A stretch of DNA of 64,000 nucleotides, taken from Acetobacter okinawensis JCM 25146 (lineage in GTDB: Bacteria; Pseudomonadota; Alphaproteobacteria; Acetobacterales; Acetobacteraceae). Within the stretch, counting starts at the first letter, position 1. The number at the start of each line of letters is the position of its first letter. Shown here one piece after another: positions 1 to 64,000 of this stretch. Position numbers and translations under genes: made by a program. The stretch spans positions 1 through 64,000 of the forward strand of contig NZ_BAJU01000008.1 in the NCBI RefSeq assembly GCF_000613865.1. The letters are read 5' to 3'. The notes below the pieces were generated by a model, which was not told the origin of the DNA, did not search any database, and saw nothing but the letters and a program-made list of their open reading frames with translations.

Positions 1-1142
1 GGCCTGCGGCTGCGGGGCAACGGGCTGCTCCGCTACAGGGGCTGGAGCGTGCTGTTGCTGAGCCGTCACCGGTGCTGCGGCTGGCGGCGCACCGGGGGCA
101 GCATAAGGCTGCTCTGGCTGTGCTTCGGCTTCTACCGCCGTATGGGGGCGTTCGGCCCCGCCACCATTGGGGGGGACGTCAATGCCGGTTGCCACAACGG
201 ACACACGCAGTCGTCCGGTCATTTTTTCTTCAATAACCGTACCAAAGATCATGTTTGCGTCTTCTGGCACTTCGCGGCAGATGCGGTTGAACGCTTCTTC
301 GGCTTCGAAGAAGGTCATGTCCTCACCACCCGTGACATTGACCAGCAGACCCTTGGCTGTAGCCATGCAGGTGTCTTCAAGCAGTGGGTTGGAGATGGCC
401 GCTTCTGCTGCTTCCACCGCGCGGTTGTCGCCCTCTGCCTCGCCAGTGCCATCATGGCCTTGCCCATTTCGGCCATAACGCTGCGGATGTCGGCAAAGTC
501 GAGGTTGACGTAGCCGCGCTCCATCATCAGGTCGGTAACGCCGCGTACACCCATGTTCAAAACTTCGTCAGCCAGCTTGTAGGCTTCACGCAGGGTGGTG
601 CGCTCGTTGGCAATACGGAAGAGATTCTGGTTGGGAATGACGATCAGCGTATCAACATACTGCTGAAGTTCCTGAATCCCTTCATCCGCCACGCGGGCGC
701 GGCGCTTGCCTTCATAGGCAAAGGGTTTGCTGACCACGCCAATGGTCAGGATGTTCCGCTCACGCGCCATGCGGGCAATAACAGGAGCCGCCCCCGTACC
801 CGTGCCCCCACCCATGCCGGTGGTAATGAACACCATGTGCGCGCCGTCCAGATACCGGGCAATTTCGTCCGCAGCTTCTTCCGCTGCGGCACGTCCGACT
901 TCGGGCTTGGCGCCAGCGCCAAGGCCATGGGTCAGGTGCGGGCCAAGCTGGATGCGGCTGTCGGCCAGACTTTTGGCCAGACTCTGCGCATCGGTATTGG
1001 CGACAACAAACTCCACCCCTTCCAGGTTGGAGGCAATCATGTTGTCAACCGCGTTCGTGCCCCCGCCGCCTACGCCTATAACGGTGATCTTGGGCGAAAA
1101 ATCAGCATGAGTCTGGGGTGGAACTGTTAGGTTGAGTGTCAT
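1..1142 (-). CDS. ftsZ: cell division GTPase FtsZ (3' end outside window, one frameshift)
   Basis: Tubulin-like GTPase that polymerises into the cytokinetic Z-ring. The N-terminal nucleotide-binding loop ([10 protein letters not shown], residues 21-30) and the tubulin signature GGGTGTG (about 111-117) are clear. A GGGAGAG ribosome-binding site precedes the ATG at 1142. The frame breaks near 449-451, after MAEMGKAMM: the sequence reads ATGATGGCAC where the conserved MMGTGEA needs one more G. After restoring that base the reading continues GEAEGDN, then through the C-terminal domain into a Pro/Ala/Gln-rich linker (about residues 325-380) that is still open at position 1. The C-terminal tail lies outside the window. 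It is the last gene of the dcw cluster, 82 bases after ftsA. FtsZ is essential, so the break is probably a sequence error. Confidence 0.95.
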
Positions 1143-1224
1143 GTGTCTCTCCCGGACTGCGGCGGGTTAACGGGGGCGGGTTGGATAAGATTGCGGATAG
1201 TTTACCAAGCTTTTGAGAGGCAAA

Positions 1225-2661
1225 TCAAACCCTCTCACGAATAAAAGCAACCAGTTTTTGTAAAAAACCACTTGGTGCGGCTTCACGGAATTCCACATCA
1301 CTAAACGGGCGCTCCGCACTGGCCGCCCAGAACAGCAGTCCGGCGGCTGTGGCAAAGCCTGCGGCGGCTGCGGTATCTTCTGGCAGTCCGGCAATATTCT
1401 TGGGCCGCCCCAGTCGGACGGAGCGGGTAAAACCGGGGCCGGAGTGGCGGCCAACACTGACCGGCGCTCCCAGAATACGCTCTGCCAGAGGGCGGATTCC
1501 ATCCAGCAGGGAGCCGCCCCCGGTCAGCACGATGCGACCGCTGGCGGCCATGCCAAGGCCCGCACCATCCAGTTTTTCGCGCACCAGTTCCAGCGTTTCT
1601 TCCATGCGTGGGCGAATGATGCGGCCAAGCTGCGCGCGGGATATCTGCTCAAAATGCGGCACGTCATTGCCCAGCAGTTCCACGGTCAGGATTTCGTCCT
1701 CAACATCGGTGGAGAGGTCGGCACTGCCGTAAACGGTTTTCAACCGCTCCGCATTGTCGAGCGATGTGCCAAGCCCGCGGGCAATATCACGCGTGACGTG
1801 CAGCCCCCCAACACCGATCTGGGCGGTGTGCAGGATCTGCCCCTCGCCAAACACCGCGAGCGATGTGGTGCCGCCCCCCATGTCCACAATGGTCGAGCCA
1901 AGGTCACGCTCATCCGCATCCAGCACGGATAACCCCGATGCGAGGGGGGAGGAGACAAGAGCCTCCATGCGTAGTTCTGCCCGGTTGAGTACGGTCTCAA
2001 GGTTCAGCAGGGCGGTGGTTGCCGCATCTATGATGTGCAGGCGCGCCTTGAGCGTTTCGCACAGGTGCCCCCGTGGGTCGGACACGCCTTCGGTATCGTC
2101 CACCGTAAAGTCGATGGGCAGGGTGTGAATGACCTCTCGCCCCTGCACGGTGGCCTGCACCCGGCCTTCCGTTACCACCCGGCGAATGTCCGCTTCGGTC
2201 ACAACCCGCCCGCCAATGGGCCAGCGGACATTGAACAGCCGGCTGGCCGGGTGCCCGCAGGACAGGTTGACAACCACCTTGTCTATAGTGCGTTCGGCCA
2301 TGTTTTCGGCCTGAGCCACGGTTGCGCGTATGGCGGCTTCAGCCTCCTGCAACTCGGTAATGGCCCCGTTGCGCACACCGGCAGAACGGCGCCAGCCATA
2401 GCCTGCCACGCGCAGCATGCCGTTGGGTTCGCCCTTGCCGATCAGGCAGGTGATTTTGGTGGACCCGATGTCCAGCACGGCGCTGTAGCCGTTGCGCCAT
2501 GTGTGCGGGCGCTTGTTGCGCTCGCTCGGGGGCAGGGGGAGCGAACCAGCCCCCCCGCTCATGCGTAGGGTAGAGCTGGCCGGGGTGCTGGTCCGTTTTT
2601 TGTGCAGGCGGTCAGTCAGACTAAGCTCGGGGGAAGCTGGGGAGTGCGCGCTGTCATTCAT
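1225..2661 (-). CDS. ftsA: cell division protein FtsA
   Basis: Actin-like ATPase that tethers FtsZ filaments to the membrane. The 478-residue product has an N-terminal extension of about 58 residues, rich in Ser/Pro/Arg, before the phosphate-1 motif (AVLDIGSTKI, 61-70). The phosphate-2 motif VDMGGGTTS lies near 259-267 and a further glycine-rich loop (VLTGGGSLLDG) near 390. The C-terminus ends in an amphipathic-looking segment (FLQKLVAFIRERV), matching the membrane-targeting helix of the family. The start overlaps the end of ftsQ by 8 bases, as expected for translational coupling. The extension is unusual in length, and a downstream start cannot be excluded. Confidence 0.95.
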   Translation of the reverse strand: MNDSAHSPASPELSLTDRLHKKRTSTPASSTLRMSGGAGSLPLPPSERNKRPHTWRNGYSAVLDIGSTKITCLIGKGEPNGMLRVAGYGWRRSAGVRNGAITELQEAEAAIRATVAQAENMAERTIDKVVVNLSCGHPASRLFNVRWPIGGRVVTEADIRRVVTEGRVQATVQGREVIHTLPIDFTVDDTEGVSDPRGHLCETLKARLHIIDAATTALLNLETVLNRAELRMEALVSSPLASGLSVLDADERDLGSTIVDMGGGTTSLAVFGEGQILHTAQIGVGGLHVTRDIARGLGTSLDNAERLKTVYGSADLSTDVEDEILTVELLGNDVPHFEQISRAQLGRIIRPRMEETLELVREKLDGAGLGMAASGRIVLTGGGSLLDGIRPLAERILGAPVSVGRHSGPGFTRSVRLGRPKNIAGLPEDTAAAAGFATAAGLLFWAASAERPFSDVEFREAAPSGFLQKLVAFIRERV

Positions 2662-3607
2662 CTCGGCTTTCCTCCGTAGGGGTTTTGGGGGTGTCTTTAC
2701 TCTGGGCGTGGTGCGGGATGCGGGAGGTGTCCTTGCCCGGAGTATTATGGGCCGGTGGCGCAGCCTTGGCTGTATCCCCCGCCTGCGGCGTGGAGGCCGG
2801 AGTGGGTTCTGGCGGGCGCTCCCTTATGGTCAGCCGGTCGGGCAGGCGCATGTCTATCAGCACCACGGGGCGGTCCAGCAACTGGGTACTGGCGTTGATC
2901 CGGGCCAGACGGTGAATGGCCGGAGCTTCCTCCCCTTCAGGCAAAAGCACGGTTGCGCCATCTTTGAGGCTAAGGTTCCAGCGGCGGTCACTGACCCGCA
3001 CGGCAGCGGCTACGCGGGATTTGACCTCGGGTTCCTGTGCAAGCACGTCAATCAGTGCCGCGGCGTTTTCGTTTGCGCCGTCACCCACCACCAGAGGCAG
3101 TTTTGCAAAGGCCGTGGCGTCCTTGTCGTTCGCACCCTGGTCAGGCACCTTTTGCCCCTGCCGGTCGATCAGGATGAAATGCCCCTGATGCTGCCACACC
3201 GCATAGGGGGGGCGTTCGGTAATATGCACGTCAATTTCGCCCGACAGGTGGCGTTCCACACTGACGTGGTCAATAAAAGGCAGGGCGTTCAGGTTCTCCC
3301 GCGCGCGGGAGACGTTGAAGTTCAGCACCGGGTCGCCCACGGCAATATTGAGCGCTGCACGGATTGCGCCATCACTGGTCAGGTTGGCGCCTTCGACCCG
3401 GATGCTGGTCACCCGCAGGGCGGACGTGCCCAGAACCTTGTCCCGTAGTGGGGCAATCTGTTGTTCCAGCAGGGGAAGTGGTACCGCCAGATAAACCCCG
3501 ACCCCAGCGCACGCCAGAAGCGCCAGCCCGATAACAGGTCGGAGCAGGCGCTTCTGGCGCTTGAGGAACAGTCCCGTGCGGGAGGGGCGGCTGGCGGGGC
3601 GCGTCAT
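2654..3607 (-). CDS. ftsQ: cell division protein FtsQ
   Basis: Bitopic divisome protein linking FtsL/FtsB to FtsA and FtsZ. The 317-residue product has a basic cytoplasmic N-terminus, one membrane segment (about residues 24-46), a POTRA domain (about 65-135, including VTSIRVEGANLTSDGAIRAAL) and the FtsQ beta domain to about 260. The last 50 residues are a hydrophilic Pro/Thr/Lys-rich tail, longer than in well-studied FtsQ proteins. It starts with an overlap on the ddlB stop and overlaps ftsA at its end. Identification rests on domain layout plus position between ddlB and ftsA. Confidence 0.9.
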   Translation of the reverse strand: MTRPASRPSRTGLFLKRQKRLLRPVIGLALLACAGVGVYLAVPLPLLEQQIAPLRDKVLGTSALRVTSIRVEGANLTSDGAIRAALNIAVGDPVLNFNVSRARENLNALPFIDHVSVERHLSGEIDVHITERPPYAVWQHQGHFILIDRQGQKVPDQGANDKDATAFAKLPLVVGDGANENAAALIDVLAQEPEVKSRVAAAVRVSDRRWNLSLKDGATVLLPEGEEAPAIHRLARINASTQLLDRPVVLIDMRLPDRLTIRERPPEPTPASTPQAGDTAKAAPPAHNTPGKDTSRIPHHAQSKDTPKTPTEESRDE

Positions 3608-4542
3608 TGGCGGCAGGTGGCCTGCTCAACCAGCCAGTTGCACAGTTCGGGGTAGCTGATGCCACAGTAGGCCGCCTGCTCGGGCAGGAGTGATGTCGCG
3701 GTCATGCCCGGCTGGGTGTTGACTTCCAGCAGGATCAGGCGTGGGGCATCCGGGTTAGTATCATCAAGCCGGAAGTCCGAGCGTGATGCGCCCGAACAGC
3801 CCAGCGCCCTGTGTGCTGCCACGGCCACGTCCAGTGCCTGCTCGGCCACATCGGGTGCGATCCGGGCCGGGAGTTCATGGCGGGAGCCACCGGCATTGTA
3901 TTTGGCGTCGTAGTCGTAAAAGTCGTGGCCGTTGCCTGTGGGGGTAATGTCGGTCACTGTCAGGGCGCGATCGCCCATAACGCCTACGGTAATTTCCCGC
4001 CCCGGAATAAACTCTTCCACCAGTGCCTGTGGGCCAAAGGTCCAGTCGCGCACAATGCGTGCGCGCACGTTGGCACCGGGCCGGACGATGGAAACCCCTA
4101 CGGACGACCCCTCGCACACGGGTTTGACCACATAGGGGGCGGGCAGGGGGTCGCCTGCTTCCAGTTCGGAAATGTCAATAACCCGACCGGGTGCGACCGG
4201 CAGACCGGCAGACACAAACGTGGCGCGGGCGGCGGCCTTGTCCATGGCTGTGGCGGAGGCCCGCACACCCGAGTGGGTGTAGGCAAGGCCCATCCAGTCC
4301 AGAATACCCTGAATGCACCCGTCCTCACCAAAGCGGCCGTGCAGGGCGTTGAACACCACATCGGGCTTTTGCGCCTCCAGTTCGGCCACCAGCACGCCAA
4401 GGTCGGTCCCCGCGTCCAGCGTGCTGACCGTATGGCCAAGGCTGCGCAGGGCTTCCGCCACACCATGCCCGGAGGAAAGGCTGACAGTCCGTTCCGAGGA
4501 CATGCCCCCCATCAACACAGTAATGCGTTTGGCAGTGTTCAT
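3604..4542 (-). CDS. ddlB: D-alanine--D-alanine ligase
   Basis: Cytoplasmic ATP-grasp enzyme making D-Ala-D-Ala for the peptidoglycan stem. The 312-residue product shows VLMGGMSSER at the N-terminus, HGRFGEDG (about 69-76), the ATP-grasp segment YVVKPVCEGSSVGV (about 136-149) and the metal-binding LLEVNTQPGMT near the C-terminus (about 279-289). The length fits DdlB. The ATG overlaps the murB stop by 4 bases, and the stop overlaps the ftsQ start, so the gene is tightly embedded in the dcw operon. Confidence 0.96.
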   Translation of the reverse strand: MNTAKRITVLMGGMSSERTVSLSSGHGVAEALRSLGHTVSTLDAGTDLGVLVAELEAQKPDVVFNALHGRFGEDGCIQGILDWMGLAYTHSGVRASATAMDKAAARATFVSAGLPVAPGRVIDISELEAGDPLPAPYVVKPVCEGSSVGVSIVRPGANVRARIVRDWTFGPQALVEEFIPGREITVGVMGDRALTVTDITPTGNGHDFYDYDAKYNAGGSRHELPARIAPDVAEQALDVAVAAHRALGCSGASRSDFRLDDTNPDAPRLILLEVNTQPGMTATSLLPEQAAYCGISYPELCNWLVEQATCRQ

Positions 4543-5489
4543 GCGGGGGTTCCTTGTGTACGGCCGAGGCGTTTGATCTCCCAGTGCAGGGACACACCGG
4601 AGTGCTGGGTCACGCGCTGGCGTAAGTCTTCGCCCAGTGCTTCAAGGTCTTGGGCCGTGGCGTGGCCGAGGTTGATGAGGAAGTTGCAGTGCTTCTCGCT
4701 GACCTGCGCATCCCCTCTGCGCAGACCCCGGCACCCGGCCTGATCAATAAGCTCCCACGCCTTGCGGGCGGAAACTTCGGGGTCGGGGTTGCGGAAGGTG
4801 GAGCCTCCCGTGCGCGCACGTACGGGCTGGGACAACTCGCGTGCTGCGCGGATGTCGGCAATGCGGCGGGCAATATCAGCCGGGCTGGCCGGTGTGCCGC
4901 GCAGGCGGGCCCGCACTACCATGGCCCCTTCGGGCAGGCCAGAGCGGCGGTAGCCAAAGCGCAGGGCGGCATTGCCCAGGCGGAGCATGTTGCCGTCACG
5001 CGTAACAATTTCCGCCCAGTCGAGCACGCTGGCAATATCTGCCCCGTAAGCACCCGCGTTCATGCGTACGGCACCGCCAATGGAGCCGGGAATACCTGCC
5101 AGAAATTCCAGCCCTGCAAGGCCCGCCTGTGCTGCGTGTTCGGCCACGGTGGCGTCAAGGCAGGCGCTGCCGACCACAAGCCCGTCGGCCTCTACCGCAA
5201 TATCGGCAAAACCACGGGCCATGCGCACCACAACGCCATCCAGCCCGCCATCACGGATAATCACGTTGGAGCAGGCACCCAGTGCAATAACCGGCAATTC
5301 GGGGGAGAGGCGGCTGAGCATGCCTGCCAGATCCTCCGCATCGCTGGGCTGGAACAGCCATTCGGCTGGACCACCCACGCGGAACCATGTGCGTGCGCCC
5401 AAGGGAGCCTGCGCGCTTACACGCCCGCGTGCGCCAGCAAAAGCATGGCGCACCATGTCTTCCAGCGTGGTTGCGGGGAGGGAGCTCAT
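4539..5489 (-). CDS. murB: UDP-N-acetylenolpyruvoylglucosamine reductase
   Basis: FAD-dependent reductase that converts UDP-GlcNAc-enolpyruvate to UDP-MurNAc. The 316-residue product carries the FAD-binding stretch [12 protein letters not shown] (about 92-103), [19 protein letters not shown] (about 132-150), the GGSTFRNP loop (about 230) and the end motif [13 protein letters not shown] (about 265). The compact length and loop pattern suggest the shorter type of MurB. The start and stop both overlap neighbours (murC, ddlB) by 4 bases. Confidence 0.96.
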
Positions 5490-6919
5490 GCCGCGCTTCC
5501 GCCCTTCTGCTCGGCCTGCAGGGCGGCAAGCTGGGCGGGCAGGGCCTGCGCCCAGTTGGTAATGGTGCCCGCACCAAGGCAGACAACATAGTCACCCGGC
5601 TTGGCAATGGCGTTGATCATTTCCGCCAGATGTTCGGGGCTGGAGAGCGGGACCACGGAGCGGTGCCCGCGTTCGCGCAGACCCTCTATGAGCTTGTCAC
5701 GGCTGGCGTCGGGCAGAGGGTCCTCGCCCGCGGCATACACGTCAGAGACAATGACCGTATCCGCATCATTCATGCAGGTGCAGAAATCGGCAAACAGGGT
5801 TCTCAGGCGTGAGTAACGGTGCGGCTGCATGACGGCAATAACACGGTTGGCCCCAGCCTGCCGTGCAGCCTTGAGCACGGCGGCAATTTCCACCGGGTGG
5901 TGCCCGTAATCATCAATCACGGTAATACCGCCAGCTTCACCCGTGCGGGTAAAGCGGCGCTTGACACCACGGAAGCTGGCAAGGCCGGAGCGGATGACAT
6001 CGTCACTGATGTCCATCTCGGTGGCGACCGCAATGGCGGCAAGGGCGTTCTGCACATTATGGTTGCCCAGCATGGGCAGGCGGAAGGGGCCAGCCTTGCG
6101 GGTGCGGCGGCTTACGCGGTCTGTCAGCGTGACTTCAAACGTGGCGCCCAGCTTGTCGGTAATCACCTTTTCGGCCCGCACGTCCGCCTGGGGGGAGAAG
6201 CCATAGGTGACAATCCGGTGGTCCGACAGGCGCGGGATCATCTGCTGCACAGCCGGGTGGTCAATGCACAGCACGGCAAAGCCGTAGAACGGCACGTTGG
6301 AGACAAACTGGTCATACGCCGCCTCCATGGCCTCGGCAGAGCCCCAGTGGTCCAGATGTTCGGGGTCCATGTTGGTCACGACCGAAATAACGGCAGGCAG
6401 GCGCAGGAACGAGCCATCGCTCTCGTCCGCCTCCACCACCATCCAGTCGCCCTTGCCCATGCGGGTGTTGGTGCCATAGGCCTCGATAATCCCGCCGTTG
6501 ATAACGGTTGGGTCCAGTTTGGCGGCCTCCAGCACAGCGGCCACAAGGCTTGTGGTGGTGGTTTTGCCATGTGTGCCGCCAATGGCCACAGCCCAGCGCA
6601 GGCGCATGAGCTCGGCCAGCATTTCTGCCCGCCGCACAACGGGAATAAGCTTGGCGCGTGCGGCAACCACCTCGGGGTTGTCGCGCTTGACGGCGGTGGA
6701 AATGACCACAACCTGCGCGTTGCCCAGATTGGCCGCATCATGCCCGATGGTAACCGGAATGCCCGCAGCACGCAGGCGCTTGACGTTGGCGTTCTCTGCT
6801 ATGTCCGACCCCTGCACGGAGTAGCCCAGCAGGCACAGAACCTCCGCAATGCCGGACATGCCAATGCCGCCAATGCCGACAAAATGGATGGTTCCGATGG
6901 AAAGGGGCAGGGCTCTCAT
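5486..6919 (-). CDS. murC: UDP-N-acetylmuramate--L-alanine ligase
   Basis: Cytoplasmic Mur ligase that adds L-Ala to UDP-MurNAc. The start at 6919 (MRALPLSIG) is chosen because it forms an ATGA overlap with the murG stop; an in-frame ATG 60 bases upstream would intrude into murG. The 477-residue product has an N-terminal Rossmann motif ([12 protein letters not shown]), the ATP loop [11 protein letters not shown] (about 115-125), [11 protein letters not shown] and [11 protein letters not shown]. No interruption is seen. It overlaps murB by 4 bases. Confidence 0.96.
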
Positions 6920-8060
6920 GTGCGTGTCTCCGTCTCGAGTGAGGGCGGATGGGCGGGTGAAGGAGAAAGTTGGAGGCATTCTTCTACTATATCAGCCAGA
7001 CGGAGGGCGGCGTCCGGGCGGGCCAGTGTTGCTGCGGCGGCAGCCGCACGGGCAAGGTCGTCCGGAGTGGTGAAAAGGTCTTGCAGACGGGTTGCAAGGG
7101 CTGGGGCGGTAAAGTCGGGCTGGCGGATCATCCAGCCTGCGCCCGCATCGGTTACGGCGCGGGCGTTTTCTGTCTGCTCGTCAGAGGCGGCAATGGTAGG
7201 GGGACCAGAACACAGGGGCGACCTGCGGTGGTTATTTCCGCTACGGAGGAGCCCCCCGCGCGCCCGATGACCAGATGAGCCGCACGCAGGAGGGCTGGCA
7301 CGTCGTTCAAAAAAGGTTCCACGCGGGCTTTTACGCCCATGTCGGCATAGGCCTGACGCACGGCATCCACATCATCCGCACGGGCCTGCTGGGTCAGGTT
7401 TATGCGTGCGCGCAGTTCCGCTGGCAGGCGCGCAATGGCTGCGGGCACCACCTGCGAAAAAATGCGCGCCCCCAGAGAGCCCCCCCAGACCAGCAGGGAG
7501 ATGTCCTGTGCCGGGGCGGACCATGGCTCACCCGCAAGGGCTGCAATGGCGGGGCGTACGGGCATGCCGGTCAGCACGGTTCTGGCCCCCATGGGTAGCT
7601 TGGCAACCGTGGGAAAGGAGGTGGCGATCACATCGGCAAAGCGGGAGAGCACGGCATTGGCCTTGCCAAGTACCGCGTTACCTTCATGGATGATAAGGGC
7701 GGGGTGTTTGCGGCCCAGTAGCCGTGCCCCCAGCAGGGGGGGAATGGAGGGGTAGCCGCCAAACCCCACCACGGCATCGGGCTGTATGGTGCGCAGGATG
7801 GCGCGGGCCTTCCATGCGCTGCCCAGCAGCGTAATACCAGCACGCAGGGCGCGAATGGGGCCACGCCCGGCAACCCCCGCACCGCGCAGCACATACTGCG
7901 GGTTGTGGGCAAATACGCCATTGGCGCGTTTGCCTGCGCGGGCATCGGTCATGAGCACAATGTGGTGGCCACGCGCCACCAGCGCTTCAGCCAGAGCCTC
8001 GGCGGGGAAAAAATGCCCGCCAGTACCCCCGGCCGCGATCACGATGGTACGGGACGTCAT
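6916..8060 (-). CDS. murG: UDP-GlcNAc:lipid-pyrophosphoryl-MurNAc-pentapeptide GlcNAc transferase (one frameshift)
   Basis: Peripheral membrane GT28 glycosyltransferase that turns lipid I into lipid II. The start at 8060 ([16 protein letters not shown]) makes an ATGA overlap with ftsW. Visible motifs are [10 protein letters not shown] (about 11-20), [29 protein letters not shown] and [10 protein letters not shown]. The frame breaks at about 7195-7203, after CVLVPLP, where one base is missing; the next frame continues [21 protein letters not shown] to a stop at 6916 that overlaps the murC ATG. With the base restored the product is 381 residues. The gene is essential, so a consensus error is likely. 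Confidence 0.93.
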
Positions 8061-9220
8061 GCTGACCGCCATTGTCTGAGAGTGGTGATAAAGCCGTTAC
8101 CAGAGCGCAGCCCCCCCGGCTGCTGCCGTGTGAGTGCGAGCACCATACCAATGGCCAGAGCAACAGACATGGCTGAAGACCCCCCGTAGGAAATGAATGG
8201 CAGCGTCATGCCCTTGGTGGGGATAAGATGCAAGGTCGAAGCCATGTTCACAAACGCCTGCAACCCAAACCCCGTCAGCAGGCCTGTGGTGGCAATGACC
8301 ACAAACGGGTCGTCCTCGCGGATCAGGCGCAGCAGGGTCCGCACCACAATGGCCGCAAAAATGCAGATGATCAGCAGGCAGATGACCAGACCATATTCCT
8401 CCCCCGCCACGGCGAACACAAAGTCTGCATGGGCGTCGGGGAGCAGGTCCTTGACCCGGCCCTCTCCGGGGCCACGGCCCATCAGCCCGCCGTTGCCAAA
8501 GGCGCGCAGGGCCGTATCAATCTGGTAATGGTCCCCTACATTGGGGTGCATGAACCGCTCCACGCGGGAGCGCACATGCGGGAAGATAAAAAACGCCGCA
8601 ATGCCCGCACCCACCATGCAGGCAAACCCAAACCCGACAAAAATCAGGTTCAGCCCGTCCACAAACAACTGGACCAGAAAAACGGCGGTAATGACCGTAA
8701 GCATGCCAATATCCGGCTGGGACTTGAGCAGCAGAAGAATAAGCCCATACAGGCCAAAGGCTATGAGCATACCCGGAAAATAGCGTGAAATACGACGCTC
8801 GGTCAGCAGCCACCCCGTAACCACAGCAAAGCACGGCTTAAGGAACTCTGATGGCTGGAGGGACATGAGTGGCAGCGCAATCCAGCGGCGCGCGCCCTTG
8901 ATCTCTATGCCGTGCACCAGCGTGAGCATGGTTGCACCGAGCATGAGCGCCCCCCCGATCAGGGAAAGGCGGAGCACGGTGCGGCGCGAGAGCATGGAAA
9001 CGCCGGTCACAATCAGCCCTGCCACGCTCAGGAACATGACCTGTTTGAAAATGAACATGTTGCGTGACGCGCCAATGCGCACCGCAACGGCAGGGCTGGC
9101 TGCAAGCATAAGGATGTAGCCAAAGCCGATCAGGATAAAGGTGCAGACCAGTGTTGTCCGGTCCACATTCCGCCACCAGCGGCCGAAAGGCGAATCATCA
9201 GTACGGGAATAACCGGCCAT
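8057..9220 (-). CDS. ftsW: lipid II polymerase / SEDS protein FtsW
   Basis: Multi-pass SEDS peptidoglycan glycosyltransferase working with FtsI at the septum. The reading frame extends upstream into murD, but the natural start is MAGYSRTDDSPFG at 9220, seven bases after the murD stop, giving 387 residues. About ten hydrophobic segments are visible. Family motifs include RRWIALPLMSLQPSEFLKP (about 113-131) and the C-terminal LPFISYGGSSAMS (about 345-357). It overlaps murG by 4 bases. Confidence 0.95.
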   Translation of the reverse strand: MAGYSRTDDSPFGRWWRNVDRTTLVCTFILIGFGYILMLAASPAVAVRIGASRNMFIFKQVMFLSVAGLIVTGVSMLSRRTVLRLSLIGGALMLGATMLTLVHGIEIKGARRWIALPLMSLQPSEFLKPCFAVVTGWLLTERRISRYFPGMLIAFGLYGLILLLLKSQPDIGMLTVITAVFLVQLFVDGLNLIFVGFGFACMVGAGIAAFFIFPHVRSRVERFMHPNVGDHYQIDTALRAFGNGGLMGRGPGEGRVKDLLPDAHADFVFAVAGEEYGLVICLLIICIFAAIVVRTLLRLIREDDPFVVIATTGLLTGFGLQAFVNMASTLHLIPTKGMTLPFISYGGSSAMSVALAIGMVLALTRQQPGGLRSGNGFITTLRQWRSA

Positions 9221-9227
9221 GCTTGTC

Positions 9228-10642
9228 CTACTGCCCCGTTCCGCTCGTCTGTTGTGCATGCACCGCGTGGGCAAGTGCCTGAAAATGCCGCCCCCGTGCC
9301 TCAAACCCGGCATACTGGTCAAAGCTCGCACAGGCGGGTGAGAGCAGGATAACGGGCGTTTGGGTCTGCTGTGCAAGACTGTAAGCCTGCACAACCGCAT
9401 GATCCAGCGTGTCCACCACGGTATGGGGCACGTTGTGGCGGGCAAGGGTTGCCGCCAGCAAGGCCGCATCCCGCCCGATCAGAAAGGCATGTTCAACACG
9501 GTTGAAGTAAGGGGCAAGGCTGTCGATCCCGCCTTCCTTGGCGATGCCGCCTGCAATCCACACCAGCTTGTCGTAGCAGCCCAGCGCGCGCGAGGAGGCA
9601 TCGGCATTGGTGGCCTTGCTGTCATCAATAAAGGCGGTGCCGTTGCAGGTTTCAACCAGTTTCTGCCGGTGTGGCAGGCCGGTAAAGCTGGCAATTGCCC
9701 GTGCGGCCACATTGTCCGCCACGCCTAAAAAGCGGGCCATGGCCAGTGCGGCGGCGACATTTTGCGCATTATGCGCGCCCGGTAGCGTAGGCCCCAGCGG
9801 TGCAAGTGCTGCGTCGTTGTGCCATATGGCGCCATCCTTGCCGTAATAACTGGCAGCAGGTTGGTGCCAGAGACAGTCACACAGGGTGCTGCACCACGGG
9901 CCAGTTCGGTGGCAATATGGGCGCAGTCCGCATCATCAATGCCAATGACGGCCATGTCCTGCGCAGTCTGCCCCGTGAACACGCGGCGCTTGGCCTGTGC
10001 GTACCCCGCCATTCCTGCGTGGCGGTCCAGATGGTCGGGGGTCAGGTTGAGCAGGCAGGCGGCATCAAAGTGCAGGGTGTCCAGCCGCTCAAGCATGTAG
10101 GACGACATTTCCAGCACATATACGCCGTTATCCGGCAGGCGGGGCAGGGCAAGGGCCGCTGGGCCAAGGTTGCCGCCCGCAGCCACCGGCAGCCCGGCCT
10201 GCTCCAGAATATGGGCTAAAAGAGTGGTGGTGGTGGATTTGCCGTTGGTGCCGGTAATACCGACAAAGCGGGCCTTGCCCCCACAGGCGCGTACCGCACG
10301 GTAAAGCAGTTCCGCATCGGAGAGAATGGGAACACCCGCCGCAATGGCCAGCGCTGCAACGGGGTGCACACGTGGCAGATGGTGCGGAATACCGGGGGAG
10401 AGCACAAGGGCGTCAAACCCGCCCAGATCATCCAGCGGGGCGCAGGTAATGCGGGCGGCCTGTTCGGGGGGCATCTGGGCCAGAGCGTCGGCCAGACCGT
10501 TGCGGCCTGTGTCCCCATCATCCCATGCCTGCACATGTGCGCCGCAGGCGCTGAGTGCCTGCACGGCGGGCAGGCCGTTGCGGCCCAGCCCCAGAACGGC
10601 AAAACGTTTCACGGCAAACACTGTGTGGGGGAAGGTGCTCAT
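9228..10642 (-). CDS. murD: UDP-N-acetylmuramoylalanine--D-glutamate ligase (one frameshift)
   Basis: Cytoplasmic Mur ligase adding D-Glu to UDP-MurNAc-L-Ala. The start at 10642 ([11 protein letters not shown]) makes an ATGA overlap with mraY. The N-terminal part shows [10 protein letters not shown], the ATP loop [15 protein letters not shown] (about 128-142) and [11 protein letters not shown]. The frame breaks near 9850-9854, where one base is missing; it resumes as [12 protein letters not shown] and passes through [23 protein letters not shown] and [12 protein letters not shown] to the stop at 9228. The restored product is 471 residues, normal for MurD. Confidence 0.94.
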
Positions 10643-11733
10643 CGCAGCTTCAGCGTGGCCAGACCACACATGCCCAGCACGATGGAAACAATCCAGAACC
10701 GGATGACAATTTTTGGCTCTGCCCAGCCTTTCTTTTCAAAATGGTGGTGGATGGGGGCCATAAGGAACACACGGCGGCCGGTGCGCTTGTACCAGAAGAC
10801 CTGAATAATGACCGACAGCGTTTCCACCACAAACAGACCGCCGACAATGCACAGCACCAGTTCGTGCTTGATGGCGACAGCCAGCGAGCCAAGTGCCCCA
10901 CCAAGGGAGAGGGACCCCGTATCCCCCATAAACACGGCGGCCGGGGGCGCGTTAAACCACAAAAAGCCCAGCCCGGCTCCCACAAGGGCTGCGCAGAACA
11001 CCGCCAGCTCCCCCGTGCCGGGTACGGCATGGACCTGCAGGTAGTCGGCAAAAACATGGTTGCCCACCACGTAGGAGAGAATGGCGAACACAAGGGAGGC
11101 CACCACCACGGGGCCAATGGCCAGCCCGTCCAGCCCGTCGGTAAAATTGACCGCATTGCCAAAGCCCGTAATCACGATCATGGCGAACACGGGGTAGAGC
11201 AGACCAAGGGGGAGCAGCAGTTCTTTGGCAAAGGGGAAGGCCAGATGGTTGGCCAGTTCAGGCGGCATAAGGTACTGCAACCACGCCCCGCAAATGAGCG
11301 ATATGGCAAACTCTGACCCCAGACGGGCCCGCTTGGAAAGCCCGTCCGTATTGCGCCGTGCCAGCTTGCGGTAGTCATCGGCAAAGCCGATGACGCCAAA
11401 GCCGAGCGTGGTCAGCAGTACCGCCCAGACAAACCCGTTTTCCAGGTTGCCCCACAGCAGCGTTGCCACGGTTAGTGAGATCAGGATGAGCATGCCCCCC
11501 ATTGTCGGGGTTCCTGCTTTTTCAAGAATATGCCGCTCCGGTCCTACGGCGCGGATAGGCTGGCCATAGCGCTGGATGCGGCGCAGCATGGTAATGAGCG
11601 GCCTGCCCAGCACAAGGCTTATGCCCAGCGCGGTCATGCACGCGCAGCCTGCGCGGAAGGAAATGTAGCGCAGCAGGTTAAGCAGGGTAATGTGCCCGTC
11701 ATGGACCGCGTGAGAGACCAGAAGATACAACAT
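10639..11733 (-). CDS. mraY: phospho-N-acetylmuramoyl-pentapeptide transferase
   Basis: Integral membrane enzyme that moves phospho-MurNAc-pentapeptide to undecaprenyl phosphate, making lipid I. The 364-residue product has about ten hydrophobic segments. Catalytic and signature motifs are GFADDYRKL (about 116-124), [11 protein letters not shown] (about 195-205), [12 protein letters not shown] and the histidine motif HHHFEKKGW (about 328-336). The murF stop TGA directly abuts the mraY ATG, and the mraY stop overlaps murD. Uninterrupted. Confidence 0.97.
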
Positions 11734-13156
11734 TCAGGCGGGCTCCACGCTATCAAGGTTTTCAAGGGCTGTTATCACGTCACGCATGCGGCTGCCCAGA
11801 CTGCCCTTGACCAGCACCGCGTCCCCCGCACGCAGGGCGGTGCATACCAGTGGGGCAAGGGCTGCGGCATTGTCCGCCCATGCGTGTCGGGCGGGGGGAG
11901 TGCGTCAAAAAGGGTTTTCATGTGTGGTCCGCAACAAAAAACAAGGTCGGCTGATGTGGCTGCCGGCTGGGCAAGGGCTGCGTGTTCTGCCGTGGAGAAG
12001 TCCCCCAGTTCGCGCATATCGCCCAGAATGGCAATGCGGCGGGCGGCATCAAGGTGGTGCAGCACATCCAGTGCAGCCCGGATGGAGGCCGAGGACGCAT
12101 TATAACTTTCATCCAGCAAGGTTACGGTGCCACCTGCAATGTGGCTGAGCGCCCCGCGGCCCTTGCCGGGGGCAAAAGCCTGCAATGCGGCTGCGGCTTT
12201 GGGTAAGTCCACCCCAAGAGCAGCACAGGCGGCCAGTGCGGCCAGTGCATTGCGGGTCAGATGCAGGCCGGGGGCTGGCACATGCACAGCAACGTCCACC
12301 CCTGCTATGTGGGCTGTAAACCGTGTGCCACTGGCCTCTGTGCGCAGGTGGTCCATGTGCGCGGTGCTGGCAGGGTTTGTGCCTGCCGTCCACAAGGTTG
12401 CGTGGGCTGCCTGTGCGGCACTGGTAAAAAAGGATGCGCCGTGTGCATCATCAGGCACTACGGCAATGCCACCGGCGGGCAGGGTGGTGATGAGGGAGGC
12501 TTTTTCCGCCGCAATCGCGTCCAGACTGCCCATATGCCCCAGATGTGCGGAGCCGATGGTGCTGATGACGCCACATCGGGGCGGACCATGCGTGCAAGGG
12601 GCAGGATCTCGCCGGGGTGGTTCATGCCGATTTCGCTAATGCAGAAGGCAGCATCACGCGGCAGACGTGCGAGGGTAAGGGGAACCCCCCAATGATTGTT
12701 GTAGGACGCTACGGAGGCGTGCGTCCGGCCATTGGCGCTCAGGCACAGGCGCAGCATGTCCTTGGTAGTGGTTTTGCCCACACTGCCCGTTATGGCCACA
12801 ACCTTGCCTGCAAACCGTGCGCGGGCAGCCAGTGCCAGCTGCTGTAGGCCCACCATCGTGTCGGATACGACCAGAATGCGCGGGTCGCTCAGCCCATGGG
12901 CCGTATGCACCATGGCGCAGGCGGCTCCCTTGTCCAGCGCGGCCTGTACATGGGCGTGGCCATCGCTCGTATCCCCTGTAAGGGCAATAAACAGATCGCC
13001 GGGGGCAAGGGTGCGCGTGTCAATGGAAATGCCGGTGACGGCCCCATACTCAGCGGTGTTGGCAGATTTGTCGGCCGCTGATGATGCGCCGGTGGTGGGC
13101 AGGAAGTGGCCACCAGTCGCCTCTTCCAGCTCCGCGCGGGTCCACAGGGTGCTCAT
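11734..13156 (-). CDS. murF: UDP-MurNAc-tripeptide--D-Ala-D-Ala ligase (two frameshifts)
   Basis: Cytoplasmic Mur ligase adding D-Ala-D-Ala to UDP-MurNAc-tripeptide. Start MSTLWTRAELEEATGG at 13156. The first segment carries the ATP loop AITGSVGKTTTKDML and EIGMNHPGEI. The frame breaks near 12569 (GTGGCGTCATC; one base missing, probably GTGGCGGTCATC) and resumes as ISTIGSAHLGHMGSLDAIA. The middle segment holds LLDESYNASSAS. A second break lies in the C run of the coding strand at 11893-11898; the last segment reads ARHAWADNAAAL to VKGSLGSRMRDV and stops at 11734, just before mraY. Restoring two bases gives about 474 residues. Confidence 0.92.
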
Positions 13157-14622
13157 GCTGACCCGCCACAGCGCGAATGACCGCTGCATCATCAAACGGC
13201 AGTACGGTTGTGCCTATAATCTGCCCCTGCTCATGGCCTTTGCCCGCCACCACCAATACATCCTCCGATCCTAGCATGGACAAGGCCTCTGTTATGGCCT
13301 GCCTGCGGTCCCCTATCTCCAGCGCGTCAGGTGCGCCTGCGCGGACTTCCGCACGGATTTGCGCGGGGTCTTCTGAGCGGGGGTTATCATCTGTAATTAT
13401 GGCAATATCAGCGCCATTGGCTGCAGCCTGCGCCATAAGTGGCCGTTTACCCTTGTCACGGTCCCCGCCTGCGCCAAAAACAACAATCAGCCGCCCACGC
13501 GCATGTGGACGGAGCGAGGATAGCAGCCGGGTGAGGGCATCGGGCGTATGGGCATAATCCACATATGCGCAGGCCCCATTGGGCAGGACTACGGCCCGCT
13601 CCATGCGTCCGCGTACCCCCGTAAGGGCGGGCAGAAGATCAAGCGCGCCATAAAGTGCGGTCTCATCAGGCACGGCCAGCGCAAGGGCAAGTAGTGCATT
13701 ATCGACCTGAAAACGGCCGGGCAGGGGGAAGGTGACAGTTTTGCTCCGCCCATTGCACGCAATATGCAGCTCCTGCCCGGCGGGTACTGCGTGGCAGGCC
13801 AGCAGGTGTAGGGTGGTACCGTGGGTTCCTGTCAGGCGCAGGTCCAAACTGCGGTCGCGGGCAATGGTATGCAGGGCATTGAGGGTTGTTTCATCCATGT
13901 CCGCATTGGCCACAGCCAGCCCACCGTGGGGTAAAAGCGTGTCAAACAACCGCAACTTGGCCGTTCTGTAGGCCTGCATTGTGCCGTGGTAGTCCAGATG
14001 GTCACGTGTAAGGTTGGTAAAGCCCGCAGCTTGCAGATGCAGCCCGTCCAGCCGCCGTTGTTCCAGCCCGTGGGAGGATGCCTCCAGCGCTGCGTAATGC
14101 ACACCAGCCCGCTCAAGGGCTGCCAGCCCGCGGGCCAGCGCCACCGGGTCTGGCGTGGTCAGGGGGGGAAAGGTAACCCCCGTACCCTCGGCCCCGGTCA
14201 GGCCCAGTGTGCCAATGCCTGCCGCTTTGTGGCCTTGTAAGGACCATATCTGACGTATGAAGTCGGTTGTACTGGTTTTGCCGTTTGTGCCCGTTACCGC
14301 GACCAGATGGGCCGGTTGTGGCCCTGCCAGCATGCTGGCCCACAACGCCAGAACATGGCGCGGGTCAGCAGGTGACCAAAGGGCAGGCAGGCAGGCCCTG
14401 CGGCCATTGCGTGCCGGTAGGGGCCAGAATGGCCGCAGCACCTGCGTGGACTGCCGCCCCGATAAAACTGCTACCATCCACGCGTGTGCCGGGTAGTGCC
14501 GCGAATATAACACCCGGCCCGACCTGCCTGCTGTCGGCCGTAATGGCGTGGACGTGCGGGTCGGCTGGCGTTGTGGCGCTCAGCTTGCATGCGCGCAGTA
14601 GGGTGGAGAGTGGGCTGCTCAT
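13153..14622 (-). CDS. murE: UDP-MurNAc-L-Ala-D-Glu--meso-diaminopimelate ligase (frameshifts)
   Basis: Cytoplasmic Mur ligase adding the third stem residue. The DNPR motif (ITDDNPRSEDP) indicates meso-diaminopimelate rather than lysine. Start MSSPLSTLLRA at 14622, overlapping the ftsI stop. The ATP loop VTGTNGKTSTTDF and SSHGLEQ are clear. The N-terminal frame (to about GLPAC) joins the main frame between about 14366 and 14395 by a net +1 shift. Three CAGG units stand at 14384-14395, so one extra 4-base unit could explain it. A likely one-base deletion near 13164 removes the natural stop; with it, a TGA overlapping the murF ATG (13153-13155) would end the gene. Without it the frame runs on to 13050 inside murF. 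Confidence 0.9.
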
Positions 14623-16670
14623 TCGTCCATCTTCTCCTGTGCCATTTTTTTACGGATTGCCAGCGTGTGTGCGCCCTGCTCCTGTGCCTGTTTTGCCGCT
14701 AGTTTGGTGGCGCGGTGTTCGGCCTCCAGTTTGCGTGGGTCTCCGGGGTCGTTGCCCGGACCGAGCGGCCTGACGCCACGCGGTACTGCCGGGTGCATGG
14801 GAATGGCAAGCTGGGCGTCAATCTGCTTGGCGTGGTCCATGTCAGGGAAGATCTGCAACATGGGGCCAATGCGAGAGATCACGCGTGAGACTGTAGGCGC
14901 GGCATTCCACCCCGCAGTGGTCCAGCCATGTGTCTGCGGCGTGGGCTGGGGGCTGTCGAGCATGACATACACCGCGTAGCGTGGTGCGTTCATGGGGAAA
15001 ATACTGGTGAAGGCAGAAATATTGACGTGCTTGAGGTAGCCGCCATGCGGCCCGATTTTTTCTGCCGTGCCGGTTTTGCCGCCCACAAAATAGCCGGGTG
15101 ATTCTGCGGTTCTGCCAGTGCCCTGCGTAACGTCCAGCCGCAGCAGCCTGCGCAGTAGCGCCGAATTGCTTTCGGACAGAACACGCACACCCTGCGGCAC
15201 AACCGGGGCCTCGGGCATGGGAGCACCAGTGCCCATGGGGGGGGCTGGGGGCAGGCTCTGGCTCAGGGCTACAGCCTGCACGCCTTGCTGGAGCGCTCCG
15301 CCGGGAGTGGCGTCCTGCTCTGGCGGGTCCGCATCTTCCTGATCCAGCAGGGTGGGGGTGACCAGAATACCACCATTAACTGTCGCCGCTGTGCCACGGA
15401 CAATGGCCAGCGGCGGTTCTGCCACGCCGTGGCCAAAGCCTACGGTCATGGTGGTGGCTAGGCCCCACTGGCGGGGCACAAGCGGGCGGGCGGCCTCTGG
15501 CAGTTCTACGGGGACGGGGGCAAAAAAGCCCATGCTGCGCAGCCAGTCGGCCTGCCGCTTGCCACCCACATCAAGCGCAATATGGGCCGCTGCCGGGTTG
15601 GAGGAATAGGCCATGACCTCGGGCAGGGACAGCCACGGGGCAAAGTGGTCGTTCTTCATATCCCGGATGGTAAAGCGGCCGATCTTGAGCGGGACGGAGG
15701 AAAAACTGTCCCATATATGAATGGTCCCTGTCTCCAGCCCCATGGCGGTGGTTTGCAGCTTGAAGGTGGAACCCGGTTCGTACAGCCCTGTGACCGAGCG
15801 GTTGAACCGCTCATCATTTGTGGCGTGGGCAAACTCGTTTGCGTCATAGTCCGGCAGGCTGACCATGGCGATAATTTCGCCCGTGCGCACATCCATAACA
15901 ATGCCGCACGCCCCAATGGCCTGGAATGTGTCCTTGGCTGCGGCTACTTCCTCACGCACGGCGGATTGCACGCGAATATCCAGCGAGAGCCGCAAGGGTT
16001 TGCGATCCACCAGCAGTCGTTTGTTGAAAAACCGCTCCACACCGGCAATGCCGTTATCATCAATATCCACAGCGCCCATGATCTGGGCGGCCATACGGCC
16101 CAGCGGATAATGCCGCTGCTCGCCCGGTTCAAAATAAATACCGGGAATGCCAAGGTTGTTGATCGCCAGCTCCTGCTGGGGGGTAATGTTGCGCGCAATG
16201 TAGACAAACTGTTTATGCCGGGCCAGCCGCTCAGCAGTTTCGTGCTCATCCAGATCATGCAGGACTGATTTGAGCTTGTGGGCGACGTCCTGCGGGTCGA
16301 TCAGTTCCTGCGGATTGGCATACACCTGCGCCACCGGCAGAGAGAGGGCCAGTGTCTGCCCGTTGCGGTCCACAATGGAGGCGCGGTGCACCTGCGGCAG
16401 GGCATAATCTCCCGCCAGACTCCCCTTGGGGTCAATTTTGGGAATTTTGGGGACCTGTGGGGCAATCTGGCGCTGTTCGGGCGCCATGGGGCGCAGCACC
16501 GTGGCAATTGTCAGCTTGATGGCCACACAGGCAAATAGTGCGCAGAACCCGGCAGACACCCACAAAAGCCGGACGTGCATCTGCTCCCGGTGCGCGCGGG
16601 CGCGCAGGTCCTCCCCCGTTACACCAATCGTGCGTGTTGTTTCAGAATCATGGCGTGGGGGAACGACCAT
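14619..16670 (-). CDS. ftsI: septal peptidoglycan transpeptidase FtsI (PBP3)
   Basis: Class B penicillin-binding protein that cross-links septal peptidoglycan. The 683-residue product has a short cytoplasmic N-terminus, one membrane anchor (about residues 34-58), a PBP dimerisation domain, and the transpeptidase domain with the active-site tetrad STFK (in YEPGSTFKLQ, about 307), SSN (in MAYSSNPAAA) and KTGT (in VGGKTGTAEK). It carries a Pro-rich insertion (about residues 450-490) within the transpeptidase domain and a charged Lys/Glu/Ala-rich C-terminal tail of about 50 residues, so it is longer than typical FtsI. It overlaps murE by 4 bases. Confidence 0.95.
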   Translation of the reverse strand: MVVPPRHDSETTRTIGVTGEDLRARAHREQMHVRLLWVSAGFCALFACVAIKLTIATVLRPMAPEQRQIAPQVPKIPKIDPKGSLAGDYALPQVHRASIVDRNGQTLALSLPVAQVYANPQELIDPQDVAHKLKSVLHDLDEHETAERLARHKQFVYIARNITPQQELAINNLGIPGIYFEPGEQRHYPLGRMAAQIMGAVDIDDNGIAGVERFFNKRLLVDRKPLRLSLDIRVQSAVREEVAAAKDTFQAIGACGIVMDVRTGEIIAMVSLPDYDANEFAHATNDERFNRSVTGLYEPGSTFKLQTTAMGLETGTIHIWDSFSSVPLKIGRFTIRDMKNDHFAPWLSLPEVMAYSSNPAAAHIALDVGGKRQADWLRSMGFFAPVPVELPEAARPLVPRQWGLATTMTVGFGHGVAEPPLAIVRGTAATVNGGILVTPTLLDQEDADPPEQDATPGGALQQGVQAVALSQSLPPAPPMGTGAPMPEAPVVPQGVRVLSESNSALLRRLLRLDVTQGTGRTAESPGYFVGGKTGTAEKIGPHGGYLKHVNISAFTSIFPMNAPRYAVYVMLDSPQPTPQTHGWTTAGWNAAPTVSRVISRIGPMLQIFPDMDHAKQIDAQLAIPMHPAVPRGVRPLGPGNDPGDPRKLEAEHRATKLAAKQAQEQGAHTLAIRKKMAQEKMDE

Positions 16671-16701
16671 ATCGTGTCAGGGGGACTTTCAGCCAAAATA
16701 A

Positions 16702-17688
16702 TCAGTTGGTTACGGGAACGGGTGCCGGCAGGGCATCGCTGCCGCGACTCAGCAGGGACCCGCTCGTATAACCGGAAGTCGCGCGGGCTTCCATATAGCC
16801 CTGACTCATTGGGGTTCTGTGCTGGCGTACAGGATGCCAGCTTGCCGCCGCCACGGGGAGCGGGTGGCGTACAGGGGTTACGTCATCACTATTCTGGGCC
16901 AGACGGCGTGGGGCCATGGCCTCCGCGTGGCTGAGGGTAGCGGGGGCTGCGCGCCGGGCGGAGATGTCCGTGTCATCCACGCTGGCGGTCTGTATGGTCT
17001 GGTGCGGCAGGGGGCGCGGAGCATCTGCTACAACCGTTGGCTGTCGGTGCGTTACAGCAGCAGCCCGTGGTGCGACGGACCCATCATGCACGATAGCCGG
17101 GGCAGGTAGGGGGGCAGGCGGCAACAGGGCGCGCGGGGGAGTTGGCGCGGGGCTTTCCATGGCCACGACAGTGGGGTGCGGGCGCACGACACGCACAGGC
17201 GCTGCATGGACAGGCACCGCAGGTGTAGTATCCGCCACAACCGTTGCGCGCTCATGTTCTGGCGTTGGAGCAGGCGGATGCAGCATGGTGCTGGTAGCAA
17301 CTACAGCGGCAGCAGGTGCGGCAACTGGCGCGGGCCGGTTGGTAGCAGCCACCACTGCTGGTGTGCTGGACTGGGCCACAGGTGTGGCATCTTTTGGCAC
17401 ATCAGGCAGATGCTGCACCAGATCGGCCATACGCACGAACTGCGCCGGGTCCATCGATTGCAGATAAGCGGCATGCTTGGCCACAAGGGCTGTCAGCCGC
17501 TCGGGCTGGTTTTCCAGCGCCCATTCGGTGCGCAGCATGGCAGTCTGGGCGCGCACGTGTTCGGTTTCGAGCACAATGCCCGAAATCTGCTGGTCCAGCA
17601 GGGTTGTCTGGTGCTTCTTCGTGTACAGGAAGAACCCCGATGTAATCGCCAGCACAGCGCAGCAGCATGTAAATGGGCGTGGGATCAT
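16702..17688 (-). CDS. ftsL: FtsL-like divisome protein with long Pro/Ala-rich tail
   Basis: Position between rsmH and ftsI is that of FtsL, the small bitopic coiled-coil protein of the FtsQLB complex. The first 80 residues fit: one N-terminal membrane segment (about 4-22), then a heptad-like stretch ([27 protein letters not shown], quoted only to show the region 30-56). The remaining 240 residues are a low-complexity Ala/Pro/Val/His-rich tail, absent from typical FtsL of about 100 residues. The start overlaps the rsmH stop (ATGA). Assignment is from context and N-terminal architecture, not from sequence identity. Confidence 0.7.
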
Positions 17689-18704
17689 GCTTGCAATCCT
17701 TTAGGCGAGGGAGCGGTGGGGGCGGGGCGTTTCATCATGGCGCGCAGGCGTGCACTGCGTGCGCGGGGGTTGGCCTTGCACTCGGCATCTCCGGGGCGGA
17801 TGGCCTTGCTGGTCAGGGCGACAAAAGCGGGCGGTGCTGCCGGAGCCAGAGAGGCACGCGGATCGTGGCGTGAGAAGCTGACATCTTTGCCAAGGGCGCG
17901 CTGCATGGCGCGCTTGACCAGACGGTCCTCCAGAGAGTGGAAGGACACCACAACAAGCCGCCCGCCACTGTTGAGCAGGGTCAGAGCCTGTTCCAGCCCG
18001 CGTTCGATTTCGCCCAGTTCGTCATTCACGGCTATGCGCAGGCCCTGAAAACTACGGGTGGCGGAGTCAATGCCGGAGCGGTCCTGTGGCACAACGGAGC
18101 GTATGACCTCGGCCAGTTGCAAGGTGGTGTGCAGCGGGGCTTCCGCCCGTGCAGCCACAACGGCGCGGGCCACACGGCGGGCGTGCCGCTCCTCCCCATA
18201 AAAATGGAAGATATCGGCCAGTTCCGCCTCTGGGGCTGTGTTGACAATATCGGCCGCACTGCGGCCCTGCCGCGCCATGCGCATGTCCAGCGGCCCGTCA
18301 AAACGGAAGGAAAAGCCGCGCTCGGCCTCATCAATCTGGAAGGAGGATACGCCAAGGTCCATGACAATGCCGTCAAAGCCCGGAGCATCGGCCTGCCTTG
18401 CCAGTTCGGCCATGTGGCCAAAGCTACCAGCAAGCATGTGCAGGCGCGACCGGCCTTCGACCTGCTGCAAGGTTGCGCACAGGGCCTCCCCGCGGGCAAT
18501 GGCATCCGGGTCACGGTCTATGGCCCAGACGTTGCATTCCGCCGTGTTCAGGATTGCGCAGCTATAGCTGCCCCCACCAAAGGTGCAGTCCAGAATGGCC
18601 TCATCGTTGGCTGGGGTCAGGTAGTGCAGCACCTCGGCCAGCATGACGGGTACATGCCCGTTGCCCGGTGGCGTAATGGCGGAGGGAAGGGGGAGCGCGT
18701 TCAT
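17685..18704 (-). CDS. rsmH: 16S rRNA (cytosine1402-N4)-methyltransferase RsmH (MraW)
   Basis: SAM-dependent methyltransferase modifying C1402 of 16S rRNA. The 339-residue product begins [14 protein letters not shown] (about 14-27), followed by the SAM-binding [20 protein letters not shown] and [19 protein letters not shown]. The C-terminal [12 protein letters not shown] and the K/R-rich region are typical. It lies between mraZ (3-base gap) and ftsL (4-base overlap). Confidence 0.96.
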
Positions 18705-18707
18705 GGC

Positions 18708-19187
18708 CTAGTCTTCCCTCTGGCTGGTCTGCGGAGCCGCGGGAATGGTGACACGGCGGGACTTCTGGCGTGCTTCGGCCCGGCGTGCGCGCGCGGCTTC
18801 TGGTTCCCAGATCTGGAAAATGCGGCCAACCCCCATGAAGGCTGCGGTCGCTCCGTCCTGTAGGCCTGCGTGCTCGCGTAGGAAGTCGGGCAGCATCAGG
18901 CGGCCTTCGCGGTCGGGGTCCATGGGGTAGGCATCGGCGTAAATGGCGGCGGCAAGGTCGTCATGCTCATCGGAGAACATGTCCAGCCGGTCCAGTGGCT
19001 CGGTCAGGCGGGCAAAGGCCGTGGCTGGCCATGCCTCAATGCAGGGCAGCGTATGGGAGGGGCGGAGAATCACCAGCGCATCGCCTTCCTTTTGCTGTGA
19101 CTTAAGAACAGAGCGGAACCCAGCAGGAATCGAGACGCGTCCTTTTGCGTCGAATCGATTTTCATGCGTGCCGAGGAACACACTCAC
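18708..19187 (-). CDS. mraZ: transcriptional regulator MraZ
   Basis: DNA-binding regulator of the dcw operon, with two SpoVT/AbrB-like domains. A GTG at 19187 is chosen as start: it gives VSVFLGTHENRFDAKGRVS, which matches the family start, and an AAAGGA lies 12 bases upstream. The frame is open 22 codons further upstream to an ATG at 19253. DAKGRVSIPAGF and the second-repeat DREGRLMLPDFL are visible. The product is 159 residues. The last 35 residues are an Arg/Ala-rich tail. Confidence 0.93.
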   Translation of the reverse strand: MSVFLGTHENRFDAKGRVSIPAGFRSVLKSQQKEGDALVILRPSHTLPCIEAWPATAFARLTEPLDRLDMFSDEHDDLAAAIYADAYPMDPDREGRLMLPDFLREHAGLQDGATAAFMGVGRIFQIWEPEAARARRAEARQKSRRVTIPAAPQTSQRED

Positions 19188-19273
19188 GAAGTTCAGAAGT
19201 CCTTTTGAGCCAATGGTTTTTGTTCGTTGGGCGCGGGGAACATGGGACCGCAACCGTGTTTTATGGTCTGCCG

Positions 19274-19298
19274 TGGGATAGCATGGGATGACATGGGA
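19274..19298 (+). promoter_or_regulatory. three MraZ-type TGGGA boxes upstream of mraZ
   Basis: Three TGGGA pentamers lie at 19274, 19284 and 19294, each separated by five bases. This is the spacing described for MraZ operators (TGGGN repeats, 5-base gaps). They read on the plus strand, opposite to mraZ. A fourth TGGGA at 19243 is nearly in phase (31 bases). The gap 19188-19499 contains no gene; it should also hold the dcw promoter, and an AT-rich stretch at about 19304-19355 is a candidate, but I cannot place -35/-10 boxes securely. Confidence 0.7.
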
Positions 19299-19499
19299 CG
19301 CAAATTAAAAGCGAAGAAAAAACAGCAGAAAACTGCCGTTTATAAAGTATTCATACTTACTTCGGGAGTCGGGCGGATGTATTGATCATCTAGAATCGCA
19401 CGCGGAAAAGACATTGTTTGTTCATGTTATGTTCTTTTACGGTAAAAATGGTACGCAAAAGCCCATGTGCGGTTGCGCAGTAGAAAAGGGGAGATTGAG

Positions 19500-19913
<414 letters not shown>

Positions 19914-20006
19914 CGCGCACCCTGCGTTGGCGGCAGGCGCAGGTCAAGGGCTTTGTGGTGTAAAAGCGCTCTTGGCAGCATGGGGTAAGAATGCACATCA
20001 TGCGCA

Positions 20007-21089
20007 ATGCCCGATTTTACGCTTCCACCATCCGCGTCTGTCCCGCTTGTGCCCAACCTGTCCTCACGCGTGCTGCTGGGGGTCATCCGCTGGCAGGAGC
20101 GGCGTAAAAAGCGGCAGGCCAATCACGCAGTCCACCCGACGGATGCGCAGGAGTGCCACCACGCCGCTGCCACAGACCCCGATGCAAAGCCAGCTCCTTT
20201 GGCACCTGAACACTCGGATACGCACCGGCATTTTTTGCACGCCTTGCGCAGGGCCATGGATACCCCGTCCTTCCCCCAGTGTCTGTCCGCCCTGCCGTTG
20301 CGGCGGGTGATTGCCGTAAAAATACCCGGAGCTACGGGGCTTTTGTCTGCGCGGCTGTATGTTCCGCGCGGGCGGGTGCGGGGGGCAGTGCTGTATTTGC
20401 ATGGAGGCGGGTTTGTGCATTGCGGGCTGAACTCGCACCACGGCATATGCTGCCGCCTTGCGCGCGAGTCAGGGGCTGCGGTGTTGCTGCCGGACTATGC
20501 ATTGGCACCCGAACACCCTTTTCCCGCTGCTGTGGAGGATGCGCGTGCGGCCCTGTGCTGGCTTGCGCGTGCGAGTGCGCGCTATTGGGGTGGGCAGGTG
20601 GGTGTTGCAGGCGATAGTGCGGGGGGGAATCTGGCGGCGGTACTGGCGCAGGAGGGGCGGGCAGGTCGCTGCCCTGATCCGGCTTTGCAACTGCTGTATT
20701 ATCCCTCGCTTTACGGGCGCAATAACCTGCCATCGCAGGCAACTTACGAGGATGGGTATTTTCTCTCCCGCCGGTCCATGGAGTGGTATGCCGCCCAGTA
20801 TGTGCAGCGCGACGAGGATTGGACCCACCCCAGCTTTGTACCCGGCCACACGGCCGAACTGGGTGGGTTGGCCCCAGCGGTGATTGTGACGGCGGAATGT
20901 GACCCCATGCGTGATGAAGGGCGAGCCTATGCCTCGGCCCTCCAGCAGGCCGGGGTGGCGGTGCTATACCGCTGCTACCCCGGAACCTTACATGCTTTTC
21001 TCAATTTTTATGCCCTTATGCCCCATGGCAAGGCGGCCTTACGCCTTGGGGGGAGAGCACTGCGCAGGGTTTTTGCCGCCCGCACATAA
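20007..21089 (+). CDS. alpha/beta hydrolase, hormone-sensitive-lipase family esterase
   Basis: Probable carboxylesterase of the HSL (type IV) family. The 360-residue product has an N-terminal region of about 120 variable residues, then the oxyanion motif YLHGGGFVHCG, the nucleophile motif VAGDSAGGNLA, the acid region ECDPMRDEG and the histidine in GTLHAFLNF. All catalytic elements are present. It stands alone on the plus strand, divergent from rnpB. Its last 82 bases overlap the convergent gene at 21008-21601. The natural substrate is unknown. Confidence 0.88.
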   Translation: MPDFTLPPSASVPLVPNLSSRVLLGVIRWQERRKKRQANHAVHPTDAQECHHAAATDPDAKPAPLAPEHSDTHRHFLHALRRAMDTPSFPQCLSALPLRRVIAVKIPGATGLLSARLYVPRGRVRGAVLYLHGGGFVHCGLNSHHGICCRLARESGAAVLLPDYALAPEHPFPAAVEDARAALCWLARASARYWGGQVGVAGDSAGGNLAAVLAQEGRAGRCPDPALQLLYYPSLYGRNNLPSQATYEDGYFLSRRSMEWYAAQYVQRDEDWTHPSFVPGHTAELGGLAPAVIVTAECDPMRDEGRAYASALQQAGVAVLYRCYPGTLHAFLNFYALMPHGKAALRLGGRALRRVFAART

Positions 21090-21601
21090 CTACGGGCGAC
21101 CCGCGACCTGCCCAGATATAGGGGAGGTGGCTTAGGGAATGGGGTGGAAAAAGCCGGGCGAGCCTGATCGGAGAGGATGACCCGGTTCATGCGGTCCACC
21201 TTGAGGGTAAACAGCTTGTTCAGCTCCCCCTTGGGGGCAGGGCATGTGCCGGTGCTTTTTTCCATCACATCAATGCGTGATGCCGTAGGCTGGTCGTTGC
21301 CATTGACAACAAACAGCAGGCATTCCGGCTTGTCGTGGGTCATGCCGTTCTGCGTGACCTTGAGCCGCAGGTGCTGGACTAATGCCGTGTCGTTGTACCA
21401 GCTCTGGGCGGAGAACGTGTAACGGTCCACCATGCGCTCCAGAATGCCGCTTTTTGCCAGTACAAGCATAAGCAGAGTCAGGGGCAGCACCATGGCCAGC
21501 CTGCGCAGGATATGCTGGCGCAGGGTACGCTTGGCAAATGGGCCGCGTTTTGCCCCTATTGTGGGGCGGGCGGAGGTCGGGGTTTTGTTGGTGTCTGTCA
21601 T
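21008..21601 (-). CDS. unknown single-pass membrane protein coupled to zwf
   Basis: A 197-residue product I do not recognise. It has a basic N-terminus, one hydrophobic segment (about residues 35-50, LAMVLPLTLLMLVLA) and a mostly polar remainder, probably periplasmic, containing a Cys pair (PECLLF and GTCPAP). The ATG overlaps the zwf stop (ATGA), so it is very likely translated with zwf. The last 27 residues lie antisense to the esterase gene, and the last 50 are Arg/Pro-rich, so the true C-terminus may be shorter if an indel is hidden here. Confidence 0.6.
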   Translation of the reverse strand: MTDTNKTPTSARPTIGAKRGPFAKRTLRQHILRRLAMVLPLTLLMLVLAKSGILERMVDRYTFSAQSWYNDTALVQHLRLKVTQNGMTHDKPECLLFVVNGNDQPTASRIDVMEKSTGTCPAPKGELNKLFTLKVDRMNRVILSDQARPAFSTPFPKPPPLYLGRSRVARSYVRAAKTLRSALPPRRKAALPWGIRA

Positions 21602-23070
21602 GTCAGCATATCTTCATGCCACAAGGCGCCATCGCGGGCCAGTAGGGCTCTGGTGGAGGCGGGTCCCCAGCTTCCTGCGCGGTAGGGCTCAAGCGGGGTC
21701 ATGGCGTGGCGCCATGAGTTGAGAATGGGCTCGATCCACCGCCATGAGGCCTCGACCTCATCACGGCGGATGAACAGGGCAGGGTCTCCGCGCACCGCAT
21801 CAAGCAGCAGGCGCTCGTATGAGTCCTGATAGGTGACGGAAAACGCGTTTTCGTAAGACATGCTCAGCTTTGCATTGCGCACGCGGAACCCACCGGCACC
21901 GGGGTCGCGCACCGCAGTCACAAGGGACAACTCCTCGCGCGGGGCAATGCGAATGACCAGCCGCCCCGGCGAGGGCATGTTGGTAAAGATCGGCCACACC
22001 TGCGGGCGGAACTGGATGACAATCTCGGTGGTTTTTGTTGCCAGCCGCTTGCCGGTGCGCAGGTAAAACGGTGTATGCCCCCACCGCGCAGTACGGATTT
22101 TGGTGCGGATGGCCACAAAGGTTTCGGTATTACTGGCCCGGCCTGTGCCAAGGTCATCATTATAACCGGGCACATCCGTGCGTTTGAGTTCCCCTGCCAC
22201 GTACTGCCCGCGAATAACATTGCGGCGCACCATATCCGGGGTCATGGGACGCAGGGCATTCAGCACCTTCAGCTTTTCGTTGCGCAGGTCATCGGAACCG
22301 AGGGAGGCCGGGGCGTCCATGGCTACCATGCACAACATCTGCAACAGGTGATTCTGCACCATGTCCCGCAGTGCTCCGGATTCATCGTAGTAGGAGCCGC
22401 GGCTGCCAACGCCTACAGTCTCGGCTGCGGTGATCTGCACATGGGCTATGGCCTCGGACGACCAGAGTTTTTCCAGCATCGGGTTGGCAAAGCGCAGGGC
22501 CAGAATGTTCTGCACCCCTTCCTTGCCCAGATAATGGTCGATCCGGTAGATGGAGGCCTCGGGGAAGAACTGCCCCACGCCATGGTTGATGGTCTGCGCG
22601 GTCTCCAGATTAACGCCAATGGGTTTTTCCAGCACCACGCGGGAGTGCTGGTTGATCAGGTCATGCCGTGCCAGTGCCTCGCAGAGCGGGGAGTATAGGG
22701 CCGGGGCTGTGGCCAGATAAAAAACACGGGGGCGGTCGTTTGCCGCCAGCAGGGTTTTGAGCGCCTGCCAGTCCCCACCGGGTTGGAGCGCATCCAGCGT
22801 AATATAGGTCAGAAGGCCCAGAAAATGGTGCAGGGTCTGCTCGTCTTGGGCGGTTTCGGGGGCAAATTCACGCAGGGCGGCTTCTGTCTGCTCGCGGAAC
22901 TGCTCCGTGTTCAGGGCTGTGCGGGCAACGCAGATGATCTGGGCGTCATCACTGAACTCCTGCGCATGAAAGCGGCGCAAAAAGGCAGGCAGCAGCTTGC
23001 GGCGCGACAGGTCGCCCGTTGCGCCAAAAATGACAAAGTCAAAAGGTCCCGTGTGATTGACAAGAGCCAT
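21598..23070 (-). CDS. zwf: glucose-6-phosphate 1-dehydrogenase
   Basis: Oxidises glucose-6-phosphate to 6-phosphogluconolactone with NAD(P)+, the entry to the pentose phosphate pathway, which is central in acetic acid bacteria. Start MALVNHTGPFDF at 23070 is preferred over the upstream in-frame start, which adds 26 unlikely residues. The 490-residue product has the cofactor loop FGATGDLSRRKL (about 13-24), EKPIG and the active-site RIDHYLGKEGVQN (His and Lys present). Full length for the family. Confidence 0.96.
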   Translation of the reverse strand: MALVNHTGPFDFVIFGATGDLSRRKLLPAFLRRFHAQEFSDDAQIICVARTALNTEQFREQTEAALREFAPETAQDEQTLHHFLGLLTYITLDALQPGGDWQALKTLLAANDRPRVFYLATAPALYSPLCEALARHDLINQHSRVVLEKPIGVNLETAQTINHGVGQFFPEASIYRIDHYLGKEGVQNILALRFANPMLEKLWSSEAIAHVQITAAETVGVGSRGSYYDESGALRDMVQNHLLQMLCMVAMDAPASLGSDDLRNEKLKVLNALRPMTPDMVRRNVIRGQYVAGELKRTDVPGYNDDLGTGRASNTETFVAIRTKIRTARWGHTPFYLRTGKRLATKTTEIVIQFRPQVWPIFTNMPSPGRLVIRIAPREELSLVTAVRDPGAGGFRVRNAKLSMSYENAFSVTYQDSYERLLLDAVRGDPALFIRRDEVEASWRWIEPILNSWRHAMTPLEPYRAGSWGPASTRALLARDGALWHEDMLT

Positions 23071-23327
23071 GGAAGAACATTCCCGCAGGGGTGGTGGGCT
23101 GGGCCGCCGTCCATAAAGGTGCTGTAGGGGTGTGCGCCCGCAACACAAGAATTGTTCAGCTTATGGAAGGCTCGGGGCGGGTTTGCAAGGGTTAGAATGG
23201 TGTGTGACATTGACCGCATGCACGCGGCACGATAAGCCCGCAGCCTTTGGCTAGGCCGCACAGTACGGTTTTTGTTATCCCGTACTGATGAGCCTGGGAT
23301 ACGATGCGCAACTAAAGGGAGCCGAAC

Positions 23328-23588
23328 ATGGATGGCGAACATGAAGACGCAGCAGTAGGCGGTATTGCCGCAGACCGGCTGAGAAGCATTATTGAACGGG
23401 TGGAGCGGCTTGAGGAAGAGCGCAAGGCACTTGCGGGTGACATAAAGGACATTTTTACCGAGGCCAAATCGGCCGGGTTTGATGTTAAGGTCATCCGCCA
23501 GATTATCCGCCTGCGCAAACAGGAGCCCTCGGAAGTGGAAGAGCAGGAAACCCTGCTGGACATCTACCGCCGTGCTCTGGGCATGTAA
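23328..23588 (+). CDS. gapR: DUF2312 / GapR-family DNA-binding protein
   Basis: Small nucleoid-associated protein family; in Caulobacter GapR binds overtwisted AT-rich DNA and supports replication and transcription. The 86-residue product fits: a helical N-terminus with coiled-coil character (ADRLRSIIERVERLEEERKA, about 15-34), then DIFTEAKSAGFDVKVIRQIIRLRK and the acidic end. An AAAGGGAG ribosome-binding site lies seven bases before the ATG. The function here is inferred from the family. Confidence 0.88.
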   Translation: MDGEHEDAAVGGIAADRLRSIIERVERLEEERKALAGDIKDIFTEAKSAGFDVKVIRQIIRLRKQEPSEVEEQETLLDIYRRALGM

Positions 23589-23627
23589 GAGTATCCGCGC
23601 AGGCGCAACACAAGGTCGGGACGGCTT

Positions 23628-24286
23628 TTGATGATGACATTGTCTTTTCCCGAATGGGTGCCGCTATGGGGCCAGTTGCTGGCGCTGGCGGTGGGCATTG
23701 TGTTCGGGCTTGCGTTTATGATGATGCCGTTTGCAGTTTTTGGCGTCAAAAGCAGGCTGTCTGAACTCTCTCTCCAGTTGGAGGAGCTTCAGGCAGAACT
23801 GCGTGCACGCGCCATGCAGGGGAATGGGGTTTCCGCCGGATATGCCACTGGCGCGGCGGAAGGTCCGCTCCCCTTTGTTGCCCGGCGTACGGATGCTCCC
23901 GTGGTGGAGGAGGTACGCCCCCCCGTGGCGGAAAAAAACCAGCCACCTCGCAGCACCCCCGTTTTTGCGGAACTGCGTGCGCCAAGGGTCTCGGATGCTT
24001 ACGAGCCACGGCTGGATGCACCACCCGCTCCGCACATTGAACCTGATTCCTACAAAGCTGCTCCAGCCAGACGTATGCCATGGCACGAGGAACAGCCCCC
24101 CGAGGCAGAAAGCGGGGCCGAAATTCTGCGCCGCCAGAGAGCGCTGATGCCAATCAGGTTGCATACAGGCCTGATTTTTCACACGAGCAGTCACCCACAC
24201 GCCCTTCCGTGTCCGAAACGCGTTATGACGCGCATACAGGTCGGGCTGAACCTGTGCTGCATTTTCCATCCCGCAACAGGCCGTAA
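23628..24286 (+). CDS. unknown membrane-anchored protein with coiled-coil and disordered tail (one frameshift)
   Basis: Not recognised. The N-terminus has one or two membrane segments (about residues 8-40), then a short leucine-rich coiled coil (SRLSELSLQLEELQAELRA, 42-60) and a long Pro/Ala-rich, probably disordered region. The frame breaks near 24128-24135, where one C appears to be missing (GCGCCGCC). Past it, the frame continues PPESADANQVAYRPDF to HFPSRNRP and stops at 24286, giving 219 residues. Without the correction the frame runs to 24482 into the proB antisense strand, which is implausible. It follows gapR by 39 bases and may be co-transcribed. Confidence 0.6.
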
Positions 24287-24364
24287 GCTCTTGCGTGGGC
24301 TGTCGGGGTTTAGACCGGACCTCTGTTGGCCCGGTCTGTATTTGCTGGCTACCTGCGGGCTGGC

Positions 24365-25495
24365 TCAGACCATGACAAGGTCATCACGGTGGATCAGCTC
24401 GTCGCGCCCCTGCCAGCCCAGAATGCGTGCCGTCTCGCTTGACTGGTGGCCTGCTATGCGGCGGGCGTCATCCGCATCGTAGGCAGCAAGGCCGTGGGCA
24501 AGAATGCGCCCGCTGGCATCGACCACCTCAACCAGATCACCCTGTGTAAAATTACCCTGCACATGCAGGACCCCCGCAGGCAGCAGGGAGCCGCCTTTGC
24601 GCAACGCCTCGGCTGCGCCGTCATCCACCCTGATTTCGCCTGTGGGGTTCAGGCTTCCTGCAATCCACTGCTTGCGGCCTGTGTGCCCGTTGCTATGGGG
24701 CAGGAACCACGAGCAGCGCGCACCATCCATAAGAGCCTGCAACGGGTGCAGGGGTTTGCCTATGGCAATGGCCATGGCGCAACCCGAGCGCGTGGCAATG
24801 TTGGCCGCCAGCAGTTTGGTGCGCATGCCACCAGAGGAATAACCCGGAGGTGGCTCTCCCCCCATGGCTTCTATTTCAGGGGTCAGGTGCTCAATGACCG
24901 GCAGGTGCTGGGCATCGGGGTTGGTGCGGGGGTCGGCTGTGTAGAGCCCATCAATATCGGAGAGCAGAACAAGCTGGTCGGCATCGGTCATCTGCGCCAC
25001 GCGTGCGGCAAGGCGGTCGTTATCCCCAAAGCGGATCTCGGCCGTGGCAATGGTGTCGTTCTCGTTGATGACCGGCACACACCCTAGTTCCAGCAGGGTG
25101 TTCAGCGTTGCGCGGGCGTTCAGGTAGCGCTTGCGGTCTTCTGTATCTTCGGGGGTCAGCAGGAGCTGGGCTGCGGTTAGTCCGTGGGCGGAAAGCGCAT
25201 GGCTCCACGCCTGCGCAAGGCTGATCTGGCCCACGGCTGCCGCGGCCTGTTTTTCCGCCAGCCGCAGGGGGCCACCTGTAAGGCCCAGCGTGTGGCGTGC
25301 CAGAGCAATAGCCCCGGAGGAGACAACACTGACAGCAACACCCTGCTTGCGCAAAACAGCTATATCTGCGGCAACGCTTGCCAGCCACTCCTGCCGTGGG
25401 GCCGCTTTTTGTGGGTCCACCACCAGAGCGCTGCCAATTTTGACAACCAGCCGTTTGGCACGCAGGAGGGAGGGGCGGGTACTGTGTGTGGTCAT
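24365..25495 (-). CDS. proB: glutamate 5-kinase
   Basis: First enzyme of proline synthesis: phosphorylates L-glutamate. The 376-residue product has an amino acid kinase domain (VVKIGSALVVD at 18-28, VVSSGAIALA, INENDTIA, FGDNDRLAARVA, LLSDIDGLYTADP) and a C-terminal PUA domain (from about 280). Both are standard for long ProB. It is 56 bases downstream of obgE on the same strand, the usual order obgE-proB. Confidence 0.96.
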   Translation of the reverse strand: MTTHSTRPSLLRAKRLVVKIGSALVVDPQKAAPRQEWLASVAADIAVLRKQGVAVSVVSSGAIALARHTLGLTGGPLRLAEKQAAAAVGQISLAQAWSHALSAHGLTAAQLLLTPEDTEDRKRYLNARATLNTLLELGCVPVINENDTIATAEIRFGDNDRLAARVAQMTDADQLVLLSDIDGLYTADPRTNPDAQHLPVIEHLTPEIEAMGGEPPPGYSSGGMRTKLLAANIATRSGCAMAIAIGKPLHPLQALMDGARCSWFLPHSNGHTGRKQWIAGSLNPTGEIRVDDGAAEALRKGGSLLPAGVLHVQGNFTQGDLVEVVDASGRILAHGLAAYDADDARRIAGHQSSETARILGWQGRDELIHRDDLVMV

Positions 25496-25551
25496 GGGCT
25501 TATCCGTTGGGGGTATGCCCCCCTCCAGCTATGGCATTGTGGGGTATTGGC

Positions 25552-26637
<1,086 letters not shown>

Positions 26638-26672
26638 CTACGCTAAAACGTAGGCTGGAAAAACCAGCCTGC

Positions 26673-26942
26673 TTATTCGGCTGCGAGGGGCAGCGCGTCA
26701 ACAGAAACGTGGACGCGGCCTTCTGCACGGCGTTCAAAACGCACGCTGCCGTCAACCAGAGCAAACAGTGTGTGGTCGCGGCCAACACCAACGCCAACGC
26801 CAGCCTTAACCTTTGTGCCGCGCTGACGAATGATGATGTTGCCAGCAATAACCTGCTCGCCACCAAACTTTTTTACACCAAGGCGGCGTCCGGCGCTATC
26901 GCGCCCGTTACGGGATGAACCGCCAGCTTTTTTTTGTGCCAT
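26673..26942 (-). CDS. rpmA: 50S ribosomal protein L27
   Basis: Large-subunit protein whose N-terminus reaches toward the peptidyl-transferase centre. The 89-residue product [20 protein letters not shown] and the [19 protein letters not shown] segment are diagnostic. It is 49 bases downstream of rplU, in the usual order. Confidence 0.98.
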
Positions 26943-26991
26943 GACCTAAGTCCTCCGTGGTCGTACCGGCCTGTTGTTCCCCTTGGGGAAA

Positions 26992-27306
26992 TCAGGCGGC
27001 GTTAATTTCCTGAATGCGCAGAACGGTAACCGGCTGACGGTGGCCGTTTTTGCGGCGGCTGTTCTGCCGACGGCGCTTCTTGAAGATGATGACCTTCTTG
27101 AGGCGGTCCTGAGCGATAACGGTGGCCGTTACCTTTGCGCCAGCTACTGTGGGAGCACCAATGGTGGTGCCGCTCTCGCCACCAACGGCCAGAACGTCAT
27201 CAAAGGTGATGGTGGAGCCGGCTTCGACTTCCAGCTTTTCAACCTTCAGCACCATGTTGGGCTCAACCCGGTACTGTTTGCCGCCAGTGCGGATAACTGC
27301 GAACAT
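26992..27306 (-). CDS. rplU: 50S ribosomal protein L21
   Basis: Large-subunit protein binding 23S rRNA. Start [14 protein letters not shown] at 27306, with an AAAGAGAGA ribosome-binding site; an upstream in-frame start would add 36 residues of unlikely sequence. The 104-residue product ends with the basic [14 protein letters not shown] segment typical of L21. The 271 bases upstream (27307-27577) carry no gene and should hold the promoter. Confidence 0.97.
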
Positions 27307-27577
27307 AAACTGTCTCTCTTTCCGATCTCTTGACCCTCGCGGCACCTTGGGCACAGGCGAAAGATCAGCTCGCTTTTTATTCTTTGACCGTGACTTTGCA
27401 CGGCATGCTTCCATCTGCGTGGATCAGCGGGGCTTTTACTGGCAGACTCGCCGCCACGTCAACAACGAACTTGCGCGCATGCCACGGTTCTGGGCGCGTG
27501 AGGTGGTTTTGGCGGTCTGCGCCGTGCAGATTGGCCACACTCTGCCTGCCAGACATAGCCTTGCTGCACCTGCATGC

Positions 27578-28495
27578 TCAGGCCCGCGGTGGTATTTTGC
27601 GGGCCAGTTTTTTGACCTCACGCCACGCCTGCAACCCCAGCCCGTGCGCAGACAGGTTGGTGTATTTCACATCAATCAGGGTCACGTTGCCGGCGGCTGC
27701 AAGCGTATGCATGCCCTCTGTATAAGGGGCGTAGCTTGCGGGCCTGCGAATGGCCGCACCGGCGTGGGTTATGACCTTCTGTGGGCTCAGTTCATCAAAA
27801 ATCAGGGGGCGGATGGCCCCACCATAGGTGTGGGTGCAGTCCTGCACGGGCAGCACAACCTTGCCGCCGACCACACAGGGGGTGCCGCCGGGGCGGGTGC
27901 TGGCGTTGTCCAGCCGTACGGGGTTGGTGGGGTGGCGCTGCCACGGGCCAAGCAGGCTGGGGGCGTAGGCAAGGTGGAGTTCACCCACAGGGGCGGCTGG
28001 GCGTCTGGCGGGTGTGTAGAACAGCCACCACAACCCGTCGTGGAAGAAGGGGGTTGCATCCACGGCAATATCTTCCCCAAGGGGGATAACGGCCGCTTCC
28101 TCCCACTGGTCAGGAAAGTTGACGGCCCGATACAGCGTGAGCTTGCCTGAGTGGTGGGCCTCGGGGAGCATCCATGTCTGCCCGTCTGCCTCAAAAACAT
28201 AAGGGTAGGAGAGATGCCACGGAGTCTGGAGCGCCTTGCGCTGGTCCTGAAGGTTGAATGCCGCGTCATAGATAAAGACATCTATGGAACCCACGCGCAC
28301 GCGGTGGTCGTAATCCTCCACGAACACATGCAGCCTGCCATCGCGCCATAGTCCGAACGGGTCTGCGCGGAAGCAGAAGCTACGCATGGGAGGGGTCCAG
28401 ACAACAGGCAGCCCCTCAAGCGTGCCGCGCTCAAGAATGGCGGGCAGGGGGCTGTCGACAATACCAACGCGCCAGATGTCTTTTCGCAATCCCAT
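27578..28495 (-). CDS. beta-propeller GH43/GINT1-like protein in polysaccharide locus
   Basis: A 305-residue soluble protein with repeated segments typical of a five-bladed propeller: FCFRADPFGLWRDGRLHVF (about 40-58), HLSYPYVFEADG, VDATPFFHDGLWWLFYT and GGTPCVVGGKVVLPVQDC. This layout is found in GH43-like domains and in the N-terminal domain of glucosamine inositolphosphorylceramide transferase-like proteins. I infer a role in sugar transfer or trimming from its place next to a flippase and glycosyltransferases. The true reaction is unknown. Confidence 0.55.
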   Translation of the reverse strand: MGLRKDIWRVGIVDSPLPAILERGTLEGLPVVWTPPMRSFCFRADPFGLWRDGRLHVFVEDYDHRVRVGSIDVFIYDAAFNLQDQRKALQTPWHLSYPYVFEADGQTWMLPEAHHSGKLTLYRAVNFPDQWEEAAVIPLGEDIAVDATPFFHDGLWWLFYTPARRPAAPVGELHLAYAPSLLGPWQRHPTNPVRLDNASTRPGGTPCVVGGKVVLPVQDCTHTYGGAIRPLIFDELSPQKVITHAGAAIRRPASYAPYTEGMHTLAAAGNVTLIDVKYTNLSAHGLGLQAWREVKKLARKIPPRA

Positions 28496-28561
28496 GGTAG
28501 AGTGTTCCTTGCTTGTCGGGTCAGGTGTTGGGGCGACCTTGTGGAGGGCGGCGCAGTCTGC

Positions 28562-29905
28562 CTAGCCCGGCGTGGTCTGGCCTGTGGGCCGGGGCTGGAC
28601 GACCTTGTGGTTGAGCTGGCGCAGGACGGGGAGCGCGCAGGCCACAAACATCATCAGCGAGGCCAGAAGTGTCTCCAGCGATGCGCCTTTGATGCCGCCA
28701 AACGCCATGAACACAAAAAGCAGCGGAAAATAAAGGCACATCACAATAATACGCCACCGCAGCAGAATGGAAACCTTGTCGATCATGACAAGGAATGGCT
28801 CCAGCGGGATCAGGCAGATATCCAGCAAGGAGCCGCCCACAAGCAGCAGGAGTATGGTCTGCTGTCCGGGCCAGACGTCATGCAGCATGTACGAAAACAG
28901 GCGGTTGCCAACTGTTGCTGTCAGCACAAGCGAGAGGGCTGAAAATGCAATGATAAGACCAAATATCTTGAATATAACGGTGCGGATGCCCTGCCAGTCC
29001 TGTGCATCCCTCAGGCGGATGAATTCGGGGTAGAGTGTTGGAATCATCAACTGCGCGGGTTTGGCTAGCCCGTTACTGATCTGGCGCGCCACTTTGTACA
29101 CTGCGGCTTCGCTCGCACCCAGTCTGCCACCGATCAGTAGCGTGGCCCCTTGCGAGAAAAAGGATTCCAGAACCTGATTGACACTTGTCTTGATCGTATA
29201 GGGCCATATGCCCGTAATGCCTGACCTGCCCAGAATGATGTGGGAAAGGGAGGGAAAGCCCCCTGTCTGTTTTTTAACCAAGTATATCCCGGCGCAGCTA
29301 CAGGACACAAACATGGTCAACTGGGTTAAGGACCAGACAAGTAGAAAGTAGCCAATACCCAAATGGTACATAAAGCCAATACCGGTGCCACCCGTGCGCA
29401 CGCAGGTTGTCAGGAACTCATAGACGGGCACAAGCTTAAAGCGGTTGCACAGCCGCAGCATGCCGGTTGACCAGCCCGTGTTCATGAAAAAAATGGTCAG
29501 CATGCACAAGGCTGCATCAAGCTGGACCTGCGGGCTCCACCCCATAAAGGAGCCGCCCAGCAAGGCGACCCCCCCTAGGCCCGTAAGCACCCCAACCAGC
29601 CCGCTGATAAAATCAGCACGGATGCAGAAGGTGAGCACATCATAAAACCGGTCAAACTGTTTTTGTTCAAAATAACTGGTGCCGTAATGCAAAAGGGACT
29701 GCCACGATTGCAGGTGTGTGATGTCACACACCATGGATGCAAAGGTAATGACGAGCAGCATGACGCCAAAATCCTGCAACCCCAGTGTCTGGGCTGCCCA
29801 TGCAACATAGACAAAACTGCATACGGCGTTGACCACACGGCTGCCGATCAGGATTCCTGTATTTCCCAGAATACGCATAAAAACAGAATTGTGGCTGTGG
29901 TCCAT
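28562..29905 (-). CDS. polysaccharide flippase (Wzx / MOP superfamily)
   Basis: Integral membrane protein of 447 residues with about 12 hydrophobic segments and a short polar C-terminal tail. The N-terminal region (ILGNTGILIGSRVVNAVCSFVYVAWAAQTLG) and the middle (SFFSQGATLLIGGRLGASEAAVYKVARQ) match the oligosaccharide-flippase pattern. It would move a lipid-linked oligosaccharide across the inner membrane. Starts at 29905 and 29878 (MRILGN) are both possible. The gene lies 66 bases upstream of the propeller gene, on the same strand. Confidence 0.85.
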   Translation of the reverse strand: MDHSHNSVFMRILGNTGILIGSRVVNAVCSFVYVAWAAQTLGLQDFGVMLLVITFASMVCDITHLQSWQSLLHYGTSYFEQKQFDRFYDVLTFCIRADFISGLVGVLTGLGGVALLGGSFMGWSPQVQLDAALCMLTIFFMNTGWSTGMLRLCNRFKLVPVYEFLTTCVRTGGTGIGFMYHLGIGYFLLVWSLTQLTMFVSCSCAGIYLVKKQTGGFPSLSHIILGRSGITGIWPYTIKTSVNQVLESFFSQGATLLIGGRLGASEAAVYKVARQISNGLAKPAQLMIPTLYPEFIRLRDAQDWQGIRTVIFKIFGLIIAFSALSLVLTATVGNRLFSYMLHDVWPGQQTILLLLVGGSLLDICLIPLEPFLVMIDKVSILLRWRIIVMCLYFPLLFVFMAFGGIKGASLETLLASLMMFVACALPVLRQLNHKVVQPRPTGQTTPG

Positions 29906-30323
29906 GCAATCTCACACATCAAAGGCCTGAAGCGCGGCTTTTACACCAATTGGGGGTGTGTGGAAAATAAGGCCCTGTCTGCATATTTATTGCTGATGTG
30001 GCATGTATGCTGTGCTAAAATACCTGAAAGATGAGGGTTCTGGTTAATTCAGATGTTTGTATCTTTAGGTATAGGTGCAGTGTTTTTCTGATAAAATCGT
30101 GGAAAACATTTGTATATGTCGTGTCTATGCCTTTCATTTTGTGAAATATGAGTTGAATAGAGAGAATTAAAAATAAATTTAATTTCTCCAAGTAATGTTG
30201 CACTTGGCATGTGCTGAATATAGGTAGGTTTTCACTTTGTTATTCTATAAAAAAATTATCAATTGCACATGTTTGAGACCAAACAGGCATTTTAGAAACC
30301 ATCTGATAATAAAGATGTCGGTA
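29906..30323. other. AT-rich intergenic region between divergent polysaccharide genes
   Basis: About 418 bases without a convincing gene, clearly more AT-rich than the flanks. It separates the flippase (minus) from the glycosyltransferases (plus), so it should hold promoters in both directions. A 62-codon minus-strand frame at 30015-30203 has no recognisable features and no good ribosome-binding site. Confidence 0.5.
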
Positions 30324-31456
30324 ATGGAACGTTTTGCAAGCCAGAAACTGCTTAAAATAGGGGTTGTTCTTAGGGACTTCAGGCTTGGCGGCAGCGAGCG
30401 TGTTGCTATTGGCCTTGCTAATTACTGGTCCGGGCTTGGCTTTCTGGTCACGGTGTTTGTCGGGCGCAGTGAGGGGGAAATGCGTGATCTGCTTCGCCCG
30501 GAAATTGCCGTGCATTCCGCATCAGTCCCCACAACCGTCCCGGACAGGTTACTGGGCAAAAAAACAGCTTGGGCTGCACGGCGGCATTTTCGGGCTAATC
30601 CCGTGCAGGCATGTTATGTGCCGGGCAATGGTCACTGGCCCATTACCCGACGTCTGGCTCAACTGCCCAGACGGGTCAGACCGACCCTTGTGTCGCAGGT
30701 CAGTTCTCCCATCTTCCGGCAGGGGCGTAGTCCGCTGTCGCAGTGGCTGTATAATGTACGCATGCGGTTTTTGCTGCGTGCAAGCGACCATGTTGTGGCC
30801 GTTAGCATGAACTGGCCAAAGACACCCGCACCGTGCTGACGGGCCGGGAGGTCAAGGTTATTCCCCTGCCCGTTGTGTGGGTGGAGCACGACCTTGTGCC
30901 TGTGCCAGAGAATGGTGATCTGAACATCCTGGCAGCAGGTAGGCTGGTGCCGGTCAAGGGGTTTGATGTGCTGATCGAAGCCATCGCCTTTGTGAAAAAA
31001 CAGTGCCCAACCGTGCGCCTGATCATCTGTGGCGAGGGACCGGAACGCCCAAGGCTTGAAAGTCTGATAAGCACTCTGGGGTTACACGAGAACGTGGTGC
31101 TGGCGGGTTATGTCTCCTGCATCCGTCCATGGCTGGATGCGTGCCGTATGTTTGTCCTGTCTTCTTATGCAGAAAGTTATGGTGCTGTTCTGGTGGAGGC
31201 TCTGGCTGCAGGGCGGCAGATTGTCAGCACCCGCTGCACGCCTGCGCTACAGGACCTGATGCAGGCCCCATGGGTGGGGGAAGCCGTGCCAGTGGGGGAC
31301 CCGTGTGCTCTGGCGGATGCCATTGTGCGCCTGCAGGCCCAGCCAGCTCCGCCGTGTGAAAGGCTGGCTGAAACCGTGCGCTCTTTCCATCTGGCCCACG
31401 GTGGGGAGCATTATCTTTCCCTACTGGCGTCAGGCTCCGGAGGCCGGGCCGGGTAG
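30324..31456 (+). CDS. GT4-type glycosyltransferase A (one frameshift)
   Basis: GT-B fold glycosyltransferase, probably adding a sugar to a lipid-linked repeat unit. The N-terminal half (IGVVLRDFRLGGSERVAIGLANYW, region 14-37) and the C-terminal donor-binding half (ILAAGRLVPVKGFDVLIEA, FVLSSYAESYGAVLVEALAAG) are present. The frame breaks near 30809: AGCATGAACTGG lacks one G and should read ATG GAA CTG, giving VSMELAKDTRTVLTGREV. The restored product is 377 residues. It is a clear paralogue of the gene at 32681-33810. Confidence 0.85.
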
Positions 31457-31608
31457 GTTGCGTGATCGTGTGGTGAATTTCTGCTGCGCGTGTAAAGGGG
31501 ATTGGTTTATGCCGCTCCTTGGTGATAGTAAAACGCAGTCTTAATGACTGCATGTGCCTTGATCCTATGCGGGGTGCCTGCTGTTCGGGCGTATAGGGTT
31601 GGCATGAT

Positions 31609-32670
31609 ATGCGCGTAGGGTTTCTCATTCAGCACATCAATGGTCTGGGCGGGACAGAACGGACCGCCTGCGCTGTGATGAATGGGCTGGTCGAGCATAC
31701 CAGCGTATCTTTGATCGAACTCTGGTCACAAGGCTCCGCTGCGTATGGGTTAGACCCCAGAGTGCAAACTGTCTCCCTTTTTACCAGACATATGCCCATG
31801 CTCAGCCACTGGGGGCGTCTGGTCTGGCAGTGTTACAGGCAGATCCGCGCCTTAAAGCTGGACGTGCTGGTGGTGGTGGAAAGTACGCATGCCCTGTACG
31901 GTGTTGCAGCCTGCCGTCTGGCGGGTATTCGCTGCGTTGTCTGGGAACATTTTAACTGCAACGTGGATATGGGCAAACGCAAGCGCCGCTGGGGGCGGTG
32001 GATAGCGGCACGCTGGGCGGATGACATTGTAACCCTGACCAGCAGGGACATAGCCTTGTGGCGTCAGAAACTGGCCCCAAAAGCCAGACTGGTCTGTATT
32101 CCCAACATGGTGCCTGCCCTACCACCTGTGCAATATGACCCGGACTCACGCCATGTTGTCGCTATTGGTCGACTTACGCACCAGAAGGGGTTTGACAGGC
32201 TTCTGGCCGCTTGGGAAAAAATTATAGAGGATCGGCGTTCTACGGGCTGGGTGTTGCAGATCATGGGATCTGGCCCAGAGCTGGACCAGTTACGAGGCAG
32301 GGCTGAATCGCTCGTACATGTAGATTTTCTGCCTGCGCGGAAAGATGTCAGCGCTGTTTATGCGCGCACTGGTATTCTGGTTTCCACATCACGGTATGAG
32401 GGGCTGCCCATGGTCATGCTGGAAGCGGAGGCCGCAGGAATACCGATTGTCGCCTTTGATTGTGAAACAGGGCCGGCTGAAATTATTGCGTCAGGTCAAA
32501 CAGGTTTTCTTGTAACGCAGGATGATGCAGAGGGATTTGCCCATGCTGTTATTGAGTTGATGGGGGACCGAGACATGCGCATGCGTTTTTCCACCGCCGC
32601 CAAGGCGCGGTCCAATTTGTTTTCGCCCGATAAAATTATGGAAAAATGGAGATGTCTTCTTAAAGTTTAA
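31609..32670 (+). CDS. GT4-type glycosyltransferase B
   Basis: A 353-residue GT-B enzyme with an N-terminal GFLIQHINGLGGTERTACA and the donor-binding region IGRLTHQKGFDRLLAAW, IMGSGPELDQL, and STSRYEGLPMVMLEAEAAGIPIVAFDCETGP. The EGxPxxxLEA glutamate motif of GT4 is intact. It lies between the two paralogous glycosyltransferases and starts from ATG 31609. The sugar donor cannot be told. Confidence 0.88.
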   Translation: MRVGFLIQHINGLGGTERTACAVMNGLVEHTSVSLIELWSQGSAAYGLDPRVQTVSLFTRHMPMLSHWGRLVWQCYRQIRALKLDVLVVVESTHALYGVAACRLAGIRCVVWEHFNCNVDMGKRKRRWGRWIAARWADDIVTLTSRDIALWRQKLAPKARLVCIPNMVPALPPVQYDPDSRHVVAIGRLTHQKGFDRLLAAWEKIIEDRRSTGWVLQIMGSGPELDQLRGRAESLVHVDFLPARKDVSAVYARTGILVSTSRYEGLPMVMLEAEAAGIPIVAFDCETGPAEIIASGQTGFLVTQDDAEGFAHAVIELMGDRDMRMRFSTAAKARSNLFSPDKIMEKWRCLLKV

Positions 32671-32680
32671 ACAGGGTATC

Positions 32681-33810
32681 ATGGGTGAAGGTATGGGGGT
32701 ACGGAACTGTCAAGCATTGGTGTGGTTATTCACGATTTCAAGTTCGGTGGCTCGGAGCGCATAGCCATCAGGCTTGCAAATTACTGGGCTGGTAACGGGT
32801 TTTCGGTAACAGTGTTCTGTGCCTCCGTTCAGGGGGAGATGCGTCATCTCCTCTGTGACAGTGTCAGGGTGGTCTGCACGTCTCCTGTCCTGTCACGCCA
32901 TTATGGCAGCATGTACCAGCTTGCACGCAGGGCGCGGCGGTATTTTTCCGAAAACCCTGTGGATTTCTGCTATATTCCGGGTAATTACCATTGGCTTGTT
33001 ACGCATGAGCTGGCCCGTCTGCCGGTCTCTTCGCGTCCTGTTCTTGTCTCCCAGATCAGTTCTCTTATTTACAAACCCGGTCGCTCACGCTTCAGACAGA
33101 TGTTGTTCAACCTGCGTATGCGCTACCTGCTGAGCAGGAGTGACCTTGTGGTCGCCATGGATCGCATGAGTGCGCGCCAGAGCAACGCCATTTTGCACAG
33201 AACAGACACGCTGCTCATACCGTTGCCTGCCTTGGACGCAACTGGGGCTCCTCCTACACCGCGCCCTGCAACCCTGTCTGTTGTTGCCGCAGGGCGGCTG
33301 ACTGAACAAAAAGGGTTTGATGATCTGGTCCGGGCGTTTGCACTGGTGCGGCGCGCGCTGCCACAGGCCCAACTGACCATCTGTGGCGAGGGGGAGGAAA
33401 GACCCGCGCTGGAGCAGCTTATACGCAGCTATGGGCTGGAGGATGCTGTAACGCTGGTGGGGTATGTGCAGAATATACGTCCGTATCTGGACAGGAACGC
33501 CATTTTTGTCCTCTCCTCCCGCCGGGAAGGGTATGGTGCAGTTCTGCTGGAAGCGCTGGAAGCCGGGCGTTATGTCGTGACAACGGATTGCACGCCAGCC
33601 GTGTACGATATTTTTGATGATGGTGTTTGTGGCAAGGTCGTGCCGCCCAACAGCCCGAAGGCTCTGGCCGAGGGGTTGGTTGAGGCTTTGCAGAATGGGC
33701 GCGATATTACCCATCTTGTCGGGGAGCGTGTGGCCCGTTTTCGGATCAATGTTGGTGCACAGATGTATATTGCAGCAGTGGAAAGCAAACTGCACGCCCG
33801 TCGCGGGTAA
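32681..33810 (+). CDS. GT4-type glycosyltransferase C (possible N-terminal frameshift)
   Basis: Paralogue of the enzyme at 30324-31456, sharing DFKFGGSERIAIRLANYWAG and VLVSQISSLIYKPGRS, and the donor region VAAGRLTEQKGFDDL to FVLSSRREGYGAVLLEALEAG. The uninterrupted frame begins only at a GTG at 32722, inside the first strand of the fold. ATG codons at 32681 and 32693 lie in another frame. Adding one G in the G run at 32695-32699 joins them (about 376 residues) and gives a natural N-terminus ending SSIGVVIHDF. If the sequence is correct, GTG 32722 (362 residues) is the start. Confidence 0.85.
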
Positions 33811-33868
33811 AGAGTAACAGGCACCGTGCCAGTCGGTCCGTATTGCCATTGGAGGCTGTGCGGCGCTT

Positions 33869-34954
33869 TTAGCGGCTGTCTTTAACAATCTGTTCAACGC
33901 GGGCCAGTATGGTGCGCCCTGTCTGGTCAAAACGGGCCGCGCCAAAACGCTCGAGCACAGTGCTGCGCGCGCGCTGGCCCATGGCTGCCAGCTGCTCAGG
34001 CTGCCGGAGCAGTTCGTGCAGGGCAGATGTCAGGGCCTCCACATCCTGCGGAGGTACAATACGTCCGGTCTGGGGCGTGATTGTGGAGGGCATTTCCCCT
34101 GCTCTGGAGGCAATAACGGGCAGTCCAGCCAGCATGGCCTCGTGTGCGGCAAGGCAGAAGCCTTCCCACAGGGAGGGCTGCACATAAAGGTGCAACTGCG
34201 ACAAAAACCCTGCCGGGTTTTTGACATGCCCTATAATCCGCACGGGCAGGTTGTCGCGCGCAATCAGTTTTTCCAGCTTGGGGCGTTCTTCTCCCTCGCC
34301 TGCAATCAAAACCTCAAATGGCGGCAGGTCGGGGAGGGATTGCAGTCTGGCAATGGCTGCGCACAGAATATCATACCCTTTTACAGGGTGCAGACGGCCC
34401 AGTGCGCCAATACGCACGGTAGTTCCCGGCTGCCATGGAGTGGCCATGGGGAAAGACGCATCCGCCCGGAAGATGGGCCACTGCACAAGATGTTCGGGGG
34501 ATACGCTCAGTGTCTGGCGTGTCTGCTCCGCCACGCATGAGGAATCTGCCACCCACAGCGCACTTCTGTTCCTGAAACGCCTGAGCAGAAAGGCATTAAA
34601 GGGCTTGAGGCGTGCTGAATGCTGCCAGCTTACAACCGGCACATGGTGCCATTGCCCCACAATCTGCCCCAGCAGCGTTGCCCGGCTAAGGGATGTCCAT
34701 ATGACATCGGGTTGGTAGGTGCGCATTTGTCTGTTCAGCCAGTACAGGGCTGGACCATGGTCTTTGCGTGTGCCGGGGCGGATATGCACATTCAGGCCTG
34801 CCTTGTGCATTGGCTCTACGGCCAGTCCGTCCCGGCGGGTCAGGGCAAATACTTCCACATGGTGCCCTGTCTCACGCATGACCTGCGTTATGGCTGGAAC
34901 TGGCGAGGCCGCGCCGCCGCCTTCCACGGAGTTTATGACATATGCGATTTTCAT
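33869..34954 (-). CDS. GT4-type glycosyltransferase D
   Basis: A 361-residue GT-B glycosyltransferase with MKIAYVINSVEGGGAASPV at the N-terminus, a WQHSARLKPFN acceptor-side segment, and IGALGRLHPVKGYDIL, IAGEGEERPKLEKLIA and QPSLWEGFCLAAHEAMLAGLPVIAS. It is convergent with the preceding three and co-directional with the glycerophosphotransferase-like gene upstream of it (75-base gap). Confidence 0.87.
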   Translation of the reverse strand: MKIAYVINSVEGGGAASPVPAITQVMRETGHHVEVFALTRRDGLAVEPMHKAGLNVHIRPGTRKDHGPALYWLNRQMRTYQPDVIWTSLSRATLLGQIVGQWHHVPVVSWQHSARLKPFNAFLLRRFRNRSALWVADSSCVAEQTRQTLSVSPEHLVQWPIFRADASFPMATPWQPGTTVRIGALGRLHPVKGYDILCAAIARLQSLPDLPPFEVLIAGEGEERPKLEKLIARDNLPVRIIGHVKNPAGFLSQLHLYVQPSLWEGFCLAAHEAMLAGLPVIASRAGEMPSTITPQTGRIVPPQDVEALTSALHELLRQPEQLAAMGQRARSTVLERFGAARFDQTGRTILARVEQIVKDSR

Positions 34955-35029
34955 TATCGCCAGTTTTGCACAAATCAGCCGAATAGGCGAGGGAGCATGC
35001 CCCCGTCATCCGTGCTGGTCAGCCAGACC

Positions 35030-36301
35030 TCAGGCGGATTTTTGCAAAAACCGGACAATCGCATCCGCTGCACCAGGTGATGTGGGGCCCTGCTCACAAT
35101 GCTCAAAGGTTTCTGTCACGTAGGCACGCTGCTTGGCCACAAATTCGTTTTGTCGGGCAAAGGCTACGGGGAGTGCTTTTTTCAGGTCCGCGGGGTTATC
35201 AATGACCTGCCCCAATGTCCAGAAGCGGTAATCCTTGTTGTTCTGCCACGCAGCGTGGTGCGCGTTCAGAAAAATACAGGGGCGCGGGCGGATCAGGAAT
35301 TCAGCAACCTGACTGCTGACATCACCCAGATAAAGATCCGCAGCCATGGTGTAGGTCATGTCTATGCTGCTGGTGCTGCCAGTATCGATCAGGATGTTGG
35401 AATACTGCGCAAAGCGTTTGGTCAGTGCCTTACCCTGTTTTTGGTGGCTATTGAACAGGCGGTAATGGGGGGCACAGATCAGGTTGTAACGGTCCTGATT
35501 GGCAAAATAGTTCAAGATCGCCTCACCAAACAGATACCATGAGGTGAGGTTACGCGAAAAATGCGGGTTATACAGCACAATAGGCTTGTCGTTATCAAAC
35601 AGGCGCGACCGTTTTTTTTGCAGCCGCTCAACAATATCAAACTTGGCGTAGGAGCCCATATAGTAGTTGCCCGGTGTGATCAGGCGGCGTTCGAGCAGCC
35701 TTTCCTCCACTTTTTTGCCGGACAGGAGCACAAAGTCGAACCGTTTGATATCTTTGGCAAACCCTATGGCGCGGTCACCCGCACCATGCCTTGTCCAGAT
35801 ATAGCGTGGTTTGGTAACGCCCATGCGCTTGAGGTACAGCGATGTGCGCTCGGGCACCACAATGGCCTGAAAATGGTCAAAATAATGCCGGCTAAAAAAC
35901 AGGGAGGCCACTTTTTCAAACGGGCCGGGGCCGTGCCGTTCAATCAGTTTTGTCAGCCATGACGGGATGGGCAGCAGCTCATACACTACTCTGGCGGAGG
36001 GGTAGAGCTTGCCGAGTGAGCGCACATAATCCAGATGGCGTTTGGTCAGGCAGGTAACATGCACCTCCACATCGGGGTGACGTGTTGCCATTTCAAAAGC
36101 GATTGGCAGGGAGTGCAGCGTCTGGTGTGGCTGGGCGATCAGAAGAAAAACCACCTTGATGTGGCGTGGCGCAGACTGCTCAGGTGAATGTTCTTTCAGC
36201 ACGTCCTGATGGGCCATGGTCATGTTCTGAAGGCGTTCCTGATGATCTGTCATGTCAAAAAAATGGATGTACAGGCTGGAATGGCAAGTGCTGTTGTGCA
36301 T
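35030..36301 (-). CDS. CDP-glycerol glycerophosphotransferase-like protein
   Basis: A 423-residue protein resembling the TagB/TagF family, which adds glycerol-phosphate units from CDP-glycerol to cell-surface polymers. Supporting segments are VVPERTSLYLKRMG, YIWTRHGAGDRAIGF (His of the HG motif), VLYNPHFSRNLTSWY, ICAPHYRLFN and IDTGSTSSIDMTYTMAADLYLGDVSS. These match the conserved HGxG, nucleotide-binding and SSxxxD-like features. The start may be 36301 or the ATG at 36253 (MTDHQERLQN). Together with the glycosyltransferases it suggests phosphoglycerol decoration of a surface glycan. Confidence 0.65.
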   Translation of the reverse strand: MHNSTCHSSLYIHFFDMTDHQERLQNMTMAHQDVLKEHSPEQSAPRHIKVVFLLIAQPHQTLHSLPIAFEMATRHPDVEVHVTCLTKRHLDYVRSLGKLYPSARVVYELLPIPSWLTKLIERHGPGPFEKVASLFFSRHYFDHFQAIVVPERTSLYLKRMGVTKPRYIWTRHGAGDRAIGFAKDIKRFDFVLLSGKKVEERLLERRLITPGNYYMGSYAKFDIVERLQKKRSRLFDNDKPIVLYNPHFSRNLTSWYLFGEAILNYFANQDRYNLICAPHYRLFNSHQKQGKALTKRFAQYSNILIDTGSTSSIDMTYTMAADLYLGDVSSQVAEFLIRPRPCIFLNAHHAAWQNNKDYRFWTLGQVIDNPADLKKALPVAFARQNEFVAKQRAYVTETFEHCEQGPTSPGAADAIVRFLQKSA

Positions 36302-36610
36302 CTTCGCTCAGGACAAAGCGTGCCGGGGGATTGATGTCATGTTAGGTGGCCCCATACCATTCAGCGTCAACAAAAACAAAAGATCGCCCGCTGACTTGCG
36401 CCAGATAACTGCCAGCGTCAAGACGCAAACAGCGTGAGGAATGGCTGGTATAAAGGTGGAAAAGCTCACTTAATATGGATGTCAGACACATATTTTGACT
36501 ACGCCGCCACAAGGTGGGTTCCATACCGGGGGCGAAGATGTGGTGATGGATGCCCCGATCACCTGTTCCAGTTCAGGCGCTAGCTTATAAGAATGTCTGA
36601 GAATTGGTTT
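36302..36610. other. gene-free gap before tRNA-Ser
   Basis: About 309 bases with no supported gene, no repeat and no clear terminator. It must hold the promoter of the glycerophosphotransferase-like gene. Confidence 0.4.
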
Positions 36611-36700
<90 letters not shown>

Positions 36701-36852
36701 GTGAGCACGGTTTATAGGTGTGCTTGTTCAAATATGCAAGGGCCGATCTTGGTTCGCATGTGCCCAAAAAAACAGTGCACATATCAGTGCTGGCATAGTG
36801 CAAAACTGCTCTGGTAGGTATTTATGGAAGTGTTTTGCATCATCAGGGCTGC

Positions 36853-37863
36853 TCAGGAAATAAAGGGCAGGCAGGCGTAGCGTTTCCCTCGGGTTACGGG
36901 TGTTACGGCGTGGAGCAGGGCGCAGGAAAAAATGACAGCACCCCCCGCAGGGGCCGAAAACTCCTGAAGGCTGAATTCTGGAAAGAACAATCTGCCGCCG
37001 TCAAAGTCATTGTTGAGATTGATGGAAATTGCAAACTGCCTGTGTGCGGAGGACGAAACAGTATTGTCTCTATGAGGGCCAAAAAAACCCTGATCTTCCG
37101 CATGGTATGCGCTGATGAGCAGGCGCTCCATCCGGCTTGCCTGAAAGCGGAATACTTTAAAAATAGCGGGCACGGCCCGACGTATGACGCGCGCTTGCAG
37201 TCCCTCTACCAGATGTTTGTCCCGTAAAAAGCAGTCATGTCGTCTTTTGAAGTCTGGGGCGATAACACGCTGTGGATTTCCGTCCCAGTCTGCAAAAAGA
37301 ATGGGGGAGGGCTGGGCATCATGGGTCTGGTAATAATGCATGAGGGCGGCGCAGAATTCTGGTTCCAGAACATGTGGCAAAACAAGTGCGGGAACCGGAC
37401 AATCCATGCCCAGTGGCACGGCCTGCTGCTGGCTAACCCATGTATGGAGGGTTTGCCATATCTGTGGTGTATGCGGCATCCGCTCAGCAACATGCAGCAT
37501 CGGATTAACAATGACCCATTGGGTGGGGTCGTTGGGTGATATGCCGAACAGCTTATGGACTTTATGGTCACAGTCAAAAAAGAACACGCAGTGTGGATAA
37601 CGCTTTTGCAAGTCTGCATCTGTTGAATTGATTGTGCCGGAGCAGACGATAAAAACAGAGCAGTTTGGCGGCCCTGCAGGCGGAGGGTTGGCCTGAATGG
37701 CATCCAGCGTATCTGCGATTGTTGGCGTATTGAGTGTGCTGCAAAACAAAAGCAGGTTAAAGCGCCCTCCACTCATATCAAATGTATGGCTGCCCGTGGG
37801 GGTGCTGGCTCTTTGTGTAAAAGGAGCAACCGGATCCCCGATATGGCTTGCAGGCTGATGCAT
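36853..37863 (-). CDS. 2-oxoglutarate-Fe(II) oxygenase with N-terminal peroxiredoxin-like domain
   Basis: A two-domain protein of 336 residues. The N-terminal half (about 1-150) resembles a thioredoxin/AhpC fold (HIGDPVAPFTQRA; FNLLLFCST) but lacks an obvious peroxidatic Cys motif. The C-terminal half is a prolyl-4-hydroxylase-like dioxygenase with HxD in FFGPHRDNTV, the distal His in CALLHAVTPV and the 2OG-binding Arg in RGKRY. Start 37863 (MHQPASH) has a GGGA eight bases upstream; 37875 is an alternative. A HutC-type operator lies a few bases upstream of 37875. The substrate is unknown; the operator suggests a link to the hut locus. Confidence 0.75.
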   Translation of the reverse strand: MHQPASHIGDPVAPFTQRASTPTGSHTFDMSGGRFNLLLFCSTLNTPTIADTLDAIQANPPPAGPPNCSVFIVCSGTINSTDADLQKRYPHCVFFFDCDHKVHKLFGISPNDPTQWVIVNPMLHVAERMPHTPQIWQTLHTWVSQQQAVPLGMDCPVPALVLPHVLEPEFCAALMHYYQTHDAQPSPILFADWDGNPQRVIAPDFKRRHDCFLRDKHLVEGLQARVIRRAVPAIFKVFRFQASRMERLLISAYHAEDQGFFGPHRDNTVSSSAHRQFAISINLNNDFDGGRLFFPEFSLQEFSAPAGGAVIFSCALLHAVTPVTRGKRYACLPFIS

Positions 37864-37880
37864 GATAAATCCCATACAAA

Positions 37881-37890
37881 TGTATGTACA
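37881..37890. promoter_or_regulatory. HutC-type operator upstream of the 2OG oxygenase
   Basis: TGTATGTACA, matching the TGTANNTACA core known for HutC operators in Pseudomonas. It is identical to the site at 45470 upstream of the hutH-like gene. It lies 6 to 18 bases upstream of the alternative oxygenase starts, where a bound repressor would block transcription or initiation. Confidence 0.65.
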
Positions 37891-38339
37891 ACTTGGTTCT
37901 GCGCTTTGAATGATAAAATAATCTCCTGTTCTTGCATAGAAGATAATATTTTATAAAATATGGTGGAAAATTCAGGTGTGTCGCGGTGAGGTTCAGTTGT
38001 GTACTGAGGAAAGAGAACACAACATACCTATACAATATTTTATTTTTCGGAATTTCCGAACGAATCCTATTTTACGAGGGGATTTGGTTCTTGATGGAAA
38101 TGACTTTTCCGCATGCAAGAATATGCATGATGCGGTGATGCGCCATAAAAAATACACGTTAAGTGCATGTAAAAACAAAAAAAATATTTCAAAACTGCGG
38201 CACGCTACGTCGTGAGGTGAAGATTTTTTAATTCTAAATCGTAATGTTTTTTCGGTCCGAGGGAAAAATATGGTTGCATAGACAAGTTAAACAATGTCAT
38301 TGCTTGTTTGAAACAAAAATACCATCCAGGGCAGGTGCC
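37891..38339. other. AT-rich divergent promoter region
   Basis: About 450 gene-free, AT-rich bases between the oxygenase (minus) and the TonB receptor (plus). Short plus-strand frames here lack ribosome-binding sites and family features. No clear Fur box was found. A weak half-site (TTGTATAGGTA on the minus strand, about 38024-38034) resembles part of a HutC site but does not match well. Confidence 0.45.
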
Positions 38340-40781
38340 ATGCTAACCATCGTACATTATCGTGCGTGTAAGACATACATTGCACTTTCAACCGCATCCT
38401 TTCTGGCTTCCACTGCCTTGGCGCATGCCGCTGTCGATCATACCCACGTGCGCAGTGCTGCCGGGCAGCATGAGGTGGCATCCGGGTCGCATGTTACGTC
38501 GGGCAAGGCCGCTTCGGGTAAGGCTAAGGCTGCGGCACCCCGCACACTTGTATCGCATGGCACGGAAGAAGTGCAGGTTAACGCGGCCCTGCAGCATGGC
38601 GCTTATGGGCGGATGCGCCGTATTGCCGGTGGTGGGCTGATGGCGCGCCAGACCGGCGGGGATATGCGCAGCACGGTTACGTCGGAATATATCAACAAGC
38701 AGGCAGCAACGACTACGGCTTATCAGGCGGTATCGCTGACGCCGGGCGCTAACTTTTCGCAGAGTGATCCGTACGGTTTTGCGGCTAACTCCATGCTGAG
38801 CGTGCGCGGTCTGGGTGGGAATGAAGTAGGGCAGGTCTGGGAAGGCATGCCCGTAAACGACATTGAAACCTACAACGGATACCCGACCTACTGGGCCGAT
38901 GGTGAGGATATTGAGTCCGTCAGCCTGACGCAGGGCTCCGCTGCCATTACGGCCCCGGTCATGAACGCAGCAGGCGGACAGATTACCACGACCATGCGCG
39001 ACCCGGGCAAGAAGTTCGGCGGGCTGGTGGATTATAGCTATGGCACACTGAATCTGGAGCGGTTTTATGGCCGCATCGACAGTGGCGAAATCGGTCACAC
39101 GGGTTTGACGGGTTATGTCTCTTTTTCCAACGGAACAGCCAAAAACTCGCTCGGTCCGGGGCGGCAGATGCGGCGGCACGTTGATTTTGCTGTGAAAAAA
39201 GATTTTGAAAACGGCGATGTCATCAAGCTGAATGGCTCTTACGTTGACATGGACTACATGTACAACCCCAACCCGACCAAGGATAGCTGGAACACCTACG
39301 GGCGCAGCTATGCATGGGGCGGAACCTTCTCGCCCGGTAGCTCGGATTACTGGCAGCAGAACCGCTGGAAGTGGGAGCAGATCATGCTCAGCATGCCATC
39401 GCTGTTCAAACTGCCGGGTAAAACCGAACTGAATGTTACTCCCTATTTTCTGGAAGCATGGCAGAACTCTCCTGCCTCTTCCACCTTGTCCGAGACAGGG
39501 AATTACTACGGCACGCAGCCTGTTTCCGTCACTATCCCCGGTGTTGATGAATCGGGTGGGAGTGTGCGGAGCGACTATGTGGGCACGCAGAGTGTGGGCG
39601 GGGTCAATGCGGCTCTGTCACGCAAGTTTGGCGACCACAAAATTACTCTGGGTTACTGGTACCAGTATGGTGTGGATGATCTGTCCATGCCGTTTTCCAG
39701 CGTGTCCTCTTCGGGGCTGACTGGGTCTGCATGGAGTTTGCACAACGTCACCATGGGCAATGGCGAGCCCTATCTGGCGGAAAAAGAACACACGGTGACC
39801 CAGACAAACGCCCTTTACCTGCAAGACGAGGTCTCCCTCCTGCAGGACAGGCTGAAGATTGTGGGCGGCATTAAAGCGCTGATGGTGAACAAGGAAGGTA
39901 CCAACGGCCTGCCCGGGCCGCAGTACCATGTGGGGAGCAACAACTTCCAGCCGCTTCCCCGGCTTTCCGTGGCGTACAAGTTCAGCAAAGACCATCAGGT
40001 CTTCTTTAACGTCACCACCAATACGCTCATGCCGATTGATGACACGCTGTACAACAGCTACTCAGGCGGGGCGATCAGTACGCAGGGGAACTCCAACCTC
40101 AAACCTGAATATTCAATTTCGGAAGAGTTGGGGTATCGGTATCAGGGGAACATCGTTCATGCGTCTGTTGCCCTTTTCAACTACAACTTTACCAATCGTC
40201 AGGTTTCCAGTCAGCGCTACGTGAACAACGTGCAGGTTTACTCCACCATTAACGGCGGTGGGCAGACAACGCGCGGTGTGGATTTTGAGGCAGGCTTAAT
40301 GCCATTCCATGGGTTTTCTCCCTATGTTTCGGCCGAATACCTGCACGCAACGATTGATAACAACATTCAGGTTGGCAATGACTACCTGCCAACGGCTGGT
40401 AAAACAGCAGTCAGAAGCCCGCATTTTCAGGGGGCTATTGGTATTGTTTACGATCATCGGAACTTTTTTGGCACATTCTCTGTCAAATACACCGGCTCGC
40501 AGTATTCGACATTCATGAACGACGAAAAAATGCCGAGCTACAAGACCCTTAACCTGTCTTTGGGGTACCGTCTTCCAAGCTTCGGGTTTGTTAAAAACCC
40601 TGAAATACGCGTTGCATTCATGAATCTGACTGATGAGAAAGTGCTCTCCGGTGTGGCGTCTCCCCAGTTGAACGCCCAGACCGTAACGGGAATACACGGC
40701 TCCAGCATAGGAGGCTCTTCACCCCAGTATTACATTGCGCCGCGCTTTACCACGTCCATGACTATTGCCGCCGGTTTCTGA
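38340..40781 (+). CDS. TonB-dependent outer-membrane receptor
   Basis: Active outer-membrane transporter. Start [13 protein letters not shown] at 38340 is preferred because it gives a signal peptide (hydrophobic core [16 protein letters not shown], cleavage about residue 30); the frame is open 32 codons upstream. The product is about 813 residues: an Ala/His-rich spacer, a plug domain (about 115-230, with [22 protein letters not shown]), and a 22-strand barrel ending in the aromatic MTIAAGF. It precedes hutU by 47 bases on the same strand, so it probably imports the substrate of the pathway or a metal needed for it. Confidence 0.88.
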
Positions 40782-40828
40782 ATTTATCGCGTCAAGTCCA
40801 TTACAAGAAAAACAGAGGTTTCAAGTCT

Positions 40829-42526
40829 ATGCAAAATGAGTCCTTTTCTTCCGATCAGGTTGTGGCGAACGGTCGCGTGATCCGGGCCGCCCATGGGACG
40901 GAAAAAACTGCCAAATCATGGCAGACAGAAGCCGCATTGCGCATGCTCATGAACAACCTGGACCCCGAAGTGGCCGAAAAACCGGACGAGCTGGTGGTTT
41001 ATGGTGGCATTGGCAAGGCAGCCCGTAACTGGGCCTGCTACGACCGCATTGTAGAATGCATTCGTGGACTGGGGGATGAGGAAACACTGGTCGTGCAGTC
41101 CGGCAAGCCGGTTGGGGTGTTCCGCACCCATGCCAATGCGCCGCGTGTGCTGATTGCAAACTCCAATCTGGTGCCCCACTGGGCCAACTGGGACAAGTTT
41201 AACGAACTCGATCGGCGTGGCCTGATGATGTATGGCCAGATGACGGCTGGCTCATGGATTTACATCGGCTCGCAGGGCATTGTGCAGGGGACGTATGAAA
41301 CCTTTGTCGAGATGGCCCGCCAGTATTACAACGGCAGCCTGAAAGGGCGCTGGATTTTGACTGGCGGCCTTGGCGGCATGAGCGGCGCGCAGCCTCTGGC
41401 AGCGGTTATGGCCGGTGCTTCCATGCTGGCGGTTGAGTGCGAACCCTCACGTATTCGCAAACGTCTGGAAACCGGCTATCTTGACCGGCAGGTTGATACG
41501 CTGGATGAGGCGCTGAGCATTATCCATGACGCCTGCGCAAAAGGCGAGGCTGTTTCTGTTGGTCTGCTGGGCAATGCGGCAGAGGTTTTCCCCGAACTGG
41601 TGCGCCGTGGCATCCGCCCCGATGCGGTAACGGATCAGACATCTGCCCATGACCCGCTGAATGGTTACCTGCCTGCTGGCTGGACGCTGGAACAGGCCGC
41701 CAAAATGCGGGAGACAAACCCCGCAGCAGTGGAAAAAGCCGCCCGTGCCTCCATGCGGGAGCATGTCGCCGCTATGGTTGCGTTCCACCGCATGGGTATT
41801 CCCACCTTTGATTATGGCAACAACATCCGTCAGATGGCGTTTGAAGACGGTCTGGAAGATGCCTTTGCTTTCCCCGGTTTTGTGCCGGCCTATATTCGCC
41901 CGCTTTTCTGCCGGGGGATTGGTCCGTTCCGTTGGGCTGCTTTGTCCGGAGACCCGGAAGACATTTACAAGACTGACCAGAAGGTCAAGGAACTCCTGCC
42001 CGACGACAAGCACCTGCACAACTGGCTGGATATGGCGCGTGAGAAAATCCAGTTCCAGGGGCTGCCCTCGCGCATCTGCTGGGTTGGGTTGGGGGATCGG
42101 CACCGTCTGGGGCTGGCCTTTAACGAAATGGTTGCCAAGGGTGAACTCAAAGCCCCCATCGTCATCGGTCGTGACCATCTGGACAGTGGTTCGGTCGCCA
42201 GCCCCAACCGCGAAACAGAATCCATGCAGGATGGTTCGGACGCTGTGTCTGACTGGCCGCTGCTCAATGCGCTGCTTAACACGGCCTCTGGCGCCACTTG
42301 GGTTTCCCTTCACCATGGTGGTGGCGTTGGCATGGGCTTCTCGCAGCATTCGGGCATGGTCATTGTTGCAGATGGCACGGAGGATGCGGCCGCCCGGCTT
42401 GAACGCGTGCTGTGGAACGACCCGGCAACCGGTGTGATGCGTCATGCGGATGCAGGGTACGACATTGCAGTCAACTGCGCGGTGGAAAAAGGCCTTGATC
42501 TGCCTATGATTACCCGCAAAAGCTGA
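40829..42526 (+). CDS. hutU: urocanate hydratase (urocanase)
   Basis: NAD+-dependent enzyme adding water to urocanate to give imidazolonepropionate. The 565-residue product is full length and carries conserved blocks [81 protein letters not shown] and [11 protein letters not shown]. An AGAGG ribosome-binding site precedes the ATG. It follows the TonB gene and precedes an MFS gene. Whether it prefers urocanate or a thio-analogue cannot be told from sequence. Confidence 0.96.
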
Positions 42527-42641
42527 GACCACGTAAGGAGCATGGGCCAGAGATGTTCTGCGGGCACTCTGCGCCCATACCGTATGCCTTGTGCTCTCTT
42601 CGTACTGCTTCGTTAACACATCATCAAAAAAGGCAAGATAT

Positions 42642-43853
42642 ATGGCCAGATCAGAACAAGCGCACTCTGCTCAGGATCGTTCCGTTCTGGTTCTGGCCAT
42701 GGGTGCGAGTATCTGCTCGGGCTGCGCGCATCTGGGGTCATCCATCATGCCTTTCCAGATTGATGCGTTAATGACCGGCCTGCACCAGTCGGCCAGTCTG
42801 GCTGGTGTTTTCGGTTTTTTTGAAATTTTCTCCTTTGCGTTGTTCATGCTCCTGCTGTCGCGCGTGTTCCTTGCGCTACCGGTCATGTACTCTGCCTTGT
42901 CTGGCATGGCTCTTGGTATTGTCGCCTGCCTTTTGCTGTATATCGGGCCGGGGGTGGAGGTCTGGATCTGTAGTGTGGCCGTCCTGCTTGGCCTTTCTGC
43001 TGCCCTGCTATGCCGCTCGTATGTGCGCGCTGTCTCCTCCTCCCTGAACCCCGAGCGGATATACGCCATTGCCAGTGGGGGCGGACTGGTCATTATTGTG
43101 TCTGTCATTGCTCTTGTGCCTGTCAGCACACGGTATTTCGGCCCGTTAGGTGTTTTTCTGGCTGTGGCCTGTATCATGCTGCTTGCCATGCCATCTGTTC
43201 TCAGCTTCCGCCACGTGCATGCTTGCAGGCCGGTCACCCGGCAGCAAAAGGGTGGACCGCTGCTAACAGGTGGGGCCATTGCCCTACTGTGCGTGTGGGT
43301 TGGCTGTTCTCTGGGGTCCAGTATGGCATGGTCCTTTGCGGAGCGTATGGGCCGCAACCTTGGCCTTACCCCTGACTTTATTGTCTCTCTCTCGACCGTT
43401 GGCATTGTTACCAGTGTTCTTGCCAGTCTGGTTGGGGCTGCTCTGGCCCATCGCTGGCGCAGGGAGACGGTTTTACTGTTGACCCTGCTGGGAACCGGGG
43501 CCGGGTGCCTGCTGACCTGCGTGGCGTGGGATGCTCTGAGCTATGGTGTTGGTGTGGTTCTGTACTGGAATTGTGCCATGTTGTCCTACGCATGGTTGCT
43601 GGGGAGTGCGGCAACGCTGGATGGCAGTGGCCGTGTTGGCACGTTTTGTGGTGGCATGGACCGCATGGGCTATGCGCTGGGCGCGCCACTAGGTGGTCTG
43701 CTGGTTGACCATACCTCTTTTACTGTGCTTGGGATTTGTGGATTCCTGATGTGTGTCGCCCCCTTGCCTTTTGCATTGCCGGTTCTTTTTAGAGCATTAC
43801 ACAAGTCCACTATGGCACCCACAGAGCATGAAGCGCATCTGGAAATGGTCTAA
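42642..43853 (+). CDS. MFS transporter
   Basis: Integral membrane carrier of about 403 residues with roughly 11-12 hydrophobic segments. Start MARSEQAHSAQD at 42642 has an AAAGG ribosome-binding site. Charged loops such as LAHRWRRETV after a mid-protein helix fit the major facilitator pattern. It is 115 bases downstream of hutU on the same strand, so uptake of the pathway's substrate or export of a product is plausible. The substrate is not predictable. Confidence 0.75.
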   Translation: MARSEQAHSAQDRSVLVLAMGASICSGCAHLGSSIMPFQIDALMTGLHQSASLAGVFGFFEIFSFALFMLLLSRVFLALPVMYSALSGMALGIVACLLLYIGPGVEVWICSVAVLLGLSAALLCRSYVRAVSSSLNPERIYAIASGGGLVIIVSVIALVPVSTRYFGPLGVFLAVACIMLLAMPSVLSFRHVHACRPVTRQQKGGPLLTGGAIALLCVWVGCSLGSSMAWSFAERMGRNLGLTPDFIVSLSTVGIVTSVLASLVGAALAHRWRRETVLLLTLLGTGAGCLLTCVAWDALSYGVGVVLYWNCAMLSYAWLLGSAATLDGSGRVGTFCGGMDRMGYALGAPLGGLLVDHTSFTVLGICGFLMCVAPLPFALPVLFRALHKSTMAPTEHEAHLEMV

Positions 43854-43884
43854 CCCTGCCAAAGCAAGCGCTGGGGTGGCACAC

Positions 43885-43912
43885 AAAAAAGGCGGCTGTG
43901 ACAGCCGCCTTA
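43885..43912. terminator. bidirectional terminator between MFS gene and hutH-like gene
   Basis: A near-perfect GC-rich stem (AAGGCGGCTG / CAGCCGCCTT around 43889-43910) with a minimal loop. On the minus strand it is followed by TTTTTTG, a strong intrinsic terminator for the hutH-like gene. On the plus strand only TTACT follows, so it is weaker for the MFS transcript. Confidence 0.8.
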
Positions 43913-43945
43913 CTGCATGGTGTCAGGGATTGGTGTGCCCTTGTC

Positions 43946-45445
43946 TCAGGGCTGGGTAGTTCCAAGCCAGTGGGTAATGGTTGCAATATCATCCGCTAAA
44001 GGGTGGTCTTCCTGATAATAGGACACTTGGGCGCGGACCTGTGTGTAAAGCTCCTGTGTTTTTGGGGCCAGATCAGGGTAAAGCCCGGCAAGGTCTATGG
44101 CCTGGCACAGTGCCAGCAGTTCAATGGCAAGGATGGTGCGGGTATTGTCCACAACGCTTTGGGCTTTAAGGGCCGCAGGTGTGGCGTGGACCAGAATATC
44201 CTCCTGCAATCCAGAGGTAATCCCCCCGTCCAGACTGGCAGGTGCCGCCAGACGCCGGTTCTGCCCAACTAGAGCACAGGCTGTGTACTGCGCGATCATA
44301 AACCCGCTTCCTGTGCCGCTATCGCTCGGTAAAAAGGCGGGGAAGGGGCTGACAAGCGGGTTGACCATCCGGTCAAGCCGCCGCTCCGCAACAGCGCCGA
44401 GCGATGCTGCGGCCAGTGCGGCTTCATCCATAATCCGGGCCAGACTGGCCCCAACCGCATGCGCTTGAGAAAAAGCCTGTGGTTGGTTGTCAATGTTAAT
44501 AATTGCGGGGTTATCAGACAGGCTATTGAGTTCCTGCGCCAGTGTGCGCTCAATGCCCTCAAGCGCGTCATGCACGCTACCATGAATATGGGGGACGGCG
44601 CGCAGGCTCAGGGCGTCCTGTGTTCTACCGCCCTGCCGTGCGGCAAGGTGTGCGGAACCCTGTGTCAGTGCGCGTAATCTGGCGGAAACATGCTGCCCGC
44701 CGGGCATGGTGCGCAAGGCTGCGGAGCGCGGGTCAAACGCCCGGCTTTGGCCGCCCATAATATCAAATGTTGCAGCGGCAATCCGGTCGGCCCAATGCAG
44801 GGTTGTGCTCAGGCTGTGCGCACTCAGGCACCCAAGCCCGGTTGCACAGGCCAGCCCATTGACCAGTGCAAGCCCTTCCTTAGCTTCTGGCTGCAAGGGG
44901 GCAAAGCCCAGTTTTTGCAGGACAAGGGCTGCGGGTTCTAGCCCTGTGGGTGTTTGCAGCGTGCCGTGGCCGATGAGCGCCAGTGCAATATGCGCCATAT
45001 GGACCAGATAACCCACCGAGCCTTCGCTGGGAATAATGGGCAGGCTGTTGCTGTTGAGCAGGGCGAGCAGCCTGTCAGGAATATCTTCCCGAACACCAGT
45101 ATAACCCAGTGCATAGGAATTGATGGCACAGGCCATAATTGCACGTGTCTGTGCAGCGTCCAGCGGGCGGCCAACGCCCACGGCATGGCTGAACAGAATT
45201 TTTTTGGACAGTTCAGCCTGCTGTGCGGCGGATATTCTCTGCTCGGATAACCCCCCTACGCCTGTATTCAGGCCATAAATAGGGGTGTCACCTTCAATGA
45301 GCTGGCGCAGGCTGGTGTTGGCATGGCGGATGCGTAGGCGCGCCGCGCTGGACAGGTCCAGCTTTACGGTGTTCTGCGCTATATCCCAGACCTGCTGGGG
45401 GGTAAGGGGGGCATCCAGTAACAGGGTTTGTCGCGTATCGGGCAT
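43946..45445 (-). CDS. HutH-like ammonia-lyase lacking the MIO tripeptide
   Basis: Member of the histidine/phenylalanine ammonia-lyase superfamily, about 499 residues from ATG 45445 (MPDTRQTLLLDAP); GTG 45466 is an alternative. The base Tyr region (YGLNTGVG), FSHAVGVG, LVNGLA, TQDALSLR and QED are present. The MIO-forming Ala-Ser-Gly is missing: GSVG is followed directly by YLVHMAHIAL where HAL has GSVGASGDLAPLAHM. The HAL Tyr and Phe of QDPYS and NFH are Leu and Ala. The frame is uninterrupted, so this is not an indel artefact. Context (HutC operator, hutU, hutI, hutF, hutG) puts it at the HutH step, but a trimethylamine-eliminating (ergothionase-like) reaction fits the missing cofactor better. 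Confidence 0.85.
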   Translation of the reverse strand: MPDTRQTLLLDAPLTPQQVWDIAQNTVKLDLSSAARLRIRHANTSLRQLIEGDTPIYGLNTGVGGLSEQRISAAQQAELSKKILFSHAVGVGRPLDAAQTRAIMACAINSYALGYTGVREDIPDRLLALLNSNSLPIIPSEGSVGYLVHMAHIALALIGHGTLQTPTGLEPAALVLQKLGFAPLQPEAKEGLALVNGLACATGLGCLSAHSLSTTLHWADRIAAATFDIMGGQSRAFDPRSAALRTMPGGQHVSARLRALTQGSAHLAARQGGRTQDALSLRAVPHIHGSVHDALEGIERTLAQELNSLSDNPAIINIDNQPQAFSQAHAVGASLARIMDEAALAAASLGAVAERRLDRMVNPLVSPFPAFLPSDSGTGSGFMIAQYTACALVGQNRRLAAPASLDGGITSGLQEDILVHATPAALKAQSVVDNTRTILAIELLALCQAIDLAGLYPDLAPKTQELYTQVRAQVSYYQEDHPLADDIATITHWLGTTQP

Positions 45446-45469
45446 GGGTCGGATTACTACCTGCACTAT

Positions 45470-45479
45470 TGTATGTACA
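45470..45479. promoter_or_regulatory. HutC-type operator upstream of the hutH-like gene
   Basis: TGTATGTACA within TTGTATGTACAAG, identical in its ten-base core to the site at 37881. It lies 4 to 25 bases upstream of the alternative starts of the lyase gene and 58 bases after the hutC stop. Confidence 0.7.
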
Positions 45480-45536
45480 AGTATGTTTCATGCTATTTTC
45501 CACGCTGTCAATCAGACAATACGGAGCCTGCCCCGA

Positions 45537-46262
45537 TTAGGGTTTGTAATGCCCACCAAAGCTGTAACGGTTGCCGGGGTAGGTAAAAATCCCTTTCATA
45601 ACGACATGATTGTCCACCCATGTGCGCCGGACAAGTTGCAGGCAGGCATCATGCTGGCCAATCTGCAAATCCTTGGACATGCTGGGGGAGGGGGAGACAG
45701 CAAATACCACGTGTTCAATTTCCTCTGGGCCCGCAATGCCAAACAGGTAGCGGTGGGGAATGGTCGTGGTAAAATCCTGCTCCAGATAATCCGGTGCAAA
45801 GGAGGGCAGAACAAAGCGTTCTTCTAGCTGGAGTGGGGTGTCGTCTTCGTAATGCACAATCAGGGAGCGAAAAAGCCGCGCTCCCGGTCGCAGGTCAAAG
45901 GCAATGGCCAGATCACTGTTGGCCCGGATCATTTCCAGCGCCAGAACCTGAGCGCGGTAGTTGTTGCCGCTGGCAACAATGTCATCAACAATATCGCGGA
46001 TTTCCAGCAGTTCTACCCGTTTGGCTGGTTTGGCCACAAAGGTGCCAACCCCTTGTGCGCGTGTCACAATACCGTCTGCTGTCAGTTCACGTAGGGCGCG
46101 ATGCACCGTCATGCGTGAAATGCCAAGTTGTTCAACAAGTTCGTTCTCGGAAGGAAGGCGGTAGCCAACATTCCATTCCCCCTTGTTAATACGGTCGGTA
46201 ATAAAGGTTTTGACCTGTACATAACGAGAGGCAGAACGGTTTTTTTTCAGAGTCTGTGACAC
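45537..46262 (-). CDS. hutC: GntR/HutC-family repressor
   Basis: Transcriptional repressor that in other bacteria senses urocanate and controls hut genes. A GTG at 46262 (VSQTLKKNRSASRYVQ) is chosen as start, with GGAATAA upstream; the frame continues 175 codons upstream without plausible coding. The 241-residue product has an N-terminal winged helix (YRLPSENELVEQLGISRMTVHRALRELTADGIV, residues about 35-67) and a C-terminal UTRA ligand domain ending KGIFTYPGNRYSFGG. It probably binds the TGTANNTACA sites in this window. Confidence 0.92.
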   Translation of the reverse strand: MSQTLKKNRSASRYVQVKTFITDRINKGEWNVGYRLPSENELVEQLGISRMTVHRALRELTADGIVTRAQGVGTFVAKPAKRVELLEIRDIVDDIVASGNNYRAQVLALEMIRANSDLAIAFDLRPGARLFRSLIVHYEDDTPLQLEERFVLPSFAPDYLEQDFTTTIPHRYLFGIAGPEEIEHVVFAVSPSPSMSKDLQIGQHDACLQLVRRTWVDNHVVMKGIFTYPGNRYSFGGHYKP

Positions 46263-46354
46263 GGTTATTCCATGAAATCGTTGCCTGATTGCGCACACCT
46301 TAGCATTGGTGGCGCAAAAAGCGAGCATAGGAAAATTATGGGAATGCGGTACAT

Positions 46355-46373
46355 TGTATTTACCGCCTACAAT
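46355..46373. promoter_or_regulatory. weak HutC-like site upstream of hutD
   Basis: TGTATTTACC (46355-46364) matches nine of ten core positions, counting free positions, and is part of a perfect ATTGTA/TACAAT inverted repeat (46354-46359 with 46368-46373). It lies between hutC and the divergent hutD, a natural place for autoregulation. The spacing differs from the four strong sites. Confidence 0.4.
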
Positions 46374-46448
46374 ACGACCCTGCCGTATTGACATTGCCTG
46401 CCCGGGAAAACCAATAAAGACAGTTTGATTGTATAAGGTATCGCGAGC

Positions 46449-47015
46449 ATGTCTCAGGCTGTTTTTTTTGAGGATTGTAACTGGGAGCCTTGGAAAAACG
46501 GACAGGGGCTGACCCGTGTGCTGGGGGGTGATGCCACATGGCGGCTCAGTCTGGCAGAAATCCGGACGTCCTCCAGCTTCTCCATTTTTGAGGGGCTGAC
46601 GCGCGAAATTGGTCTGATGCGTGGCCATGGCCTTTCTCTTCAGCCACAGGATCAGGCGCTTGCCCCCATGGTGCTGGATAGGGCTGGTGTGTGTTTTGCT
46701 TTTTCTGGCAATCTTGCGCTGACTGGCATGCTGCATGATGGCCCGGTGCAGGTGCTGAACCTGATGTACGGTGCCGGGCAGCGCCATCTATTGCGCCCGA
46801 TAACACAGGCATGCAGGGTGGACGGTCTGCTCGCTCTTGTGCCTGTGCGGGGTGTCTGGCGTATTGGTGCCGTGCCGCCAGAGGAGGAGGTGCGCGTTGC
46901 AGCGGGAGCCTCCTTTTTACGCTCTTCCACCCCGCAGACGTTGGATTTGGCCCCGGAAGAGGGGGAGGCCCCGTTGGCCTATGGTGTGTTCGCTGTAACA
47001 GATGGGGCGGGCTGA
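46449..47015 (+). CDS. hutD: HutD/Ves family protein
   Basis: A 188-residue cupin-like protein of the HutD family, a frequent partner in hut loci. In Pseudomonas fluorescens HutD has been proposed to limit hut expression. The family start (CNWEPWKNGQGLTRVL), the SFSIFEGLTREIGLMRG block and FAFSGNLALTGMLHDGPVQVLNLM are visible. It is divergent from hutC and convergent with hutG. No enzymatic activity is assigned. Confidence 0.88.
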   Translation: MSQAVFFEDCNWEPWKNGQGLTRVLGGDATWRLSLAEIRTSSSFSIFEGLTREIGLMRGHGLSLQPQDQALAPMVLDRAGVCFAFSGNLALTGMLHDGPVQVLNLMYGAGQRHLLRPITQACRVDGLLALVPVRGVWRIGAVPPEEEVRVAAGASFLRSSTPQTLDLAPEEGEAPLAYGVFAVTDGAG

Positions 47016-47032
47016 AGGCTTAGGGGCAAATG

Positions 47033-47067
47033 CCCCGGTGGCACGGTTTGGTAAAGTGCCGCCGGGG
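47033..47067. terminator. hairpin between convergent hutD and hutG
   Basis: A 12-base stem (47033-47044 with 47056-47067, one G-T pair) with an 11-base loop sits between the two convergent stops. There is no T-run directly after it on either strand, so it may end transcripts weakly or protect 3' ends. Confidence 0.5.
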
Positions 47068-47081
47068 TGTGTTGCGCGCTT

Positions 47082-47881
47082 TTACCTGTCAGGCCGGTAG
47101 GCAATGGCAAGTTTGAGCAGGCCTTCTATTAACTGGCCAAGCTGGGCTGCGGCGGGCAGGCTCATGGGCCATGGTGCATCCTCGCTGGCAAGGTAGGCGG
47201 ACTGGGCCAGCTCAAGCTGCACGGCATGGATGCCGTTCTGTGGCTGCCCGTAATGGCGGGTTGTATATCCACCCTTGAAGCGACCATTGAGCACATGCGT
47301 GTAGTTGCTGTTTTGTGCTGCGTGCTGCACAAGCTGCTCCGCCAAACTGGCTGCACAGCTTGCGCCGCTGTTTGTGCCAAAGTTAAGGGTCGGGAGCGTA
47401 CCTTCAAACAGATGCGGAATCTGCGAGCGGATGGAATGCGCATCCCACAGGATAGCCCAGCCCCATTTGGCCCGTAGTCGCTCCAGTTCCGCTGTTATGG
47501 CGTTGTGGTAGGGGTGCCAGTACGAGCTGATACGCTCCTGTATTTCGGCCTCGTCCGGCTCCTGCCCGGCCAGATAAAGGGGGGTACCATCAAAGGTATG
47601 TGTTGGCACAACACCTGTGCTGGGGCGGCCGGGGTAGAGCACCGCATTGTCCGCCCCCCTGTTCAGGTCCGTGACATAGCGTGAATAGCGTGCCCGCAGG
47701 TGCTGGCACCCAGTGTGTGTGCGCAGGCGTAAAGGTGGTCCACGTACCAGTCCGTGTCCGGCAGTGTGCGTGCATTAGGTGTCAGGCGCGCCTCCATGCC
47801 GGGGGCGAGCAGGGTGCCAGAGTGGGGAATAGTGACCAGAAGAGGCAACTGACCGGGAGAATACGTAAAAATATCGCTCAT
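47082..47881 (-). CDS. hutG: N-formylglutamate deformylase (one frameshift)
   Basis: Last step of the five-step hut route: hydrolyses N-formylglutamate to glutamate and formate. Start MSDIFTYSPGQLPLLVTIPHSGT at 47881, with AGCAGG upstream. Family blocks include IPHSGT, DTDWYVDHLY, DLNRGADNAVLYP and WDAHSIRS. The frame breaks near 47699-47701 (AGCACCTGCGG lacks one C), after which LRARYSRYVTDLNRG continues to the stop at 47082. The restored product is 266 residues. It follows hutF by 20 bases. Confidence 0.92.
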
Positions 47882-47901
47882 GCTTTTGGGCCTGCTTGGA
47901 G

Positions 47902-49269
47902 TTAATTGGACAGGAGCGGACGCACCGCCTGACGGAACGCCTGACGCAGGGCGGTGGCGTTGTGGTGTTGTCTGTCACGCACGCGCCATTGCCCGGCACT
48001 CATCACATGCAGCACCGGCGGCGCTGTCTGCGAGAAAATGGCAGCGTCCAGCACATCATCCCCCATCAGGTCGGGGAGGAGAAACGCCTCTGTATCCAGC
48101 ACGCACAGGTCCGCGCGGGCTCCGGCTTGCAGGCCCCACTCAGGCAGGCCACAGGCCTGTGCGCCGCCTTTCAGGCTCTCGCGGTAGAGCCAGCCGCCGG
48201 TAGAGCCAAGATGCTTCGATGGTAGGCCGACGCAGCGCTTCTGGTGGTGCAGGCGCTGGCTGTATTCCAAAATCCGCAATTCCTCCCATGGGCTGAGAAG
48301 AATATTACTGTCGCTCCCCAGCCCGAAGCGGCCATTATGGCTGACGTAGTCTGCCAGAGGGAAAATACCATCGCCCAGATTGGCTTCCGTAATCGGGCAA
48401 AGGCCCGCTATGGCCCCACTTTTTGCCAGAGCCTGTGTTTCGGCTTCAGTCAGATGGGTGGCATGCACAAGGCACCAGCGTGCATCGACCGGGGCGTGGG
48501 TGAGCAGATGCTCCACCGGGCGCTGGCCGGTTGCCGCTATGCAGTCCCGCACTTCCTGCATCTGTTCTGCAATATGGATGTGGACGGGCGTATGCGGGCC
48601 TGCAATGCGTAGCATGTCGGCGACCGTATCGAGTGCTACAGCGCGGAGTGAATGCAGGCCAACACCTACCCTGACCAGTTTAGAATCCTGTGTGGCTGCC
48701 TGTGTGGCGGTTACAATATCGGCGATGAGTTCTGGCGTGCTGGCAAAGCGTTTTTGGGCATCTTGCAGTGGTTTTTGCCAAAGCGCATAGGTGTACAGTG
48801 TGGGTAGCAGGGTCAGGCCCATGCCCGCTTCTTCCGCCGCATTGGCCAGACAGAGGGAGAGTGTGGCCTTCTGGGCATAGGCCGCGCCGTCATGCGCGTT
48901 GTGCAGGTAATGGAATTCAGCAACCTGCGTGTACCCTGCACACAGCATTTCTGCATACAGGTAAGCGGAGATGGCGTGCATCTGCTCGGGCGTTATGCGG
49001 TGCGCGAGCTGATACATGAGCTTGCGCCATGTCCAGAATGTATCGTCCGGGTTGGCGCGTTTTTCCCCCAGACCGGACATGGCGCGCTGGAAGGCGTGTG
49101 AGTGCAGGTTGGGCATGGGTGGCACAACACAGGCTACCTGCTCCACGCCTGCGGGGGCTGCGCTGTTGGGCGTAACCTTTGCAAAGGTGCCGTCCTTGGC
49201 AAGAGTTATTGTAACATTCTGGTGCCATCCATCGGGGAGGAGGGCCTGTCGTGCAAAAAGATCGGACAT
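47902..49269 (-). CDS. hutF: N-formimino-L-glutamate deiminase
   Basis: Metal-dependent amidohydrolase converting formiminoglutamate to formylglutamate plus ammonia; paired with hutG it defines the five-step route. Start MSDLFARQALLPDGW at 49269. The 455-residue product shows the metal motif PNLHSHAFQRAMSG (HxH), VHIHIAEQ, CLVHATHLT and GLGSDSN (Asp ligand). An in-frame TTG 24 bases upstream is less likely. It is divergent from hutI. Confidence 0.95.
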   Translation of the reverse strand: MSDLFARQALLPDGWHQNVTITLAKDGTFAKVTPNSAAPAGVEQVACVVPPMPNLHSHAFQRAMSGLGEKRANPDDTFWTWRKLMYQLAHRITPEQMHAISAYLYAEMLCAGYTQVAEFHYLHNAHDGAAYAQKATLSLCLANAAEEAGMGLTLLPTLYTYALWQKPLQDAQKRFASTPELIADIVTATQAATQDSKLVRVGVGLHSLRAVALDTVADMLRIAGPHTPVHIHIAEQMQEVRDCIAATGQRPVEHLLTHAPVDARWCLVHATHLTEAETQALAKSGAIAGLCPITEANLGDGIFPLADYVSHNGRFGLGSDSNILLSPWEELRILEYSQRLHHQKRCVGLPSKHLGSTGGWLYRESLKGGAQACGLPEWGLQAGARADLCVLDTEAFLLPDLMGDDVLDAAIFSQTAPPVLHVMSAGQWRVRDRQHHNATALRQAFRQAVRPLLSN

Positions 49270-49343
49270 CTGAAGTTCTGCGAGCTCAAGCAAGGGTTCA
49301 CCACAACGGGTCTGTTTCGAAACTATAACGGAATTGACATAGT

Positions 49344-49353
49344 TGTATATACA
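49344..49353. promoter_or_regulatory. HutC-type operator between hutF and hutI
   Basis: TGTATATACA, a perfect palindrome matching TGTANNTACA, in the 123-base divergent gap between hutF and hutI. A TTGACA hexamer (49334-49339) stands just upstream on the hutI side, so the site overlaps a probable promoter. The core is identical to the site at 55298. Confidence 0.72.
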
Positions 49354-49392
49354 TATATTGCTGGGTCAGTCGAAGAATAAAAGGAACAGGCT

Positions 49393-50661
49393 ATGACGTG
49401 GGATACTTTGTGGCTGGACGTCCATCTGGCGACCTCTGACCCAGAGCGGATATCCGGGGAGGATGGCTTTGGCTGCATACGCAATGGCGCTCTGGCTGTG
49501 CAGGACGGCAAGATTGCATGGGTCGGGGCTATGGAGGATCTGCCTGCCTCCGCCCATACGCTTGCGCGCGAACTGCGCCACGGGCAGGGACTGTGGATGA
49601 CGCCTGGTCTGGTGGATGCGCATACGCATGTTGTTTTTGGTGGTGACCGGAGTGCCGAGTTCTCCCTCCGCCTTCATGGCGTGTCGTATGAGGAGATTGC
49701 GCGTCAGGGCGGGGGAATTCTCTCCACGGTCCGGGCCACGCGTGATGCCACGGAGGAGGAGTTACTCCATAAGGCCATCCCCCGTGTGCAGGAGATGATT
49801 GCGTCGGGCACAACGGCCATAGAGGTCAAATCCGGTTATGGTCTGCGCACGCGTGATGAGTTGAAGCAACTGCGCGTTGCGCGGGAACTGGCGCGCCGCT
49901 TGCCTGTACATGTACACACCACGTTTTTGGGTGCGCACGCTCTGCCAGAAGAATACGTTGGCCGCGCTGACGAGTACATCCGCCACCTGAGTGAAGAGAT
50001 GCTGCCATGCCTGATGGCAGAAAATCTGGTAGATAGTCTGGATGTTTTTTGTGAAAATATAGCGTTTTCCACAGAACAGGCCGAAAAACTGTTCAGCAGG
50101 GCGCAGGAGCTCAAGCTGCCCGTGCGTATTCATGCCGACCAGTTGTCGGCCAGTGGCGGCGGGCTGCTGGCTGCGCGTTACGGTGCGCTGTCTGCTGACC
50201 ATCTGGAATATGTGAATGAGGAAGCCGTAAGCTGTATGGCGCAGGCTGGCACAGTTGCTATGCTGCTGCCCGGCGCATTCTACTTTATCCGGGAGAGCAA
50301 GGTGCCTCCTATCAATCTGTTCCGTCACTATGGTGTACCCATGGGGCTGGCAACGGACTGCAACCCCGGAACTTCCCCCATATTAAGCCTGCCCGGTGTA
50401 ATGAACATGGCCTGCACATTGTTCAGAATGACACCGGAGGAAACATTCAGGGCCGTCACAACCGTAGGTGCGCGCGCACTGGGGCTGGAGCAAAGTCTGG
50501 GTATGCTCAAGCCCGGCTGTCAGGCGGATATGGCCCTATGGGACATGGCAGGCCCCCATGAACTGTCTTACTGGATCGGGGGCAGAAAACCACGTGGGGT
50601 CATTTTTGGTGGCCGTGTGGTGGTGGACCCACAGAACTGCGCGCTATCCCCTGCCGTATAG
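49393..50661 (+). CDS. hutI: imidazolonepropionase
   Basis: Zinc- or iron-dependent amidohydrolase opening imidazolonepropionate to formiminoglutamate. The 422-residue product has [11 protein letters not shown] (metal HxH), [27 protein letters not shown] and [11 protein letters not shown] (Asp ligand). The ribosome-binding site AAAGGAA lies ten bases upstream. It is divergent from hutF under the HutC-type site. Confidence 0.97.
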
Positions 50662-50678
50662 TCCAGCAAAGATGTGTT

Positions 50679-50699
50679 GGGGGCAGGCCCGCTGCCCCC
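50679..50699. terminator. hairpin between convergent hutI and enoyl-CoA hydratase gene
   Basis: A perfect 8-base stem GGGGGCAG/CTGCCCCC (50679-50686 with 50692-50699) with a 5-base loop. No T-run follows. Its placement between convergent genes suggests termination or 3' end stabilisation. Confidence 0.45.
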
Positions 50700-50775
50700 G
50701 GCATGTCTGGTAGAGAGTGCTGGTAGCAGGCACAAAGCCGGGTTGCAGGGCGCTGCCTTGTAGTGGCGTCTGATT

Positions 50776-51549
50776 TTAACGTCCGTGAAAAATAGGCTTG
50801 GTTTTGCTTGCAAGGGCACTCAAGCCCGCCTGCCGGTCCTCGCTCGCGGCGACCAGTGCGGAGAGTGTACGTTCATATTTGATGCCCGCAGTAAGCGGCA
50901 TGTCATAGCTGGCCAGCAGGGCCGCTTTGGCCATGTGTGTAGCCAGCGGGCCAGCCTGAGCAATGCGTTCGGCCACTGCCATGGCGGTGGAGACGGCCTC
51001 GCCTGCTTGTGTTATCTGGCTGACCAGCCCTTGTGTGCAGGCTTCTGTTGCCGTGAGCCTGCGCCCGGCCAGAACCATTTCCATGGCAAGGGACTTGCCT
51101 AGTGTGCGGGTCAGCCTTTGTGTGGCTCCTGCACCGGGGATAATGCCCAGTGTGGTTTCAGGCAGCCCAAAAACAGCGTCTGGGGCTGCAATAATAATAT
51201 CGCACGCCATCAGCAGTTCCAGTCCGCCGCCCAGCGCATAGCCCTGCACTGCGGCTATGATCGGGGTCTGGCAGGCGGCAATCTGGTCCCAGTGTTCGCT
51301 AAATCCGCTGGTGTACAGGGCTATGGCGCCACTCTGGGCAAGTGTGCCCACATCCGCCCCGGCGGCAAAGGCGCGTGCCTGCCCGCAGATGACAATGGCC
51401 CGCACATCTGTAGCTGCATCGTATTCCCGTATGGTTGCGACAAGTTCGGCCAGCATAGGCAGGCTGAGCGCGTTCAGCTTTTGGGGGCGGTTGAGGGTAA
51501 TCTGCCCGATACAGCCCTGTTTTTGCTTGAGGATGAGTGGTTCAGTCAT
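50776..51549 (-). CDS. enoyl-CoA hydratase/isomerase family (crotonase)
   Basis: A 257-residue crotonase-fold enzyme. Start MTEPLILKQKQ at 51549 overlaps the end of the dehydrogenase gene by 8 bases. The oxyanion-hole segment (RAFAAGADV), GYALGGGLELLMACD and FGLPETTLGIIPGAGATQRL keep both catalytic glutamates of true hydratases. It is the last gene of a four-gene operon with a lyase, CoA-transferase and dehydrogenase. I infer hydration of an unsaturated acyl-CoA; a CaiD-like role is possible. Confidence 0.88.
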   Translation of the reverse strand: MTEPLILKQKQGCIGQITLNRPQKLNALSLPMLAELVATIREYDAATDVRAIVICGQARAFAAGADVGTLAQSGAIALYTSGFSEHWDQIAACQTPIIAAVQGYALGGGLELLMACDIIIAAPDAVFGLPETTLGIIPGAGATQRLTRTLGKSLAMEMVLAGRRLTATEACTQGLVSQITQAGEAVSTAMAVAERIAQAGPLATHMAKAALLASYDMPLTAGIKYERTLSALVAASEDRQAGLSALASKTKPIFHGR

Positions 51550-52456
51550 GGCTAGCGACCTTGCGTGCATGGGTGACCATCTGGTCTCGTCTGCTGCGGG
51601 CGGATGCAGCACTTTCTTCCGTCCACGGGTAAAAACCCCGTCCGGTTTTGGTGCCGAGTGCGCCTTCAGCAACCCGTTGCGTTACCAGAGCAGGAATATC
51701 CGTGGCGTTGCTCAGGGCGGGCATAAGAATGGCGGAGACATTTTTCACCGTATCCAGTCCGGCCATGTCCATCAGGCGTAATGGCCCACATGCGGACCAG
51801 CGCGGCGCCAGTGTGCTCTCAACCGCCAGGTCCACATCGGCCATGCTGGCAACCCCCTGTTCGACCAGAAAAAGGGCCTCGCGCAGCATGGCGTATTGCA
51901 GGCGGTTGACCACAAAGCCCGGACAGTCCTGACGGACGATGATGGAGGCTTTACCCGCAGCTTTGGCTAGTGCTTGTGCCTGAGCCACAACGTCATCCGC
52001 TGTTGCTTCCCCCAGCACAATTTCCACCAGTGGCATGACCTGAGGGGGGTTGAACCAGTGTATGCCAATCAACCTTTGTGGGCAGCGCAGGGCTGTCGCC
52101 AGTTGGGTAATGGGCACGCTGGAGGTGTTGGTGCTTAACAGGCAGGTTGGTGGAACCTGTTGTTCAACCTCCCGCAGAACTGTTTTTTTCAGTTCAGGGT
52201 TTTCAGCCAGATTTTCACTGACCACATCGGCATTTTCCAGGCAGGCCTGCAAGGATGTGGTGTAAAGAACATGGGCAGCAGCACTGCCAGCACCGGCCTC
52301 TACAATGCTTCTGGCGGTATCCAGCGTGGTCTGACTGCGTGAGTACAGGGCAACCTGCCACCCGAGTGCGGCAAAGACGCTGGCAATGCCTGCGCCCATG
52401 GTCCCCGCACCGACAACGGCAATTTTACTTTGGGTCATGTGTGCGGTGTCCGTCAT
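51542..52456 (-). CDS. 3-hydroxyacyl-CoA dehydrogenase family
   Basis: A 304-residue NAD-dependent dehydrogenase of the 3-hydroxybutyryl-CoA dehydrogenase type. The NAD loop VGAGTMGAGIAS (about 15-26), STNTSSVPIT, the catalytic His in GIHWFNPPQVMPLVEI and the FVVNRLQYAMLREA segment are present. Carnitine dehydrogenases belong to the same superfamily, so a betaine substrate is also possible. It lies between the CoA-transferase (18-base gap) and the hydratase. Confidence 0.87.
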   Translation of the reverse strand: MTDTAHMTQSKIAVVGAGTMGAGIASVFAALGWQVALYSRSQTTLDTARSIVEAGAGSAAAHVLYTTSLQACLENADVVSENLAENPELKKTVLREVEQQVPPTCLLSTNTSSVPITQLATALRCPQRLIGIHWFNPPQVMPLVEIVLGEATADDVVAQAQALAKAAGKASIIVRQDCPGFVVNRLQYAMLREALFLVEQGVASMADVDLAVESTLAPRWSACGPLRLMDMAGLDTVKNVSAILMPALSNATDIPALVTQRVAEGALGTKTGRGFYPWTEESAASARSRRDQMVTHARKVASHD

Positions 52457-52474
52457 TGTCTGTTCTGCCCGGGC

Positions 52475-53685
52475 TTAAAGCACATGGTCTGCGCGGAGCT
52501 GTGCGATCTGCGCGTCCGACAGTTCCAGATCATCGTGCAAGATCGTATCGGTGTGTGCGCCCAGAACCGGGGCCGCACGCTCTGGCGCGGGGTTGAGCCC
52601 ATTAAAGCGTACAGGTTGGGGAATAATCTGTATGGGACCGGCAACGGGGTGTTCAACCTGCTTTACAATGCCGCGCTCCTGCACATGCGGGCTCTGTAGT
52701 GCGTCGACAAGGGTGTTGACCGGGGCTGCGGGCACACCTGCTGTGACCAGTATGGTCATGGCCTCCTGCGTGGTCAGAGTGCTGGACCATGCGCTCAGGA
52801 TGGTTTTCAGGGTGTCCTGATTCTGGTGGCGCTGTGGGTCGGAACTAAAACGGGGGTCCTGATCCAGCTCGGGCTGGCCTATGGCTTTTGCTAGGCGTGT
52901 AAACAGGCTGTCATTGGCTACGGCAATAACAATCTCCCCATCTGTGGTCGGGAATGTGTCCATCGGAGCGCTGATGGCATGGGCATTGCCCAGCAGGCCG
53001 GGTGGGGGAGCACCCCCCATAAGCTGCGCGAGTGAGACAACCTGAAGCGAAATAACAGCATCCAGCATGGCCACATCAACATGGGTACCATTACCGCTGA
53101 TCTGGCGTTGGAGAATGCCTGCCAGTGCGCCCCATGCGCCATACAGGCCGGATACCACATCGGCAATGGGGTCACCCACCTTGTTGGCCCGGTGGACGGC
53201 CAGCCGGTGCTGCTCATAATCCCGCCTATGGCCTGAATGACGTGGTCATAGGCCGCGCGCTGGGCTAGGGGGCCTTCCTGCCCAAAGCCTGAAATACTGA
53301 CGTAGACAAGGCGGGGGTTAATGGCGTGGAGGCTGGCATAATCAATGCCCAGACGGGCTGTTACGCCGGGCCTGAAGTTTTCGACCAGAACATCAGCCTG
53401 TTTGACCAGTTTGAGAAAAATGGCCATGCCATCTTCTTTTTTAAGGTCAAGGGTGATGCTTTTTTTACCTCTGTTGAGGAGCATGAAGTAGGTGCTCTCT
53501 CCGTTAAGGTAAGGCCCGAACGCGCGGGAATCATCCCCTCCGTCTGGCCGTTCGATCTTGGTGACATTCGCCCCAAGGTCTGCCAGCATGGCGGCGCACA
53601 AAGGTCCTGCCAGAACCCGGGATAAATCCAGAACCTTAACACCCTGCAATGGCAGGCATGGTGATGATGCAGCGGTCACGGTCAT
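52475..53685 (-). CDS. CaiB/BaiF-type class III CoA-transferase (one frameshift)
   Basis: Family III enzyme moving CoA between carboxylic acids. The N-terminal block [30 protein letters not shown], the [13 protein letters not shown] and LVENFRPG segments (with the catalytic-Asp region near [10 protein letters not shown]) are characteristic. The frame breaks near 53180 (ACAAGGTGGGT, one base missing) and resumes [22 protein letters not shown]. Restored length 403 residues. The ATG at 53685 overlaps the lyase stop; a GTG at 53679 has better spacing from AGGAG and may be the true start. It would activate the acid made by the upstream lyase. Confidence 0.87.
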
Positions 53686-55254
53686 TCTCCTGAGGGTGAG
53701 GGGGCCAGAGCGTCCTGCACGCAGGCGCTGAGGACACCCGTGTCCATGAGTGTGCGGATAGCGCCTAGCTCGGGGTGGAGTGCAGTGTCCGCGTGGCGGG
53801 GTGGGACATGGGCGCGAATGGCCTCATACGCTGCCTGCACAGCCCTGCCAGCACGCAGGGGCTGGTGGTATTCCAGTGCCTGTGCGGCGCACAGGAACTC
53901 TATGCAAATAACATCCAGCGCGTTGTCTGCCGCGGTATGGGCTTTTTGGGCCGCATACACCCCCATGCTGGTATGGTCTTCCTGCCCGGCACAGGTGGAC
54001 AGGCTGTTCACGGAGGAGGGAGTGGCAAGGCACCTGTTTTCTGCCGCGGCTGCGGCTGCGGCATAAGGGGGGATCATCAGGCCGGAAAGCCCACTGCCCT
54101 TTGGGGCCAGAAAAGGCGGCAGGCCGCTTAAATACGTGTTGGTCAGCCGGTCGGAGCGGGCTTGCGACATGTTGCTGATGGAGCAATGGCAATGGCCAGT
54201 GTGTCCAGCGCCAGAGCCGTGGGCGCACCGTGCCCGTTCCCGCCCGGTAGGGCCTCGTAGGTATTGTTGCGCCAGAAAAAAACCGGGTTGTCGGTTACTG
54301 CGTTTATTTCGGTCTCCAGCACCTGCCCGACATAGTGCATGGCGTCCCTGACTGCGCCATGCACCTGTGGAATGCAGCGCAGGCTGAGCGCATCCTGCAA
54401 GCGGTGGTCCCGGTTTGCAGCCATGATCTGGCTGTCGGCCAGAAGCTGCCTGAGAACGGCAGCCGTGTGGACCTGCCCCGGATGGGGGCGCAGGCTTTGC
54501 AGGTCAGGGTCATAGCCACGGCTGTTCCCACGCAATGCTTCCAGCGTCATACAGCCTGCCAGATCAGCCAGTTCCACCGCACGGCGGGCTTGCTCAAAGG
54601 CCAGAGCACCAATGGCTGTAATCTCATATGTGCCACTGATCAGGGCATGCCCTTCACGCGGGCCGGGGGTGAGGGGGGTTAACCCGCCCGCTCCATGGCA
54701 ACACGGCCGGGCAGGCGCTCGCCCCTGTAGGTGGCTTCTCCCTCCCCAAAAATAACCAGACCGATATGGGCTGTGGCAATCAGGTAGCCCACAGACCCTT
54801 TGGAGGGGGAACAGGGAATGACCCCCCTGTTCAGCATGGCCGCCATTGTGGTCACAAGGGCTGTGCCCACGCCACTATGGCCTTGCAGGAGTGCACGGAG
54901 CATGGTGGCCATAATGGCGCGCACGACCGTGTGGGGGTGTGGCGCGCCTATGCCGCAGGCATGGCTGCGGAGCATGCCAATCTGAGCATTGCTGATTTCT
55001 TCAGCAGAAAGCAGAACCGAGTACTGGTCACCGACCCCTGTGGTCAGGCCATAAACGGGGCGCTTCTGGGCGATGGCGTCCTGTAGGCTGGCCTGTAGCG
55101 CGTGGAGTGCCGCCAGTGCGCCCTCATCCACAACAACAGGTGCTCCATAGGCCACGGCAACGATCTCGGCAATCGTGGTTGTGTGTGTGCCAAACGTAAC
55201 AGGTTGAGTGGGGGTGTGCTCTTTTTTACAGGAGGTCTCGTATTGGACGCTCAT
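53682..55254 (-). CDS. second HutH-superfamily lyase, MIO-less (two frameshifts)
   Basis: A second ammonia-lyase superfamily protein, about 524 residues after restoring two missing bases (near 54683 and near 54181). Conserved parts are VYGLTTGVG (Tyr base), [23 protein letters not shown] and [12 protein letters not shown]. As in the lyase at 43946-45445, the MIO tripeptide is absent: PSKGSVG is followed by [11 protein letters not shown]. The Asn of the HAL LLNGT motif is Ser (LISGT), and the NFH motif reads NGH. It heads an operon with a CoA-transferase, dehydrogenase and hydratase, behind a HutC-type site. It probably makes an unsaturated acid from an amino-acid derivative; the substrate is unknown. 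Confidence 0.82.
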
Positions 55255-55297
55255 TGGGCCTGAATCCTATTCCGCGCATGCGTACCGCCTCTTTGGT

Positions 55298-55307
55298 TGT
55301 ATATACA
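55298..55307. promoter_or_regulatory. HutC-type operator upstream of the second-lyase operon
   Basis: TGTATATACA within GTTGTATATACATTAAA, 44 bases upstream of the lyase start at 55254. The core is identical to the site in the hutF-hutI gap. It is the best direct evidence that the second-lyase operon belongs to the hut regulon. Confidence 0.7.
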
Positions 55308-55518
55308 TTAAATAATATTGCAACATCGTATCGAATGATTCGTGCGCCATGGGCAAAAAACATGCGTGCAGCAGCCGGGCGCAACAACCCGGCACTGTTC
55401 TGGCACTCAGGCTCATGTTTTTCACATTGCGCGCCCTCGTGGCGGCAGAACGTGCAAAAACAGTGTTACGACCCGCCAGACGAACTGCCGGTATTGGGGG
55501 CAGGCTCACGCCCCTATG

Positions 55519-56226
55519 TTACGCTTTGTTGTCAGGAGTGGTTCTGGTTGTTCTTTCCAGCGCGTGCTGTTCGGCAAGGAGTAGCAGGTGCTGTAGATCC
55601 GCGGGGTCTATGTCAAACGCATCGCCCATAGTTGTCAGGGCTGCCTCAATATCTTCCATGGCCAGCCGCTGGGAGGGGGAGGCAGGTGCGGCCTCGGCCG
55701 AGTGCGGGTAACGGTGCCCGGATATTTTGTGAAACAGCACCCCCACAAGAACCAGAATAAGGGAGTTCAGCGCCACCGGCAGAAAAGGGAAAAGCAATGC
55801 GGCAGACAGGCTGGTGGCGGAGGGGTGCACCAGAACGGCAGTCAGGGCCGCAGCCCCACCGGGAGGGTGCAGGGAGCGCGTCATGATCATGACGACAATG
55901 GCGAGTGCCACAGACAGGCCCGCAGCTATGGCCATGTTGGACACAGTAAGGGAGACGGCCACTCCCACGGCGGCACTCAGAGTATTGCCCCCCACAATGG
56001 ACCAGGGCTGGGCTAGGGGGCTGGCAGGCACTGCAAACAGCAGAACCGCCGATGCACCAAGGGGTGCCACAATAAAAGGAAATGCCGAATGCGCGAGCAG
56101 GCTGCTGAGCAGGGCTGTAAGCGTAATGCCAAGGAGTGCTCCGGTAGCACCCAGCAACTCCATGCGGCTGGCGCGCCCAACAGGTATGGACAGACGCCCG
56201 GCCAGCGCGCCAAGATGCAAAATCAT
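55519..56226 (-). CDS. HPP-family membrane protein
   Basis: A 235-residue integral membrane protein. Start MILHLGALAGRLS at 56226. It has four or more hydrophobic segments and the family signature SLHPPGGAAALTAV (about residues 118-131), plus PLGASAVLLFAVPASPLAQPW. The last 60 residues are a soluble helical tail. Plant members transport nitrite across the chloroplast envelope. Placement after hmp supports a nitrogen-oxide role here. Confidence 0.8.
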   Translation of the reverse strand: MILHLGALAGRLSIPVGRASRMELLGATGALLGITLTALLSSLLAHSAFPFIVAPLGASAVLLFAVPASPLAQPWSIVGGNTLSAAVGVAVSLTVSNMAIAAGLSVALAIVVMIMTRSLHPPGGAAALTAVLVHPSATSLSAALLFPFLPVALNSLILVLVGVLFHKISGHRYPHSAEAAPASPSQRLAMEDIEAALTTMGDAFDIDPADLQHLLLLAEQHALERTTRTTPDNKA

Positions 56227-56245
56227 GACAAGTCCTCGCCGGGGT

Positions 56246-56614
56246 TCAGTCTTTGTCGTGTTTATCCAGCCATGCCGCCAGCACAACGGCCTCGTTGTGT
56301 TCAGTGTCCCGCGCGCCATAAAGCAGTGTGACCGGTCCTTGTTTGATGAGCGCCATAATCTGGGCCACCGCAACCGGATTGGCTGAGAGTTCCGCCTGAT
56401 AACGTTCCCCAAAAGCAGACCATTTTGCCGGGTCGTGGTTGAACCACTCCCGCAGGGCGGTGGAGGGGGCAATATCTTTCAGCCACAGGTCCAGATGCGC
56501 GCGCTCTTTGCTGACCCCGCGTGGCCAGAGACGATCGACCAGAACCCGTGCGCCATCATCGGCTTCAGGCGGGTCATAAACCCGCCTGACCTGAATATGG
56601 GGTTTGTGGGTCAC
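56246..56614 (-). CDS. DUF488 family protein
   Basis: A 122-residue soluble protein of the DUF488 family: VRRVYDPPEADDGARVLVDRLWPRG (region 9-33), LREWFNHDPAKW and TLLYGARDTEHNEAVVL. The ATG overlaps the hmp stop (ATGA), so it is translationally coupled to the flavohaemoglobin. The biochemical role is not established. Confidence 0.85.
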   Translation of the reverse strand: MTHKPHIQVRRVYDPPEADDGARVLVDRLWPRGVSKERAHLDLWLKDIAPSTALREWFNHDPAKWSAFGERYQAELSANPVAVAQIMALIKQGPVTLLYGARDTEHNEAVVLAAWLDKHDKD

Positions 56615-57816
56615 GTAACCAGATCGGCATCGCTGGCCGACCCGAAAAATTCGTAACGTAGCTGAGCTTTTGGCAAACCGGCCTCTCTGAGTGTTGCAAT
56701 CACATCCCGCATAAAGCTGTCGGGACCGCAGATGTAGTATGTCGCACGCGGGTCGATCTGGCTCTTCAGCCAGTCCTGCGTCATCCGCCCCGTGTGTTGG
56801 GTCACAGCACCATGTGCACTGGTGGGGGCCTTTTGGCTATAGAACACGTCTGCCTGAATTTTCCCCGATTGTGCCAGAGTGTTGATGTACTCTCCAAAGG
56901 CTTCGGTGTCGGTTGAAGGCGTTGTGTGAATATAACGGATGGCGGCAGGTGTTTGTGCCGATGTTAGCGCACCCAGCAGGGAGATCATGGGGGTAAGCCC
57001 AACACCTGCGCTGAGCAGTACAACCGGAGCCGAGGACGGCTCACTCAGTGTAAAATCACCCGCCGGAGCAGAGACCTGAAGTTCCGTGCCGGGTTGCACG
57101 CTGTCATGCAGCCATTCGGACACGACACCACCACCCATCCGCCGGACACTGATGCGGTAGCTGCTGTCGCTGGGGGCGGAGGAAATGCTGTAGTTGCGGC
57201 GCTGCGAGCCATGGCCGGGAATGTCCAGCCGGAAGCTGAGGTACTGGCCGGGCTGGTGGCGCATGACCGGCTTGCCATCTGTCGGGGTCAGTACGAACGA
57301 GGTAATATTCTCGCTCTCACGCACACGGGTGCTTACGGTAAAGCTGCGCCAGCCGGTCCAGCCACCGGGGGCGGTTTCATGCGCGTGGTAAATCTGGCCT
57401 TCACGCCCGATCAGAATATCGGCCAGGAACCAGTAGGCTTTGCCCCACGCGTCCAGCACTTCCGGCGTTGCTGCATCGCCCAGCACATGGGCAATAGCAC
57501 CCAGCAGCGCAGTGGCCACAAAGGGATAATGCTCGGGCAGAATGTTCAGGCCGACATGTTTTTCGGCAATGCGTTCGACCATGCCACCCAGTGTGCCAAG
57601 GTCATCAATATGGCGGGCATAGGCAAGCACGGCCAGTGCCAGCGCCCTTGGCTGCTCACCATCCTTCTGGTGCGACATGTTGAACAGGTCGCGGATTTCG
57701 GGTGTGGCCAGCAGACGTTTGTACATCTCCTGAGTGATGGTAAGGCCGTGCGCTTCCAGTGCGGGAACGCAGGCTTTGACTATTGCGCGGGTTGCGTCGT
57801 CCAGTGGGGCTGCCAT
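56611..57816 (-). CDS. hmp: flavohaemoglobin (nitric oxide dioxygenase)
   Basis: Detoxifies NO to nitrate with O2 and NAD(P)H. Start MAAPLDDATRAIVKAC at 57816. The 401-residue product has a globin domain (about 1-140; proximal His in ERIAEKHVGLN), an FAD-binding domain (RRNYSISSAPS) and an NAD(P)H-binding domain (LLSAGVGLTPMISLLGAL, about 265). All three domains are complete. A 23-base NsrR-like palindrome lies immediately upstream. Confidence 0.95.
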   Translation of the reverse strand: MAAPLDDATRAIVKACVPALEAHGLTITQEMYKRLLATPEIRDLFNMSHQKDGEQPRALALAVLAYARHIDDLGTLGGMVERIAEKHVGLNILPEHYPFVATALLGAIAHVLGDAATPEVLDAWGKAYWFLADILIGREGQIYHAHETAPGGWTGWRSFTVSTRVRESENITSFVLTPTDGKPVMRHQPGQYLSFRLDIPGHGSQRRNYSISSAPSDSSYRISVRRMGGGVVSEWLHDSVQPGTELQVSAPAGDFTLSEPSSAPVVLLSAGVGLTPMISLLGALTSAQTPAAIRYIHTTPSTDTEAFGEYINTLAQSGKIQADVFYSQKAPTSAHGAVTQHTGRMTQDWLKSQIDPRATYYICGPDSFMRDVIATLREAGLPKAQLRYEFFGSASDADLVT

Positions 57817-57830
57817 GATCGCTTCTTTAT

Positions 57831-57853
57831 AAGGTGTAGAACAAATGCACCTT
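57831..57853. promoter_or_regulatory. NsrR-like palindrome upstream of hmp
   Basis: AAGGTGTA-N7-TGCACCTT, 23 bases, agreeing with the AAGRTGYA-type dyad known for NsrR. It is embedded in a longer inverted repeat (CTTTATAAGGTG ... CACCTTATAAAG, 57825-57859). It lies 15 bases before the hmp start, where a repressor would block the promoter. Confidence 0.7.
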
Positions 57854-57898
57854 ATAAAGCCTTTTAAAAATGTCAAATGAATATATCTATTCGCCTGC

Positions 57899-58882
57899 TC
57901 AGCGGTTCACATCCACCACCAGCCTGCCACGGACCTGACCAGCCAGCAGGGATTGAGCACAGGCAATGGACTCGGTCAGGCCGATTGTGCGGGTCAGGGT
58001 TTCCAGTTTTTCAAAGTCTATGTCCCGGCTCAGGCGTGCCCATGCGGTTACGCGCTCGGCCTGCGGGCGTGTTACGCTGTTAATGCCCAGCAGGCTGATA
58101 CCACGCAGAATAAACGGTGCTACTGTGGTAGCCAGCTCCACCCCCTGTGCCAGACCGCAGGTTGTCACAACGCCATCAGCCTGAGTGCTGGCGCAGGCAT
58201 TGGCCAGAGTATGGCTGCCCAGAGAATCAATAACTCCTGCCCAGCGTTCTTTTTGCAAGGGTTTGTCCGGCGCTATAAGTGTGGCGCGGTCCACAACCTC
58301 GGCAGCCCCAAGGTTGAACAGGTGCTCTGCCTCATGCGTGCGGCCTGTGGAGGCCACAACCCGGTACCCCAGCCGTGCAAGCAGAAGCACAGCAATGCTG
58401 CCCACGCCTCCATTTGCGCCGGTGACCAGAATATCGCCCTTTTCTGGTGTCACGCCGTGTTTTTCCAACGCAAGAACACACAGCATGGCGGTATAACCCG
58501 CCGTGCCAATGGCCATGGCTTGGCTGGGGGACAAACCAGCGGGCAGGGGGATCAGCCAGTCCCCCCGGACGCGGGCTTTCTGGGCTAATCCGCCCCAGCT
58601 TTGTTCGCCAACACCCCAGCCGTTCAGCAGAACAGGCTGCCCTTTGTGGTAGGCGGGATGTTCTGAGCTCACAACCGTGCCGACCAGATCAATCCCCGGA
58701 ACCATGGGGAACTGCCGGACCACAGGCCCTTCGCCGGTTATGGCAAGAGCGTCTTTATAATTGAGCGTGCTGTGGCTGACATCAACCAGCACGTCATATT
58801 CAGGCAGGCTGTTTCCTGCCAGTTCTGTGTAGGTTGCGTGGTAGCCGGTCTTGTCTTTGTTAACCAGAATGGCTTTGAACAT
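57899..58882 (-). CDS. YhdH/AcuI-type quinone oxidoreductase (acrylyl-CoA reductase family)
   Basis: A 327-residue zinc-free medium-chain dehydrogenase. MFKAILVNKDKTGYHATY, STLNYKDALAITG, VPGIDLVGTV, GWGVGEQSWGGLAQKARV and the NADPH loop VTGANGGVGSIAVLLLARLGY match the YhdH/AcuI group. AcuI reduces acryloyl-CoA to propionyl-CoA in DMSP degraders; the role here is unproven. It lies 40 bases downstream of the nitronate monooxygenase gene on the same strand. Confidence 0.88.
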   Translation of the reverse strand: MFKAILVNKDKTGYHATYTELAGNSLPEYDVLVDVSHSTLNYKDALAITGEGPVVRQFPMVPGIDLVGTVVSSEHPAYHKGQPVLLNGWGVGEQSWGGLAQKARVRGDWLIPLPAGLSPSQAMAIGTAGYTAMLCVLALEKHGVTPEKGDILVTGANGGVGSIAVLLLARLGYRVVASTGRTHEAEHLFNLGAAEVVDRATLIAPDKPLQKERWAGVIDSLGSHTLANACASTQADGVVTTCGLAQGVELATTVAPFILRGISLLGINSVTRPQAERVTAWARLSRDIDFEKLETLTRTIGLTESIACAQSLLAGQVRGRLVVDVNR

Positions 58883-58922
58883 TGGCGTTTTCCTTCAGGG
58901 GCGTACGTGAGTTTGCGCGGTG

Positions 58923-59993
58923 TTACCGGGTGGCAGCCTGCTGCAATTCCTCAGCCAGAACCTGCATTAGCCGGGTCGCAGGGAGTTCTCGCGCCAGTGG
59001 GGCACCTTGTCCTGCCCAATGGGCAGAAAATTCCGCACAGCCCTGCCGTGTGGCAAGGGTGTTCAACTGCTTGGCGGCGTCATAGGCAAAGGGGTAGTCG
59101 GCGGCTTGGGGCTGTCCTGCCCCTTCGCTTTGCAGAATGAAGCGATTGACAAGCCCACGGGCCGGGCGACCAGACAAAACAGAGGTCAGGCGCGTGGCGG
59201 ACGCCCTTTTGCTCTTCAGGCTTGTGCGGTAGGGCGCGCTGGCGGCAGATTCGGGGCATAGAATAAAAGCCGTGCCCAGCTGGGCTGCCGTTGCGCCCAA
59301 GTCGAGCGCTGCTTTTATGGCATATCCATCCATTATGCCGCCTGCTGCCACAAGAGGCAGGGTTGTCTGGCGTCGCAGAAGTCTGAGCAGAACAGCCGTG
59401 CTCAACTGCTCATCAACAGCGTTCGGGTCAAACATGCCCCTATGCCCGCCGGCTTCTATGCCTTGGGCAATAATTGCGTCCACGCCTGCGGCTTCCACCA
59501 GTGCGGCCTCCTGCGGGTTGGTGGCGGTGGCCATTGTTGTAATTCCCAGTTGGCGCAGGGCACTTAAATGGTGCGCATGGGGCAGACCAAAATGGAAACT
59601 GACATAAGCGGGCCGGAGTGCCAGCAGAGTGTGAAAAAGCGCATCATCCGCCAGAAAGCTTTGATAGATTTCTGTCAGCGCCTGAGGGGGCTGCGCACCA
59701 AATTCTGCAAAAAAAGGGGCGAGGTGCCTGAGCCATGCCGTATCCCGCGCAGTGTCCCGCTTGCCCGTGGTGTGGCAAAAAACATTTACGTTGAATGGCT
59801 TGTCCGTAAGGGCCTGTGTTTCCTCAATCATGGCGCGGGCTTGGGCTGCGGTGCAGGCACCAAGCCCCAGTGAGCCAAGCCCCCCGGCGTTGGATACGGC
59901 GGCTGCCAACCGGGGGGTGGAAACGCCCGCCATGGGCGCCTGAATAATGGGTAAGGCAAGGTCGCTGAGGGTCGTCCGGGGTGTTGCAACCAT
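58923..59993 (-). CDS. nitronate monooxygenase-family flavoenzyme
   Basis: FMN-dependent TIM-barrel enzyme that oxidises nitronates. Start MVATPRTTLSDLALPIIQAPM at 59993 has an excellent ribosome-binding site (AAAGGAGAA). The 356-residue product shows PIIQAPMAGVSTPRLAAAVSNAGGLGSLG, QGIEAGGHRGMF (catalytic-His region), VAAGGIMDG and GATAAQLGTAF. It is divergent from a LysR gene that probably controls it. Confidence 0.88.
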   Translation of the reverse strand: MVATPRTTLSDLALPIIQAPMAGVSTPRLAAAVSNAGGLGSLGLGACTAAQARAMIEETQALTDKPFNVNVFCHTTGKRDTARDTAWLRHLAPFFAEFGAQPPQALTEIYQSFLADDALFHTLLALRPAYVSFHFGLPHAHHLSALRQLGITTMATATNPQEAALVEAAGVDAIIAQGIEAGGHRGMFDPNAVDEQLSTAVLLRLLRRQTTLPLVAAGGIMDGYAIKAALDLGATAAQLGTAFILCPESAASAPYRTSLKSKRASATRLTSVLSGRPARGLVNRFILQSEGAGQPQAADYPFAYDAAKQLNTLATRQGCAEFSAHWAGQGAPLARELPATRLMQVLAEELQQAATR

Positions 59994-60029
59994 GATATTC
60001 TCCTTTTGTGAATATCCATTGCAATTTAT

Positions 60030-60045
60030 TATTCCTATGAGAATA
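60030..60045. promoter_or_regulatory. candidate LysR-type binding site
   Basis: TATTC-N6-GAATA, an inverted repeat with T-N11-A character, in the 86-base gap between the nitronate monooxygenase gene and the divergent LysR gene. Placement fits a LysR box; no second site supports it. Confidence 0.4.
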
Positions 60046-60079
60046 TATAGCCTGTGCATTAATGCAACGGGTCAGAAGA

Positions 60080-60927
60080 ATGGATTTTCTATCGCTCACA
60101 GTCTTTTGTGCAGTCGCTCGGGAGCAGAGCGTCACACGGGCTGCGGCGCTGCTGGGGCGTGCACCATCAAACATCACCACCCGTCTACGCCAGATGGAGG
60201 CTGAACTGGGGGTGCCGCTTTTTGAGCGGCAGACAAAGCGCATGCTGCTCAGTGCGCAGGGCAGGATATATCTGGAGTATGCGCAGCGGATGCTCACATT
60301 GGCTGAAGACGCCAAAATGGCCGTTCAACCCGCGCACACGGCAACAACACTCCGGTGGGTGCCATGGAGTGCACGCTGGCAAGCCGCCTGCCTGTGCCAC
60401 TGGCGCGGTTTAAGGCGGCGTGGCCCGCTATTTCGGTCAGTCTGACAGCAGCGCCGAGTGCGCATTTGTTACGAGCACTTGCGGCACAGGAGCTGGATTG
60501 TGCGTTGCTTGCGCAGCAACCCGGAGCATCATTCCCCAATACCCTGCATGCGCAGGAAGTACCTGCGTTTGAGGAGGAACTGCAACTGCTCTGCTCATCA
60601 GGGTATTGGGCGCACGGGGCGCAAAAAGTGCTGGCGGTATTTGCGCCGGGCTGCTCCTACCGCGCTGTGGCAGAGGCGTGGTTGCACGAGCACCACGCTG
60701 GCGGGGAGGAGATAACGCTCAGGCAGGTCGCATCCTACCATGAGATGTTTGCCTATACGGCAGTCGGGGCCTGTGCCTGCATTATGCCAGCCAGTGTGAT
60801 TACACTTATGGTGCCTGATGTTACGCTGGAACGGACAACGCTGTGCACAATGCCGACATGGCTGGTCAGCCGGTCCGGGTTTTTGTCCACTGCGTTTGCA
60901 GCTTTCAGCCGGGAGATACTGGCATAA
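60080..60927 (+). CDS. LysR-family regulator (one frameshift)
   Basis: Transcriptional regulator with an N-terminal winged helix (FCAVAREQSVTRAAALLGRAPSNITTRLRQME, about 9-40) and a C-terminal effector domain. Start MDFLSLTVFCAV at 60080, preceded by AGAAGA. The frame breaks near 60355 (CTCCGGTGGGT lacks one G), then continues RVGAMECTLASRLPVPLARF to the stop at 60927. The restored product is 282 residues. It probably regulates the divergent nitronate monooxygenase gene. Confidence 0.87.
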
Positions 60928-60971
60928 AAGCAGTATCATCCGGCTGGCTTGGGGTGTCGTGGCGGTTTTTG

Positions 60972-62660
60972 TTAGGTCATAAGCAGAATAATCACCATGC
61001 CCCAGATGGTCAGCAGCGTATTCCCTACGGCGTAAGTGACGGTGTAGCCAAGGGTGGGGACCTGACTGTGGGCGATCTCGTTGATCATGCCCAGTGCTGC
61101 GGTTGTTGTGCGTGCCCCTGCGCAGGCGCCAAGCAGGATGGCAGGGTGGAAGCGGAACAGATATTTGCCAATAAAGATGGACAGAATAAGCGGGAGCGTT
61201 GTTGCAAACATGCCCCACAGGAATATTCCGGCCCCCAGATTTTCCAGCCCGGCAACAAAGGTTGGCCCCGATGCAATGCCCACGCCTGCAATAAAGACGT
61301 TTAGCCCCACAGAGTTCATGAACCAGACTGTTGAGGTGGGTATGTAGCCAAAGGTCGGGTGGATGGAGCGGAGCCAGCCTGTAATAAGCCCCGCGATCAG
61401 CGCACCACCAGCCGTAGACAGGGTAAGGGGTATGGACCCGATACGAATGGTGACCGCACCAACAAGGCAGCCAATGGTAATGGCGAGTGCCAGTGTCATA
61501 ACATCCGTAACACTGCCGGGGCGGTCTACACGGCCCCATGCCTTGGCGGCGATGGAGGTATCTGCCGTGCGCCCGCTCACCGAGAGAACGTCTCCACGCT
61601 GCACAACTGTTTTGGGCAGCAGAGGAATTTCCTCCCCGGTCAGCCCGCGTGCAATCCTGCACAGGAAAACGCCGTGGGCTTCGGGCATTTTTGCAATTTC
61701 AGCAATTGTTTTCCCGCTGATCGCACGGCTGGTGATGAAAATATCAATGCCTTCCATGGGAACCGAGAGCAGTTCGCGGTCGTCCACTTCCTTGGCGTGT
61801 GCACCAATAATGTCGATCAGAATATGGCGTGACCCGGTAATGGCCAGAACATCCCCGGTCTGGACGACCATATCCCCTTTAGCAGCCATAACCTGAGAGC
61901 TCCGGCGCACGCGCTCAATAAAAACACCACCATGGGGAAAGAGATGTTCGATCTCCGAGACTGTCTGCCCGCTGACCTTGGTTGACTCCCCAACCTGAAA
62001 AGCGCGGAGTTCGTAAGGGTGCCAGGCCAGATCGCCACTGGCATTGTGGTCCATGCCACCCATGCTGGCCTCGTAATCCGCACATTCCTTGGCAAGGTCC
62101 ACGCGCAGCAGTTTTGGTCCGAGCAGTGCAAGGATAATGGCAGAGCCAACTGTGCCAAACAGATAGGTGACCGCGTAGGCAACTGGCATTTCGTTCAGCA
62201 GGTGGCGTTTTTCTTCCACCGTAATGGCAAGCTGGTTAATGCTGTCGGTCGCAAGCCCCATGGAGGCAGAAAGTGTCTGGGACCCGGCAAAAAGACCCGC
62301 AGCCGTTCCTGCGTTATACCCGGCAAGGCGCGCTGCCAGCCACACGGAGCCAAGGCAGAGCAGGCAGACCACAACGGCAAACAGGGCCTGCTTCAGCCCG
62401 TCTTTTGCCAGCCCCCGCACAAACTGCGGGCCAACGCCATAACCAACAGCAAACAGGAAGAGCAGAAAGAAAAAGGACCCCACCATGGGCGAGATCGGGA
62501 TGTTGAACTGCCCGATCGCAACTGCGGCAATCAACGTGGACGTGACTGCACCTAGCCCGAGACCACGATAGTTGAATTTGCCGAACCAGTACCCAAAGGC
62601 CAAGGCTATGAATACTGCAATCGGAGGGTAGGTTTTCAGTACAGTTTCAATCCATGCCAT
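60972..62660 (-). CDS. AspT-family amino acid antiporter with two RCK_C domains
   Basis: A 562-residue exchanger of the aspartate:alanine (AAEx) family. About five membrane segments (1-190), then two TrkA-C-type cytoplasmic domains (about 210-375, with GDVLAITGSRHILIDIIG and GDVLSVSGRTADT), then about five more segments. The conserved GLFAGSQTLSASMG and GACAGARTTTAALG repeats stand at matching positions of the two halves. It is directly downstream of gadB, so glutamate/GABA exchange in acid resistance is a reasonable inference; aspartate/alanine exchange is the family precedent. Confidence 0.85.
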   Translation of the reverse strand: MAWIETVLKTYPPIAVFIALAFGYWFGKFNYRGLGLGAVTSTLIAAVAIGQFNIPISPMVGSFFFLLFLFAVGYGVGPQFVRGLAKDGLKQALFAVVVCLLCLGSVWLAARLAGYNAGTAAGLFAGSQTLSASMGLATDSINQLAITVEEKRHLLNEMPVAYAVTYLFGTVGSAIILALLGPKLLRVDLAKECADYEASMGGMDHNASGDLAWHPYELRAFQVGESTKVSGQTVSEIEHLFPHGGVFIERVRRSSQVMAAKGDMVVQTGDVLAITGSRHILIDIIGAHAKEVDDRELLSVPMEGIDIFITSRAISGKTIAEIAKMPEAHGVFLCRIARGLTGEEIPLLPKTVVQRGDVLSVSGRTADTSIAAKAWGRVDRPGSVTDVMTLALAITIGCLVGAVTIRIGSIPLTLSTAGGALIAGLITGWLRSIHPTFGYIPTSTVWFMNSVGLNVFIAGVGIASGPTFVAGLENLGAGIFLWGMFATTLPLILSIFIGKYLFRFHPAILLGACAGARTTTAALGMINEIAHSQVPTLGYTVTYAVGNTLLTIWGMVIILLMT

Positions 62661-62701
62661 GGTAGGAGAACGCTCCGGGGAAAAAAGTTTGGGACGAAAT
62701 G

Positions 62702-62741
62702 AAAAAAACTGCCACGTTCCAACAAAGAGCGTGGCAGTTTT
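62702..62741 (-). terminator. intrinsic terminator after gadB
   Basis: Stem ACTGCCACG/CGTGGCAGT (with extension) around a loop of about 13 bases, followed on the minus strand by TTTTTTTC. It separates gadB from the AspT gene, so the latter is expressed by read-through or its own promoter. A T-run on the plus strand also allows it to act from the other side. Confidence 0.82.
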
Positions 62742-62771
62742 ATCAGGTACTAAGCGTTACAAAGACCGGTG

Positions 62772-64000
62772 TTACGGAGCCTTTGCGGGCACCGTGTCTT
62801 TTGAAAACGCATGGTGTGGTGTTTTCTGCCCTGCTGCGCCCAGTGGTGTTGCGGGCTTGTGGGCCTCCAGATAATCAATGGAGCGCTTCACATCTGCAAG
62901 GAAAAGATCGGCCATATCACGCGTAAAGCCGTGGCGGACCAGAACACGCATGACAACAACATCGGTAATGTTGGGCAGCATCGTATAAGCCGCAGCCTGC
63001 CAGCCACGTGTGCGCAGACGGTCGGAAAGGTCAAAGAGCGACCAGCCCGGGTTCCCCTCCAGCGTCCACGAAACACCGGGAATGCCCTTTTTGCTGTCGC
63101 CATCAAAAAACAGATGGAACGGGCCAATCTTGACAATTTCCTGCGCAATATGCCCGGCCGTGTCGTACATATTGTCGAGCAGGCGGCGGTAGCCTTCGCG
63201 GCCAAGACGCAGGAACAGATAATACTGCGCAATGATCTGACCGCCCGGACGCGAGAAGTTCAGCGCAAATGTGGGCATGTTGCCGCCAAGATAGTTGACC
63301 CAGAAAATCAGGTCATCCGGCAGGTCGGTTTTGTCTTTCCACACAACCCAGCCCACGCCCAGCGGAGCAAGGCCATATTTGTGGCCCGATGCGTTGATCG
63401 AGCAGACGCGGGGCAGGCGGAAGTCCCACTCCATGTCCGGCTCTTTAAAGGGGGCTGTAAAGCCGCCGGAGGCCGCATCAACATGGATGGGAATATCCAG
63501 CCCGGTTTCGGCCTGTAGTTTGTCCAGTGCGGCTGCAATTTCAGCAACGGGTTCGTACTGGCAGGTAAAGGTCACGCCAAAGGTTGGCATAACGCCAATC
63601 GTGTTTTCATCAACCCGCTTCAGCACTTCCTCGGCATTCATGCTGATCCGGTCTTTTTCAAGCGGAATTTCGCGGATTTCAACATCAAAATACCGGGCAA
63701 ACTTGTGCCAGCAGACCTGTACGGGGCCGGTTACAATGTTCGGGCGGTCGGTGGGGCGCCCGGCTGCCTTGGCTTTTTCGCGCCAGCGCCACTTCAGGGC
63801 AAGGCCACCCAGCATGGCGGCTTCGCTGGAGCCAATGGTGGCACAGCCGATGGAGCGGTTCAGCTCGGGGGCGTTCCACAGATCGGCCAGAATGCTGACG
63901 CAACGACGTTCGATTTCCGCTGTAGCGGGGTACTCGTCCTTGTCGATCATATTCTTGTCGATGGCCAGATCCATCAGGCGATGAATTTCCGGCTCCATCC
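62772..64000 (-). CDS. gadB: glutamate decarboxylase (5' end outside window)
   Basis: PLP enzyme converting glutamate to GABA and consuming a proton. The frame is open to the right edge; by comparison with E. coli GadB about 75 N-terminal residues are missing. Conserved regions include [56 protein letters not shown], the PLP-lysine motif [11 protein letters not shown] and [14 protein letters not shown]. The C-terminus differs from E. coli GadB (Pro/Ala-rich, no HKHT-like end), so the pH-controlled plug tail may differ. Confidence 0.94.

Follow-up and report, generated by a model that had tools for sequence, protein, structure and literature searches.

Gene organization of the operon

The locus raises the question of why a lyase of the HutH superfamily without the MIO triad is encoded together with CoA-dependent enzymes, next to a hut cluster that has a MIO-less lyase of its own, and which substrate these genes would degrade. 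The window (the whole stretch of 64,000 nucleotides that was analysed) shows four genes in the order lyase (lyase 2), CoA-transferase, 3-hydroxyacyl-CoA-dehydrogenase-like enzyme (3HCDH) and enoyl-CoA hydratase (ECH), all on the minus strand (Table 1). The lyase and CoA-transferase genes overlap by 4 bases, those of 3HCDH and ECH by 8 bases, and a gap of 18 bases separates the CoA-transferase gene from that of 3HCDH, in agreement with the original prediction of four overlapping or closely spaced genes. The listed ECH frame of 298 aa begins at an upstream TTG, and the 257-aa frame was taken as the gene. We read the group, with a probability of about one half, as an operon that breaks down an imidazole betaine, in which trimethylamine elimination would be followed by CoA loading, hydration and oxidation.

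Table 1. Features of the hut cluster and of the lyase–CoA operon in the window.
Feature	Position	Strand	Remarks
HutU urocanate hydratase	40829..42526	+	Ordinary type; 967 bits, cut-off 375
MFS transporter	42591..43853	+	Candidate uptake system; adjoins hut genes
Lyase 1, second MIO-less lyase	43946..45466	-	EGSVGYLV; occupies the HutH place in the hut cluster
HutC repressor	45537..46787	-	266 bits, cut-off 220; residues 189-413 of the open frame
HutD	46449..47015	+	
HutG N-formylglutamate deformylase	47082..47642	-	Later two thirds only; single base missing near 47698
HutF formimidoylglutamate deiminase	47902..49293	-	TIGR02022 550 bits, cut-off 413
HutI imidazolonepropionase	49393..50661	+	449 bits, cut-off 298
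Enoyl-CoA hydratase (crotonase, ECH)	50776..51549	-	257 aa
3-Hydroxyacyl-CoA-dehydrogenase-like NAD enzyme (3HCDH)	51542..52456	-	304 aa
Family III CoA-transferase (CaiB-type)	52475..53685	-	Two frames in the window assembly
MIO-less HutH-superfamily lyase (lyase 2)	53682..55254	-	Three frames in the window assembly
MIO-triad site in lyase 2	54766..54807	-	14 residues in place of GSVGASGDLAPLAH

The original prediction was right about the four genes and the missing MIO; it passed over the fact that neither the lyase nor the CoA-transferase is a single frame in the window. Lyase 2 is distributed over the frames 55254-54679, 54691-54176 and 54185-53682, and the CoA-transferase over two frames. 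Compared with the same-genus genome G317 (96% identity over 16.6 kb), the operon lacks three single bases, near 53178, 54182 and 54682, and in G317 all four frames are open (lyase 524, transferase 403, 3HCDH 304 and ECH 257 aa). The lyase-2 orthologue of a further genome of the genus, G295, is also intact (541 aa). Seven more single bases are missing relative to G317 between the start of the window and 19.7 kb, where ftsZ, murG and murD match the first part of their models only and murF is in two pieces. Since the G317 frames are open and the ftsZ and mur genes are broken likewise, the breaks in the operon look, from this sequence comparison, like sequencing or assembly errors, and decay of this single operon copy may be the alternative.

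Conservation and genomic context

The order lyase–CoA-transferase–3HCDH–ECH is conserved in three genomes of the genus and in Rhizobium, Agrobacterium, Neorhizobium and Sodalis; thus it recurs across Alpha- and Gammaproteobacteria and is not unique to this assembly, the check that had been proposed for it. Three of 49 genomes of the genus have lyase 2, and the 3HCDH is found in exactly these three; both of the other lyase-bearing ones, G295 and G317, show the identical gene order. Fifteen plasmid records carry a 3HCDH of at least 55% identity, and exactly these also head the list of lyase matches; the distance between the two genes is about 1.2 kb in every one. They are non-independent records, six being R. 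beringeri. The association of the genes is more than chance, given the order in G295 and G317 and the 15 shared plasmid records. A class-wide sample of 385 genomes gave zero matches to the Rhizobium lyase at E <= 1e-125 and shows little, since it included the window genome with its split gene.

It is highly improbable that these genes are a decaying remnant, or that they belong to ordinary fatty-acid metabolism and the unrelated lyase just happens to lie close by. The two broken genes in the window assembly would suit a remnant, but the operon is intact in G317 and G295, and its copy is the only strong 3HCDH_N match in the window genome and in G295, the two genomes searched. Ordinary fatty-acid metabolism was rejected on the occurrence of 3HCDH shared with the lyase and on the lack of a convincing thiolase in the three genomes of the genus.

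Five annotated operons, four rhizobial or agrobacterial and that of Sodalis, show a betaine-type ABC importer directly upstream, and Pfam OpuAC was confirmed on the Agrobacterium copy, which supports the betaine substrate that had been suggested. The Acidisoma importer is on a different contig from the operon, no importer of this type was found in the window genome, G295 or G317 (0/3), and an importer relative in Agrobacterium Ach5 has no annotated lyase in its vicinity. HutC equivalogs flank the Rhizobium BT04 operon before and behind (247 and 233 bits, TIGR02018 cut-off 220). The lyase relative of a Pantoea MAG, with 54-62% identity to the CoA-operon lyases and likewise MIO-less, is accompanied by ErtD (708 bits, cut-off 600), ErtE (533 bits, cut-off 520) and a betaine-type importer like those above. 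The divergent Acidisoma operon has an ordinary HutU and includes an acyl-CoA dehydrogenase. The HutC equivalogs, the hut genes around a Klebsiella plasmid relative of the lyase and the ErtD and ErtE neighbours point to an imidazole betaine, which sharpens the general betaine proposed earlier.

Hercynine, from which lyase 2 would form plain urocanate with the CoA genes as a second route for its use, is an improbable substrate. It would suit the lyase relative on a Klebsiella plasmid, which lies among annotated hutU, I, G, C, D and F and an importer with 60% identity in its binding protein, with CoA genes absent. The Klebsiella lyase, among hut genes, forms a sister pair with the CoA-operon lyase of Sodalis (99/97 support, 68-69% identity), which allows hercynine as common substrate, and the importers' binding proteins have long conserved segments in common. 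If hercynine were the common substrate, the CoA genes would duplicate hut, and a second urocanate route would be redundant in the window genome, G295 and G317, all of which have lyase 1 and the hut genes alongside lyase 2. Furthermore, the CoA-operon lyases and the Pantoea lyase carry Ser at position 220 (G295 numbering), where that of Klebsiella has Gly. Because lyase 1 and the hut genes coexist with lyase 2, the latter probably acts on a betaine other than that of lyase 1.

Gly244 and Phe293 of EgtU are described as ergothioneine-specific residues (PMC9732360). The Rhizobium binding protein shows Phe and Tyr where these residues map in our alignment. EgtU-type ergothioneine import was rejected on their absence from this protein and of the importer from the three genomes of the genus.

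Sequence and structure of the lyase

The HutH motif GSVG-ASGD-L reads GSVG-Y-L in the window lyase: the MIO triad is gone and Tyr is in place of ASGD, as expected of the MIO-less enzyme predicted. Among 18 rows of lyase 1, lyase 2 and Flintibacter sequences the site is GSVGY in 17 and GSAGY in one (R. johnstonii), and GSVGASGD is found in all eight HutH control rows. The nine MIO-less lyases scanned with the hutH equivalog TIGR01225 are all under its cut-off of 539 (G295 486, Rhizobium 504 and Klebsiella 502), intact relatives standing in for window lyase 2, whose pieces are too short to be judged by this model.

The closest solved fold is that of histidine ammonia-lyase (HAL; TM 0.91-0.92 and 36% identity, for the model of an Acidisoma relative). 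By alignment, lyase 2 shares with HutH the residues at HAL Tyr53, His83, Gln277, Arg283 and Glu414, of which His83 and Glu414 belong to the histidine site. It differs from HutH, besides the MIO triad, at Asn195, Tyr280 and Phe329; the last two are Leu and Gly, respectively, in 12 of 12 lyase-2 rows. Tryptophan, tyrosine or phenylalanine betaine is a quite unlikely substrate: MIO-less chemistry fits any aryl betaine and cinnamate-type acids have well-known CoA routes, but the His83 and Glu414 positions are kept in all 12 lyase-2 rows, and the regulators are of HutC type and the neighbours hut or ert genes.

The ergothionase of Treponema denticola belongs to the HutH superfamily, lacks MIO and frees trimethylamine from ergothioneine (PMC13405746). 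This enzyme (PDB 6s7j/6s7q) and lyase 2 are both lyases in a HutH fold without MIO, the fold of the latter being that of the Acidisoma model, whereas the MIO site is replaced by GEGD in ergothionase and by GSVGY in lyase 2. The two have 26-27% identity; ergothionase ranks 15th of 39 matched PDB sequences, after HAL and aminomutases, and stands behind MIO-type enzymes by fold as well as by sequence. We know of no ergothionase associated with CoA genes.

CoA-transferase, dehydrogenase and crotonase

The nearest solved kin of the CoA-transferase is of the formyl-CoA-transferase type, and the Asp of the IADVVSG-type motif is kept in seven of seven intact relatives. Both catalytic Glu of the crotonase are kept in the seven sequences aligned (7/7), an ordinary two-Glu hydratase site. 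The 3HCDH-like enzyme keeps its catalytic segments and has as nearest solved kin the FHMPC 5-dehydrogenase (PDB 4om8, 36% identity), by name a heteroaryl-aldehyde oxidiser; it scores 197 bits against this aldehyde-oxidising enzyme and 148 against 3-hydroxybutyryl-CoA dehydrogenase. It differs from FHMPC 5-dehydrogenase in its score for that function (248 bits, cut-off 500) and in its arm, about 11-16 alignment positions shorter. The AlphaFold model of the window enzyme (pLDDT 60) was set aside.

An echo of carnitine metabolism, which had also been suggested, did not hold. CaiB and carnitine dehydrogenase belong to the same superfamilies and share the quaternary-ammonium theme, but no carnitine genes were recognised near the operon, and the carnitine-specific equivalogs are far under their cut-offs: 85.9 and 28.2 against 413 for the transferase, scanned as the two pieces of the window, and 112 against 592 and 109 against 414 for the others. 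Carnitine metabolism was rejected on these scores.

Classical beta-oxidation, as originally proposed, would have the lyase product loaded on CoA, hydrated, oxidised and split by a thiolase encoded elsewhere into acetyl-CoA and aryl-carboxyl-CoA. The gene families, the Glu pair of the crotonase and the kept 3HCDH segments suit it, and Acidisoma, the positive control, has two true thiolases (360 and 248 bits) and the acyl-CoA dehydrogenase in its operon. However, in the window genome (assembly completeness 92%, which limits what its lack of a thiolase can tell), G295 and G317 the thiolase search gave weak partial matches and no strong one (0/3), the best being in G295 (28.7 bits, cut-off 26.4, 110 of 260 positions covered), and no thiolase is annotated around the operon in the regions of five relatives. 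BKACE, found in two copies in Acidisoma, was rejected as a thiolase substitute, since it is missing from all three genomes of the genus. As no convincing thiolase was found, beta-oxidation in the window's genus is probably not ended by thiolysis, and the classical scheme appears unlikely. The betaine and CoA reading of the original prediction is supported in the conserved MIO-less lyase operon and the betaine substrate, but not in the thiolytic end within the window's genus or in the carnitine echo.

Proposed pathway

For the imidazole-betaine operon, we infer the substrate, each reaction and the order of the steps. In the first, the MIO-independent lyase would strip trimethylamine from a trimethylated relative of histidine, with ergothioneine or an S-modified form as the likeliest candidates and hercynine as a less likely one, giving urocanate or a 2-substituted (thio)urocanate; since a quaternary ammonium leaves readily, the MIO electrophile would be dispensable. 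The acrylate would then be put on CoA by the family III transferase, water added by the crotonase, and the product oxidised with NAD by the 3HCDH-like enzyme. Two branches may end the route. Either the crotonase would also cleave the hydroxyacyl-CoA into acetyl-CoA, recycled as CoA donor, and an imidazole aldehyde oxidised by the 3HCDH-like enzyme, or the 3-oxo acid would be freed by the transferase and decarboxylate. The case for the first, aldehyde-forming branch is weak: the 3HCDH-like enzyme has an aldehyde oxidiser as nearest solved kin, yet the crotonase site is that of an ordinary two-Glu hydratase.

In its fullest form, which we hold as tentative and rather doubtful, the operon would be a third, CoA-based way of histidine-betaine breakdown, with a MIO-free trimethylamine lyase and a thiolase-free CoA cycle: acetyl-CoA would prime the transferase, the crotonase would both hydrate and split the side chain, and the imidazole aldehyde would be oxidised to imidazole carboxylate by a 3HCDH-like enzyme lacking part of its arm. 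On this view, HutH-superfamily enzymes that have lost MIO would make up a broad, misannotated family of betaine lyases.

Relation to known systems

The Pantoea MAG links a related lyase and the importer type to ergothioneine utilisation (ErtD, ErtE and thiourocanate hydratase, by NCBIfam models), from which the window differs in that CoA enzymes take the place of hydantoinase and carbamoylase in the operon and in its ordinary HutU, which is under the cut-off of both thiourocanate models. There is reportedly work on the Burkholderia and T. denticola ergothionases, on an ergothioneine-sulfonate pathway, on a gut ergothioneine pathway and on the hutXWV-hutH2 locus of S. meliloti. No description of the gene set or of its CoA route was found in the literature covered, most subscription journals lying outside it; the gene set is real, undescribed as far as we could find, and probably degrades histidine-like betaines, by a direct route that may do without a thiolase. 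If MIO-less lyases free trimethylamine, the annotation "histidine degradation" would be partly wrong in rhizobia, acetic acid bacteria, Burkholderia and Klebsiella plasmids, and the turnover of ergothioneine or hercynine would be wider than thought. MIO is absent from several proteins that carry a histidine or aromatic ammonia-lyase annotation and are encoded together with hut genes, CoA genes or betaine importers.

Organization of the four-gene operon

Four genes in the order lyase, CaiB (family III CoA-transferase), 3-hydroxyacyl-CoA-dehydrogenase-like enzyme (3HCDH) and crotonase/enoyl-CoA hydratase (ECH), as proposed in the original prediction, were borne out on a single strand of the window (see table). 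The operon is real and conserved, and it brings known enzyme families together in a new combination; no description of it was found in the open-access literature at the level of titles and abstracts. Its substrate and reactions are putative. In the window assembly, the lyase gene is broken into three frames and the CoA-transferase gene into two. All four genes are open in G317, a genome of the same genus, which shows 96.4% identity to the window over 16,637 aligned columns with seven gaps, three of them single bases that the window lacks within the lyase and transferase genes. A second comparison with G317 (19.7 kb of the window, positions 1-19693) shows 12 gaps, and at seven of these the window is one base short; in this fragment the frames of FtsZ, MurG and MurD cover no more than the beginning of their models, and MurF is split in two. 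Because of these seven missing bases and the truncated or split ftsZ, murG, murD and murF, the window assembly is error-prone. Since the G317 genes are open, single-base gaps lie at these genes and the ftsZ and mur frames are broken likewise, the lyase and transferase breaks were treated as assembly errors; real decay of the window's single operon copy is possible.

Lyases lacking the MIO triad

The Ala-Ser-Gly (ASG) triad of HutH, which gives rise to the catalytic MIO group, sits in GSVGASGDLAPLAH, and by sequence comparison the operon lyase (lyase 2) reads GSVGYL instead. Lyase 1 shows the same change and occupies the place of HutH in the window hut cluster, together with HutU, HutC, HutD, HutG, HutF and HutI. 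The window's own genome, G000 (92% complete), yielded no HutH of the ASG type. G000 and the same-genus genomes G295 (99% complete) and G317 (100%) contain three PF00221 lyase loci each, and none of the nine shows the triad. Acidisoma contains four PF00221 loci, one of which, judged from the Glu414 and Tyr53 segments alone, looks like a true HutH. In an NCBIfam scan, nine of nine MIO-less lyases scored below the cut-off of the hutH equivalog, and none of the remaining models fitted them. The closest structure to the AlphaFold model of the Acidisoma lyase copy (pLDDT 89.8) is histidine ammonia-lyase (HAL; TM 0.91-0.92), whereas the T. denticola ergothionase ranks 19 by fold, with 26% identity. 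The operon lyase is not a member of the ergothionase group by sequence; its step, the first, may work like ergothionase. In a 26-row tree, which took in no ergothionase, 16 GSVGYL/GSAGYL rows are apart from eight HutH (93/94), lyases 1 and 2 form two clades (100/100 and 100/99), and two more divergent lyases, G295 lyase 3 and the C78 lyase of G000, are on very long branches. The His83 and Glu414 positions of the histidine site are kept in 12/12 aligned lyase-2 rows, and all 12 show Leu for Tyr280 and Gly for Phe329. Numbering and residue roles follow HAL; positions 280 and 329 are numbered likewise in PDB titles.

Distribution of the operon

Lyase 2 was found in three of 49 genus genomes, the window's included, and the dehydrogenase (E <= 1e-70) in the identical three. 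Some lyase match at E <= 1e-60 occurs in 14 of the 49; the other 11 show at most 42% identity, and the sole one of these with its motif printed, G272, has the ASG triad. In the family sample, 111 of 299 genomes show lyase matches at E <= 1e-20; 29 loci inspected besides the window read GSVGYL (two), ASGDLAP (26) or otherwise (one). A two-peptide-pattern scan of named genomes gave 37 loci: 21 with ASGDLAP, 11 with GSVGYLSPEAH (ten Firmicutes by title and one uncultured bacterium), two sharing one 11-residue motif (Acidisoma silvae and a Pantoea MAG), and three with no motif printed. With the Sodalis lyase as query (E <= 1e-125), 178 of 72,556 plasmids match: 161 belong to Klebsiella, 12 to Rhizobium, two to Escherichia and one to each of Sodalis, Agrobacterium and Neorhizobium. 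The dehydrogenase matched 43 plasmid records, 15 at >=55% identity and the other 28 below 40%. Those 15, which are not independent since six are R. beringeri, are the 15 best rows of a plasmid lyase search, and their lyase-dehydrogenase spacing of about 1.2 kb leaves room for one transferase gene. The order lyase, CoA-transferase, 3HCDH, ECH is seen in annotated operons of Agrobacterium, Rhizobium BT04, Neorhizobium and Sodalis, and is thus not unique to the window assembly; the transferase gap is unannotated in R. beringeri and the R. lusitanum record carries no annotation. The four-gene system appears patchy, since a class-wide sample of 385 genomes, among them the window's own with its split gene, gave zero matches at a strict limit.

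Gene neighborhood and putative substrate

A betaine-type ABC importer, its type confirmed by Pfam on the Agrobacterium copy, is directly upstream in five annotated operons (Agrobacterium, two Rhizobium, Neorhizobium and Sodalis). It lies on a different contig from the operon in Acidisoma, and none was found in G000, G295 or G317. Rhizobium BT04 shows HutC-equivalog repressors both before and behind the operon; no HutC-type repressor is annotated beside that of Sodalis. A relative on a Klebsiella plasmid combines a related importer and lyase with genes annotated as hutU, hutI, hutG, hutC, HutD and formimidoylglutamate deiminase, and the CoA genes are absent from this cluster. In Aureimonas, an ABC importer lies next to a lyase-1 gene and a hut cluster that is complete by annotation. 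The Pantoea MAG contains the same importer type, lyase, ErtD, ErtE and a partial relative of urocanase whose best-fitting model is S-methyl thiourocanate hydratase, with a score below that model's cut-off. In Acidisoma, one group of genes (lyase, 3HCDH, ECH and an acyl-CoA dehydrogenase) is oriented divergently from a second group made up of CaiB, an MmgE/PrpD protein and a HutU of the ordinary type. Taken together, the importers, HutC repressors and hut/ert neighbors point to imidazole betaines as operon substrates. Because the window's genome also holds lyase 1 with hut genes, we infer that lyase 2 acts on a similar compound whose breakdown the hut enzymes cannot complete; the first candidate is ergothioneine or one of its S-modified forms, the second hercynine. 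When mapped through the alignment, two determinants of EgtU are missing from the Rhizobium binding protein, which counts against a strict ergothioneine reading.

The Klebsiella cluster, read in two records, is a candidate hercynine utilization cluster, with importer, MIO-less lyase and hutU/I/G/C/D/F.

CoA enzymes and putative reactions

Both Glu of the crotonase and the motif Asp of the transferase are kept in 7/7 aligned copies, and the catalytic segments of the dehydrogenase are kept. The nearest solved relative of the latter is FHMPC 5-dehydrogenase (PDB 4om8), compared with which the arm after the third helix is about 11-16 positions short in 7/7 aligned copies; it is also short against one extracted 3-hydroxybutyryl-CoA-dehydrogenase-like control (6/6 realigned copies). 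Acidisoma, the positive control, shows two strong matches each for thiolase and BKACE, and a classical thiolase route is possible in organisms with thiolases. The best thiolase-model hits in G000, G317 and G295 are weak and partial (24.1, 24.1 and 28.7 bits; cut-off 26.4) and were taken for related synthases; BKACE had no match in these genomes. A thiolase-free closed CoA cycle, in which acetyl-CoA would be the CoA donor and the hydratase would also cleave, would fit, as would release of a 3-oxo acid followed by its decarboxylation. The two-Glu crotonase site is of the ordinary hydratase type, which counts against cleavage by this enzyme.

Other MIO-less lyases

The MIO triad is also absent from lyases of S. 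meliloti, R. johnstonii, Burkholderia pyrrocinia and Aureimonas that carry a histidine ammonia-lyase annotation. A third type of replacement, GALSEGDLAP, occurs in the C78 lyase and in G317; this lyase adjoins an ornithine-cyclodeaminase-family gene and, by eye, a receptor-like frame. Another divergent G295 lyase adjoins the operon, its best solved match being the T. denticola ergothionase. Eleven MIO-less lyases, ten of Firmicutes by title, carry GSVGYLSPEAHMAL.

Coordinates of the operon and of MIO-less lyase loci
Feature	Record	Position
Four-gene operon (minus strand)	window	55254-50776
Lyase 1	window	43946-45466
Annotated histidine ammonia-lyases without MIO triad	L101; L102; L100; L107	8995-10494; 8998-10485; 8977-10470; 9968-11482
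GALSEGDLAP lyase, G000 C78	L002	1447-2988
GALSEGDLAP lyase, G317	L116	
Divergent G295 lyase	L036	15195-16613
Lyases with GSVGYLSPEAHMAL	L054, L056, L057, L059, L060, L061, L063, L065, L071, L073, L074	
Klebsiella cluster	L098	3057-16400
Klebsiella cluster	L105	
Acidisoma, another MIO-less lyase 1 directly after a second 3HCDH-like gene	L145	8654-11211
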